From Tetrahymena elliotti 4EA (Eukaryota; Ciliophora; Oligohymenophorea; Hymenostomatida; Tetrahymenidae): a stretch of DNA of 64,000 nt. Position numbers and translations under genes: made by a program. This document shows, piece after piece, positions 1-64,000 of the stretch. The notes under the pieces are model-generated. The model was not told the origin of the DNA, searched no databases, and saw nothing but the letters and a program-made list of their open reading frames with translations. The DNA is taken from positions 425,890 to 489,889 of the forward strand of contig JH720339.1 in assembly GCA_000231825.2 (NCBI GenBank), in the 5' to 3' direction. How positions within the stretch are numbered: position 1 is the first letter of the stretch; each line of letters opens with the position of its first letter.

Positions 1-649
1 CATCATTCCATATATCCACATAAGATCCTAATAAAACACCTTATAACAGACCCATGCAAATCAACTATCTATTATACTAAGCTAAACGCTCTTTTGTATT
101 TTCTACTTCAATGTATCTAATTTAATCATCCTTTGTTTATCCTTAATCATCCATTTTATTTTCAAATTAGCTCTAAATTTTTTATGCACTCTAATTGTCT
201 TTTAAATATTTTTCATAGTTTGAAAATGCTTATCCTTTAGAAATTTCGGTATTTTCAGATTTCTTATTAAATAATTATTAATCATTGCTGAATTCCTATT
301 ATTAATTTTATGAGTTGTAGCTAAATTAGTCTTAACCAGCACTCTATTTTAAACTTTGAAGTAAATGCTTTTAATCTTTGCTATATCCTAAAACTTAAGT
401 TGACTATTTGTATTTATAGATTGAATAAAATTATATTATTCCAACTCCCATCAGTAAGTAAGAAGTCATGGAAGGATCAAGATAATAATGAATTGGAAAT
501 GATGCAGCAGTTCCTATAACATTCCTTATTATGCTTTATTTAAACATTTCTTAGTTTACTTCGCTTAAATACTTAAACATCTAAGTTTAGCGACTTCCTG
601 CCAATTCGAAAGTCCAAAATTTGTTAAACTTGAACAAGTTTTTCAACAT
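1..649 (-). CDS. Putative membrane protein, 3' end cut by window edge
   Basis: Function not recognised. With TAA/TAG read as Gln, the minus strand stays open from an ATG at 649 to the window edge, giving 216 residues with no intron needed. The protein begins MLKNLFKFNKFWTF, a basic and aromatic start that could be a mitochondrial targeting signal. Hydrophobic stretches follow around residues 45-55 (NVIGTAASFP) and 65-80 (SYLLMGVGIIQFYSIY). A Q/N/S-rich hydrophilic linker comes next, then another hydrophobic stretch near the break (LICMGLLQGVLLGSYV). This suggests a two- or three-pass membrane protein, perhaps of the inner mitochondrial membrane; that location is inference. It is divergent from the phosphatase gene, with 546 bp between the start codons. 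The stop codon lies outside the window, so the true length is unknown. Confidence 0.75.
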
Positions 650-1195
650 GAAATCTAATACTTTTTTTTGATTATTTTATAATTTCTAGTCAATTTATCT
701 GTTTGATTACAAATAATATTTACTGTAGCTATCTTTTGAATATGAAAAATAATTTAATTATTTATAAATATCCTTACTAAATTTAAAGTATTTTAGAAAA
801 CGATTTGGTTCTTTTTTACACAAAAATTTAGCTTTATTTTATTGCAAGCAAATATAATTTTATTCATTCATTCATTTTATTTTTGTTTTTTCAATTTCAA
901 TTTAAAAAAAAATGTTTTATTTCACTTTATTTTTAACCAAAGCAAAAGTTGTGCTACAAAACCGATAATTACTTTTTGATTTATTTTATGGTTGAAAATT
1001 TATTTTTTTATTTTAGAATAAATTTTGTTAATTTGTAAAAAAATCTATTTGAAGAATCTTATCAAGCAATTTTCGAACTGGTTTTATTTTTAATTTATTG
1101 AATATTGAGAATTTGAATAATGATTAACTGAGCAAAAATTTACTGCCTTTAAAATTAGATAATATAATTATTAAGCTAAGCAATCAATATAAAGC
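650..1195. other. Divergent intergenic region
   Basis: AT-rich spacer between two divergent start codons, so it must hold both 5' UTRs and promoters. Long T and A runs are visible but no recognisable core-promoter motif, RNA gene or repeat was found. Confidence 0.5.
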
Positions 1196-2241
1196 ATGAT
1201 TTAGTAATAGATTATTCAGTAGCAACAAGGTGTATAATAAATCCCTGTTACATATATATAAGGTTATACTAAAGAGATTCTTGCATAATGTAATTAGGTA
1301 CAGATGATATATTGTCCTAGAGTGGGTATCTAATTTTTATAATCTTTAAGCTGGATTTAATCTTTTTTTATAATATAAAGATGCAAATGATGTAATAGTT
1401 GATGAGAAAATAAATTGCATTCTACCTCCTAATTAAGATAATATTGGAGGTCTATATATAGGAAATTATTAAGCTGCTCTATAAGCAGATCTTTTACTAG
1501 AAAGCAATATAAAAGCTGTTTTAACTGCATCTAAAGAAACTCCTATTTAGTATTAGGCTAGTTTAGTGCCATTTTATATGTGTAAAATAAATTTAGGTTT
1601 ATTTTTAGAAATTTTTAATTTAAATTTAATGAATTAAAGAGTTGGACATGAGCGACAGTGGAGAATTAAATTTAGAATAATTTTTTGAATCATCGTTTTA
1701 ATTTATTGATAATGGAATGAAATTTGGAAATGTTCTTGTCCATTGTCATATGGGTATTTCAAGATCTTCTGCTATTGTACTTGGATATCTAATGAACGCT
1801 AAACAATGGACACTAGAAAAAGCATTATGGGTTTTAAAAGTTAAAAGACCTATTGCAAATCCCAATCCTGGTTTTATGGATAATCTATTTGCATTCGAAT
1901 TAAAATTATTTGGTAAAAATAGCTTAGTAGCTCAGGAAAGGAAATAATCAACTCTACCTCCTTTCTTGAAAGAAATATTAAAAAAATCTCCTGCTAAAGT
2001 AGTTCGCGATCACTAAATAATCCACAGAGAATTATAAGAAGAATATATTCCCCTTAATAAATCATATCACATAGAAGAAGTTGTTCCTGATTCAGTCAAT
2101 CAATCCTCCTCAAATTTAAATACTTCATATTTATCTACAGGCAGAAAAGTTAACATTCTTTCAGTATCCCCATCAAAAAATACATCTTTCTATGCAAATT
2201 CCTATGTAGCTCCACAAAATATCTCTCCTCGTTAGGTCTGA
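1196..2241 (+). CDS. Dual-specificity protein phosphatase
   Basis: Predicted to remove phosphate from Tyr and Ser/Thr of proteins through a cysteinyl-phosphate intermediate. Three exons (1196-1325, 1381-1581, 1640-2241) give 309 residues. The DSP fold starts near residue 65 (GGLYIGNYQAAL). It then shows the general-acid region (QLDMSDSGELNLEQFF) and the signature HCHMGISRS with catalytic Cys146 and Arg152, matching HCx5R. The exon 2-3 join rebuilds that region exactly, which fixes the 58-nt intron. The first 45 residues are Gln-rich and the last 90 Ser/Asn-rich, without a recognised domain. Size and fold fit atypical or MAPK-phosphatase-like DSPs, but no substrate-docking domain is visible, so the target is unknown. 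The 5' intron (1326-1380) is the less certain of the two. Confidence 0.85.
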
Positions 2242-3352
2242 AAAATAAATATAATAAAAAATAGTTTTTTAAATAAATTTATATAATTATTTTATTTTTA
2301 ACATTTTGAATCTTTCCAACTCTATTCTTTAATATTTCAAAAAATAAAAATTACTAGTGTCGACTTTATAGTAAAAAATAGCATCTTGAAAATTTTATTG
2401 GTTAGAATTCCTACAATTATTCAAAACCCAATATTAAAATAATATGAAAATCACTTAGATAAGATATCCCTAAGAAATAATGATTAATTTTTCCAGGCTC
2501 ATTTTAATATTTTAATTCGATTAATGAAAACAAAATAAATAAATTTTACTGAATCATTTTATTTGGTATTTGCCATCTTAAAATGTAAATATTGTCCTAA
2601 TTTTAAAATTTATATTTATGTAACTAAATTTTATAAGAAAGGCAAGTTGCAATAATTTCCTAATTAATCTCTAAACTATGATAAGGTGCTTAATTTACAT
2701 AAATATTACTACTTAACCTTTTGATTCAATTTTATTCAATAAAATGAATTTTAAACCTTATAAATGCAAAATAAAACCCCAAACTTTTAACAAGAAAATA
2801 CATATTTAAGTTATTACAGAATCTTTTAAAATAAAAAATTGATTAAATAAAAGATAAAAACACAATAAAGATAAAAATTGATTTTTCTAAGACAAATTGG
2901 TTTTTTTATGCATAAATTTTGACTTAAGTTATTTGATAGAAATAATTTTAAGAAATTAATGTTTTTGATATATTTTTAATCTCTAAATAAAACTGTCTCA
3001 ATTTGCTTGATATAAAGGTTAATTTAATTAAACTTTTGTTTAGATTCAATATTTACAAAATATACTATATTTAATAAGCCTAAAGATTCACAATTTTAAA
3101 AAGTTATTTAATTTGTTTAAAAAACGTAAGGTAGCAAATGATATGGATGATTTGTTATAACTTTAAATTTGAAGAAATTATATTTATTTTGAAAAGAAAA
3201 ACTTACAAATATTATTAATTATTATAATGAAATTTAATTAAATTGATTTAGTCATCTATAATCCATAAATTATAATTATATATATACACGATTAATTTTT
3301 AATTCTTGCTAAAGTTTCAGTAAATACAATTTAATAAGTAATCTATTGAGAT
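2242..3352. other. Intergenic, no feature seen
   Basis: AT-rich stretch between two co-directional genes. Read on both strands with the ciliate code, it offers only short, low-complexity frames. No RNA gene or repeat was recognised. Confidence 0.5.
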
Positions 3353-4771
3353 ATGAGCTAAAAATCATTTACATCACAAAATGAGCTAGAAGAAAACAAT
3401 AAAAATTAAGAAGCCGAAGAAGAATATGTACCATAATAAACTAATTAAAAGGGATCAAACGAAAATTTGAGCAATATCATCAATAAATCCTAGCAGAATT
3501 TGGACAATAAATAGAGAAATAAATCTCCTAATTATTATTAAAATAGCATGAAAGAAAGTGGAGTTATTAACCAATCTCCTAATCGCAAACCTGATGATAA
3601 AACATTTATTACACTTCAAAAAAAAGAAGAAGAATCATAAGTTTGGAAACCTTACGATTTTCTTTTTCCAGCAGGAAGACTTGCTAAATTAGTATCAAAT
3701 ATTTTTTTTAAATGACTTGAAATCAATGCAACTGAATTTAAATTACTTTGTAAATTTATAGTGGAATAATTTAGAATTTTAAAAAAGGTTAAAGTATTTG
3801 ACGTCTATTATAAGAATTTCCCTTTTTCTGATTTATTGAATAAGCTTAAGCTTACAGAAGGCTATCCAATTGTTAATTTAATAGGAGCTGCATAATCAAA
3901 TAGAGGTAAATTTTACGCTGGTTTAGCAAGAGCTTGCTTCAATGGTGAAGCCATAATAGTAGATTCAGCTATTGAAACAGGACTTGAACCTTATGTAATA
4001 AGAAGAGGTAAAATAGCAATAAAATATATATATTGATCTGGCTATTAAGAATAAAATATTTATGTGTTATTTATTTTTTACTATTTAGCTTAAGAATAAT
4101 AATATAAATAAAGATTTAAAACTGATTGGTGTAGCTCCTGAAAATAGTGTAAAATATCCAAAAATAAACTCAACTTATAAAGATCCTTATGAATTATCAA
4201 ATGGCCACACTCATTTATTTTTAGTCAGTAAATATTAATGTAATAATAATAAAGTTTTTAAATATTTAATTATTATTAGATGATAAAGAAAAAACTCTTT
4301 AATGGTCGTAAGAAACTTTATTTAAAATATAATTAATATTGAAGTAAGTTTTTAATGATTTTACTTATATATTTATTAAATTATCTTTTTTATGATCAGA
4401 TTGGCGGAAGGTAAAGTATCTAAAAAAGGTCCTAGATGTAAAATAGTAAATGTACTTTTAGCTGATACTCAAAATTATTTAGATGAAGTTAGATTAGCTG
4501 TTAAATACGATTTACCTATTATAGTTTGTAAAGGAAGTCATATTTGTGATGAAATAATAAAGAATTCTCAATAGCAAGAAGAGAATAAATAGTGGAATTT
4601 AGTTGATGAAGGTAATTTATTCAATAATTTGAATTCATAATTAAAATAAACTCATAATTTGTAGAAATGCAAGAACTTCTTTAGAAAGGTCACTTTTACA
4701 TGCTTGATAGTCTAGACTCCGAAGACATAGCTTAATATATTCACTTTTTTTTAACTTTCACACCTTATTGA
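3353..4771 (+). CDS. Stand-alone TRPM-type SLOG (LSDAT) domain protein
   Basis: Resembles the nucleotide/ligand-sensing SLOG domain at the N-terminus of TRPM channels and related soluble proteins. Proposed exons: 3353-3691, 3788-3994, 4089-4227, 4280-4343, 4400-4611, 4665-4771 (355 aa). After about 110 low-complexity residues the fold reads NLIGAAQSNRGKFYAGLARA, then EAIIVDSAIETGLEPY, LKLIGVAPE, ELSNGHTHLFLV, CKIVNVLLAD and LPIIVCKGSHICDE. This is the alternating strand/Gly-rich-loop order of the family, ending in the typical IIV-x-KGS-x-x-CD strand. There are no transmembrane segments, so it is not a channel itself. Anomaly: reading straight on from exon 1 meets TGA at 3713. A 96-nt intron (3692-3787) removes it without changing phase, but its acceptor is A-rich and unconfirmed. 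The following intron could also end a few codons differently. Confidence 0.7.
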
Positions 4772-5405
4772 AATACATTTTTACTAAATAATAACACATT
4801 AATTTTTCTAAAAATAAAATTTTATTTATGCATAGGTATATAATTTATATTTTAACTAGATATTTATTCTTGATACATTTTAAGAAAATAGTAAATCCTT
4901 TAATATTTTATGCTTTTTTTAAATTTATATAAATTATATTATTTCAAATTTAGAGCTTTACTTTCATAATCTTTTAGTCATATCTATCCAAATTTTATTT
5001 AAAATAATCAAATATTTAAGGATTCAATAAGAAAAATGTAAAGTACTTTTTTAGATTTGGTCAAAATTATTTTCTGAAAATGAAAATTAATCTTAAATTC
5101 GTTGATAAAAAACTCTTGATTATGATTTTGATTTGTAAAATTAATTTGACAATACCTTTGAATTTTAATATCTAAAGTACTTCTTCAATTATTCAAAATT
5201 AAGTGATATTGATTCTCTCTCAAATATTTATAGTCAATTAATGCAATTTTATTTTAGTTAGTCAAATTTGGTTGAATAAGAAAAATCATATTTAAATAAA
5301 AATTATTTAATTTGTTTTTAATCATTAAAGCTAAAATCATGGATTTTTATTCAAAAAAAAAAGTTTTTAACTACAATAATTGAATTTTGGCTCAGATAAT
5401 TTAGC
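4772..5405. other. Intergenic, no feature seen
   Basis: AT-rich spacer downstream of the SLOG gene, up to the palindromic element. No coding frame or RNA gene recognised. Confidence 0.5.
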
Positions 5406-5556
5406 TACAATATATATGTAGAAATACGAGTTCTGGCTCAAAATCCCAAATTACCCTCAACATTTTCTCGACAACTTTTTCAAAAAGTTGTCAAGAAAAT
5501 GTTGAGGGTAATTTGGGATTTTGAGCCAGAACTCGTATTTCTACATATATTACAAT
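5406..5556. mobile_element. Palindromic MITE/foldback-like element with 6-bp flanking repeats
   Basis: Two 69-nt arms (5412-5480 and 5482-5550) are reverse complements around a single central base (C5481), with one mismatch (C5469 against A5493). The direct repeat TACAAT lies immediately outside each arm, at 5406-5411 and 5551-5556, exactly as a target-site duplication would. The arms are much richer in G and C than their surroundings, with GAGTTCTGGCTC and ACCCTCAAC in one arm and their complements in the other. There is no coding capacity. Likely a non-autonomous foldback/MITE insertion; a retained germline eliminated-sequence remnant is an alternative. A transcript through it would form a long hairpin. 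Confidence 0.75.
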
Positions 5557-6144
5557 CACCCCTCAATTAATTGCAAATCCCTTATTAACGGTACTAATTA
5601 GGGAAATTTCTTTTAATTTACAGATTTAGTAAGTTTTTATGAGGCTGTATCAAAAATTGAAGATTTCTTGATTTTATTAATTTAATTAAAGTAGCTATAT
5701 GATGTTTTATATAAAAAGCGATTTAGTAACAAAAATTGATTAAGTATACATTCTTTTGGTAATTAAAATAAAAAAAAAGTAGAACTATTTAATCAATTCG
5801 TATTGCAAAAATCAATAAAATAGCAAAAGTTTTATTAAATTTAATAGTAAAAAATGTCTAATCAAAATTAAGATCATGTGCAAAAGTAAATTTTAAATAT
5901 GAACATCCTTATAAAAATGAAAGTAATTTTTTCAATATAACATTAAAGATTAGATGAAATGCTATAATTCCAATAATAAATTTTAGATGAGAAATTGATA
6001 TTCAAATATCCTTAACATACAAAGAATTCTGATTAAGAAAGTATAATATGTGATAGAAATAATTCTTTATTACGATAGGAGTCTTAATAGGATTAAAGCA
6101 ATTTTTCAAGCTTCTGTAATAGAATTCGTACAGAGTCATAATAA
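5557..6144. other. Intergenic upstream of first K+ channel gene
   Basis: AT-rich 5' flank. I looked here for the N-terminal extension found in the two paralogous channels (a DIRxGD...RQQW block) and did not find it. The first channel therefore appears truly shorter at its N-terminus, or has an unseen upstream exon. Confidence 0.4.
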
Positions 6145-9100
6145 ATGAATGAAAATAAAAGTTATTTTATGAATAATTAGCCTACAAAAACCTTAGATTT
6201 ATCTTCTTCGGTAATTTAAGTTAGAAAAGGTAGAAAAACTATTGATAGGCCAAGGAGAGATGATAGTATGGTAGAATATAGTGGTAAAAATAAAAAATCT
6301 AAAAGAAAAGATTTTCAAAGCAAAATATTTTAATAAGACGATAAAGAAATGCCTGACAAGTAAGATGAAATCCTTATTGATGAAGTGATTAAAAATAAGG
6401 GAAACATATGGGTTTCAAAATTCTACAAAATTTTGACTTTTGTAAACAGATTTATAGTGAGAAATAAGTAGAGATTAATTTACTTTCATCCAAATTAACT
6501 TTAGAGTCATTAGGTTCATGCCATAAATGATGTAGGTAAAATATGAATTATGATATCAATTAAAATAACAAATTTAAATTAATAAAAATTTGACTATACA
6601 ATATAGCATTCACAATATATTATTTTTTAAAAGTAATGAAATGATTGACAAATATACTTTTTTCTTTTTACCTTAAATTTTAAATAGCTTTTGAAAGAGG
6701 AATATTTGCAAATTTATTTTATTACTCTCAAGAAAAAGTATGGATGAACTAAATCAAAATTTTTCTTTACTAAAACTACTTGCTTTTTTTTATTTATATT
6801 TTATCCTAAATTAAGAATTGACAGTGTATCAATAAAATACACTTACAAATCATTAACATTAAATTTTTGATTATGTTAAAAATATTTAATTGAGCTTAAA
6901 AATATTGTCAAGTAAAATTAAGTAAATACTATATAATATGACAATTACATAATTAACTTGTTTAAGAAATATAAAAATAAATAAAAATATTTCAAAAAGA
7001 TAGTATTTCATGTTATTTTTTAATACATAAATTCTAAACTTTCAAAAATAGATATAAAAACTTCTCATTTTTGAGTGATACTTAGTGAAATAAAATTATC
7101 TTTCTATTTTTTTCTCCCCTGCATTTTAATTTAACTGACTTTCATGAAAAATTAGAGTGTTACTTGAAATTACCCAAATCAACTTCAAGATCAAATATAA
7201 AATTATTTTTTTTGTAAAATTAGTGTTTGAATTCAATAACGAGTATGATAATAAATAGATTATGAAAGATAATATTTTTAGAAGCAAATATAAAATAGTT
7301 CGTAAGCTTAGGATTATGTATTTGCTTTTCAGGAAAAGTACCAAATAATGCTACCAACCATTTCAAATCTTCCAAAATAAATTTGTATCAGCAATGAAAA
7401 ATATTTTGGATCCTATACCAGTAATTTTACCCTATAACAATTTTTCTTTAGGATGGGATTTAGTTATTCTAGTTATGATTCTGATTAACGTTATAAAAAT
7501 ACCATACGAGCTAGCATTCAATAATGGAGAATTTTCTGTTGGAATGATAACATATATCAGTAAAACTATTTTTTTTTTTGACTTTTTTATGATGTTCAAT
7601 ACAGCTTTTTATGAAAATGGAGTCCTTGAAAAATAAAGAAGTAAGATTTTCATTCACTTCTTAAAAAAGAGACTAATTATTGAAGGATGTACTTATGCTT
7701 GTCTCTGGTTTAATCCTCTTGGAATAAAAGTATTTAGAACCTTTTTTTTAATAAAATTTTTTTAGTTTTATGATTCTATTGAAAAACTGGTTGATGCATT
7801 ACAGCTATCCTACAAATATAATTTTATTGTAAAGTTGATTGTCCTATTTATTGAAGTTGTTCTTTTGTGCCATTTATTTGCTTGCATCTGGTATTCTATT
7901 GGTAATTATTAAGTATAAAATGGGTAACCTCTAAATTGGATTTAAAAGTTTAGTACAGAGCATAATGATCAATATTAACAATATATTGATTCTATTTATT
8001 TTTCTGTTGTAACGATTGGAACAATTGGTTATGGTGATGTTGTGCCAGTTAGTGTTCTTGAAAAAGGATGTTTAACAGCAATGGCTATTTTTTCTTGTGG
8101 AATATTTGCCTATATTCTTAGTAATATACAGAATGTTTATAGAGAATACTAAATGAAATAGGAGGGATATTTAAACAAGTTGATTAAATTAAATAACTAT
8201 ATGTTCAACAGGGAAGTAAATCCTAATTTATAGTAAATGGCTAGAAAATATTTAGAGTATGTCCATGAGTAAGGGTTTTAGCCAGGTTTTATGCCCTGTG
8301 ATACTCTTAATTCTCTGAGTAGCTCCCTCAGATAAGAAATAAAAGAAGATATATTTAAAAAATCTATAGCAAACATTAAATACTTATAGAATTACAGTGC
8401 TTCAGTAAAAATTTAACTATCAAGAAAAATGACAGAAATCAACTATGGTAAAATCGAATATTTTTTTTATTAAAAATTGTTTTTCAGAAATTTTAATAAA
8501 ATTTTAAGGTCCTGATGAATTTATTATGAAAAAAGGCTAATAACAGCCACCTCGTTTGTATTTTATTTTAAAAGGCTAAGTCGAAGTGTGTTTGGATAAA
8601 GGATTTAGTAGCAGCTTCTAATCATAAAATATGAGATCTAATGAGTTGTTTTGTGTATAAAAGCAAAACGATGTATTAGGGTTATTTGAATTCACCTGTC
8701 AATCATAAATATGCACAACTAATGCAAGAAGTATTGGTGTTACTACAGCTCATGTATTAGCTTTGGATGACTTTTTGGAAGTGATAAACTAAAATTCTTA
8801 AGACAAGGAGATTTACTATTAATAAAAAGATAAAATAAACTTATATTAATACTATGGATAAGCTAAATTATTTTGTTATTCTTGCAAGAGTAGCCAACAC
8901 TTAATAAATGATTGTCCAATATTTTTTTATAAACCTAACAATCAAAGAATAATAAATTATTATATAAAGGAATAAATATAGTTAAAAAAGAATATCAGGA
9001 ATAAATCAAATAATAGATTTAACTCTCTTGCTATTTTTAATTCATTAAAATAAGATATTAAAGAGTTTCAAGAGTAAAATGATTCAGAAATAAATTCTTT

Positions 9101-10007
9101 ATATGAATCATAATCTACTTTAAATGATTTATCTTTATAGAATATTGATGGTTATGAGTCTTTATTAAATTAATAAAGCAATTTATCTCCTTTGAAACCA
9201 AATGGAGAAGTAAATTTAAGACTGGTGAAATATAGGAAATCTTAACAAGAAGATCAAAATAAAGAATTAGATGAGATGGAGAAAAATAATTTTGAAATAA
9301 AAGACAAAATTAAATAAACAGATTTGAGTTTACTAGAATAAAAATTGAGTGAAAATAACACTTAAGCTTAAGCTTATGAATAATTATGCTAAATAAATAA
9401 AGTGAGTCAAAAAGATTATAATCATTTAAAAAGTACTCAAGAGAATATCAATTAAGAAAAAGAAGTTGTAAATAATAATGAAGCAAAATAAAGAAAAAGT
9501 CTTAACATTTCTGTAATTATACCAAAGAGAAATTCAAAGGTATAAGATGCTAAGAAATATAGAAATTCCTTAAATGATACAAAATTATCCTCTCCTGAAA
9601 AAAAGTTAAGCCTCTTAAATTAAAAATAAATCCTTTAAAATTGTGCAAACAGCAAAGAAAACATACAAGAAAGTAATAAAAACATAAAATCTAGTACATC
9701 ATTTTAAAATTTGTCAAAACACGTTAAAAATAAAAATGTGTCTTTTTCAGATATATAAAAAGCTTTAAATTACATAACAACTACAATAGTCAAAAAAGAT
9801 AAATTAAGTATCTTAGAAGAAGTTTAAGAGGAGCTAATTATAGATACAATTAGATCATACCAGTTTTATATGGTACATAATAATGCTTCTGCTGTTATAA
9901 ATAGATATAATACTCTTTAATCTTAAATAAAAGAGAAACAAAAGCAAAGAATATAGGAAGTATTTTCTTCCTCAGTTTAGAACAGAAGTATTTGTTAAAA
10001 AATTTGA
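6145..10007 (+). CDS. CNBD-type K+ channel, paralogue 1 (GYGD filter, zinc knuckle)
   Basis: Predicted plasma or ciliary membrane K+ channel subunit of the six-helix, cyclic-nucleotide-binding-domain class (EAG/HCN/CNG relatives). Exons 6145-6535, 7224-8447, 8509-10007; 1,037 aa. The N-terminus is cytosolic. S1 reads WDLVILVMILINVI and the S4-like segment PLGIKVFRTFFLIKF carries few positive charges. The pore reads VVTIGTIGYGDVVP with filter G396-T-I-G-Y-G-D402, and S6 CGIFAYILSNIQNVY. A long C-linker follows. The CNBD-like domain begins GPDEFIMKKGQ and contains YFILKGQVEVCLDKGF. A CCHC zinc knuckle follows at C661-x2-C-x4-H-x4-C674 (8874-8915), then about 360 low-complexity residues. Intron 1 is unusually long (688 nt). 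First of three tandem paralogues. The codon used as start is the first ATG in frame; a longer N-terminus is possible. Confidence 0.9.
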
Positions 10008-10715
10008 AAAAATTAAAAAAATAGAAATAAATAATTAAATTAATTAAAAACAAGCCTATTTTTCAATAAAATTGGATAATCAAACCCAATTTTGTTTAAA
10101 ATAAGAATAGTTAATAAACAATTTAAGCAAATTTTCACAATCTTTAATTAATTATGTTTTAAAATTTGTTAAAAATAAAATGAAATTTATTATCATTCAA
10201 AAGTTGTATCACTCTCAAATTAAAAAATTTGTGAGGAGTAAATTAACAAAAGTACTAATTTCTTTTTAAAAACAAAAATTGTTGCTTTTATTGTTTTTTG
10301 TTATGAATAAAAAAATAATTTTAAAATAAATCTTATAAAAATTATTATATGAAAATTGTAAAAAATATTTTTATATCTATATATTTTATCAGCTTTTTAC
10401 AAAAATTTAATATTATTATATAATAGTGACAAACAAATTCAAAGCTCTGAAATAAATTTATTTTGCTTGGTAATAACAAATTCTTATTTTTAATTTTACA
10501 ATCCATATTAAACTTGATAGTAAAAAGGCTCCATGTTGCATTTCAAAAATAAATAAGTAAATAGTTGAATTTTAATAGCTTTTCAAGAAATAAAATAGAA
10601 GTTTTAATTTGATTTATTAAACTATTGAATAATAGAACAATCTATAAAATAATTAAGCAGGTTTAATTACAAGTAGAATTAATTAATTTGTTAGTCATTC
10701 GTTAATAATTCTACA
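10008..10715. other. Spacer between channel paralogues 1 and 2
   Basis: About 700 bp of AT-rich DNA between co-directional paralogues. No coding frame or RNA gene recognised; it must contain the promoter of paralogue 2 if the genes are separately transcribed. Confidence 0.5.
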
Positions 10716-13700
10716 ATGAATACAAATTATTACAATTAAAAAGAATAAAACAATCAATTTTACTAAATGTAATAAAATGAATTTAAGGTTAAAACTTTTT
10801 TTGATAAAATTCAAACAACTAATTATGAAGAGAGTGTTTCCAATCTACCAAGTTAACTTATTTAATTCAGTAAGATTGATATTAGATTAGGAGACATACA
10901 CCGATAGTAATGGTTATAATAAGATAAATGTACTTAAAAATCTGTGCAACAAAGCTTAAATTCAATAGACTAAGACTAATATTTTTAATATAAAGATGAT
11001 TTGATATTAAAGAATGAATATTCGTAAGATTAAAATAGTATGGTAAAAAGGATTGAAAAATGTGATAAAGATTTATCTTAGACTTAAGAAGATAAATGTT
11101 TCATTAATGGAGGAGCCATATAAAAAAATTTAGAAAGCTCTTCATCAGTTATTCAAGTAAGATAAGGAAGGAAAACAATCTTTAGGCCTAAAAAAGATGA
11201 TAACCTAATCGACTCTGCATTTAAGAAAAAAAAAACCAAAAAGGTAGATTTACTAAAAAAATAAAAAAATGATTCAGAAAGAGATATTGATAATCAGAAG
11301 GACCTTGCTCTTACTCAAGAAGCAGAAAAATAAACTAAAAAAGATAAAATATGGATAACAAGATTTTTTAATATTTTGCTATTCGTGAATAAGTTTTTAG
11401 TTCGAAACAAACAAAAGCTTTTATTCTTTCATCCGAATTAGCTCTAAAGTCATCAAGCTACTACTATAAATGATGTAGGTAATATTAAAATAGTCGAATC
11501 TATATTTTATCAAATTTTACTTTTTAAGAAATTCATTAAATTTTACTAAAGATTTTATGTAAATAAATTTTATTTAAACATGAATAAACTTCATTCATAA
11601 ATCTTAATGGTGACTTGACTTTTTGGATACAAGAACAAATCATAAAAAATTGACTATATAATATTAAAATTTAGCAAAAAATATTAATATACCCACCTAG
11701 TGATAAATTCTGAAAATAAATCAGAAACACACATGTTTTTATCTTTAAAGAAATCATAATATCTCAGAAAAATGTTTAGTTTTTGATATATTTCATTAAT
11801 TTTTTCATTAAAGACTAACCCTAATGATATGAATTTATATTGAAAAAAATTCCTCATCTTTCTTTTGTTTTATGTTGAAGAGAAAGAAAAAAAGGAGATA
11901 AGTAAAATTAAAAATGTATAGTCAATACAGCCCCTAAAATAGGGTTAATATTTTTGAAAAATTTTCAAAATTATCTTTTAATTATTGAAAAAAGCTTATG
12001 AGTTCACCAGTGAATTTGAAAACAGAAATGTAATGAGGGACAATATTTTTCGTAGTAAATTTAAGATTGTACGTAAAATGAGAATATGGTATTTAATTTT
12101 TAGGAAAAAAACAAAATTGTGTATTACTCCTATTGTGAATTTTTAAAATAAAATGATATCAACTTTAAGAAGAGTTTTAGATCCTATTCCTGTAATATTA
12201 CCTTACCACAATTTTTCATTGCAGTGGGATTTAGTTATATTAATTATGATACTTATAAATGTAATTAAAATTCCTTATGAGCTTGCTTTTAATGCAGGTG
12301 ATATTTCTTTAGGGATGGTTTCTTTAATGAGTAGAATCATTTTTTTTCTAGATTTTTTTATGATGTTTAACACAGCATACTACGAAAATGGGGTTTTAGA
12401 GAAAAAAAGGAGCAAGATTTTCATTCATTTTCTTAAAAACCGTTTAATAATTGAGGGATGTGCTTATATTTGTCTCTGGATGAATCCTTTAGGAATCCGC
12501 TTGCTAAGAATTTTCTTTTTAGTTAAATTTTTATAACTATATGATACCATAGAGAAATTAGCTGAGGCTTTTCAATTATCCTATAAATATAATTTTATTG
12601 TTAACTTAATAGTGCTTTTTATTGAAGTTGTTCTTCTTTGCCATTTGTTTGCTTGCATTTGGTACTCGATTGGTAATTATGAAGTCAAAAATGGGCTGAC
12701 TCCTAACTGGATACAAAAATTTAGTTCTGATGATAATGACTAATATGAGCAATATATAGATTCTATTTATTTTTCAGTAGTTACAGTTGGTACTATAGGA
12801 TTTGGAGATATTGTCCCCTTAAATGCTCTTGAGAAAGGCTGTTTGACAGCTATGTCAATCTTTTCATGTGGAATATTTGCCTATATCCTCAGCAATATAT
12901 AAAATGTGTATAGGGAATATCAAATGAAATAAGAAGGTTATAATAATAAGCTCTCTGAGCTTAATAATTATATGTTTAATAGAGAAGTAAATCCCACTCT
13001 CCAGTAAATGGCTAGAAAATATTTGAAATATGTTCATGATCAAGGTTTTTAATAAGGAGTGATGCCTTGTGAAACACTTAACTCTCTCAGTATCTCTCTA
13101 AGAGAAGAAATCAAAGAAGATATTTTCAAAAAATCAATTGATAATATCAAATTTTTATAGAACTACAGTTCTTAGCTAAGATTTTAGCTTTCTAGAAAAA
13201 TGATAGAGCTTAACTATGGTAAATCTTCATTTTTTTATGAAATTATTTATTTATATTAGAAAGCAATTTAACGAAAATTAAAAAATGAGATTAAATAATC
13301 TAAACTTAGCTAAAGGTTGAAAATTTAAAATAAAAAATTTAGTATATTTAATATTCAAAGTGCTCTTAAGAATTCAAAAATTATTTTGTATTTATTTCTA
13401 TTAAGATTGAAAACAAAAAGTTTAATTATAAAAATCTTTTTATTTTCAAGTACTTTAAAATATAAAAATTATAAATTTTTAATTTAAAAATTCAAGGCCC
13501 TGACGAGTTCATTATGAAAAGTGGCTAATTTTAGGAGCCTTGTTTATACTATATTTTAAAAGGCCAAGTAGATGTATGCTTAGATAAAGGATTTAAATTA
13601 AATTTACAGTAGCAAAATGGTTTAAATACCTCTGTGTTTAACCTTTAATAGCAAAATGATATTGTTGGTTTGTTTGAATTTATAAGCTAGGCCTAATTAT

Positions 13701-14959
13701 GTATGACAAATGCCAGAAGTATTGGTGTTACTACTATTCATATGTTAAGATTAGATGATTTTATTGAAGCTATAAATTAAAATACTTCAGATAAAGAAAT
13801 TTACTATTAATAAAAAGATAGGCTTAATTTGTATTAAAATTATGAATAAATTAAGTTATTTTGTTATTCTTGCAAGAGTAGCCAACATCTCATCAAAGAT
13901 TGTCCAGTATTTTTTTATAAGCCTAACAAATAAAGAATCATAAATTAACATATAAGGGATTAAATTTTAATAAAAAAGAATATCAGAAATAAATAAAATT
14001 CCAGATTTAATTCTCTTGCAATTGTAAATTAACTAAATTAAGATATCTAGTAGTTTTGTGAAGAAAATGAATCTGAAATTGATTCTTTATACTAGTCTTA
14101 GTCAACTCTAAATGATACCCTATAGAATATAGAAGCAAATGATTGCTCCTTACCATAATAAAGTAGCTTATCTCCTTTGAAACCAAAGAGTGAAGTAAAT
14201 CTAAGAATGCTAAAAGAGAGAAATTAATAAAAAGATGATGTATCAAACCATGATGATGATTCTAAAAAAAAAGCTTCAGAAAGAGTTGAAAGGCTAAGTA
14301 AATTAAATATAAGTTAACATGAACTAAGTTTATTTGATTGTAGTAAAATGAATGAAGAATTTAAGTTTGATTCTTAATTAAATTAGCCCTTTATTTAAAG
14401 TGAGTTAAATAATACAGAAAAGCAGACAGAAAAACTTGATAACATTAAAAATAGCGAAAGCCAAATACATAGAAATAGCTACACTTAGTCTGCTTTGATA
14501 CCTAAGAAGAATTCACTTACATAAATTAAATCTAATTAATTTTAGCAAAAGACTTCTTTGACTTTATAGGAAAAAAACTTACATTTAATTAATTAACTAT
14601 AAATAAATGAAGGTTAAATGATGAATAAAGATAAATATAAAAACTAAAAATCTGTAAATACTTAATCCAATTATCTGAAAAAACGCAGTAGCCTCCATTT
14701 TAGTTAAATTCAGAACGTTCTTAATTTATTGACAGGTAATATGTAGAAAAAGGAAAATAATCTTAAAGAAGAAGTTTAGGAAGAACTTATTACAGACACT
14801 ATTAGAACATACAAACATTATATGCCTCACAATAATTCTGTAATAGTTATTAAATAATTAAACAAATTACAAAATAAGAAAAAAGAGAAAGAAAAGCTTA
14901 AATTGCTAGAAATCGTTTCAAACAATCTTTAACATAGAAGTATTTTCTAAAAATTTTGA
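10716..14959 (+). CDS. CNBD-type K+ channel, paralogue 2 (GFGD filter, zinc knuckle)
   Basis: Predicted K+ channel subunit, 1,149 aa, exons 10716-11478, 11995-13218, 13497-14959. Exon 2 is 1,224 nt, the same length as in both neighbours, and holds the C-linker and all membrane segments: S1 WDLVILIMILINVI, S4-like PLGIRLLRIFFLVKF, pore VVTVGTIGFGDIVP with filter residues 520-526, S6 CGIFAYILSNIQNVY. The cytosolic N-terminus is about 120 residues longer than in paralogue 1. Exon 3 carries the CNBD-like fold (GPDEFIMKSGQ, ILKGQVDVCLDKGF). Its phosphate-binding loop reads CMTNARSIG, where cyclic-nucleotide binders have Arg-Thr-Ala, so ligand binding is doubtful. The zinc knuckle is at 13862-13903 (C785). 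A long Q/N/S-rich tail follows, with a final conserved block (QEELITDTIRTYKHYM). Phe in the filter in place of Tyr is tolerated in some K+ channels. Confidence 0.92.
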
Positions 14960-15768
14960 ATTTATCTTTTTTTATTAATAAAAATTATTTCCTGTTTTAA
15001 TTTCCTGTTCAATTTATATTTACTTGAATATGCATAATTTTATTATTTGAGATAATAAATATTAAAATGATTAATTAAGCTAAATTCAAAATATTTTTTG
15101 AAAAGTACCTGTTAAACTAATATTTTTGTGAAGTGCATTTTTTGTATCTGTGAATTAAATAGCATACTGAAAATATTAAAATATGTAAATTTAACTAATT
15201 TCTATGAAAAGAGAAATTAAAATAAATAAATATTGAATATGTTCAAGTTTTTAATTAATAATTTTAAGTATATTTTTGAAAAGTAGAGTTAAATTTATTG
15301 TAGTGAATCAATATCACATTGAGTAAATTATAGTGTTAAATAGGGCTAATTTTTAAAAATTTCTTTGAAAAAGAAAATTAAAATACAATCTAGATTTGAT
15401 TATGCTCAATTTTAGAATACTGATTAATCGATTAATCATTTTAAAAATATTTTATATATATAAATAAAGGTTTAATCTACTCTGTTATTATCAAGTATTA
15501 AATAATGGCTATTTTTTCAAAACAAGTCCTATTGAATAATATAATTAAAAGCTTATGCTTTATAAAAAATTATATTCAACATCTTAAAATTCCTATTCCA
15601 AATAAATTAGTAATACATTTCTTTTTCAAAAAACAGAAATTTAAATAGCTTGTATATTAAGTAATAGTCAAAATTTTAATTAATTAAGAAATTAGAACAA
15701 AGTAAATTCTACTTAAATTGATACACACTTCTATTTATTTATAAAAGTACGTTTACATGTTAAAATAA
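14960..15768. other. Spacer between channel paralogues 2 and 3
   Basis: About 800 bp of AT-rich DNA. Runs of TTAA/TAAT are abundant; no coding frame, RNA gene or inverted repeat of note was recognised. Confidence 0.5.
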
Positions 15769-18700
15769 ATGGAGAAAGAAGTAGAATTCTCATCAAACTA
15801 AAAAATCATTTTTGCAGAAAACAATTTTGAAAAATTAGAATCAAATTAAGTAAATATTGTTAGTTATTTGATAAAAAAGCTAATATTTTTAACTATTGAA
15901 CAGTTTAATAACTTTGATATCAGATTTGGAGATGTAAAAAGATAGTAGTGGTTAATTCAAGATAACTCTCACCATAAAACTTACAGTCAATCAAATATTT
16001 CAATAGATGAAATGGATGAAAATTTATGTAAGTTAAGGAATTTCCCCAACTATAATTTATAATCACCAGATCATATTAGATGCAAGAAAAATTCTGATTT
16101 TTTTGGAAACAAATTACCTTTAAAGTTAGAAACAACTATCAGTTAAGTAGATAGTTTTTCAATTTAGTAAAAATCTTTAGATGTTACATCAATCAATAGC
16201 CAAATAAAAAGAGGGAGGAATACTATGTACAAGCCATAAAAAGAGGATTCTGCAAATGAAATTTAACAAAAAAGATAAAAAGCAAAGAAAACTGATGAAA
16301 TGAAGAGAACCTCATAAAACAAAGCAGATATTCAAAATGATTCAGAATATCCAGATAAACAATTTATTAGTAAAGAAAAAGTGAACAAGGATAGAATTTG
16401 GACCACTAGATTTTTTCATATTCTCCTTTTTGTTAACAAGTTCTTATTTAGAAATAAAAAAAAGTTAATCTACTTTAAACCAAATCAGCTTCAAAATAAT
16501 TAAATAAATGCAATCAACGATATATGTAAATTACTTTAAAGTTTTATAATTACTCAGTTTTTTATTCATATTTATTTCATTTAATTTTCAAAAATATTTT
16601 ATTTATTTTGTTTAATCTTAACATAATAATATTAATAGCATACTAGCCAAATTAAGATTAAGAAAATAGAAAGACTGTTAAAGATAATATTGTCAGAAGC
16701 AAATTTAAATTCATCAGAAGAATTAGAATTTTATATTTAATTTTTAGAAAAAAGATTAAAATATGCATTATTCCTTTTGCAAATTTAAAAAATTAAATTT
16801 TATACACTTTAAGAAAAGTACTTGACCCTATTCCTGTTATTCTACCTTTCTAAAATATTTCATGGGGATGGGATTTGATTGTTATGATATTCATTTTAAT
16901 TAACTGTATTAAAATTCCTTTTGAGCTTTCATTTGACAATTAGGTTATTTCTATCGATTATTTCACTTAGGTTAGTAGATTTATTTTCTTTTTTGAATTC
17001 TTTATGATGTTCAACACAGCTTATTATGAAAATGGAGTATTAGAAAAATAAAGAAGCAAAATATTTTTTCACATTATTAAAAATAGATTAATATTTGAAG
17101 TGTTTGCCTATCTTTGCTTATGGTTAAATCCTTTTAGAATTCCTTTATTTAGAGTCTTTTTTCTATTTAAATTCTTCTAATTTTATGAAATTATTGAGAA
17201 ACTTGCTGAAACATTTTAGTTGTCATATAAATACAATTTTATAGTCAATCTAGTTGCCCTTTTTGTAGAAGTTGTCTTTTTATGCCATTTATTTGCTTGT
17301 ATTTGGCACTCTATTGGAGATTACTAAGTTAAGTTAGGCTAATATCCTAACTGGATTTCTAAATATAACACTGACAATAGTAGCGAATTTGAATAGTATA
17401 TCAATTCTATTTACTTTTCTGTTATAACAATTGGAACTATAGGGTTTGGAGATGTAGTACCTGTGAGTACTTTAGAAAAAAGCTGCTTGACTTGTATGGC
17501 AGTCTTTTCATGTGGAATATTTGCATATATTCTAAGTAATATTTAGAATGTGTATAGAGAATTTCAAATGAAGTAGGAAGGTTACCTTAGCAAGTTGTCT
17601 GAACTTAATAGTTACATGTTTAATAGAGAAGTAAATCCAACTCTCCAGTAAATGGCCAGAAAATATTTAAAGTATGTACATGATTAAGGTTTCTAATAAG
17701 GTGTAAAACCATGTGACACATTAAATTCTCTAAGTATCTCACTAAGAGAAGAGATTAAAGAAGATATTTTTAAAAAATCAATTAAAAGCATACCATACCT
17801 CTAATGCTTTAGTTAATAACTTAGATCTTAATTGTCAAGAAAAATGATTGAACTTAACTATGGTAAAAATACAATTCTTTTTTATCGTAAAAAAAAATTT
17901 GATCATGAAATGAATAAATTCAAATTTTAAATTTAAAAGAATTCACTCTTTTTTCCCTTTAAAAATTTAATTGACATTTTAAAAGGTATTTATTTTACAA
18001 TATTCTTCTTTAATGAAATATTTTTATTCAGAAATATCATTTACTTTCAAATTAATAATTTAATTTTTGTTTTTATTTACACTTAAAATAATTATTCAAT
18101 TTTAATTTAAATTAATTTAAGATTATGAATTACTTTTTTAATTCTAATAAAATTTTTAATTTTCTATCAAATATTTGTTTAGAATATTTCTATATTTAGA
18201 ATACATCTATCTATGCTGATTTTATATTTGGGAATTATTGAAGGATTATATTTGCATTCTATTTTAAAATACTCATTCAATTTCATTTAAAAAATATTTT
18301 TTAATTTATTCTTTTGAATATTATCCACAAAGATTTATTAATATTATAGATTTACTATTTTTTACTTAATTAGTTAATTTTTATTAAATTATTCATTTAA
18401 TTTTTTTAGGATAAAATTTTCTTTTTTATTATCCTCGTAAATAATTTAAAATAATTTTTTAAAGTTTTAAATGGAAGTTAATTTTTTTATTTAAATAAAT
18501 TTTAGGCCCTGATGAATTTATAATGAAGAGTGGTGAGAATTAAGGGCCAAGACTCTACTACATTTTAAAAGGATAAGTGGAAGTAGGTTTAGATAAAGGA
18601 TTTAAATTTGGCTGTTAGCTCATTAATAATTTAGAAAAAAATAAACCATTTAGCATTTATAAGCAGAATGATTTACTAGGGTTGTATGAATTTATTTCTT

Positions 18701-20004
18701 AATCTTAAATGTGCATGACAAATGCTAAAAGTATTGGAGTAACCACTGTTCATATTTTAGACTTGTAGGATTTTTTGGATATTATTAATTAAAACGGAAC
18801 AGATAAAGAAATTTATAGTTAGTAAAAAGACATGACCAACTTATATAAACATTTAGAATACACAAACCTCTTTTGTTATTCATGTAAAAGTAGTTAGCAT
18901 TTAATAAAAGATTGCCCTATTTTTTTCTATAAACCTAACAAATTAAGAGTTATAAATAGATTTAACAAGGAATAAGAATAATCAAGGAAAGAATTAAGAA
19001 AATAATCTAATAATAGATACAATTCTTTAGCAATAATGAAAGAAATAGGAAAAGATATTCAAGATTTTTGCTACGAAAATGAAACATTTGTTGATACGAT
19101 GTTTTAATCACTATCAGATATCGATTATGAGAAAGATGACGAAGATGAAGATGATAATTAACCTAAAAAAAAAGAAAGATCTTAAATTTAGATAGGGTCA
19201 TAGCCTAGTTTTCTATCTCCAGTTAAAGGAGAACTTAATTCAAAATTTTTTAATAAAACATAACTAATTAAAAAAGAATCTTCCTAAATTGAAGATGAAT
19301 TAATACCTTCCTCAAATTAACTAAAAGATAAAATTGAGTAGTTAAATCAAATAAATTTATTTGATATGAATGGTAAATTTGAAAATCGTGATAAAGACGC
19401 AGAGTTAGATTATCGGTAGTAATAAAATTAATTAGAAGGTAGTAATAATATTGTTAAAATAAATAGTAATATACATCCAAATAGAGTAAATAAAAATGTA
19501 ATGTTCAAAGCTTCAAAAAATAAAACTGATTTGATAGAAACAAACCAATAAAATGTTTCAAAAGTAAATCAAAGATCATCTGTGCCTAATATATTTGAAA
19601 AATAATTTGTTACTTAAAATCAGAAAGAAGAAAAAGAAGTTAAGATTTAAAGTAGAGTTTAAATTAGCAGCAGAAAATTAGATTCCGAACAATCATTAAA
19701 AACCTTAAATAAATCTCTTAGACGCTAAACTATTCGTTTGAGTTAAATCGAAAATGTATTAAATTAGTTTACTAAGTAAATTAATTAAAAAGATATTGGC
19801 AAATAAGATGAAGGTTTGGAGGAAACTTTAGCTGACACATTACGAATATATAGTCATTATATGACTCACACGAATGTAGGAGTAATTGTTTAGAAATTTA
19901 ATGAATATTAGCAGAAAAAAATTTATATAAAGAATCTAAAACATTTTGAAGCAGCATCTATTATTGCTAGTAAAAAAAATAGAAGTATTTTAGTTAAAAA
20001 TTGA
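15769..20004 (+). CDS. CNBD-type K+ channel, paralogue 3 (GFGD filter, zinc knuckle)
   Basis: Predicted K+ channel subunit, 1,159 aa, exons 15769-16525, 16639-17862, 18506-20004. Same exon plan as its two upstream paralogues, with exon 2 again 1,224 nt. Intron 1 is short here (113 nt), while intron 2 has grown to 643 nt. The N-terminal block DIRFGDVKRQQW matches DIRLGDIHRQQW of paralogue 2. The pore reads VITIGTIGFGDVVP with filter residues 518-524. The CNBD-like region is GPDEFIMKSGENQGP with loop MCMTNAKSIG, again lacking the usual Arg. The zinc knuckle lies at 18874-18915 (C784-x2-C-x4-H-x4-C). The tail is acidic in the middle (KDDEDEDDNQ) and ends with the family's conserved TLADTLRIYSHYM block. 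Probably co-assembles with or replaces its paralogues; this is inference. Confidence 0.92.
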
Positions 20005-20902
20005 TTAAAAAAAGCAAAAAGTACCCATCAGTTAAATAAAATTTAAAAAAATTCTATGATAATTTAAAATTAAGAAATCAATTTGATATTAGTTAAATTT
20101 ATTTTTTAAAATACTTTCAAAGAGTCAAATCAAACTTAGTTAGCCTAAAATATTATCAAATTACTTTATCACTGATTGTAAATAATTAAATTTTCCAGAT
20201 ATTTTTAATTTATTTTAAGTTCATTGCTATTTTTCTCTAAATAATTTGAGAAATTTTTTCAACAAAAAACATATGAAATCATTACTATTTATTCATTAAA
20301 TAAGTTTTTTTTTATTAAAATTAAGAAGTTGGTAGTATTAGTAGGGTTGATATGTTAAAATATTCCAATTAAAATTTAGTTAAGCAATAATTAATTAAAT
20401 GGTGTATGATTTATTGTAAATAATTAAATTAGTTTAACTTAAATTCTATTATTTATTCTCTAAATTATTTTATTTAATTTCAAAAATAAATTCCAACAAT
20501 AAATTATTAATATTCATTTTTACAAATTTTTAATATTTTTATAAATATTTGGGTGATTAGTTACTATTGAATCAGGGTCTTTTTCAAATGAAGTAGAAAT
20601 GATGGAAAATAATAGTTATATATTTTTTATTTTTAAAATATCTTTTAAACATTTTAATTATGAGGATGGCCATTTTTTAGAAAAAGTTAAAAACTGTTTA
20701 GATAGGTTGGTTAACTTTTTAATCAATCATAGTTATTGTATATTCATTTTTTATGTGAATCCACTGATATTTTTAACTGAAATACAATTAAATAATTTAA
20801 ATTACAATTTCAAATGGTATATTGGATGTGTATATACTTAATTCAAATCTTTTTTTATTTGATCAAAAATTAAATAAAAAGTTAATATAAAAAATTTAAG
20901 TT
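20005..20902. other. Intergenic, weak degenerate repeat
   Basis: AT-rich spacer. Two blocks about 230 bp apart share the string TGTAAATAATTAAATT and similar surroundings (near 20175 and 20415), suggesting an old local duplication. An open frame at 20599-20871 has Phe/Ile/Asn-heavy composition and no family resemblance, and was not accepted as a gene. Confidence 0.4.
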
Positions 20903-23595
20903 ATGTCTGAGGAAGAACAGTCCGTTTTTAGTAAACTCTTAGCAAAAGATAAGCTTATTGAAGAACTTAGAACTTAAGTAAAGATTTTGTAAGATGAAAA
21001 GACTTCTTTAGAGTATATGCTTATGAAGTCCTCTGAGTAAATCAGAAAAATATAAGATGAAAATGATACTTAAGCTAGTAATAGAAGTGAGATTAATAGA
21101 GAATAAGAAAGGCTGAATGCAGATATAGAGCTTCTAAAAAAATAGGTTTAACTTGAAAAAATGAATACATAAAATTACGAAAGCTTGATAAATGGTTATG
21201 CTTAGGAATTATAGAAAAAAAATGAATACATCTTAAAATTGTCAGGATCTGTTAATAATGCTTTTAGTGTTATTAGAATATATTAAAATGTAGAGAAGGA
21301 AAAAAATGAACTGGAGGAATCTCTCAAGAAATAAAAAAAGAAACTAAAAAATCAAAAGAAAGAAAGTGAAAAATTATAATAAAAGCTAGGAGAATACTGT
21401 AATTATTATTTACAATTTATTCTGTTTTCAGAAGATTTATTTTAGGATTCATTTTTTTGGTTTGGATTGACATTATTTAATAATATTCTTTATATTGACT
21501 AAAAGTTAATGCCAAATAGGATCACCAAGGGGATTATGATGCAGTAGAGAAAGTGGGATAATTGATCTAGAATTTATAGGAATTAAAAAAGGAAAAATAA
21601 ACTTTATTAGATTAAATAGATTTTTGCAATTGTGAAAGCTTAAAATTAAAGAAAGAGTGTGAAGAATAAAAGAATATTGCAGTAGCTCTTAATAAAAAAA
21701 TATCATATCTAAAAATAGAGAACTTAAGTTTTAAAAATAAACTTGAACATGCAAATAATGATTTAAGGTAGCTGAACTCTTTTTATTCATAGGAAAAATA
21801 GACTACTTTAAAAGGTGGCTAAATTAATACTAGTTTTAATCAGAGAGCTAAGTCTTTAGATAATAGCTTTAACAATTACAATTTAATCTAAAAATATAAA
21901 ACAGAAGAATCTGACTGCAATTAAAGACAAGGGTTTGAATCCAATTACTTTTCTTAAGGAAACATAATTAAAACAAGAAATATTTCTTGCTCACCAACTC
22001 CTTCTGATCACAACAATAACCCTTAAAATAGTAATTATTTGACAATAAAGAATATTAGGGAACTTTATCAGAATAAACAATAGAATTTAATGAACTAAGC
22101 AGCAGAGCTTTTTTCAACTGAAAAACTGAAATATGTGAATAAAAAAGCATGCCTTAATTAATCTAATTCACAAAATATTCTTAGTTTATAGTAGGAATCT
22201 TTAGGAAATCTACCAAGATAAAAATCAAATTCATAAACATTAAATAATTCTTTTAGTTAATCAAAATAATTTTATACTTCTAAGGATGCAAGAGATAATT
22301 CAAACTAAATTTAGATCAATTTGAATAATCAAGAATTTAATGATAATTTTGCAGAAAATAATTAGAATTTAAATGGAAAAAATTCATAAGATGTAGTAAA
22401 GCAAATTCTTTTGAAAATAGAAGAATTAATTTTAAAAGAGAAAGTAGACAAAAACTAATTTAAGAATGAAGTAGAATCTATCATTGAACTAGAATTAGCT
22501 CAAGATGATAAAATTTTGTTAAATTAAATTAATTAAATTATTAAAAATACTACAGATTTGTAGGTTTGGGATAGTTTTAGTGTTGCTTTATTAGTTTAAA
22601 AGTTAGCAAGTTTAATATAAATTATATTAGCAAAACTGAATAAAGCTATCAAATAAAACATATAGTTATAGTATGTGATCGAAAGTAATGTACAAACTCA
22701 TCCTAATAATGATGCTTCATTTGTTGAAAAAGACATGCTTTCTGGATTTTCTTAAATCATAGAGTAAGTAGGAGGTGCTAAAGAGGAGGAACTTTCACAA
22801 GAATAAAAATCAAGAAAAATATAACTAAGCTTGAATACAAATCATATATCAATAATTAAAGAATTAGAAGAGCCTTAAACTAATAGTAAATTAACAGATG
22901 AAACTATTTTGATTGATAAGCTTGGGAAAGATTAAGATGCTTCAAAGTATAACAACAAAACTATTTAATAGGATGACATAAAGCATTTATTGACTGAATT
23001 ATAAGAGCTCAACTAGTCAACTGATTACAATTAATATGTTTAATTCTTTATAAATAGAAAAAGAAGTTAAAGTAAATAGAAGCCTTAAATAGTTAAATAA
23101 AATGAATAAAATAACCTGAAATAAGAGAATTAAATTAAACAAAATTAAATAATAATCAAAAAAAGTGAACAAATAATTTAAACTGATCCATTTGTTTGCC
23201 AGTGTAGTTAAAATTAATATTAAAGTAAACATGATAACTTAAAAGAAATTGATGAAGAAAGTTATGTAAATAAATTAAAAAAGTAAATGCAGTTATAATT
23301 TTCTAAAAAAGTGAAAGATCTCGAGCAAGTATTGCTCTTGATAAAAAGTTTTTTAAATGATGAAAAAGAAAATATGTGTAGCAATACTAAAAATAATTTA
23401 AATGGTTAAGAATGTGTAATAAATAGCCAAATGTAGGAAAGACTTTAAAAAATATATTAAAGTAACCCAAACCTAAAACCATTTATTTAAAATTTTATTG
23501 AAAAAATAAGTAATCTCAAAGAAATAAACTAATAATTATAATTAGAAATTAAAAAATATTAACTAAGTAACAAGCACATCAAACAAATAAGATGA
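20903..23595 (+). CDS. Coiled-coil protein of unknown function
   Basis: Not recognised as a named family. Two exons (20903-21398, 21506-23595) give 861 aa. The N-terminal 170 residues are strongly heptad-like (KLLAKDKLIEELRTQVKILQ, then EINREQERLNADIELLKKQV), indicating a coiled coil. The middle is Ser/Asn/Gln-rich with short helical blocks. The last 150 residues return to coiled coil (KKQMQLQFSKKVKDLEQVLL). There is no signal peptide or membrane segment, so a cytosolic or cytoskeletal scaffold is the most one can say. The 107-nt intron interrupts the first coiled coil and restores the phase exactly. It lies between the channel cluster and the pseudokinase gene, all on the same strand. Confidence 0.85.
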
Positions 23596-24097
23596 AATTA
23601 CTTTAAAGAAGCAAATTTTCATCTAAAATAGAAATATGCATAAATAAATAGCTTTTTTTTGATAATTAACTAATTAACTATTTTTGTTTTATACTCATAA
23701 ATTATATAAATGTGTTTTATTTACACAATAAGATGTACAAGTAATTTTTATTTATATTCAATAATCATATTTTTGATTGATATTTATTTAATCTTAATGA
23801 AATATCATATTTTGCGGAATTTTATTTAATAAATTCAAAAGATATTTCACTAGTGAATCAATGTGTTTTATTTGTGTTTTTGTTTAGGAATTTATGTGAC
23901 TGAATTTAAAAATTGAAAATTTAAAAAAGTGATTAATTATTATTTAGATTTTCAAAGTAATCAAAAATAAATCAATACCGATTTTCTGATAATTCAATAT
24001 TTAATCAAAAATAAGTATAGGCCTACAAAATTTATAAAGTATTAAAGGACAGTAGATTACTCAAAAAGATATATAGGGCTAATTAAATAAATAGGAA
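23596..24097. other. Intergenic, 5' flank of giant EF-hand gene
   Basis: About 500 bp of AT-rich DNA. No coding frame or RNA gene recognised. Confidence 0.5.
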
Positions 24098-27000
24098 ATG
24101 AATATTGTATAGAAAAACGTTGAAGATTTTGAAATTTAAGAGCATCTATCTAGCTCAAACAATCAGAGTAACACATTTTAATGCATTGAGAAGTATTCTG
24201 GAGAAAGATTGGTAATGAAGAGACTCTTCTTCAAAACAAAGCAAGATAGGTTAGATGCTATAAGATAAATTTAGAAATATTAGTTTTTAGATTCAACCAG
24301 GTCATTAAGGTCATAAGAAGATGGATTTGATAATAACTTTTACATTTAAAGAACTCAAGAATATCCAGAAAATAATTATATAAATAAATATAAATACTAT
24401 GCAATAGATTAAAGATTAGATACTATAGATTTAATGTTATTTTAAGAGCCTTTGTAGCAGTCTTTGCAGGAAAAGATATAAAAAAAATCTAGATTTGAAG
24501 ATTATTTTTCTTCAAATGAAATGAAATGCCTTGTTAAATCTATTTTTTCAGCACTTGAATATATGGATAATAGATCCCTTGCACATTTTAATTTAAAACC
24601 ATCTAATATATTATTTACAAGCACCTTTGAGCAAGATTTCTATAAAGTTAGTGATTATGGCTTGGAAAGCACAGATTAGGCATCAAAATAAATTTGGGAA
24701 GTTCCAGAAATGTTAGAAGGAGGTGGCTATGGCTAAGATGTATTCAATATGTATAATTATGAAACCTTCAAAGAAGCATAGAACAGAAGATAATTTAATT
24801 CCTTAAATCCAAATCATTCTGAATACGATCCAATCAAATTTGATGTTTTTCGTCTTGGCTTGATTATCATCCAAGCTGCAACTTTTATTAGTAATGAATA
24901 ATTGCAATATTTTAAGTCAGACGATGATGTAGAAAATTAAGTAAGAATTAATATTGAGATTAAAAAATATAAAATTAATTAATTATTTTTTGATTATAAA
25001 ATAAAAAAATTCAGTAATTCAAAGATGATATTTTGGAAACAATTAAGCAAAGGTATGATAATGATTTGCATGATTTAGTTGTTAGGATGATTAATATTAA
25101 TCATGTTTTGAGACCCTATCCTTCTACTCTAAAGAAATAAATCCTCTAATATCTGCAATCAAAATATGTATTTCTTGGAGGACCTCAAGGCAAAGGCCCA
25201 CAAGATAATTTAAGTATATTAAAGATATTTTTAGACTTTCAATTTATATTTAAAAAATAATTTTAAAAGATAAAAAATTTTGTAGTGAAATTTATCAAAG
25301 AATTTTGAATGCAATTCTGGCTAAAAAGAAAACACCTGAACTCTATTTTTTAAAGTATGAAATGAACAAAGGTTTGAGGACCATTTAGTTATAAAATTTT
25401 GAGAGAGCAATTAGAAATCTTTAACTTTCTTTAACACCTTATGAATAAGAATTACTGATAAAGTCTTTATAAACCGACAAATACAACATGCTCTAAATTT
25501 CATCATGTAAATTTAAATAATTATTATTTGAAATTTAATAAATTATTTTTTTAAATAGTGGTCAATACTGAAAATAGTAAAGCCTTTCTAGTTGAAGTAA
25601 ATTTATTATCTAAAATTAAGGAATATAATTATTATGAATAAAATAGATTGAAGATAAACAAAGAATAAAATAATTTAGTTAATAAGATGAAGTTACTTAT
25701 GTAAAAGGAATTCTAGAATTAAATAAAGAGCTTAACAGGAAAGGTATAGCTTTAAGTTATATTCTTGAAGATAATAAAAGAATTAGTATTGAGTTTCTTG
25801 AAAAAGATGATTTCAATTTTTAGTTTAAGTTACACTAGGTTTAATTGCCTGAGTTCTTACTTGATTTGATATATAGAAAATTTAATATCAATAATGATGG
25901 TTTGATAGCATGCTAAGTATTTATTGATGATTTTATAGCTTAAACTTAAGGTAATATTTTAAATATTCTAATTTCTTTTGCCTCTTCTTCTCATCCTTAA
26001 TTAAGAATAGGTGAAAGAGAAACTTAAAATAAATTTAAAAAATAATATTAAAAAATTTTTAAATTAATTAAAATGATAAGTTTCTGATGACGAGTATCTT
26101 AAAGTAGTTAGATAAATATTTAATATTATCAGAGAAAAATATTTAACTCTTGAGAATTTTTTCAAGTCGTATGATAATAAGAATTAAAAATATATTGTTG
26201 AGGCTGACTTTAAGGAATTTCTCGAAGAAACATGTTTTACAGTTCCAGAGAAATTGTATTCATTAATTGCAGAGAATTTAATGACAAATAGTGATGAAAA
26301 AATCTATCTTTTGAATTTATATTAATTTTTCAACTAAATTATTACAGAATTGCTTTCAGCTTTCTTTAATAAATTAATTTCGGATCTTTAAGGATAAAAC
26401 TTAAATCTTTAAAAAATCTTCTAAGATAACTGCAGCACTTAAAATCCATTTGTAATATAAATAGAAAAAATTGGCTAATCTTTAAATGTTCTAAGTAATT
26501 AATTTGTTTCTTTTAAATGAATAAAAATAAATTACATTATAACTAAAATAGCAAATGAGACAAGGTAGTATATTAGGCAAGATGAGTTAGCTTTTATTTT
26601 CAATATACTTGGTATAAGAAAAGATATTCATGGATAAGTTAATTATGAAAATATGTGTTAGAGTTTTTATGAATGGTGTGAGGAAAATGAAATTAGATCA
26701 ACAGATCATTTATGTGATTATAAATTAATTAAAAAAATTAGAACTTAAAAGGATGAACTATAAACTGTAAAAGGTAAAATTGGCCTATTATCTTTTTAAA
26801 TAGCAACTAGGCTGAAAAGATTCAAACAGGAAGATGTGATAGCTTTTTTTAGAATATAAAAATCTAAAGATCCTCTCATGTCCTTTTAAGAATTTAACTA
26901 GAAAATATAAGTTATAATGAAACTTAAAGAAGAAGATAGCATTTTGATATTTAAGCACTTAGATAAACTAAACATAAAAGCAGTTTCAAGCATCATGTTT

Positions 27001-30000
27001 TTACAGTTTGCTTAATTTAATATTGAATATCTTGAAGAAGAGATAGAAACTAAACTGATTAAAGGAATGGATGCAAAAATATTTAATCGCCATGAAAAAT
27101 TTATTGAAGAGATCCTCTCATTCTTAGAAGAAAAAAATGAAACTATTGACAGCTATTTTGCATCTGATTCTGGTTACATTCACACGGTTAATTTCAGGTA
27201 AATTCTTCTTTTTATTTGTTAAATTTTTTTTATCTCAATAAAAAAACTCAAAACTTCTGAATTGTTTTTAATCTTAATATAACAAAAGATATATGCTGAT
27301 AGATTTAGATATAAATCTAACATACTACAAAGATGATTTAAATGATTTGATATCTACTTTATCAATCCCTTCTGATCCAAATAATATTAACATAGAATTA
27401 TTTCGTGACATTATGTTATACTTCTAACAACACAAAGCCAAAAAAAATGCCCTCAAAGGAGATGGTATTGAATTCGAAAACATTCATTTTGCTATTTAAT
27501 GGTTTATCTAAATTTATAATTAATTAAATTTGATGAACCTCAACTTTGATAAAACCTTTTTAAGGTATGAGGATCGCAACCACGAAATCTCATTAATTGT
27601 AAATATATTTTTTCTTATTGAAAAATATTTAATAAGTCCAACAAATAAAAAGATTTAATTTTATTAAAATAGAATATGGATCATGTTATTTTTAATACTT
27701 TGAAACTTAAAAGAGATTATGCCTATATTTTCTTTTAGAAATTTGTTTAGAAGGATAAAGAATATGCTTCGCTACATAAAATAAAGTAAGGCCTTGATAA
27801 AGAGGAGCTATCTTTAAAAGGTTTGAAGGAAATAACTTTATTAACTAGATAACAGAGTATCAGCATAGATTAATTATTTGTGAGGTTTAATACAAATCAT
27901 GACTCTACTATTGACATAAATGAATTCAAAGAAATGGCTAGAATTATTCATCCTACATTGCCTGAAGAAGTAATCAATCATATATTCTTACGTATAGATC
28001 TTTCTGGAGATGGTTATATAACAGCCCGTGAATTTAAATAATCTCTGTTTGGCTCAATTTCTGAATTTATTTAAGAAGATGAAACACAATTCCATGCTTT
28101 GTTTATAGAAGAATTATAAATGTATGAAATCTTATTCATTGGCTTTATTAATCTCATTTTTATATACCAAAAGCTCTCTGATGAGATAAAACTTGAGTCT
28201 AGAAGATTACTTGAAAGATATTAACTTTAAAGGTGTTATATTAATATCTGAATTTCTCAATAAATTGAAAAATTTAGGTTATGATATCCAAACCAATAAA
28301 CTAAAAGTAATTTATTAAGCATTATCACATAAAATAACTTTTTTAAATGCTATAATTAAAAAGGTTGATTCTCTTTTGAGTAGAATCAAGAAAGATGAAA
28401 ATACAATCTACTTCTTAGAACTTAAATCTGTTTTTCTTGAATATAAAAAAGATGAAACAGAGCTGAGAAGAAAAGGTCTGATAACTGAGCAAGAAGAAAA
28501 AAATTTACTTGCTTATGGCTAATTAATAAGAAGAGAAATGCAAAGAAATAAGCACACTTTTGATACTATCTTTAGATCAAAAAAGCTAAAGAATTCAGAA
28601 TTAATCACAGAGTAGCAAGTTAGAAATTATTTAATTTTTGATTTGGAATTGAATGATGATGCTCAAATGAAAGCATTCTTTGATCATTTGAAGAGATAAA
28701 ATTTAAATAATGTTGGGAATACTAATTCAAGTAAACTTTTATAATTTTTTAAGCTTATTCTTAAAAGATCTATTAAAATAATTAAGATTCTGGATTAGTC
28801 AATTTAGATGACCTTGAAAGACTTATTTATGGGTACAAATCTCAAGACGAAATTAAGAAAGCTGCAAATCAAAAAGATTATCATGTAAAGTTTGAGACAT
28901 AAGAAGCTAAGAAATATGCAATCACTTTAAATCAAAATTTATTAGATGAATTGATTTAGTTCATAACAAAAAATAATTACATCAAAAAAGAATTAGATGA
29001 AATAGATTCTTCTTCAAGAAAGTAGATAGAAAGAAGATCAGGCTAAGTAACAGCAGAAGAATTTAAAAAGGTTTTAAATGAAGCTGGAAGGTATAAATTA
29101 AAAATAATTTTCCTTTTAAATTAAAATGAGCTGTTCTATTAATTTTAATTAGGTATGCTAGAATGGAAGATGTAGTATAACTAGCTAATTACTTTGGTTG
29201 TAATAATGATGGAATTTTTTTTTATAAGCGTTTGTTAGAAGAAATAGAAAGGGAAACTAAAATTAGACATGTGCAAACAAATAAAGACATGTCTGTTAGA
29301 GATTTTCCAATTGAATTTAAATAGTTCTGTATTAAATTAAAAAAAATGTTAAATGAAAGAGGTTTGAATGTGATTGATTTAATTAAAAAATATTATAAAA
29401 GCATTACAGATAATTGGGTTTATGAAAGTGATTTATGGTATGCTTTTAAAGTTGAATAAATTCATATTGAATACGAACAGACAAGATAATTAGTTTAGCA
29501 ATTACCATACAGAAATGGCAAAATCGATTATAAAATTATGAATGAACTTATTTTTGACTACTTCAAAGATGAAAATAGACTATCCACTTAAGATAGCTAT
29601 CAAGATGAAGAAGAATATCTCTAGGGAGGTTAAAAAGTAATAAATGCATTTAGCTATTATTATTAAGTTTATTAATAAAAAACTTTGTTATTTAGGTTAG
29701 AATGATTATTACTGAGGATGTTCGCGATCTATTCAGAGAAATAAGAAAAGAATTTTAATCATATATGTAGAGAGAAAATATTCCTTTGCTTGTACTTTTC
29801 AAAAGATTAGATTTAGAAAATGATGATTTGTTATCTTTTGGAGACTTCTTGAAAGGAGTTAGTTCCTTATTTCCCAATGTCAATTTGTCAAACTTAGAAT
29901 TAGTTTAGGCTGTATTCAATAAGTTTGATAAAAATCACGATACAAATATTGATTACTAAGAATTTAAGGCTGCTGTATTAGAGGACTAAAGAGATGTCTA

Positions 30001-33000
30001 AGTCAAGCCTCTTCTGAAAAAAATAAAAAATGTAATTTGCAATCAACAATAATTTCAATCAAAAATTCTTATCAAAAATAATTTTAACAGATTTTAGACT
30101 TGAAAACGGAGGAATAAATTACAGCTTAATTTGAAAGAATGGACTCAGATAAAAGTGGAACAATAGGCTTTGGTGAATTTAGCTAAACATTAAAAGAAAT
30201 TGATTTCCGTTTCACTTAAGAAGAAATATTAGTATAAAATTAGCTTTATTTTAAAAAATTTTCCAAGCTAACAAAAAATTCAATTCAAAGAATATGATTT
30301 AGAAACAATTTGGAGTCTTTTTATCATTATTTCTTGATGTTCTCTGTGCTATTTATTAAAAAAAATATTTAAATAAAAAAAGGCACTATTTGAGTTTTTT
30401 GATAAAGAGGACAAAAAGCATATTAGTTATCACTAGTTCATATCAATTTTAAGTGATAGCCATCTAGATTTTTTGGTATGTTTATTTTTTCGTTAGTTTA
30501 AAGAAAATAAAATTTAACTTGTCTAACTAATTTAGAAAATTAGAGAAAAGATTTTTGAATATTTGAAGAATTAGAACATACCTATGGAATATTTCTTTAA
30601 AAGGTATGTGATGAGTCAACAATAATATTTTGATAATAGTGTTATGAACTATGAATAGTTCAAAAAAATGATGAGAGATCTAAGTTTTCACTTCGATGAT
30701 GGATAATTGGAGGAATTATTTTGTTATTTAGATGAAAATAAAGACTTTGAAATTTCGATTGAAGAATTTAAGAGTAAAATATTTGAATGTAAAATAGACA
30801 TCAATAAAGCACTAAGAAGTATCAGAAGATCTATTGTTTAAGCTGAATTTGATATTGAAGAGACAATGAAAAGCAAAGATATACATAAAACTGGAACTAT
30901 TCCATATCATGTATGGGTCAAGTTATTGAAGTAGTATGGAGTTGAAATTAAGCCCATAGAAATGGAAGCAATATATAAATTTTTCTCAAACAACAAAGAA
31001 AAAGAACTTGATTACATGTAAAATTTGATTAAATTTTTAATTTTCAATTTAATGTCTTTAAAATCAAAAAAGAGCCTTTATAAATGGCATGATTAGCTAA
31101 ACATACAACATTGAAGATATTTAAGAAAAAGTTCTGAAAATGTGCAAAAAATATAAAACGGAGCCAAATAAATTGTTTGAATTATTTGATGAAAAGAAGG
31201 ATGGAATGCTTGATTTGCATGAATTTGCATAAATGTTAGAAAATTTATAAATTATTCTTTCCAATTTTGAACTGAAAGAAGCTTACCAAGCCTTTGATTT
31301 AAACAAGGATGGTTAAATTAATGCTAATGAATTTAAGGCTATTATTGAAGGTAAAACATATTCTAATAAAATGTCATTGCAATAGTTAATCAGTTAAAAT
31401 TACTATCAAAAACAAAAAATGAATTATAACAACATTCATAATTTGATTTAAACTACCAACTTTGATCCTAAGGCTCCTAAATAAAGTTTAGAGAATGATA
31501 GCTAATTGAAGTAAGAATAATTCATTTAGAAATTCTTTCATTAATGTAAAAAAATAAATAATAGATAAGTGCATATCTAAACAAAATAGAAAGAATTCTA
31601 ATCTCCGAATAAGCTAGACAGCATGGTTGAATTTCAAAATTTCAGTCCAGGAAATAGTGAAATGGGTAGTCCACTTCGTTAATCTTCCATCATTAAATTT
31701 AAAGTACTACCAACTTCATCTAAAAGAAGACCTGGTCTTGAATAATTTAATTTAGACTAGTATATCTAACTTATTGTGAAATATGCTTCAGAAGATGAAA
31801 TTCCAATTTTTTAGCTATTTTCATAATTTGACGAAAAAAAGAGTTTTAAATTTTATATTACTGGAGTGTAAAAAGTATTCTAATAGCTCAGAATTGATGC
31901 AGATGAAAAGCATATTGGCTAATTCTTCCAAAGTTCTACTCTTGGTAATGATGGTTGCTTTTACTATATACCTATTTTGAAAAAAATATTATAGCCCCCA
32001 AGCTTGCTTTAGTAAATTTTGCTGTTTTCTATAAAAGCAAATAATCTCAAACCATAATAATATTTCTAATTAGTGAGAGAAAATAGTAACTCCTAAACAG
32101 TCGATATGGATCATTGGTAAATAATTTTATCTATATAATGATTTATTAAAATTAATGATAAATAGGTCTTTAGCAGAAATTATTTTCTTAAATCAAAATA
32201 TGAATTTAGATTTAGAAAGAATGTATCTCTAAGAGGCTTGGAATAATTGGCTTTTTTCTATAGGTTGCTCAGGTACAATAGATGTCAAGGAGTTTATTGA
32301 ATTGCTTGGAACAGAAGCTATCATCATGGGTGGTGAAGATGCCTTGTCTGAAGCTCATTCAGAAACAGAATTAAAAAAAGCTACAGAGGAAATTTTTACT
32401 TAATTAAGATAAATTTACATCAAATTTGGTATTAATCTTCATGATGTGTTTACAAATTTTGATGCTAAAAAAGATTATTCAATAGATTCAAAGAATTTAT
32501 AGAAAGTACTTTAAACTATTTATATATAACCAGATAAGAGTTAGCTTGATCATTTCTTTAACATTTATAAAGATCACACTGGTAAATTCAGATATGTCAA
32601 TTTGCTTAAGGAAATCTAGCAGTAAATTTAAATAAAGTTTTATTTTTTTTTCTAATTTTTTAAATTTAAAATAAATAGCTTTGATGAATTATTTAAATCA
32701 ATATTGATATTTATCATCCAAGCCAATAAGCTAAGCTATAAAAGTTTCTTTGAGACTCTTAAAAACCAAGACAATAGAAGTGTTTATTGGGGAGTTGATG
32801 AATTTGTTAAAATTTCAAAAACTTTTGGTTTCTAATTCACAAATGATGAGCTAGAATAGTTGGTATATGAGTGGGGTAAAAAAGTAAGAGGAAAACTTTC
32901 TATCTTCGATTTAGCAGTAGCACTTCATCTAAGTATTGATATTTCAGCCAAAGATATAGAAATGTTGTACAAAGAAAGAGTGAAAAAGACATTTTAAGCA

Positions 33001-36000
33001 ATCAAAGATTAATAGAGAGATATTAAATAATCTCTAGAGTAATAACAATAAATTATGAGTATGCACTTTGGAAATACAGGAAATTTTGATGAAAGTGATA
33101 AAATAAAAATTAACCACTATGTAAATGAGCTAAGTCAATATGTTAATGATCACAACTTTTTTGATCCTTTTGAATCTATGGCTAAAAATGGTTAACTCAA
33201 CTTTAATGATATTTTTGAAGCACTTAGAAATGGTTATTCTATTTTCTAAACCTAAGAAGATATCAAACTATTAGCCAGTAATAAATTCATCTTATTTTGC
33301 ATTTTAAAAATGTTAATTTCAATTTTACAAAACTGATTTGCTTTTCACAAAATCTTTCAATAAATGTAATAAAAAAATTGAAAATTTTATACTCAAATAC
33401 TTTTTTTGAATTTAATTAAAATTATTCCTCGTTTGTATTTTTTATGGATATTGATTATTATTATTTTATAATAAAAGGATGGCTGTGCTCTGATGGACCA
33501 ATTCTAATTAGTGAGTTAAGTAGATTGCTTAAATATGATAAGGAACTTAAAAAAAAGTAAGAAGAAAGAGAAAAAGAATAAATCGAGAAGATTAATTAAG
33601 GTATAAATATTGGAAATTATGCTAAAGAAGAAGTCAACATACACATGGCAGAAATAACTTTGAATGACTTAATTAATACATTTAAAAGAAATACAGATAC
33701 AATTATTAGTATTTACTTTGGAGATAAAGACTATGTTATATCAGCAAACGAATTTGTTCAAATTACTACAAATGCTTGTTCAATAATAGATCCTTACTAA
33801 GCTTTTAATTTATTTAACTTCATTGATGTTAATAACAGTGGTACTGTTACTAAAAACGAAATGCTTATGCTCTTTGGAAATGCAGTATCTAAAACAACAA
33901 AAGAAGAGTAATATGAAAAAATAAGAGTATCAAAAGATGTAAACAAACAAATTGAGTAATTAATTTACTTAAATTAATTTAAAATTATTCATTGAATTGT
34001 GAAATTTTTAATTCATAAATGAATTATGCTTAAAATAATTTATTTTTATGTTTAACAAAAAAGGAATATGTTTGTTTAAGTTGATAAAGATAAAAGTGGT
34101 TTTATAGATTATCGTGAATTTGATTAAATGTTACGTAGCATAGGAATATTTTGTAGTTAAAATGAACTTTTAAAATATTTTGCTGTTTTTGATACAAATA
34201 AGGATAGTAAAATTTCTTTTGAAGAATTTAAAGGTGTAGTTAGTGAAAAATTAATGGAAGAAGTTATGTCTGCTGAAGATATTGTAGAAGATTTGAAATT
34301 ACAATTTTAGAAAGCTGACATTAATAACACTCGTTTACTCAGCAAGCCACAATTAGGGTAAATAAACTAAATATTTAAAAAAGAAGGTTATGCACATTTT
34401 TTATTTAATAAAAAAAAAGTTAAGTGTTTTCTAACCTTGGAATCACTCTCACTACTTAAGATCTAAATGAATTATTTAAAGTAATTGATGCTGACTCATC
34501 AGGTGCTATAGACATTGATGAATTCTTGTATTTCATCAAGAGTAATGGATCACAATTCACTGGAATAGCTACAAATATTTTATTAAATGTAACATTTGCT
34601 TATTTTAATTAAATTTTAAGCTTAATTTTCCTTCAATTTTATTAGATAAGATCAGCTAAGACACTGAATATTAATGATATGAAGTCTATGTTCTCTAATT
34701 TTCCTAACAGCTTTTAAATTTCTTTTACCAAAAAGAAAAATAAAAAAAGAATTAATCTTCCTAGTGCGACTATTAAGCCAAAGCTAAATAACTATGATAT
34801 TTATGAGGGTTTTAGATACAATATGAAAGAATTAAACAACAGATATAGATCTAATTCTGTAATTGATAGATTTTTCGTCCCTCATAAGCTTAATTGTGAA
34901 ATTAAGTTAGATGTTGCAACAGGAATACCTATTCCAAAAGACTAAATAAAGCCAGCAGACATTATTAGTAGACATGTTTATGTTACATTTTTTGACACAA
35001 AAAAACATTAAATATTTGGAAATACTTGTAGAATTCCTGTTAAATGGGATCCTAACTATGAAGATAGATGGTAATCATTTATCAAATTTTTGTCTTATTT
35101 ATTTAAATTAATAAAAATAGGAATTTTAAATTTTCTGAGAATTTGATTGACAATTGCATCTTAGTTAGACACGCTAATTATGAATAGACTAGGGATATGG
35201 ATATTATGCTTTGCTTTGAATTTGTTATAAGCATTAAATTAGAAAACCAAAAGGCCACAAATCTCTAACTTTATAATAATCAATAGTCCTTAAATAAAAA
35301 TAGTATCTATGATAGTTTTGTATTAACGACACCCGACTTTGAAGTTTCTTGTTGTTATGGACTTGTTGCTCTCTATGATATTTTAAAATCAGGATCAAAA
35401 ACAATTAAACTTCATGGAGGTACTCCTATCAGAGAAATAGATATTGAAAGATAAGATATAAGTGCTCGTCGCTCCGGATGGAGAAGTGTAGTCAAAGCAG
35501 TTTCTGGCTAAATAAAAACAACTTTAAAATTTGATATCAGCAGATCATTCCCTGATGAAGAAATTTATGAAATAGCTGCTATTCCAGATACTGTAATTAT
35601 ACCTAAAAAGAGTTTGAGTTTAGTTAAATCGTTTAGGGAATATGCTGCAGCTAAATCTGTTAGACCTGATCTTACAATTAACACAAAAATGCATAATCTT
35701 ATAGAAGTAAAAACATTCTAAAGATGCATGGACTGTCCTGATATCTTATATCCTCTTTCAAAGTTCTGGAAAGAATAAGTCTAACCATTTGTAAAGGAAT
35801 ATTAAAAAGAACTTGATGTATTTGCAAGTTTAATGTAAAAATTCAATCTAATTATTTAACACAAAGGATTCAGATTTAATAACAGCGATCCTTCAGCAAC
35901 TTATTATGCATTCCCTTAAGTAACTTATTCAAGAAAAGAAATGCTTGACTAAATGTTTTAGGAATTTAAAGATTAACACTAATTAGAAGTAAGACCAAAA

Positions 36001-36319
36001 GCTAACCCAAAGACATAATAATCATCATAACAGTCTTCAAAGCCATCAAAACCTACTAATAATAATTAGTAATCTTTAATTAAAAGAATATTTCTCATTT
36101 TTTTTTTCTTTAATGAAATTTTTATTTTATTAAAAAAATTTTTAAAAATTCTTATGAATCATTTTTTTATTTAAAAGATAACTTGGATTCGATGCTCTTA
36201 ATTGTTACGAAACATTCACTATAGCTGATATCTTAAGTGATGACGAAGATAGTGATTTTGATATGTTTGAAAATTACTTTTAGCAAAAGAATAAGATATC
36301 TTAGACCTATTTACTTTGA
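24098..36319 (+). CDS. Giant pseudokinase / EF-hand array / nephrocystin-1-like protein
   Basis: About 3,483 aa from 25 exons, phase-consistent throughout (first 24098-24940, last 36178-36319). Residues 25-290 form a kinase fold with the lysine motif LVMK (K41), DYG (D186) and HFNLKPSNI in place of HRDLKPxN, so the catalytic Asp is Asn165 and activity is doubtful. At least 13 EF-hand loops follow, for example near 27885, 27995, 29930, 30145 (MDSDKSGTIGFGEF), 31185, 31290 (DLNKDGQINANEF), 34080 (VDKDKSGFIDYREF) and 34480 (DADSSGAIDIDEF). After about residue 2,980 comes a C2-like strand set (HVYVTFFDTK). Then a region like the nephrocystin-1 C-terminus: LHGGTPIREIDIE, and later MHNLIEVKTFQRC before CPDILYPLSKFWKEQV. 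Suggests a Ca2+-responsive scaffold, perhaps at the cilium base. The many small exons make individual borders uncertain, for example 25559-25596 and the optional 60-nt intron 30476-30535. The C-terminal assignment is tentative. Confidence 0.8.
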
Positions 36320-36542
36320 AATAAAATTATAAATTATTTTACATATCTTGTACATAATAACCTTAGATTTATATTATATTTATATCAAAATTTATTTATT
36401 CTATTTCATAACTAAATTACTGGAAAATTGATCATCAAATTTTGTGTTTGATAAATATCTTCAAAATAAATATTATATTTGCCAAACAATTATTTTTTAA
36501 AACTTCTTCTTTTAAAATAAACTCTTTTTTGAAAAAACTAAA

Positions 36543-39500
36543 ATGTTTAGGTAATTAGTTTCTGTTAATTTATATAAACGAAGTTATCTAATTCTATTAT
36601 ATTTTATTTATAGGAAGAACTAATAAACTTATTCTTATAATTATGAAAACTACAATTCTACTTAAGACAAAAATAATAGTGAATTAAATGAAAAAAATAA
36701 CTATTATTATCAAAATTCTTAGAGTAATTTTAGAAATTCAAGCTAAAGAAATGATTATCATTCAGAAAGATAATCATAAGACAATTCGTAATACTTTCTT
36801 TTGACAAATTTTGGTTTAACTTTTAAATTTTAGTAGTAATATAGGTTCTGAAAGAAGCTTTGGAGAGCAACAAAACTATTAATCTTATTACAATGATTAT
36901 AGCTAAAGAAGTAGTAAAACTAATCCAGAAAAGGATTTAGGAAATAAAAAAGGATAAAGTTAATACAGTAGCAATAGCTTATAAGTAAGTGATAAAAATT
37001 ATTTTAAAAATGATAGTAATTAAACAAGTGCTATGCCATCAATTGATAATTTATATGAAGGATACTCTAAAAAATCTTATGGTTTAAGTATTAAAAAAAA
37101 GTAATCGTTAATTTTTAAAAACGAGTTATTTTATCAAGAATTTATTTAATTTTAGTAAATAGTTCTATGAATAATATGGAAATGATTCAAAGAAAAGCAA
37201 TAACTATGAAGATTATGTTAAAGAGTAACTTATTATAATTCTACTAAATATAACAAAGAAGCATTAAATAAAATTGAATAGTTCTCCTTAGAATAAGAAA
37301 GGAAACACAAATGATAATTAATATGACTTTTCATTTGAAAAAAAATAGAAAAAGAAAAATAGTGATGATGGTTATGGTCTAGACCTTGAAAGTAAAATTT
37401 AATGTTTTTTCAATCAAATTGATTATTTATTTTATCTAAATTTAAATAGATTCATCTTCAAATTAAACATCTTAGAGAGATTTATTTGAGAATCAGAATG
37501 GCTATGATGTGTCAGATGGTTAAAGTGATGACTCCTTAAATATTAGTGATTTAGAGGATGAAAATGAACTTAGAGTTAAAAGATATCAATCTAAGTTAAG
37601 ATTTGAAAAGAGATTACAAGTTGAATAATGTAATTTTATTTGTAAATAAATTTAACAAAAATTTATCATTTTAATAGGGGAAATTGAATACTCTTACAAA
37701 AAGTTTAGAGCAAATATTAATTAAATAATGAAGAAAAAGCAAATTAATTTGAGAACTATTTTTAGATAGTTTGATACTGATAATGATAATTTTATTTCTT
37801 ATATTGATTTTTGTAGAGGTATTATTAAATTAAAAGTATAATCCTTTGGTTTTAAAAGCAATTATAAATGTATTAAAAGGATTTAGCTAAATCAATAGTA
37901 AGAACCATATATATTTTAATTTGGAGGATTTTGATTTAATTACTTGTTTGTTTGAAAGATTGGACATAGAAAAATAAAAGAAAATATCTTTTGATGCTTT
38001 TAGACAAGCCATTTATAAAAACAAAGAAGATAAACTTTAAATAAAGAATTTGCTAAATAAAATAAGAGTTCATTTTAATCAGAAGGACAAAAGTAATCTA
38101 AATTAACTCTTTACAGAATTTGATAATGATAAAGATGGATTCATTTAATTCAATGAATTCAAGTAGATAATGCTGAAGTTTGAACTAGAGCCGAAAGAAA
38201 TAGATGTAAGAAAAAGAAAGTATTCAACTACTTATTTTATTTTTATAAATAGGATCTATTTATTCATTTTGATAAGCTTAAAAAAAATGAAATTGCTTAT
38301 GAGGAATTTTAAAAAGTTTTATTTGAAGATTATATGATTTAATCAAATATTTCAAATACAATACAAGAATACATTGGAGAAAAAGCGATGTCTTTAAGAC
38401 AACTTTATGATAGTTTTTGTGAAATAGAAACAAAAGAACTAAAAATAGGCTAATATGTAAAATTGATGAAACAAATTGGATTCAAATATTAAGATTCAAT
38501 TATTGAAGAAACTTTTGATTTTTTTGATGCTGATAAAAGCGGATCAATATCTTATCAAGAATTTGAATAGGTTATTTATGAGAAAGATACTTCCTAAAAT
38601 CAAAATAATATCAGTAGAATCTCTGTTATCCTTAGGTCCATAAGAAGATAAACATTAACAAAGGGTATTGATATATGCTTAAAACTAAGGGCAGTTAACC
38701 ATAGGTCTAAAAATCGTTTAAATTTTAGCTCTTTTTGTGAATGTCTGAGAGATGTTAATGTTGATTTAAAATAGTTTGAAAAGGAAACTGTTTTTAAAGC
38801 TTACACTAAAGAGTAAATTAGATTATTTATTTTCTTAAAATCCAATTTAAAACTTTTAAAAATAATCTTCATTTTTCACTTTTCTAAGAAGGTTGAAATA
38901 TGTCTGCTTTGGTAGATATTTTTAAATAATTTTTACTATTTTGTTGACCAACAGGTTTTGATTGAGAGATATTTATTTTAATTAGAATTTACTTTAATTT
39001 CACAAATTTATTTTTGAAATATGAAATTATTTTGTTAATAAATATTTTTGACTAGAAATGAATAGGATTACTTAGATGTTGAAAAGATGATTGATGACTT
39101 ACAATAATAGAAGTTTGATATTACTTTTATAAGAGAAAGATTATTAGCAAATTTAAGAAGATTTAACTTAACATATGGGCAGCTATTCAGCTTTTTTGAT
39201 GATAATAAAAATGAGACCATAAATTATCAGGAATTTTGTTAATTGCTTGATGTTATTTAAGTTAGGCTCTCAACTGAGGAAAGCTTGGAGGCTTTTGCTA
39301 CTTTTGATATAAATTAAGATGGAGATATAACTTAAGATGAGTTTATTCGTGTCTTAGAAGGTAATTCAAAATTTCTTTTTTTTGAGTTGGTATTTAATGT
39401 TTTTTATAAAAAATAGGTAAAGAAGTTAACCATGAGATTAGGTTTGACTAAATGATGAATAATCTAAAAGTTTAGTAGAAAGCTTAATAACCAAAAAATT

Positions 39501-41522
39501 TAATTGAATTACTTGAGCATAAAGGTATCAAAGTTGAGGGACTTTAAATTAAAGATTTTATGAGTAAATTTTTTAATAAATTTTAAAGGTTAATAATATT
39601 TTACAAAAAAATTAGGTTAGAGTGTAAATATCATTTTTATTACATATAAAAAACCAACTAACAAGGTAATATTATGAAAAGGAGGATCAAAGAGACACTG
39701 TTAAATAGATACCACAAGACAGCATTTATTTTAACTTTAATTCAAATTCGATTTAAGGAAAAATTTTACAAAATTAGCTTTCTGAAATGTATTTAAAATT
39801 TGTGAAAGAAAAACCAAGTGATTTAAAAGAAGAATTTGATTTGAATTATGTGCTAGATTATATAATATTTAATATCCAATAATAGAATATAGATTTTATT
39901 CACGAGTTCATTAGAGCTGACGTTTAGCATTATTGTGTTTTAACATCTGTTACAGATTTTTAAAACATATTATAGAATATAAATATTTTCTTTACTAAAG
40001 AAATTATAGAATAGCTTTATCTCCTCTTCTTGAACTCTCAAAATTAATTTGAATATATTAAATTTTCTATGAATATTTACAATCCATTTTATCTATTTAA
40101 AAGAATATTCATTTATTAAATGCAAGTAAATTATTTATCATTTTTTATGAAATTAAATTTGAATAAAAATTAAAAGATAAAGAATTTTGGCTTAGCTGAT
40201 ATCATTTTATCAATTAAACAATTTAGTTAAGATAAAGATTAAAACAAAGATAGCTCTTATGAGGAAAATTTAAAAATAACTCCAGCTGATTTTGTTGACT
40301 ATTGCTTGCAAACATATTTAACATTTGACAAAAATAGCTTTTAATATATCTGGACAAAATTAAATCCTTCAGAAAATGAAAGTATAGGAATAGAAGATTT
40401 TGCATTAGGATTATAAATTCCTTTTAATTATCATCCTTTTATAGATATTTAAAATTTGGCAGAACACTAATTAGAAGTGATTAATGAGTTCTGTCATTTG
40501 ATGGCTAAAAGCTCATAAGATAAAAATGTTAATGTCATAGAGTTATTTTTATATTTTGATAAAGAATGCTCATTTAAATTAAATAATGCTTGCATTTTGT
40601 AAAAAATTGCAAATATTCTTTAAGTAAAAAAATTTCCAACTTTAATATGAAGATTGATAATATTTTTATTAAAACATAAAGATTAGGATGTCTAATTTGG
40701 AAATAAAAGCTATTTATACTTATCTCTCATAAAGTGATCCTTGTGGTTATATGCCCTATATAGAAATTGTTAAAAAAACTTAGCTCTCTCATATCTATTT
40801 AAAGAGTATCCTTATTATTTTTTTGAGAATGGAAAATTGGACTTTGAGATAATTTTTTGATCATTTTTAAAAGTATTTTAACTTACTTATTTTTCTAATT
40901 AATTATATTAATTAAAATATATTTATTTTTTAGAGAAAATATATGGGACTTATAAATACTAAAATAAATAATTGGATATGCTAAAATAAAAAATTTATCA
41001 AAAGATATTGAAAAAACTTTTAAAATATGGTCAAATAATAAAGAAAGTATTAATATAACTGATTTAGAAAAAATTCTAAACATTCAAGAAAATTAGAGCT
41101 CTAAATAAATAGAAATAGATTTTTTAAATAAATAGAACATGAACATAAAGAATTATATTCACTTAATTGATGTTGTTCCTTCTTCAAATCCCAATCATTA
41201 CTTATATTACTATATTAATGAGCCAACTACTGAGTTTTTGTATAACTAAAAGAAAATTCTTTAGCTTGGAGAGTAATTTGAAATGGAATAAAGGAAAAAG
41301 GAATTTAGAGGTGGAATATTATCAGAAGAAGAAGAATTGAATATTGCAAGAGCAGCTTCTATTCTAACATAATCTACAGCTAAAAAGGGAAGTGGAGATA
41401 ATTTTCCTATGGTCAGAAGTAGGTAGAGCACTTTACAAACACCAAGAAAAAGCATTTAAATTTAAAATCCACTCAATTAGTCAAGAAAATAATCAAGCTT
41501 TTTTTCTAAATTTAATAAATGA
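36543..41522 (+). CDS. Multi-EF-hand protein with low-complexity N-terminus
   Basis: Predicted Ca2+-binding protein, about 1,358 aa from 14 exons. The proposed first exon is only 8 nt (ATG TTT AG at 36543-36550), followed by 36614-36787 and so on to 40934-41522. Residues 1-300 are rich in Asn, Ser, Tyr and Gln with acidic patches. EF-hand loops follow near 37765 (DTDNDNFISYIDF), 38115 (DNDKDGFIQFNEF), 38520 (DADKSGSISYQEF), 39190 (DDNKNETINYQEF) and 39300 (DINQDGDITQDEF). The C-terminal 550 residues look like degenerate EF-hand pairs without full loops, then a basic Ser/Thr tail. There is no kinase domain. It begins 223 bp after the giant EF-hand gene, on the same strand, and repeats its EF-pair style, so the two may be relatives. 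The microexon start needs transcript support. Confidence 0.8.
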
Positions 41523-42291
41523 AATTAAAAAATTTTATTTCTAATTTTATAGCTTTATTAATTAATTGAAATCAAAATAATTTAATGTTTTTACTAATGT
41601 TACAGAAACTATAATTATTAGAATTTACTATTTATTCGAAGTCTGTTGGTTTTTGATGTATCAATTAATTTATTTGTGAAAAAATATGTTAAGATAGATA
41701 TATCAAAATTTTAGAAAAGCTTTAAAATAATAAAAACATATTTCATTGTCTATGAAAGTTAAATTTTCTCTTTTGCAAATAGTAAAAAACTTTAGTCTAT
41801 ATTTTACTAACTCAATTAATACTCTATTACAACACTAAAATTTCAATTGAAATATTCTTAATTTATGGATTAGCAATACTTTAAAAAAAGATGAAATTAA
41901 ATAATTTTTTATACTACTCATGAAATTAAAGGATTGAAAAATATTTAAAATATCTTAAAATGAAAATATAAAATTAATATACAATTTAATATCTAAGGTC
42001 ATTAATTTTTAAATCTTTTTTTAAATTAAACTTAGAAAAATTTATTAACAAAATAAATAAAATTAGAAAAAAAATCTATTTATTAAATTAGTTTATTATT
42101 AATATGAATATTTCTTTAGAGAAAGCTGGATAATTAGTTGTTGTTTATCCTTTCACAAACTTATTATTTTTAAATTCAGATAAGATTAAAGTATTATAAA
42201 TTTATTTAGATCAAAATTGTTTTATAATATTTTACACAATAAATACAAAGAGTGTTTTTAATATAAGTTAATGGTATATATATTTTTTAAT
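41523..42291. other. Convergent intergenic region
   Basis: Lies between two genes that end facing each other, so it holds both 3' UTRs and no promoter is required. AT-rich, with no polyadenylation element that stands out and no coding frame. Confidence 0.5.
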
Positions 42292-44942
42292 TCAAAATTC
42301 ACTAGCTACTGTTTTTCTGAAAGCATCACAAATTTTATGCTCCAAAACAGACATTAAATCAAAATCTACATTAAAGGGTGTTCCTTAGAGAGGATATTTG
42401 ACTTTATGTTTAAGAGTAAGAAGTCTAAATAAGAAAATAATGTCTTTGTTTTTCTCTTCTGAGCTTGTTTTTAATTTTTGCTCTATTGCTTAATTTAATG
42501 TACTTTCTATCCATTTATTTGCTAGATCTCTTTCATCATTAGATTTACTCCAAAGTTTACTATTTTATAAAAATTATTTCGAGATTACTATCTACTTTAT
42601 TATTTTGTAATTTTATTTATTTACCCTGTAGAGATTGTTATCTTTGGTATGAGACCATCTGCAGGCCTTGATGCTTTCAGCTCCTTTAAATAATTTCTAA
42701 GGAGAATGATTAATTTATTATACATTTCTAAAACTATATTTAGCCCCTTAAATTATACTTTAAGCTCTCTCAAATTGATAGTAAATACAATGAGAGAATT
42801 ACTATTTTAATAAATTTTAAAAAAATAAAAGCTTTGAAATAATTAAATTACATTTTTTTATTGCTAGCTGAATCAATACTCCTCTAGTATAATTCGAACA
42901 AGATATCAACTGAACTTCTTCTTATGAAACCTGTGATTTCAATTAAGCTAGCTTTAAAATAATTTTGTATTTAAATGTATTCTATCAATTCATAAAAACT
43001 TACTTGATAAATTATTTGATAACATATTTTCTTGTTATTTATCATTCTCTTACTTTTTTTTTTCATCTTGTATACCAACTCCTCCCTTACGATTTTTTAT
43101 GGAGAGAGCAAATTTAGCCTTCCACATTTATAATATTAAATCTCTCATCCTCCTTCTTGTTGCATTTTCAGATAATTCTAATAGTTTATCAATTGTTCCC
43201 TTATCATTACCACTTTCTTATATAAAACTTGAAGCTCCTTAAATTTAGGATGCAGGTTCTTTAAATATTTTATTCATTATTTAATCTCCTTTTTAGCTTT
43301 AAGTAATATTTCTGCCACTGCCTGCCTAGCCACCTTTATTAATAGATTAATTATTTCCTCCTGCAAAACTTTAATTATTGTTTGCATAGCTTTAATTGAT
43401 ATTATTATTTCCTTAATTTGGATAGTTATTATTCTAATAACTTTGATTATTAGCATTTAATCTTCTATCATTAGGCATTTCATATTCTGAAGAACCTCTA
43501 AATTACCTATTTTCAATATAAGGATCCCCACTTTATTCAAAATGAACTCCTCTTCTTGCACTTCCATTAAATGGTTAACTGTCAACATTAAACTAATCAT
43601 GAACTAAACTACTTTCACCTTAATTCTAGGGTATCCTGTTATAATCACTTTGATTTAATGCTCCTCTAATATTTTCTTTGGATCCAGTTTCAAAGAAGGC
43701 ACCACTTTAATTAGGTTTAATTTTACTCAACTCATAATTCTTTATTTAATAAAAAATTAAAATATATTCTTGCATTATAACATTTTATTTTACTCTATCT
43801 AGAACTTCTTTATTAAGAGATTGTATTTCACCCAAATAAGCTCTCTTTTATTCAGTATTTTTAAGTAGTAACATATCTAATTCTTTTACTTTATTCTTCA
43901 AATGTTAAATTTCTTCATTTTTCAAAGAGTTATTATCAGAGTAAGTACGTTCTATTTATTCAATTCTAATCTACTTCTCTCTCAATTCAGCTTCACTTTT
44001 AGACCTTAAATTATCTAAGCTAAAACGCAAGGCTCCTGTTTCTTCTTCAAGTCTTCTTTTAATTTCAATCAAATCGTTTACTTTACGTCTCATTTCAGAT
44101 AGTTCCTATATAATGAATGAAAATATATATAAAAATACAGCAAAATTTAATAGAGTAAATCGATTACAATATTTTTATCATTAAGCTAAGATGTTAAACT
44201 CTAAATGTCATAGTGATACTTTTTATCACCTTCTTTTAATCTTGTTACATTCACTTCTTTATCCATAGTCATATTTTGAATTTCATTCTTTTTAATTTAA
44301 ATATTATTAAATTTTCATTATTACCTTACTTAATAATTTTTTTTACAAACAAGTTAGCATTTTTATCATTTTACTAATCAAATTTGACAGATAAATCTGC
44401 ATTTGCTGTCTATATTTGCTATTAATAAAATTAAAAATATTTAAATACTCTCTAAAAGTGTAAGAATGTTACATGAATATACTTTTGTTGATCTAAATAA
44501 ACTATATACATACGCTTTAATGTGTCTTTATATGAAACTGATTCTGCTATAACTCTGTTTACTTCACTTTTTAAAAAATTATTCTAAAAAAATTTTTAAT
44601 TTGGAATCAAGCTGCTAAAATGTATAAAAATAATCTTAATTACTTCATTAACTAAAGTATCTATTTCTATCATTTAAGTTTATATGGTGTTCTCCCTTTC
44701 CTAAATTAAAAAAAAAATGATTTTTATAAATCTAGAGCATAAATTTAATATTTACTCTCAGGTAAGTTCTCATTTTTTCCATCTCAATATGATAATGTTG
44801 TTCATCAATAAAAACCTCTCTTACTTCTTAAATAGCAGGTAATGGTTCTCTAAAATTTAATTAAAAGACTTTAGATTCAAATAGCAGATCATATAAAAAC
44901 TTACGATAAGTAATGCCCGACAGGAGGGTATAAGTTTTACAT
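42292..44942 (-). CDS. Coiled-coil protein with Q/N-rich middle, unknown function
   Basis: Not assigned to a named family. Eleven phase-consistent exons give 694 aa, starting MQNLYPPVGHYLSEPLPAIQ at 44942. Residues about 40-300 are long coiled coil (KVNDLIEIKRRLEEETGALR, EEIQHLKNKVKELDMLL). A Gly/Asn/Gln-rich linker follows (for example NQSFAGGNNQSINKGGQAGS). The C-terminal 270 residues are a more ordered helical part (LIEITGFIRRSSVDILFELY, LREL, LEMYNKLIILLRNYLKELKA) ending DAFRKTVASEF. There is no membrane segment or signal peptide. The layout, a short conserved head, a coiled-coil rod and a folded tail, recalls cytoskeletal or ciliary scaffold proteins, but that is inference. Several introns (44288-44346, 42952-43003) were placed by choosing the only in-phase joins, and alternative choices hit TGA. 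Confidence 0.8.
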
Positions 44943-45996
44943 TTTTTAGATAAATTTAAATTAAAATATAACAAATTATTTAAAGATTTGCACTGATTTA
45001 TTTATTTGAATTAGACTTATTGAAAAAATATCTAGTTTTTTTATTAATTATTCAAATTTTATCTTTTTCAAGCTATTATTCAAAATATTTACAATACAAT
45101 ACAAGCGATCAAACAAATATAATTTATAAAATCTATGATTATTACTGTTCATCCAACTAATCAATTTGCACAAAAATCTTATTAAAAATTCAAAAATTTT
45201 GAAATCAGAAAAAGGAATTTAAATTTTAAATGTAAAATCATTCTGTAATTACCATTAATTATTCTAAAATAATTCTAATTTTTATTTTAAAAAACTAACA
45301 TTAAATCAGCTAAAAATATCAAACAAATATAAAAGGTAAAAATATGAGTTAATTAAAAAAATATTATATTCTTTTAATAAAGTGTCTTCAAATTACTGCA
45401 AAAGTTAAAATAAGCACTTTAATTTAGTGAAATTTTATATTAAAAGATTTCTCTTCAATCAGACTTAAGAAAAACTTAGCCTAAAATTAATATAATTTAT
45501 GCTTTTTAAAACCAAATAAAATATTATCATAGAAAACTTTAAATTTTATAAAATTAAACTTCAGTTAGTGTTAGTTAATTATTTACTGAAACTATTATGA
45601 GTAAATTAAAAGGAAGTAAATATTTTCTAAAAGTTAATTTTAAATTAGCAAGGAAAAATTAAATGAAGTAATTATTAAAACTGAAAATTCAACTATGATT
45701 AAATATAAATCACAGAAATGATATTTAAAACAAACAAATAAATAAAAATAACAAAGTCTATTTCAAAAATAATAAATTAATTTAAGCTATTCTTTAGAAA
45801 GATCAAGCAAAGCTAAAAGAAAATAAGCTCATTATTCTAAACTATTTTATTTATAAACAAAAGTACTAAAATTAAATTAGATAATTCTAATTAAGTTTTG
45901 AAGAATAAATTGTTTTGTTTATATGCATTCATTATTTTCTCAACAAATGGTTTTGAAAAAATTATATTAAATCTTGGGTTTGTTTAGGATGAATAA
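44943..45996. other. Intergenic, no feature seen
   Basis: About 1 kb of AT-rich DNA between two minus-strand genes. It holds the 5' flank of the coiled-coil gene and the 3' flank of the SR-type gene. No coding frame, RNA gene or repeat recognised. Confidence 0.5.
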
Positions 45997-48129
45997 TCAA
46001 CTGTTTTGAGGCTTTCCCATAATGTATGTATAGGATCTCTATGGGATACCAAATCCAACAAGAGAAGTATATAATTTTAAATCATTAATCAATATTTTTC
46101 CAACACCTTTAAATAATTTAAAATATTTCTTTGGTTTAATTAAAAAATAAATAATTTACTTGTTTTTTCAATTTGAATAAATTCATTTTCATTATCAGTG
46201 AATGTTGTTACTATTGGAAGTTACGATTGTTCTTGAGAATATGATCTAACATTGTTTCTTACACTATTATTATTTTACATATTTGGCTGATTATTTCCTA
46301 TCATTTTATCTCTATTAAAGTTATTAGCAATATTTTAATTTGGATATTTATTCTTATCGTGTTTAAATCTATCTGCTGAATTGTTTCTTGTATCTTCAGG
46401 ATTGCAACCTTTAATATTTTATTTTTTTTTACTATTTCTTTTCTAAATTTAAATTTTATTTACCTTTGCACCCACAATACTTACATCCATTTTTTGGTAA
46501 AGGAGTCTTTCTTACTTTCTCTGGTACTTAGCAAAGGCATGCCTAGAATTTTATTTATTAAAATTTTTAAATTAATCAGAAACAATATTATGAATTACTT
46601 TTCCTGACTTAGAGAAGGCCTTAAGGCATTATTTACAGCACCCATTTTTCATTTCGAAATCTTATTAGTGGTGATGATTTTAGTTATAATTATTGTAATT
46701 TTATTAATTATAATTATCATTATATGAATGATTATCTTAAACTTTCGAGTTGTTGGACCTCACATCACTATTTTTTCTTTTAATTTTAGAATTAGATAAA
46801 TTGTTTGCTTAGTTCTATATTTCATCTTCTTTGGAGCAACCTTTACACCCACATGTCTAGCAACCAGACATACCAATAGAGCTTCTTCTTTAACTAGCAG
46901 GTACAACACAAATGCATGTTTTACCACCCTTATCGTTCTTTTTACATCTATTACAACACTTTATCATGAATAAAAATTAAATTATAAATATCATAAAAAA
47001 TATTAATTCATACTGTGTATTATTTCTCTCTTCTCCCTTTAGAAGTGCTTCTACTTCTGCTTCTGCTGCTTCTTTTACTCTTCTTTTATCTTTTAAAATT
47101 TTTTAATCAAAAATATTTTTTTAATAAAAATAACAAACAATTAAAAAATAAGAATTTTATATTTAAAATAAAAATTATTATCCTATATATTTACCTTCTA
47201 GATTTAGACTTACTGTCTGGACTCCTAGAATATGAATAGTAACTTCTATGACGACTATCATTATTAGATCTGCTTCTAGATCTTTTTGATCTATGACTTG
47301 ATCTCTTTCTATTTTTATGTGAATCTCTACTATCTGATCTATTTCTACTATGATGATCTTTAGACTTTTCCTTATCATTCTTAGATGTAGAATTTGTTCT
47401 ATTTGATTAATTATTTTCTACTGATTTCTCCTATTTTGTATCTATGTTTTTTCTCTTTTTAATCTTTATACTATTATCTAATTCTTCACTGTCACTTTTC
47501 TTAACTGAGGCCTTTTTTTTATTTTGATCATCATCTGGATTTTATGTTTGTTTTTGATCATCTTTACTTTATGATTTTTTACTGCTGTTTTTTTTATTAT
47601 CATCTTCTTATTCATTAAACATGTCGTTAATGTCATCCTAACCTTCTTCTTACTCGTCCTCATCTTCATCTTCATCATCTTCTTATTAATCTTGCTCTTC
47701 CTCACTAATTTCAGAATCTGAATTATCAGAATTACCTATTTACCTATTTTTTTATAAACTAATGTTTGAATCAATTCAATTCATTCATTTTTGCTACTAT
47801 TTTTTATCAATTGAGCTTTAATCATCATATTAATCATTTTCATCAGCTTCTTGATCTTCATCATTTCCTTCTTCCTCTTCTTCATCGTATTCTTCTTAAT
47901 TTGGTTCTCCATCACTTCTACCTTCAGAATTTTCATTAGATACCTAATTATTATTGCTTTCATTTTCTTCTAAACCTTCTTCGTTTTGATCTGAATAAGT
48001 TTCTTGCTCATCTTTATTTGTTATTTAATTAGATTGCTTGTTAGAATTATTTTCATCATCGTACTCACCAAATATGTCATCAAAATCTTTCTTTAGGATA
48101 GAGTTCAATCCTTAATTTTATTCATTCAT
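45997..48129 (-). CDS. SR-rich nuclear-type protein with twin cysteine-rich motifs
   Basis: Predicted nuclear, RNA-related protein of 589 aa from seven exons (48129-47798, 47758-47195, 47089-47014, 46958-46599, 46542-46464, 46408-46160, 46106-45997). Residues 1-190 are extremely acidic (EEYDEEEEEGNDEDQEADEND). They are followed by Lys-rich sequence and a real RS region (RSSHRSKRSRSRS and SKRSSRSRSRSRSTS). Two copies of a cysteine motif then appear: CCNRCKKNDKGGKTCICVVP...GCQTCGCKGCSKED (46958-46820) and CCKQCLKAFSKSGKACLCQVP...GCKYCGCKGCNPED (46647-46393). Consensus: CCxxCxxxxxxxGKxCxCxVP, 12 or 13 residues, GCxxCGCKGCxxED. This would suit zinc binding. The first copy is uninterrupted within exon 4, whereas two introns cut through the second, so the copies are not a recent duplication. 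The tail is Asn-rich. No named family was recognised for the Cys motif. Confidence 0.82.
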
Positions 48130-49371
48130 TTTTTTTATTTTAGTAACTATTTCTTACTAATTTTATAAATATTTGTTAATATTTGCCTGTTGAAAAAATC
48201 AAATATTTTATTTTGCAATTGAGTCATCATGAATTGATGAAAGGGTAATTTTAATCATTTATTTTGAAATGATGACTATAAAATGAATCATCTTAACCAA
48301 AATACTTTGCTCTAAACTAAGTATAAGTCTACCTTTTTATAATGCTGATAAAGTAATAGATGCTTGCTATATAAAATCTAAATCTAAAATGAAATTTTGT
48401 AAATTTTTTTGTTGAAATCAATTATAAATAATAAATTTAAGTAATTAAGATTTTGTATGTGAAATTAATTGTTTCTAAAATCCATAAATAATTTTCCAAA
48501 TAGTGATAGATACTTTATAAGCACTTATTATAATTATTTAAAGCATATCATATCTCTAATTTAAAAAAAAACACTTTAATTTTTTTTAAATATTAAATAA
48601 AAACTTATTAAAATTATTTTTTTTGTTTTGTAATTTTTATTTTTTATTTCAAAATTTTATGATTGAAATAAAAATTTTTAAAGAACTTATGTTTAATTGT
48701 TAGAATATTTTCCAATTTCATAAAAAAATATTTCTAAATCTTTATCTGTTGATTGAAGAAAATATTAACAAAAAAAATCTTGATTAAGAAGAATATTATT
48801 TTTTTTAAATCATAATAAATAAAAAAACTTATTTAGCCATTGATAACCAAATGATAGAAAAATATATCAGTATCAAAAAATATTATTTTTTAAAGGCGAG
48901 AATTGATAAACATCAGTTATTTAGAAAAGGTTTATAAAAAATAGTTATTTTGTTAAAAATAATTTGAGTTGCTCCAATTTAATTATTTTTTTTATAATAA
49001 ATTTAAATTTCTTTCTTTATTAAAATATTTTACAAAAATAAGAAAAAAATATGTCTAGAACATTTTTTATTAATAATCTGTTATTGATATTAACAAAATA
49101 ATAAAATTTTTAGCTAAATAGAATGAAGATAATAAATAGTAAAGGTGTATATTTGATTTTTGGTGAAACAAGAAATATATATTGATGAAATTCGTATATA
49201 ATAAATACACTCGAAATGTATAAGAGTCTCACTAAAATCTAGAATTGCTGATAAATTTAAAGTAGTCATGGAATTTGTTTGTAATGAGAATTTTTAACTT
49301 TAACATTAGATATTGATTTTAAATTCATTTTCATAATAATTCCCACACCATTTTTAGTTCATATGTATCTA
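48130..49371. other. Intergenic, no feature seen
   Basis: About 1.2 kb of AT-rich DNA with long A/T runs, between minus-strand genes. No coding frame or RNA gene recognised on either strand. Confidence 0.5.
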
Positions 49372-50691
49372 TCATTTAACAGTAACACCTTTTTTGTTAA
49401 GGATTTCTATTTCGTTTTGAAGTTCTACACTAGCTTAGTTGGTGTAATTGATAGCTTTAGCTCTATATATAATTTTAATTTTAATAAATATTTTATCTAA
49501 ATTTAAATAAAAATATACCTTTCATCTTTAGTTTGGTTATAAATGCTTGTGATTCTAGCTAATTCTTGTTCTAAAGCAATGATATTAGCCTTATGAATCT
49601 TAATTTAGTCATTGAGTTCTTTAATTTTTTATTCAGCTTCAGGAATAAGAACATTATCAATATTGTTTGTAAGAGTATTGTAAAGATTAAGGTTAGCATC
49701 TTCCTTTTGAGTATCGATTGACAAAGCTTCATAAATAGCATTTTAGAGGTTCTTGAAACGTTGAACAATATCATTGGCATTTTATTTATCAAAAAGAGAG
49801 TTCAATTAAACTAAGGCTTCAATGGGACGACCTCTACCAACGCTCTTAACTTAAGCAAGAACTTAAGAAACATTAGTATTATCTAAATCAGGAACATCAG
49901 GGTTATTAACTAAACCATCTTAGGCTTATCTAATTAATTCATCAAGAACCAAAGCTAATTAGCTCTAAGTTTAAGTTCTCTCCTTGTAAGCATCTCTATC
50001 AGTTTGGTAGATGTTTTCAATTTTTGATCTTTCAGCTCTTAATGCAACAAGCTTATCTCTAAGTTATTATCTTTATGTTCTCAAAGCAGTGATAGCTTCT
50101 TTTTCAACTTCAATTGCATCATTAATTCTTTTAGTATCTAAAGCAAATTAAGCATCATCAGCTAATTAATCAGAAAGAAGGAAGTTGTATAAACCACCAA
50201 TGTTTTCACCAATATCATGAATCTTTTGATATCCAGTTTACTTGGTTTGGAGTAAAGTCTGAACATTGTGTAAAAGAGGAGCAGCCTTTTCATTAGTTTT
50301 CATCTATAAAATAATATAAAAAACTTAAATATGATTTAAAATATAACAAACTCAATTTAGAATCATTTAGCTTTCTTAAAATAATTTTGGTTAACATCTA
50401 TCTATCTCTTTTATTTTATAAATATTTCTTCCTGCAAAAAATTCTGCTTTGTTTAGTTATTATTGTAACCAGTAACGTTTCTCAATCATTAACAAATTCA
50501 AAATAATTTGGCAAAGATTGATTGATTAAATGCAAACAAGTTCATAAAATGTTTTAAATCATTACAATGTTAGAAAGAACTTTCTAAAATTTCTTAGAGC
50601 TGTAAATTTATTAATTTTCATGCTTTGCCTTATTTGCGTAAGCGATAGCTAAGACGCAAAGGAATAAGCAAATTAAAGTTTTTGAATTCAT
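49372..50691 (-). CDS. Secreted coiled-coil protein, Grl/trichocyst-matrix-like
   Basis: Probably a secretory-granule content protein. It begins MNSKTLICLFLCVLAIAYA, a textbook signal peptide with likely cleavage after Ala19. Three exons (50691-50566, 50303-49519, 49462-49372) give 333 aa. The mature part is nearly all alpha-helical coiled coil with little low-complexity sequence: IEVEKEAITALRTQRQQLRD, KLVALRAERSKIEN, EQKIKELNDQIKIHKANIIA. It has an acidic, Asp/Asn-rich hinge in the middle (NNPDVPDLDNTNVSQ). Size, signal peptide and coiled-coil content match ciliate granule lattice (Grl) and trichocyst matrix proteins, which crystallise in dense-core granules and expand on Ca2+-triggered exocytosis. 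No diagnostic sequence motif was seen, so the family call is moderate. Codon use here is visibly less AT-biased than in neighbours, as in highly expressed ciliate genes. The first intron (262 nt) is the least certain boundary. Confidence 0.8.
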
Positions 50692-53124
50692 CTTATATGA
50701 TCTAATTCAAGTCTTATCTATGTAATATTTTTGTTTGTATTATATTGTTTTTCTTGTTTTTATTCAATTCTTTTTAAAAGTCGTTTTTTCTTTTTCTTTA
50801 ATTAAAAGCCTAAACCTTCAATCATCAATCAATGATTCTCTTTGATTTTTGATTTGACCTATTTTTCTTTCCTAATAAACAAATCCATATAAATAAGTGC
50901 TGTCCTATTTATTTGCAACTATTCGTTTTTACTTTTAAAATTAAAAAACTGATAAATCGCCATACAAAGAAGATGCTTTTCTTTTAAATCTTTATAATTT
51001 ATTAGCTTTTTGAATTTACAATAAATCTAATTTATATCTCCCCTATAGTTGTATTTTTAATTCTAAATTTATTTTATCTTATGTTATGAAACACTTAAAT
51101 TTATTTTCAAAATATTTTTATCATCAATCTAATTTATCAAATCACTACCAAAAATTATAATAAATGCTTATTCAAATATGTTTAATAAATATAAAATCTA
51201 AAAAATTATGAATTTACAGATTCCAAATATTTTACATGAAAAATCAAAGGATCAGAATTACAGTCAATCTAAACAAATTTTAAATGTGACAATACAAAGA
51301 AATTTTAAGTGATCATTTGTCCTAAAAATTTTTTTGCTTAAGTTAATTTTTCATGTAAAATAAATAATTGGTTTTAAAGTTAAATGTCCTTCATCAGAAT
51401 AATTCAGCTCAAATTCAAAAATATATTTTCCACTTTCTAATACCTTATTCGTAATTAGCAAAGATAATTATTTACTAACTACTCTTAAAGAATAAATAAT
51501 TTTTTGAAGAATTGAAGGCCTTCATGAGTATCTTCAAAGCTTTTATACTTTGAAATGAGATGGGTGAAATAATATTGAAGATAATTTTTTTTTCAATTAT
51601 TATTTAACTTAATTTTAAAATGAAATTTTTAAGAAATTGTATTAATAACTATTTTACCGAAAAAAAAAATAAAAATAAGTTATAAATATCTTTTAATCAT
51701 TAATTTATACCTAAATAAATTAATAAAAATTTATCAAAAATAATTTTAAATCATTAATTTTTTTTTGAGAAGAAAGATGTTGAAAAGCCTCTTACAAATT
51801 TAAAAAAGATTTGTTGAAGACTAGAAATAAATATAGAATAGAACAATTTATAAAATAAAATTTAATTAATTAATAGATAAAAAAGTTTTACAAAAATTTA
51901 TTTTTATACAAATTTAGAAAAACTATTTCTCTTTTTTATTGCTTGGTTAGTCTTTTCTTTCAATTTTTTGCTGCTCTATACAATAAAAATTGTAAACAAA
52001 TTTCAAAGAAAGTTTTATTTTCGCCATTCCATTTGATAGAATTCATTTGTTAAACTTAGAATATGGTTCAATATATTATTAATTTAATTGTTATGAGAAT
52101 TGAGATTTATTATTTTATTTTAGATAATATAAAAGATATTTTAAATTAAAAAAAATATAGATTGTTTAGAACTTGAATTAATTATTTAAAAATTTTCTAA
52201 TTTATTTTCACTTAAATTACATTTAATGTTTATGTGCTTTAATAGAATGAGGATCTTCTCTAGAATCTAAATAGATTTTCTTTCAAACCAAAACAATGTC
52301 AAAGTTGTTTGATAGAGAAGAAATTTTACTTTTGTTATCTTAAACTGAGATTAATCCAAAATCACTAATATGATGTAAAAGGAGACCTGTAATTTAATTC
52401 TATTTTAATATGTTTTATCTTAATATGAAAAAATTTAAATTGTAGAAAGATTTGTTTGGTTAATTAAAAGCTCATATTAATATTTATTTGATGACATTTT
52501 TGTAAAAAAAATGCTTGAGTTTAATGTATATTTAAGTGAGAAAGTTCTAATTAATAATTGCAGTTAGTTTAAATATGAGAGGGTGTGTGAGATATATGAA
52601 TATTATGAAGTTGTGATGAATGAGGAAATTTGATATAATCTATTTAATTAATTAATGAATTTAAGATAAGTGATTAAATTTAGCATGTTTTATTAAAATT
52701 GTTATTAAATGATAGAAAGAGCTTAATTAATGAATTATTTTAATATTTTTTATCAAAAATTTAATTTCTAAAGAGGTTAATTTATTAATCTAACATTTTT
52801 TGTAGCTATTTATTTGTCGATGATGATGTTTGTTTAGAATGGAAGAGGCTTATTTATGGTGATTATAATATGATGTGGTAATATTTTATAATTAATTGTT
52901 CATTACTGGTTTATTTTCCAATGTCTTTAATTTTGCTGTTTTTATTAATTTTTTGTTAATTTTATTTTTTTTACTAATTTAGAGTATACAATATTTTATT
53001 TGTTATGATTTATAGATATTGATTATAAGTTGTGAGATAAAAAATTTTAATGTGGAATAATAGTGAGGATGATGGTGATGATAATAATAATATTAAGATA
53101 GATAGAGTGATTGTACATATTTGA
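50692..53124. other. Intergenic, no accepted gene
   Basis: About 2.4 kb of AT-rich DNA between minus-strand genes. Short suggestive frames exist around 52230-52400, on both strands, but neither extends nor shows a domain. Low-complexity GATGATGGTGATGATAATAA lies near 53069. Confidence 0.45.
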
Positions 53125-56100
53125 TCATTTAATCATTGAGCGTGTGAAGAATATTTGAATTAATTTTCCATAGTGTTGAGTGTTATGAAGGAAGCAAATA
53201 GCATTCAAAGCAGATTAAAATGTATCGAATTCAACAAATGCTGTAACTTTTTTATCTTGCTTGCTGATATCATATCTGGTAACCAGTCCATATGGCTTAA
53301 ATATGTTTAGGAATTCTAATTCTTTTTTGATAAGTTGCAATGGGATATTTGTTACATAAACTGTTTTGCTGACAGGATTATAAAAGTTATTTTTTTTATT
53401 GTTTTAGCAACCTGCTCTAGATCTAGGGTCATTGTATTTGTTTACAAAATAGTCAGATTATTTTTAATTTTTATCATTTTATTATGACTACTATTAATTT
53501 ATTTTAGATCCCTAATTTTGTTTAATTATAATTGTTTTATGTTTGGCATAGGATATGCGCATTTACTCATCACCTTAAAAACTCATATTGTTCAGCTAGT
53601 TAATTGCCATTTTTGCTTGGCCTAATTCTTCGTATTAAATTAATACTGTTTTCTTTTCTCTTAAGAAGAGAATTGAATGAACATAACCAAAATTACGGAA
53701 AATGTTATAAACGTTTTCAGGAGTAACTTCATTAATTTTTATATTTTTAACATAAATCACTGGCGATTCTTCTGTTTATTGTTGTTGACCTAAATGTGAT
53801 AAGGTTTGAAGAGGGCAGTTTTCATTTTATTCATTGAGTTGGTTTTGTAGAGAACTTTTAGATTTGAGAGGAGAGTTATTTAAAACATCATCTTAGAAAT
53901 TGTTATTCGAAAAAGCAATGCCAGATGAAAAGCTCTAATCGAGACTATTTTCTTAAATAAGAGGTGTAGATATTGGGAATTGGTGTGGCTATTATTGAAT
54001 TAATAGCTATTACTATTACTTTTAAGAAGGATTAGAAATTTACTTGGTTAAATGATTATTAATAAAACCTTGTTATGTATGAGAGGTGTTAATAAATTAA
54101 TTGCTAGATAAATCAACTTGATTTAATTAAAGACTATCCAGTCTAGTGATTTGCTAGTAAGGATTTATTTTACATGAATTTGGATAAGAGGGAGAAGTTA
54201 ACCCAATGTGAGAAGTATGGAATGGACTTGGTGAAGAAGTCGAGCAAGTTGACTTTGAGTTTTGAGTAATGTCAATCATCGATTAAGGACCAATCAAAGG
54301 TTGGGATGGTATCTTGTAGTCCTTTTGTTATAGCACTTAAGAAAATTAAGAATTAATTGATTACTAATAATAACTTTCTTAATAACTTAATTGATGAGTA
54401 ACCAAATCAGAATTTAAGAATACAAGACTACCTTTTCGAGGCGAAATATCAGTCAATGATTAGCTTAAATTTGATGGATTATTAATATTTTACTAACCTG
54501 CCAATTATAAATTGAATTCAGGTAGATTTTAAATACTTGTACTTCCTTACTCTTAAATCTAATTAAAGCTTTCGAAGCTTTCAAGTTTGGTTGGGAGCAT
54601 TGAGCAAGAGCCTTAGCGATTATTGGTATCACCCTTTCCAATGTTTGCTGTTTTTGAAGTAGTGATAGCGTTACTGTTTCCAGTGTTACTGATTTCACAT
54701 TTTTAATCAAAAGGAGATTTAAAGCAATCTCCTTCATCCCTGTTTCCATTATCTTCTGACTATTGTTGATTAAAACCAAGTCCACCTTAAATTTAGAATG
54801 TTACTGGTGAGAAATAGGTAGCACTTTCGTTTCTAATAGATCCTATATTTGTTTGGGATGAGGTTATTTTATTATGAATTAAGCTTCCTCCTAAATTAAT
54901 ATTGCTCTAAGATGTAGGGGTTGATGTTGAAGTGAGTGACTGCAAACTGTTTGAATAAGGTTGAATACCTGTGCTAATAAGCTAAGAATTCACTGGAAAC
55001 TAATTATTTGGGATGGATTAAGATACGAAATTTGATGTAATAGGGTTAGCGATATTTGGTGGAGCAACTGTGGTATTTAATTACTATTGAAACTATTCCT
55101 CTTAATTTAAAGAATTTTATGAGCTTTTTTCAATATAAGTAATAGCTCCGATAGTCTATCCAATAGAATTAGATATATTTTTAAAACCATGACTATTATG
55201 AGACGATTAATAAGTCCTATTTTATGTATTAGGAGTTTTCATATTCAAATTGTTATTTTAATTATTTTTTGGGGAGGGTATTGATGACTATGAAGATGGA
55301 AGACGTTGAAGATTTATAAATTGCTTTTCTTATTCTAAATTTCCATAACTTTTGTTTGTATTACACTAAGAATTTGCACTCTGAATACCATATTTAATTT
55401 CGAAAGTTTTAGCTTACAGTTTTTACTATTAAAATTTACCATCTAATGAAATAGAATTCGAGCTAGAAGAAATTTGATTTTAAGAATTTTGATTTGTGTT
55501 CTTGTTTGAACTTAAGCGATAATCCTTACCTTCAGTCTTGTAATTGCAGAGATTCAAATCAGTAGTTTAAGAGTAATGCACCTTGAATTTATATTTTTAG
55601 TTTGGAAGAAGTGGTATCTTGGCTCTATTGAGAGCTTCTTTAGCCTTTTTAGCAGATTCAACACTGTCCATTTCAATAAAAGCTTTAGTTGAGTCGGTAT
55701 TCTTCTAAAATATCAAAACTTTATTGACAAATCCATAAGGCGAGAATATTTATTAAAGTTAATCATTTGTGATTTACAAGTCTCTCAATTCAAAAGCAAT
55801 AACTAATAAAACAGAAGAAGGGTTTCCTTATTCTTCTAATTATTAATGCTATTATTGCTATTATTAGCCTTTTTCTGGGTATTACTATTCATTATCTGCG
55901 TTTTAATCATAGGTTGTTTGATAGGATTTATTAGAATTTTGCTAATAGATTGGTTATTATTGTTGTTACTATTAATACTAATATTTAGATTGAGCTTTTT
56001 GGTCATTTGATTAATCTTGTAATTAGTGTGAAGATAACTTTTCATTTATTTAAGCTTAATTCAACTAATAATTTTGAGTGCTAAAAGTTTGAGAAGTGAT

Positions 56101-56643
56101 AAATTGTTAATTTATTTAAATTTATTATTATTATTATTAGTAATTTGATTGCTATATGCTCATATCTTGTTGTTGATTATTCTGGTAAAAACCGAGATTG
56201 TGAGGTGCATAGAATCTGGAAGCCGTTTATTATTGATGCTATCCTAAATGACTATTCTTATTACTATGGTTGACCAGGTAAGACAGGTGATCTAAACTCA
56301 TCTATTGAAGATTGCTTGCAATTTATTATTCACTTGTCATCATTTGTTCTTAATGCTAATTTTACTTGATCTTGGAATACACAGGCTATTATTGAGTATA
56401 ATTTAAAGAATTGGCTTGTAATAGAAGAGATTAATCATGAGAAACGCCAACACCTAATTAATCCTCCGTTCTGCTAAGATACTAATTCTAATAATTATTC
56501 TGACTTAGGTTTGGGGGCATGCCCTAATAGCTAGGATGAAATTGCTGATTGTTGCTAAGAGATTTTTGCTAATACTATTAATGCTACTGCTACTAAGATA
56601 AATAACTAGTTGCGCTAAAATGCTAGGCAATTTGCTACTTCAT
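53125..56643 (-). CDS. PTB/hnRNP-L-like RNA-binding protein, Q/N-rich
   Basis: Predicted sequence-specific RNA-binding protein acting in splicing or mRNA control. One uninterrupted exon of 1,173 codons including the stop (1,172 aa), with an in-frame TGA upstream of the start. RRM1 lies at about 55815-55540 and reads VLLVIAFELRDLQ, PYGFVNKVLIFQK, AFIEMDSVESAKKAKEAL and KFKVHYSQTTDLNL. The last part matches the PTB-type strand plus the linker that follows RRM2 in PTB and hnRNP L. RRM2 lies at about 53765-53540 (VIYVKNIKI, NFGYVHSILFL, VLIQYEELGQAKMAINQL, MRISYAKH). RRM3 is at 53370-53125 and runs to the C-terminus (TVYVTNIPLQLIKKEL, AFVEFDTFQSAL). Residues 1-275 and the 590-residue spacer between RRM1 and RRM2 are Gln/Asn/Ser-rich and probably disordered. 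Only three RRMs are visible against four in animal PTB. Confidence 0.9.
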
Positions 56644-58646
56644 ATTTTTTTTATTATAAATCAAAAATAGATTAGAATTCTGAGGGAAGACAAGCTAATT
56701 ATTTAGAAGTGGTCAAAGTCCTTCTTTGCTGCTTTTAGATTGTATATGTATTTACGGTAGGGTGTATGCTCAATAGTTGCAGCTAGATAAGGGCAGCACT
56801 ACTTTTATTAGTTATTTGATTTAAATTTCTTTAATTTTTTTAATTGCTGATATTTTAAGTAAAATTAAATGATTATGCTTTTATCTTTTTTTTCCTTTTC
56901 TTAATCTCCTTCCTTAATTATTACTTTTTTTCTTTTTTCTTTTGTCATGCGAATTACTATGAAAGTGGATGGGTTTCCAATATATATTTAAAAATTTGCA
57001 AAGAAAGCTAGCTATTAATTAATAGACTGATTGATTTATCAGCAATTTGTTGGTGTTCTAAAGAAATGCAGTTTGTTATTTGCTGGCTATTTTTTCTAAA
57101 GTTAATATATCAGATTCTATTTGCCTTTTCATTAAAAAAATACCAATAATTTAGAAATAGAGTAGGAATATTTCAGTCAAATATCTCAGCACCACATTCA
57201 TTTAATTAATATCCAATTAAATATTCTTTCTTTTTTAATTTTTTTAATTCATAGATTAATAAGCCTTGTCAATTTATACTCAAATAAATAACTAGCCCAT
57301 TTTTTTTAATGAATGAATCTCTCTTTATTCTTACTACTCCATTTTTACATATTCAAATCAGAGTTTTGAATTTCAATTCTGTTCTGAAATCTGAAAATGT
57401 TTGAATCATCGCAGCTCACATAACACTGAAGCGAATAGTGACTTCAGATGAATAATTTAATTTCCCGTAAGTTTAAATATTACCTGATTTAAAATTAAAA
57501 TAAAAGAAAGGTAAGTGTTGTTGATTAGATGAAATTTTATATAAACTTTTAATAAAACTGAGAATTTTCTAATAGTAAATAAACTTAAAATAAATTCTGA
57601 AAATTTATTTAAAATTCAGAAAAGATTTTAATATAAATTAATAGATTATAACTTGATCTACTCACTCCTCTAATTCTGAAAAATAAACGCAATTTAAATT
57701 TCAATTTTTTTACTTTAACTTAATATACTCTCTCTCTCTTTTTCTGTCTTTCCTTCTGCTGAACAAATTCGAAAATTTTGCCAGTATTTGAATTCAAGTT
57801 AGATTTTAAAAAAAAGAAACGGAAAGGCTAATTTGTTATTAGAGCTTATATATTTGCAAATGAAATAAACGACATTTCATTGGCATATAAAGGAAAAAAG
57901 TGCCTAAGCTAAGGGGACTATAACAGATGTATTTAGTAATAGTTTTGTCAGCATATTATATGTATAATATTAAAAATAAAATATTAAAAGATAGCCTTTT
58001 TTACTAGGTAAATTAAAAAAATTCTTTACATCTACCCCTCCCGTGTTTGAAGAAATATTAAAATTAGAATGTTATAAAGGAAACAAATCTTTTAGATTTT
58101 TGTCAGATAAAAAAATAGCCACATATAAAATAATTAATTGATTCAAGCATTGAATCTATAGAAGTTGATTTTCTTGTTATAAAAAAGGAGTCTATCCAGA
58201 ATAATAAAAAGATTTAATTAAGCGGAAATATTGGTTTCTTTTTAATGCAGATTTTTTTAACATGATTTTTAACTAATAGGTATTTCATTTTACTATTCTT
58301 GCAAAATTTTAATCTGCATGCATCAAAAAACAAAATCTATTTCAAACAGCATTATTTTTTCTTTTATATTAAAAATTAATAAGAATCAAACTGAGATTCC
58401 CTTCTTTTTTTAAGAGCTATTATTTTCACTTGAGTATTAAAAATTTAATAATTCTTCAAGATTTTCTCAAAAATTTTAATTTACTATTTGTGTGTGTTTA
58501 TTTAGGAAAATTAAAATTTATTAAGCACTTCAAATCTAATAACTAAAGTATTATTTTACTTTTTTTTTGATTATATGTTTGGGCTCATTCATTTTTTTGT
58601 AAATCATGTAACTTACTAGATTCAAAAATAGCGTGTAAAAAAATGA
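56644..58646. other. Intergenic, purine/pyrimidine-biased 5' flank
   Basis: 5' flank of the PTB-like gene. The stretch 56880-56945 is almost pure pyrimidine on the plus strand, so a leader transcribed from the minus strand would be A/G-rich. A short CT microsatellite (CTCTCTCTCTCTT) lies near 57728. No coding frame or RNA gene accepted. Confidence 0.5.
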
Positions 58647-59514
58647 CACTTAAAGTTAATATATTTTAAGGAAATCATTCTGTCGAAGTTTACTGTTGAG
58701 ATCTTTTCCACTTTAACATATTTTTTGAATTGCAGCATTCAAGAAAATAAGTGTAATATAAATCCAATATTACCAGATTTCCATTGTAGAGCTTATTCAG
58801 GAAATCATGATTTTGATTTTAACAGTATTGGCTTTGCATTGCATGAACCGATTTAATTTTTTTTAAGCGCTGGCTCTTCTTTTAGAAATAAATATTTATC
58901 ATTTCTCATCAAATAAAACCACCAGTATCCTGTAAAGGATTTCCTATACTGTTTAATAACCTAATAGTTACTCTACCAGAATATAACCTTACATGATATA
59001 ATCATCTTTGATTTTAAATTATATTTTATTTCTAAAAATGTTTTTTAGAGATATTAAATATTTATATTTTTAGATTATGTTATTAGAGGAAAAGCTTGTA
59101 ACAGAATAGATAAGAATACTAAAATAATTAAATATTTTGTCAATGAATTTCTCTAGGATAGAATTTTTAAAGTCGATTAGGAAATGCAATTATTATTACA
59201 AATAAATAAGCACTTCAACTTATTTTCAAATTAATTCTCAACAATATGGGTTCCATTACATCCTCAGAGCTTATTTAAAATAATTTAAATTGATAAACAC
59301 CTTCACATAAAATTTTTTTAGTTATTTTATGTGTAATAAGTAAATACCAATTAGCAATTGAATTTCTTCTTTTAAATTTTTTTAAAGGATGAAAAACAAG
59401 AAAAAAATTAACTAGAGTTAATTTTCTCAGATTCTTGATCAAATGAGAGAAACTATTTATTTATTGGTCTGCTATAAGCAATTTGATTCCTATTTCGAAG
59501 TTAAGAAAGATTGA
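58647..59514 (+). CDS. Unidentified gene fragment, 5' exon(s) not found
   Basis: Function not recognised. A frame without TGA runs from 58647 to 59332. It is joined by a phase-correct 55-nt intron (59333-59387, GTAATA...TTAAAG) to a last exon ending at TGA 59512-59514, about 270 residues. Composition is protein-like: CRAYSGNHDFDFNSIGFALH, NEFLQDRIFKVDQEMQLLLQ, and a convincing C-terminus (FSQILDQMRETIYLLVCYKQ, ending EVKKD). There is no ATG near the 5' end of the frame, so an upstream exon is missing or the gene is decayed. A TGA-terminated mini-frame starting MTLKVNIFQGNHSVEVYC (58643) overlaps in another phase and could be part of it, but no valid splice was found. Further protein-like pieces downstream (59815-59880, 60010-60180) may belong to the same gene or pseudogene. 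Confidence 0.45.
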
Positions 59515-61560
59515 ATTATATTTTTTCTAATGTCAATTCTATAATTTCACTAAAAAAAAACAGCAAGGGAAAAAGATTAATTGAAAAATATCTCAACCAC
59601 CTATGATGATTTTTGCTTTTTTTATTGCTAAAAGTAATCAAAAATTTTGCTAATCGTTTAATTTACAGAAATAATAATAAATACTTAATAAATTTCTTTA
59701 AATATTAAATTGAGTAAATATTAGTAACCTTATTTTTTTATGCAAAGAAACACAAGATTTTCATTCTATTTTATTGTATTTATATTGATCTGATTTTTCT
59801 TTTCCTAGTTATTACAGCAAATATTGCAGAAATTCTTGGGTTGAAAAGAAAGATAATTTGGATGGACTGTAAAATAAATTAGTTTTTATTATTAAGCTCC
59901 AATTTTTTCCCTTACTTTTTTCATAAATTAAACATAATAAACAATTAAACTCTACCTAAGACAGATCATCTTTTAATCCAAATAATTATCTTTTTTATTT
60001 TCTTTCTTTTAGTTTCAATCTTCAAAGTAATATTTTTACCTAGGAATTTGACTAGTCTTTCTGATTGCTCTTCCCTATGAATTTTTAAGTCTTTTTTCAT
60101 GATGATAAATAGGTACTTAAAATCAATTCTATCAAGCTAGTATTTTATTCTCTCAAACAACATCAAAGTATTTGACCCTTAAAATTTTTTCACAAAAAAT
60201 AAAATGATCTGGATACTATTTTTTATTCATAAAAATGTTAAAAAGAGTAAGGAAAACTCCTCATAATATATTTTATATAGAAATTAATTTAAAATGCTTT
60301 AATAGGATTTTTGCAATCTCTTTAATGAAATGAGAAAAAACCAAAACAAAAAAATAGGATTTATTTCATGATCGTAATCTCAAACCAAATGGTTTTCATT
60401 CTTTATGAAAAAATGATGCAAAATTTTATAAATAATTCATGCAATGTATTTCTTATTACAAATATTTTTATTAGTAGAGACAATTAAATTTAATCTAATA
60501 AATAAAAAAACCTGTATTGGTGTAATGTTTCTATTCAGAATATATGAAAAATAATTTATATCTATATCCTTACAGCAAATTACACAAAGTATGCACATTT
60601 CAGTTCATTTCAAATAGATAACATTTGTCAAAGTAATTAATTTTGCACCACTGATAAACAAAATCAAGTGCTTTTTATCAAAACTCTAATATTTTTATCT
60701 TTTTATTGAAAGTCATTTACATATTTATCTATCTATTTTTACTATTTTTGAAAGAATGTCTAAATATAAATATCTAAATTTTATGATTTATAAATTACTA
60801 AAAATTAATATTACTTTTCTAACTTACAATATTCTTTTCATTTATTAAAAATTAAAACTATTAAAATTTAAACCCTATAAAATATAAGTCTATTTCAAAA
60901 ATAAATCAATTTATTATGATTAAAAAACAGAGTTGTTATTTTTTATTAATAATTCATTTCATTCCTCTGATTGATTTCTATCTATAATTCATTCAATACT
61001 CATCAAATTCTCCATGAATGTGATTCTAAAGCCCAAAATGTGTCTTTTATTAAATTTTATTATATTCTGTAAAGAAAGTTAAAAATAAATTCTTTTACCT
61101 GTTATAAATATTTCTTTTTTAATTTTTGTCCTTTAGAAATTAGTAAGAACTTATTCATATGAAAAAAATCTAAAAAAATATTATTAAATACCACCAATAA
61201 AACTAATTCTTAAAATAGATCAAATTTTCTAAAAATAGAATAATGTTTTCATTTCTTAAATATAACTTGAAAAGTAAAATAAAATTTGTTAATGAAACAA
61301 AATTGTAAACGAAATTATACTCTTCTTCGGACTTAATATTTGTGAATTATATTTTTAATTTTTCTATTTATCTGAAATCAAAAAAACTTTTGTAATATTA
61401 TTTATCTTAATCTAATCGCATAAAATTATCTTATTTTAATATTTTTTTATTTTTAAAATATTTTTGTATTTAAAATAGAGTAATTGATTATTCACTTCAC
61501 TTTTCAGAAGATTCAGATTTTTACAAAAAACTATTAATAAAATTTGACTATCTAGTATTT
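59515..61560. other. Intergenic, possible exon fragments
   Basis: Mostly AT-rich. At 59815-59880 the plus strand reads YYSKYCRNSWVEKKDNLDGL followed by a GTAAAA donor-like site. Around 60010-60180 there are other short protein-like pieces. They do not assemble into one frame and may be gene decay. From 60230 to 61560 nothing was recognised. Confidence 0.35.
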
Positions 61561-61565
61561 TGAAG

Positions 61566-62110
61566 AGTTTTTTGAGGTGTTATAACTAACTAAATTTTTT
61601 ATTTAGTTATTAAACTTTTCAAATTATTGAATCACAACTTTTACAAAAAAATTTACAAGTTGAAAGTTTTGTCTATTAAGTTAAATTAGCATATAAAATT
61701 AAAATTTTTTTGGTTGATCTCATTTTCTTTTTAATGAAAGCTACTTAAAAAACAAGGCTATAAAGTATTCTTCTGAGTTTTTTTAAGTGTAATTAAATTA
61801 TTTACATATTAAAATTTTTTAAAAATAGAGATTAGTAACATCAAAAAAATGAAGAGATTTAGAGTTTTCTTACACTATTATATAAAATTAAAATTTTTTT
61901 GGGTAATATCATTTATGAAAAAAAGGGAAGATTTTTACCAATTTCAGAAGAAAAAAATATTTAAAAAACTCTTTGTTGGGTTTTTTGAGGTGTAAGTAAA
62001 TTATTTACATATTAAATTTTTCTAGTGACTGAGATTAGCTCAACCAAAAGAATTTATAAATTGTGTGTGTTATCTTACACTATTAGTTAAAATCAAATTT
62101 TTTCAGTTTT
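61566..62110. repeat. Degenerate tandem repeat, about 200-nt unit, 2.5-3 copies
   Basis: Units start near 61566, 61776 and 61978 with a shared opening (AGTTTTTTGAGGTGT, AGTTTTTTTAAGTGT and GTTTTTTGAGGTGTAAGT). Units two and three share TAAATTATTTACATATTAAA soon after. Units one and two share ATATAAAATTAAAATTTTTT further on, and unit three has a diverged version of it. All are too diverged and stop-ridden to code for protein. No flanking duplication was found. Confidence 0.6.
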
Positions 62111-62368
62111 GTAAATAAGAAAAAGTAAGAAGCTGTTTTTGGTGACTTGTAATCTAAAATAATGGATAAATAATAAGCTGATTTATTTAGGAAAAGCAGC
62201 AAAATATAAAAAAAATACAAACATACACCTTAGGGCATATTAGAACGCAAGCTTTATAATTCATAATTAATAAATAGGAGCCAATTCATCATAAAATAAC
62301 TATTTTTAGGAAATTGGCTAATTTAATATATACTTTTCTTGATTTATGTATTGTTTTTATTTTGTTTT
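62111..62368. other. 3' flank of small membrane-protein gene
   Basis: AT-rich DNA between the repeat and the stop codon of the minus-strand gene. Nothing recognised. Confidence 0.4.
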
Positions 62369-63100
62369 TCACTCAAAAAAGTTCTCTTCATCTAATTCCT
62401 CAATAACTTCACTGATTTCAAAATAATAATCATCTGAGCCTAGCTCTTATTTATCTTTCTTAGATATTTATTTTTTATTTTATTTTTAGTTAGATTCTTT
62501 TATAAGATTTGCTTCTGCTTTATTGTTATTATTGTTGTTATTGTCACCTAATTTTTAGTTTATTTCTTATTGTTTTTGAGTGTCAGCAAACAAATATGAA
62601 TCTTTGCACAAGCTATCTAGTTTATGACTAATTTTTCTAAAATATTTTTCTTTTACATACGCTTCAGAGTAGAGATAATCTTAATCTTTGGGTAATTATT
62701 TCAATTTTTAAATCTCCTATTCAAATAATTTGTTTTAATCTAAAAATAGATTTGCATAGACTAAATAAGCTAAACCTGGAAGCAAAAATGTTTTGCGAGA
62801 GAAGTTCATAGCCCATGCTTATCTCAAAGAATATTATTTTGATATTTTAGTATTAATAATCCCAAAAAGTTGAACTAGTGCTAAATAAGCTGCTGTACTT
62901 TAAAAGATATTTATTCCCTAATTATATGCTGTTAAATGCTTTAACTTAAATTAATTATCCTTCCAATTATTTTCAGTCTCATAAATCAATAATGGATTGA
63001 CATAGAGTACCTATTTAAGATGATTGAATTAAACTCTAGTTTGCTAAATAGCTTTTAAATGATTTTCTAAAAATTATTAAATGCTTTCTAAATTATTCAT
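62369..63100 (-). CDS. Small membrane-associated protein, unknown function
   Basis: Not assigned to a family. A single exon of 243 aa starts at the ATG at 63100 (MNNLESIQQFLENHLKAIQQ). The frame stays open 24 codons further upstream, so an upstream exon could extend the N-terminus. Two hydrophobic segments are visible: STAAYLALVQLFGIINTK (about residues 75-92) and KTFLLPGLAYLVYANLFL (about 113-130). A helical charged part follows (YLYSEAYVKEKYFRKISHKL). The tail has seven consecutive Asn, then Lys/Gln-rich and acidic sequence ending EELDEENFFE. The two-helix layout resembles small ciliate mitochondrial or ER membrane proteins, but nothing specific supports that. An overlapping frame beginning MFESSLKSIEFN (63219) is open for about 70 codons in another phase and was judged spurious. 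Confidence 0.65.
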
Positions 63101-64000
63101 TTCTATTTGTTTCTAAATTAAATTACTAAATTTATCTTTCGAGAAAAGTTTCAGCAATCAATTAATTAAATTCGATTGATTTCAATGATGATTCGAACAT
63201 ATTTTCTCAAATAGATAGATACAATAAATTCTAAGATTTATAAGAAATCTACTAAAAATGTAATTTTCATAAATTTATCTTAAAATATTAATTCAAAAAT
63301 TCAATATTAAAAAAAAAAGGATTCCTCTTTTTCTAAAAATAATTTTAAAATGTTTGGTTCAAAAAAATTTTTTTGTTATTAAATAAAGCAAACATACTAT
63401 TTTCAGACAATCATTTTTGTTCTTTTTTCGTTTTTATGAGGTTGAAGAATCATATATTCAAAATTATAAATTATTAAAATAGAATGCGGTTTCAATTAAT
63501 AAATAACACTTTTTCCGTTTTTATAATAAAATTTTCTAAAAAATTAAAGAAAGGAAAAATAAATGTAATATCATGTAAAAAATTTTTTTAATTACTGAAG
63601 TCTTAAATTACACAAGCAACATGTGTAAATTCTTTTACACTAAACAACTAAACAGGATTTGCATTTTATTTTTCTAGAAATTTGATATTAAATTTTCTAA
63701 GTCACAAAATGCAAAACCGAAATAAAGTATTTATTTTGATATAAAAAAATGTGATGTATTTTATTCTATAAAATATTTACTAGTTTTCCTTAAGGAGGAA
63801 GCTATTTTTTTAGAAAGAAAAATCAAAATTTTAATTCTAACTAATTTAAAATAGAGCAAAAATCTATACTAATTGAAAATAAATAGGGTCTTTATACTTT
63901 TAGTCTGGTTTTTCCTCATGGAAAAAATATATTTTTTTAATGCAAAATAATTGAAAGAAATTAGGCAATTAAAAAATGAAAAATTTTCTATTCAGAAATT
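63101..64000. other. Intergenic to right edge, no feature seen
   Basis: AT-rich 5' flank of the minus-strand gene. No coding frame, RNA gene or repeat recognised up to the window end. Confidence 0.45.

Follow-up and report, generated by a model that had tools for sequence, protein, structure and literature searches.

Nephrocystin-1 (NPHP1) is a human kidney-disease protein found at the base of the cilium, and its loss causes nephronophthisis. Calcium-dependent protein kinases carry a kinase domain ahead of EF-hands in a single chain. In the ciliate hosts dealt with here, cilia can be shed on demand. In NPHP1, a coiled coil, a Glu-rich stretch and an SH3 domain precede the nephrocystin homology domain (NHD); the mammalian protein attaches to NPHP4 with its final 131 residues, and its isolated NHD is enough to pull down NPHP2, NPHP5 and NPHP8 (PMC8104407).

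According to Barker et al. (2014, PMC4092220), who used E-value limits of 1e-10 and 1e-15, NPHP1 is restricted to opisthokonts, and it is entered as absent in the table of a Paramecium transition-zone survey (PMC7093003). A table of the 2011 Ichthyophthirius genome paper has a single NPHP1 for each of Ichthyophthirius, T. thermophila and human, the orthologue calls being based on earlier identification or on reciprocal best BLAST (PMC3341644).

The Tetrahymena protein described here shares its C-terminal NHD with the NPHP1 of human (P0001) and other mammals. Most NPHP1 sequences among the matches listed measure 614-735 aa and the Tetrahymena protein is about five times longer, with a predicted pseudokinase and an EF-hand array in the place of the coiled coil, Glu-rich stretch and SH3 domain.

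A single gene of 27 exons

The DNA analysed (the window) is a stretch of 64,000 nucleotides, C47:425890-489889, from a genome (G000) of 89.95 Mb in 134 contigs, in which TAA and TAG encode glutamine (ciliate code, translation table 6). With the standard genetic code, just two frames of at least 70 aa were obtained across 22-38.5 kb, whereas table 6 opened long ones. When translated with table 6, positions 24098..36319 of the plus strand constitute a single gene of 27 exons, with GT-AG borders in all introns, which encodes 3426 aa from an ATG at 24098 to a TGA at 36317-36319. The first-pass annotation had given the start, stop and strand correctly and had also read one gene, but its 25 exons have become 27 in the final model. 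Exons 1-9 lie at 24098-24940, 25015-25213, 25270-25506, 25559-25596, 25647-25950, 26081-26494, 26552-27197, 27289-27598 and 27673-28121; exons 10-18 at 28174-28306, 28364-28730, 28787-29090, 29153-29636, 29696-30031, 30091-30231, 30383-30475, 30536-31017 and 31073-31510; and exons 19-27 at 31565-32116, 32166-32621, 32679-33277, 33478-33955, 34064-34357, 34420-34588, 34646-35070, 35121-36068 and 36178-36319 (all +).

The exon model was obtained with a home-made gene finder, which was retrained, and by hand merging. Three exon edges around 30475-31073 were corrected with the T. thermophila protein P0122, so that the window model and P0122 are not fully independent; the model before these edits already showed the same layout. 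An earlier model of 3438 aa, identical to the final version except near residues 1767-1950, served for the Pfam and PDB scans, the C-terminal and full-length database searches, the first genome query and the first BLASTP against NPHP1.

The introns are AT-rich, short exons are difficult to identify, and relaxed settings of the gene finder fused neighbouring genes, which would favour the view that tandem kinase, EF-hand and NHD genes were read as one. Such an artefact is nevertheless extremely improbable. The window protein aligned end to end with P0122 (3429 aa), with 84.8% identity over 3424 columns and five indels of 1-2 aa, and for this reason a single gene is well supported. An identity of this size also suggests a Tetrahymena, or something closely related to it, as the host. 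Identity with the T. utriculariae protein ABPG72_015095 (P0121, 3427 aa) was 84.7%, P. tetraurelia has a counterpart of 2733 aa (P0126), and a paralogue in the host genome, C40, was co-linear with the window protein from the kinase to the NHD, with matches between window residues 112 and 3347; all the end-to-end orthologues and paralogues compared are predicted proteins. Like the window protein, P0122, P0121 and the shorter P0126 display a kinase-type start, an EF-hand array, a C-terminal EF quartet, an NHD and an acidic tail, and on alignment they are its orthologues or near-orthologues.

Predicted pseudokinase and EF-hand array

The N-terminal domain (residues ~1-345, 24098..25206, +) matched the Pfam Pkinase family (PF00069) over residues 111-318 with an E-value of 3e-11 and a score of 43.6 bits, the cut-off being 31.7. 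The kinase fold with HFN instead of the catalytic HRD, as first read from the letters, was thus recovered, HFN being located at residues 163-165 (24584..24592, +). The VMK (K41) and DYG (186-188) motifs are retained. With a kinase fold by profile and its catalytic Asp gone, the domain is classed as a pseudokinase and predicted to be inactive.

By eye, both T. thermophila and T. utriculariae likewise show HFN at the place of HRD, C40 shows HLN and Paramecium HCR, from which the loss of the HRD Asp appears to be old; in C1, a second paralogue, the motif was not recognisable by eye. DFG is lost or changed in C40 and in Paramecium, where P0126 carries HCR/DFN. When the N-termini were scanned alone, the Pkinase scores were 49.5 bits for Paramecium, whose kinase was not listed in the full-length Pfam scan, and 26.1 and 20.8 bits for C40 and C1, both below the cut-off.

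The EF-hand array (residues ~1062-2907, 27865..34543, +) was delineated with an EF profile, strict loops and Pfam, where EF-hand_7 gave an E-value of 1.6e-42 within residues ~1736-2934 of the earlier model. It contains 11-15 hands and degenerate EF-like spacers. With a home-made profile, 11 hands were found at a domain i-E ≤ 0.01 and 15 at < 0.5, for means of 0.03 and 0.44 and maxima of 1 and 3 in 100 shuffled copies. The initial count of at least 13 hands falls within this range, but the stricter limit (i-E ≤ 0.01) yields 11. At the same two limits, 12 and 15 hands were counted in T. thermophila and 10 and 14 in Paramecium. Nine loops of the window protein matched the strict canonical EF pattern (mean 0.6, maximum 4 in 1000 shuffles), compared with 10 in P0122 and 10 in P0126, and many of its EF-like units are degenerate. 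A neighbouring gene is a partial paralogue with an EF array only.

The C-terminal EF quartet and its linker (EF, EF, degenerate EF, EF; residues 2759-2945, 33927..34714, +) were defined by alignment. The quartet adjoins the NHD in all six aligned sequences, namely the window protein, T. thermophila, Paramecium, C40, C1 and P0127, a protein from an environmental eukaryote (ENA contig). Between the window protein and T. thermophila the quartet is 87% identical; towards Paramecium, identity is 38% for the quartet, 32% for the NHD and 26% for the kinase. Across the aligned sequences, the conserved core is the EF quartet, one hand of which is degenerate, joined to the NHD. P0127 possesses 23 EF-hands at i-E ≤ 0.01, starting at residue ~55, and because it also has the array, the quartet and the NHD, this combination is wider than the window gene. 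No kinase family was found by Pfam in P0127, unlike the window protein, and ciliates may have added this domain.

The order of a kinase-type domain followed by EF-hands is that of calcium-dependent protein kinases. The window protein could thus be a diverged kinase of this type with an acquired foreign C-terminus, in which the kinase would be the working part, regulated by the EF-hands and perhaps using an unorthodox catalysis despite HFN. The beta-3 Lys and the DYG Asp retained in the window gene, together with kinase-type N-termini in all copies by Pfam score (C40 and C1 under the 31.7-bit cut-off), are in line with this explanation. We nevertheless regard it as quite unlikely, since the HRD Asp is absent from the window, T. 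thermophila, Paramecium and C40 proteins and its motif unrecognisable in C1, the DFG motif is affected as well in C40 and Paramecium, the kinase is less conserved towards Paramecium than the quartet or the NHD, and P0127 combines an EF array and an NHD with no Pfam kinase. Furthermore, unlike calcium-dependent protein kinases, the window protein has lost the catalytic Asp and distributes its 11-15 hands over ~1850 residues, joined to an NHD.

The C-terminal nephrocystin homology domain

The NHD-like region (residues 2946-3355, 34715..35994, +) was delimited by BLASTP, profile and hhalign. The two C-terminal blocks singled out in the first-pass annotation, KLHGGTPIREIDIE and CMDCPDILYPLSKFW, are both present and align with the relatives. 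A stretch of NPHP1 sequence, the best database match of which is human NPHP1 (99% identity, 95% query coverage), gave a co-linear BLASTP match of 286 aa with the window C-terminus at an E-value of 1e-8. Against the human NPHP1 of the database (P0001), the E-values were 4e-8 for the window protein, 1.2e-14 over 337 aa for C40 and 0.005 for C1.

A profile comparison of the C-terminus with NPHP1, suggested in the same annotation, proved positive: the profile of the three ciliate paralogues scored human NPHP1 at 43.9 bits, the best of 20,000 shuffles reaching 10.9. A five-sequence NHD profile gave 40.1 bits (best shuffle, 14.8), and hhalign aligned the ciliate NHD with NPHP1 over 243 columns (Prob 97.5, E 5.1e-12). 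All the 120 NPHP1 rows among the matches listed scored 33.4-46.1 bits with the NHD profile; these rows, mostly named mammalian nephrocystin-1 with a few unnamed or hypothetical proteins, are close kin and therefore do not represent 120 independent tests.

NPHP1 residues ~320-603 align with the NHD of the window protein and its paralogues, and residues 244-580 with P0127 (E 7e-10), the NHD of which scored 112.8 bits. The envelope of the profile match stops near NPHP1 residue 603 and therefore covers just the first part of the 131-residue NPHP4-binding end. A nephrocystin-1-like C-terminus, as initially proposed, can thus be retained for ~400 aa homologous to the NPHP1 C-terminal domain but not for a full NPHP1. 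A scan for SH3 domains at E ≤ 1, run on five segments that together span the window protein, found none, and full-length P0122 and P0126 likewise showed none at E ≤ 0.01. On profile and alignment evidence, the C-terminal domain of the window protein is homologous to the NPHP1 NHD; without an SH3 domain, the protein is outside NPHP1 proper and falls within the wider NHD family.

Four SH3_1 loci elsewhere in the genome were rejected as true NPHP1, as no NHD lies beside them: six-frame pieces of these 7-8 kb loci reached no more than 8.1 bits against the NHD profile, versus 95-237 bits for the NHD exons of C40 and C1. Among the best candidates scored in the host genome with the window, human, C40 and Paramecium NHDs as queries, three loci only carried an NHD (the window gene, C40 and C1), and the human NHD detected C40 alone, at an E-value of 0.47. 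C1 aligns with the window protein over the last EF-hands and the NHD; the C40 copy contains large low-complexity inserts.

In databases, a search with the 504-aa C-terminus gave no match at E ≤ 10, the full-length relatives being outside its length range. The full-length search, for which residues 2770-3370 of the earlier model were used as query and which covered proteins of ~1890-6016 aa, returned eight matches, half of which have an NHD by profile (P0121, P0122, P0126 and P0127). P0123, P0124 and P0125 were discarded as relatives; they gave no NHD score and belong to EF-hand families only, with EF arrays. In NHD trees, good support was obtained only for a group made up of the window gene plus both Tetrahymena proteins and for NPHP1 apart, the remaining sequences being long-branched. 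The initial view that no protein of such architecture had been described needs qualification: orthologues do sit in databases, but under generic labels ('EF hand protein', 'hypothetical', 'unnamed / Protein kinase-like domain'). In the open-licence literature searched, to the extent of its accessible text, no description of a pseudokinase-EF-NHD architecture was found.

As a real relative of the C-terminus, NPHP4 was rejected by the profiles: neither its N-terminal half nor oomycete NPHP4 parts (P0128) were reported by two ciliate NHD profiles at E ≤ 20. Short weak pairwise matches remain, since in BLASTP the NPHP4 N-half matched the NHDs of the window protein and of T. thermophila with E-values of 0.018 (24 aa) and 0.021 (33 aa), and because of these a distant kinship between NHD and NPHP4 is possible. 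The eighth match of the full-length search, the NPHP4-like protein P0128 of Phytophthora cactorum, contains NPHP4 blocks at 821-937 and 2452-2989 with an EF array between them. It is a ciliary NPHP-module protein with a long EF array, the carrier of which is NPHP4 and not an NHD; with a score of -1.5 bits with the NHD profile, it was dismissed as an NHD relative.

The identity between the window NHD and NPHP1 is low (22-24%), and this value, as well as the short NPHP4 matches, could reflect a generic C2-like fold whose likeness to NPHP1 arose by convergence or through a remote C2 relationship, without common partners. Structure predictions were of low confidence on both sides, which would also suit this idea: the mean pLDDT was 39.8 for exon 26 with three homologues and 39.9 for ferret NPHP1 with seven mammals, the NHD parts being mostly < 50 in each case. 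Such an origin is nonetheless highly improbable, because the similarity is co-linear over 240-340 residues, including parts past the C2-like start (PD..W block), and because every listed NPHP1 row scores with the NHD profile while NPHP4 parts do not. Moreover, after three chance matches at E ~1, no PDB chain matched the NHD profile at E ≤ 10. Pfam gave no useful match for the C-terminal domain.

The protein ends in a low-complexity acidic tail (35995..36316, +) with a motif common to the ciliate relatives, as seen in an alignment of the window, T. thermophila, T. utriculariae, P. tetraurelia and C40 sequences. In most of them it reads F-[TN]-[IV]-x-[DE]-[IML]-[LM], with an acidic run and basic residues, Paramecium having L for F. 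The likeness of this tail to that of NPHP1 was by eye; as the tail HMM did not find the NPHP1 tail, the two were not retained as counterparts.

A possible calcium link at the ciliary gate

With moderate confidence, we propose that the window protein belongs to the broader nephrocystin-1 (NHD) family, as one of its ciliate representatives, and that it most likely serves as a giant scaffold in the transition zone, where it would be anchored through NPHP4 and would sense Ca2+ by means of its EF-hand array. An NHD-anchored, EF-loaded scaffold is suggested by the binding data for mammalian NPHP1, by two stretches of the same genome that resemble an NPHP4 region, by the two nine-cluster rings that Tetrahymena NPHP4 forms on the distal and the proximal side of the MKS rings (PMC8041816), and by Ca2+-linked shedding. 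Deflagellation of Chlamydomonas is triggered by a Ca2+ rise, and normal cilium shedding in Paramecium needs CEP290, RPGRIP1L and NPHP4 (PMC7093003).

In such a scaffold, the NHD would dock on the NPHP module, NPHP4 first. Binding of Ca2+ to the EF-hand array, chiefly to the quartet joined to the NHD, would change the shape or the partners of the scaffold, and the pseudokinase at the far end would act as a non-catalytic docking domain. In this way, the transition zone could be informed of Ca2+ spikes at the cilium base, for instance during gating or Ca2+-triggered shedding. Other transition-zone proteins also carry EF-hands, namely the Phytophthora NPHP4 found here and Paramecium RPGRIP1L; the latter still played its part in shedding after its EF-hands had been deleted (PMC7093003, S6 legend). 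The EF-hands of such a protein therefore need not be the trigger.

The NHD could also be a general protein- or membrane-docking domain. The window protein would then be a Ca2+-responsive scaffold of the ciliate cortex or of basal-body fibres, outside the transition zone, whose EF array would operate when the cortex responds to Ca2+, for instance by contraction or exocytosis. The three diverged NHD loci, the inserts of the C40 copy and the neighbouring EF-array-only paralogue are compatible with a cortical function, and transition-zone proteins can also work outside the cilium (PMC4092220). However, mammalian NPHP1 joins NPHP-module proteins through its NHD (PMC8104407), and NPHP4-like stretches exist in the same genome; on this evidence, the cortical location is rather unlikely.

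Returning to the transition-zone scaffold, a broader scheme can be put forward, which we consider doubtful: the opisthokont SH3-NHD nephrocystin-1 would be one branch of an older family, the usual non-animal form of which would be an EF array-quartet-NHD protein acting at the ciliary gate as a Ca2+-gated arm. The form seen in ciliates, with its added pseudokinase, would be the missing Ca2+ sensor for transition-zone remodelling or shedding. The EF array of Phytophthora NPHP4 suggests that Ca2+-binding arrays joined the NPHP module more than once.

The presence of the NHD at three Tetrahymena loci, in Paramecium and in an environmental eukaryote alters the opisthokont-only picture of NPHP1. It contradicts two published calls, the opisthokont restriction as stated in PMC4092220 and the absence entered in the survey table of PMC7093003, and agrees with the table of PMC3341644 in placing an NPHP1-like protein in Tetrahymena; the T. 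thermophila NPHP1 of that table may be one of the genes described here. The NHD family is now placed in organisms able to shed their cilia on demand, and the EF-hands joined to the NHD offer a putative direct link from Ca2+ to the transition zone that can be probed. Thus, the nephrocystin-1 family extends beyond animals and may tie calcium to the ciliary gate.

Tandem paralogue and upstream genes

Directly downstream of the window gene, a further gene was found on the same (+) strand (36543-41522), whose predicted protein of about 1300 aa contains 5-7 EF-hands; neither kinase nor NHD was seen in it. This protein is co-linear with the EF-hand array of P0122, the T. thermophila orthologue (1590-2505; 23.5% identity, E 1.7e-48), whereas comparison with the window protein itself gave short pieces only (best E 4.6e-7). 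As judged by sequence comparison, this gene is a tandem partial paralogue.

Upstream, on the + strand, lie about three tandem genes (7262-20004), whose predicted proteins, on inspection by eye, carry the K+-channel-like pore signatures TIGYGD and TIGFGD and resemble cyclic-nucleotide-gated channels, and, immediately before the window gene, a gene (20903-23595, +) encoding a protein of coiled-coil appearance, likewise judged by eye.

NPHP4-like sequences

In the genome holding the window, two loci, L026 (G000:C39:121705-125070) and L027 (G000:C4:911729-915067), match an NPHP4 region, with values of 30% across 118 aa and 41% across 51 aa. Among the EF-hand matches listed (150 of the 340 EF-hand candidates scored), none was located within 70 kb of these loci.

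In Phytophthora cactorum, the NPHP4-like protein P0128 (PC121_g14207) contains two NPHP4 blocks (821-937 and 2452-2989) separated by a long EF-hand array; comparison with human NPHP4 gave an E value of 1e-43.

NHD paralogues and the C-terminal tail

Two features of the C40 paralogue (L009+L010, G000:C40:12001-32000) were not seen in the window gene: an insert rich in Arg-Asp and a Gln-rich stretch. At the C1 locus (L012, G000:C1:3263001-3273000), the gene model continues beyond the NHD into a leucine-rich protein with membrane segments; this continuation probably represents the following gene, which the gene finder joined to the model.

The tail of the window protein (35995-36316) displays a C-terminal motif with an acidic run, common to the proteins of T. 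utriculariae (P0121), T. thermophila (P0122), Paramecium and the C40 paralogue. This shared motif may serve in docking.
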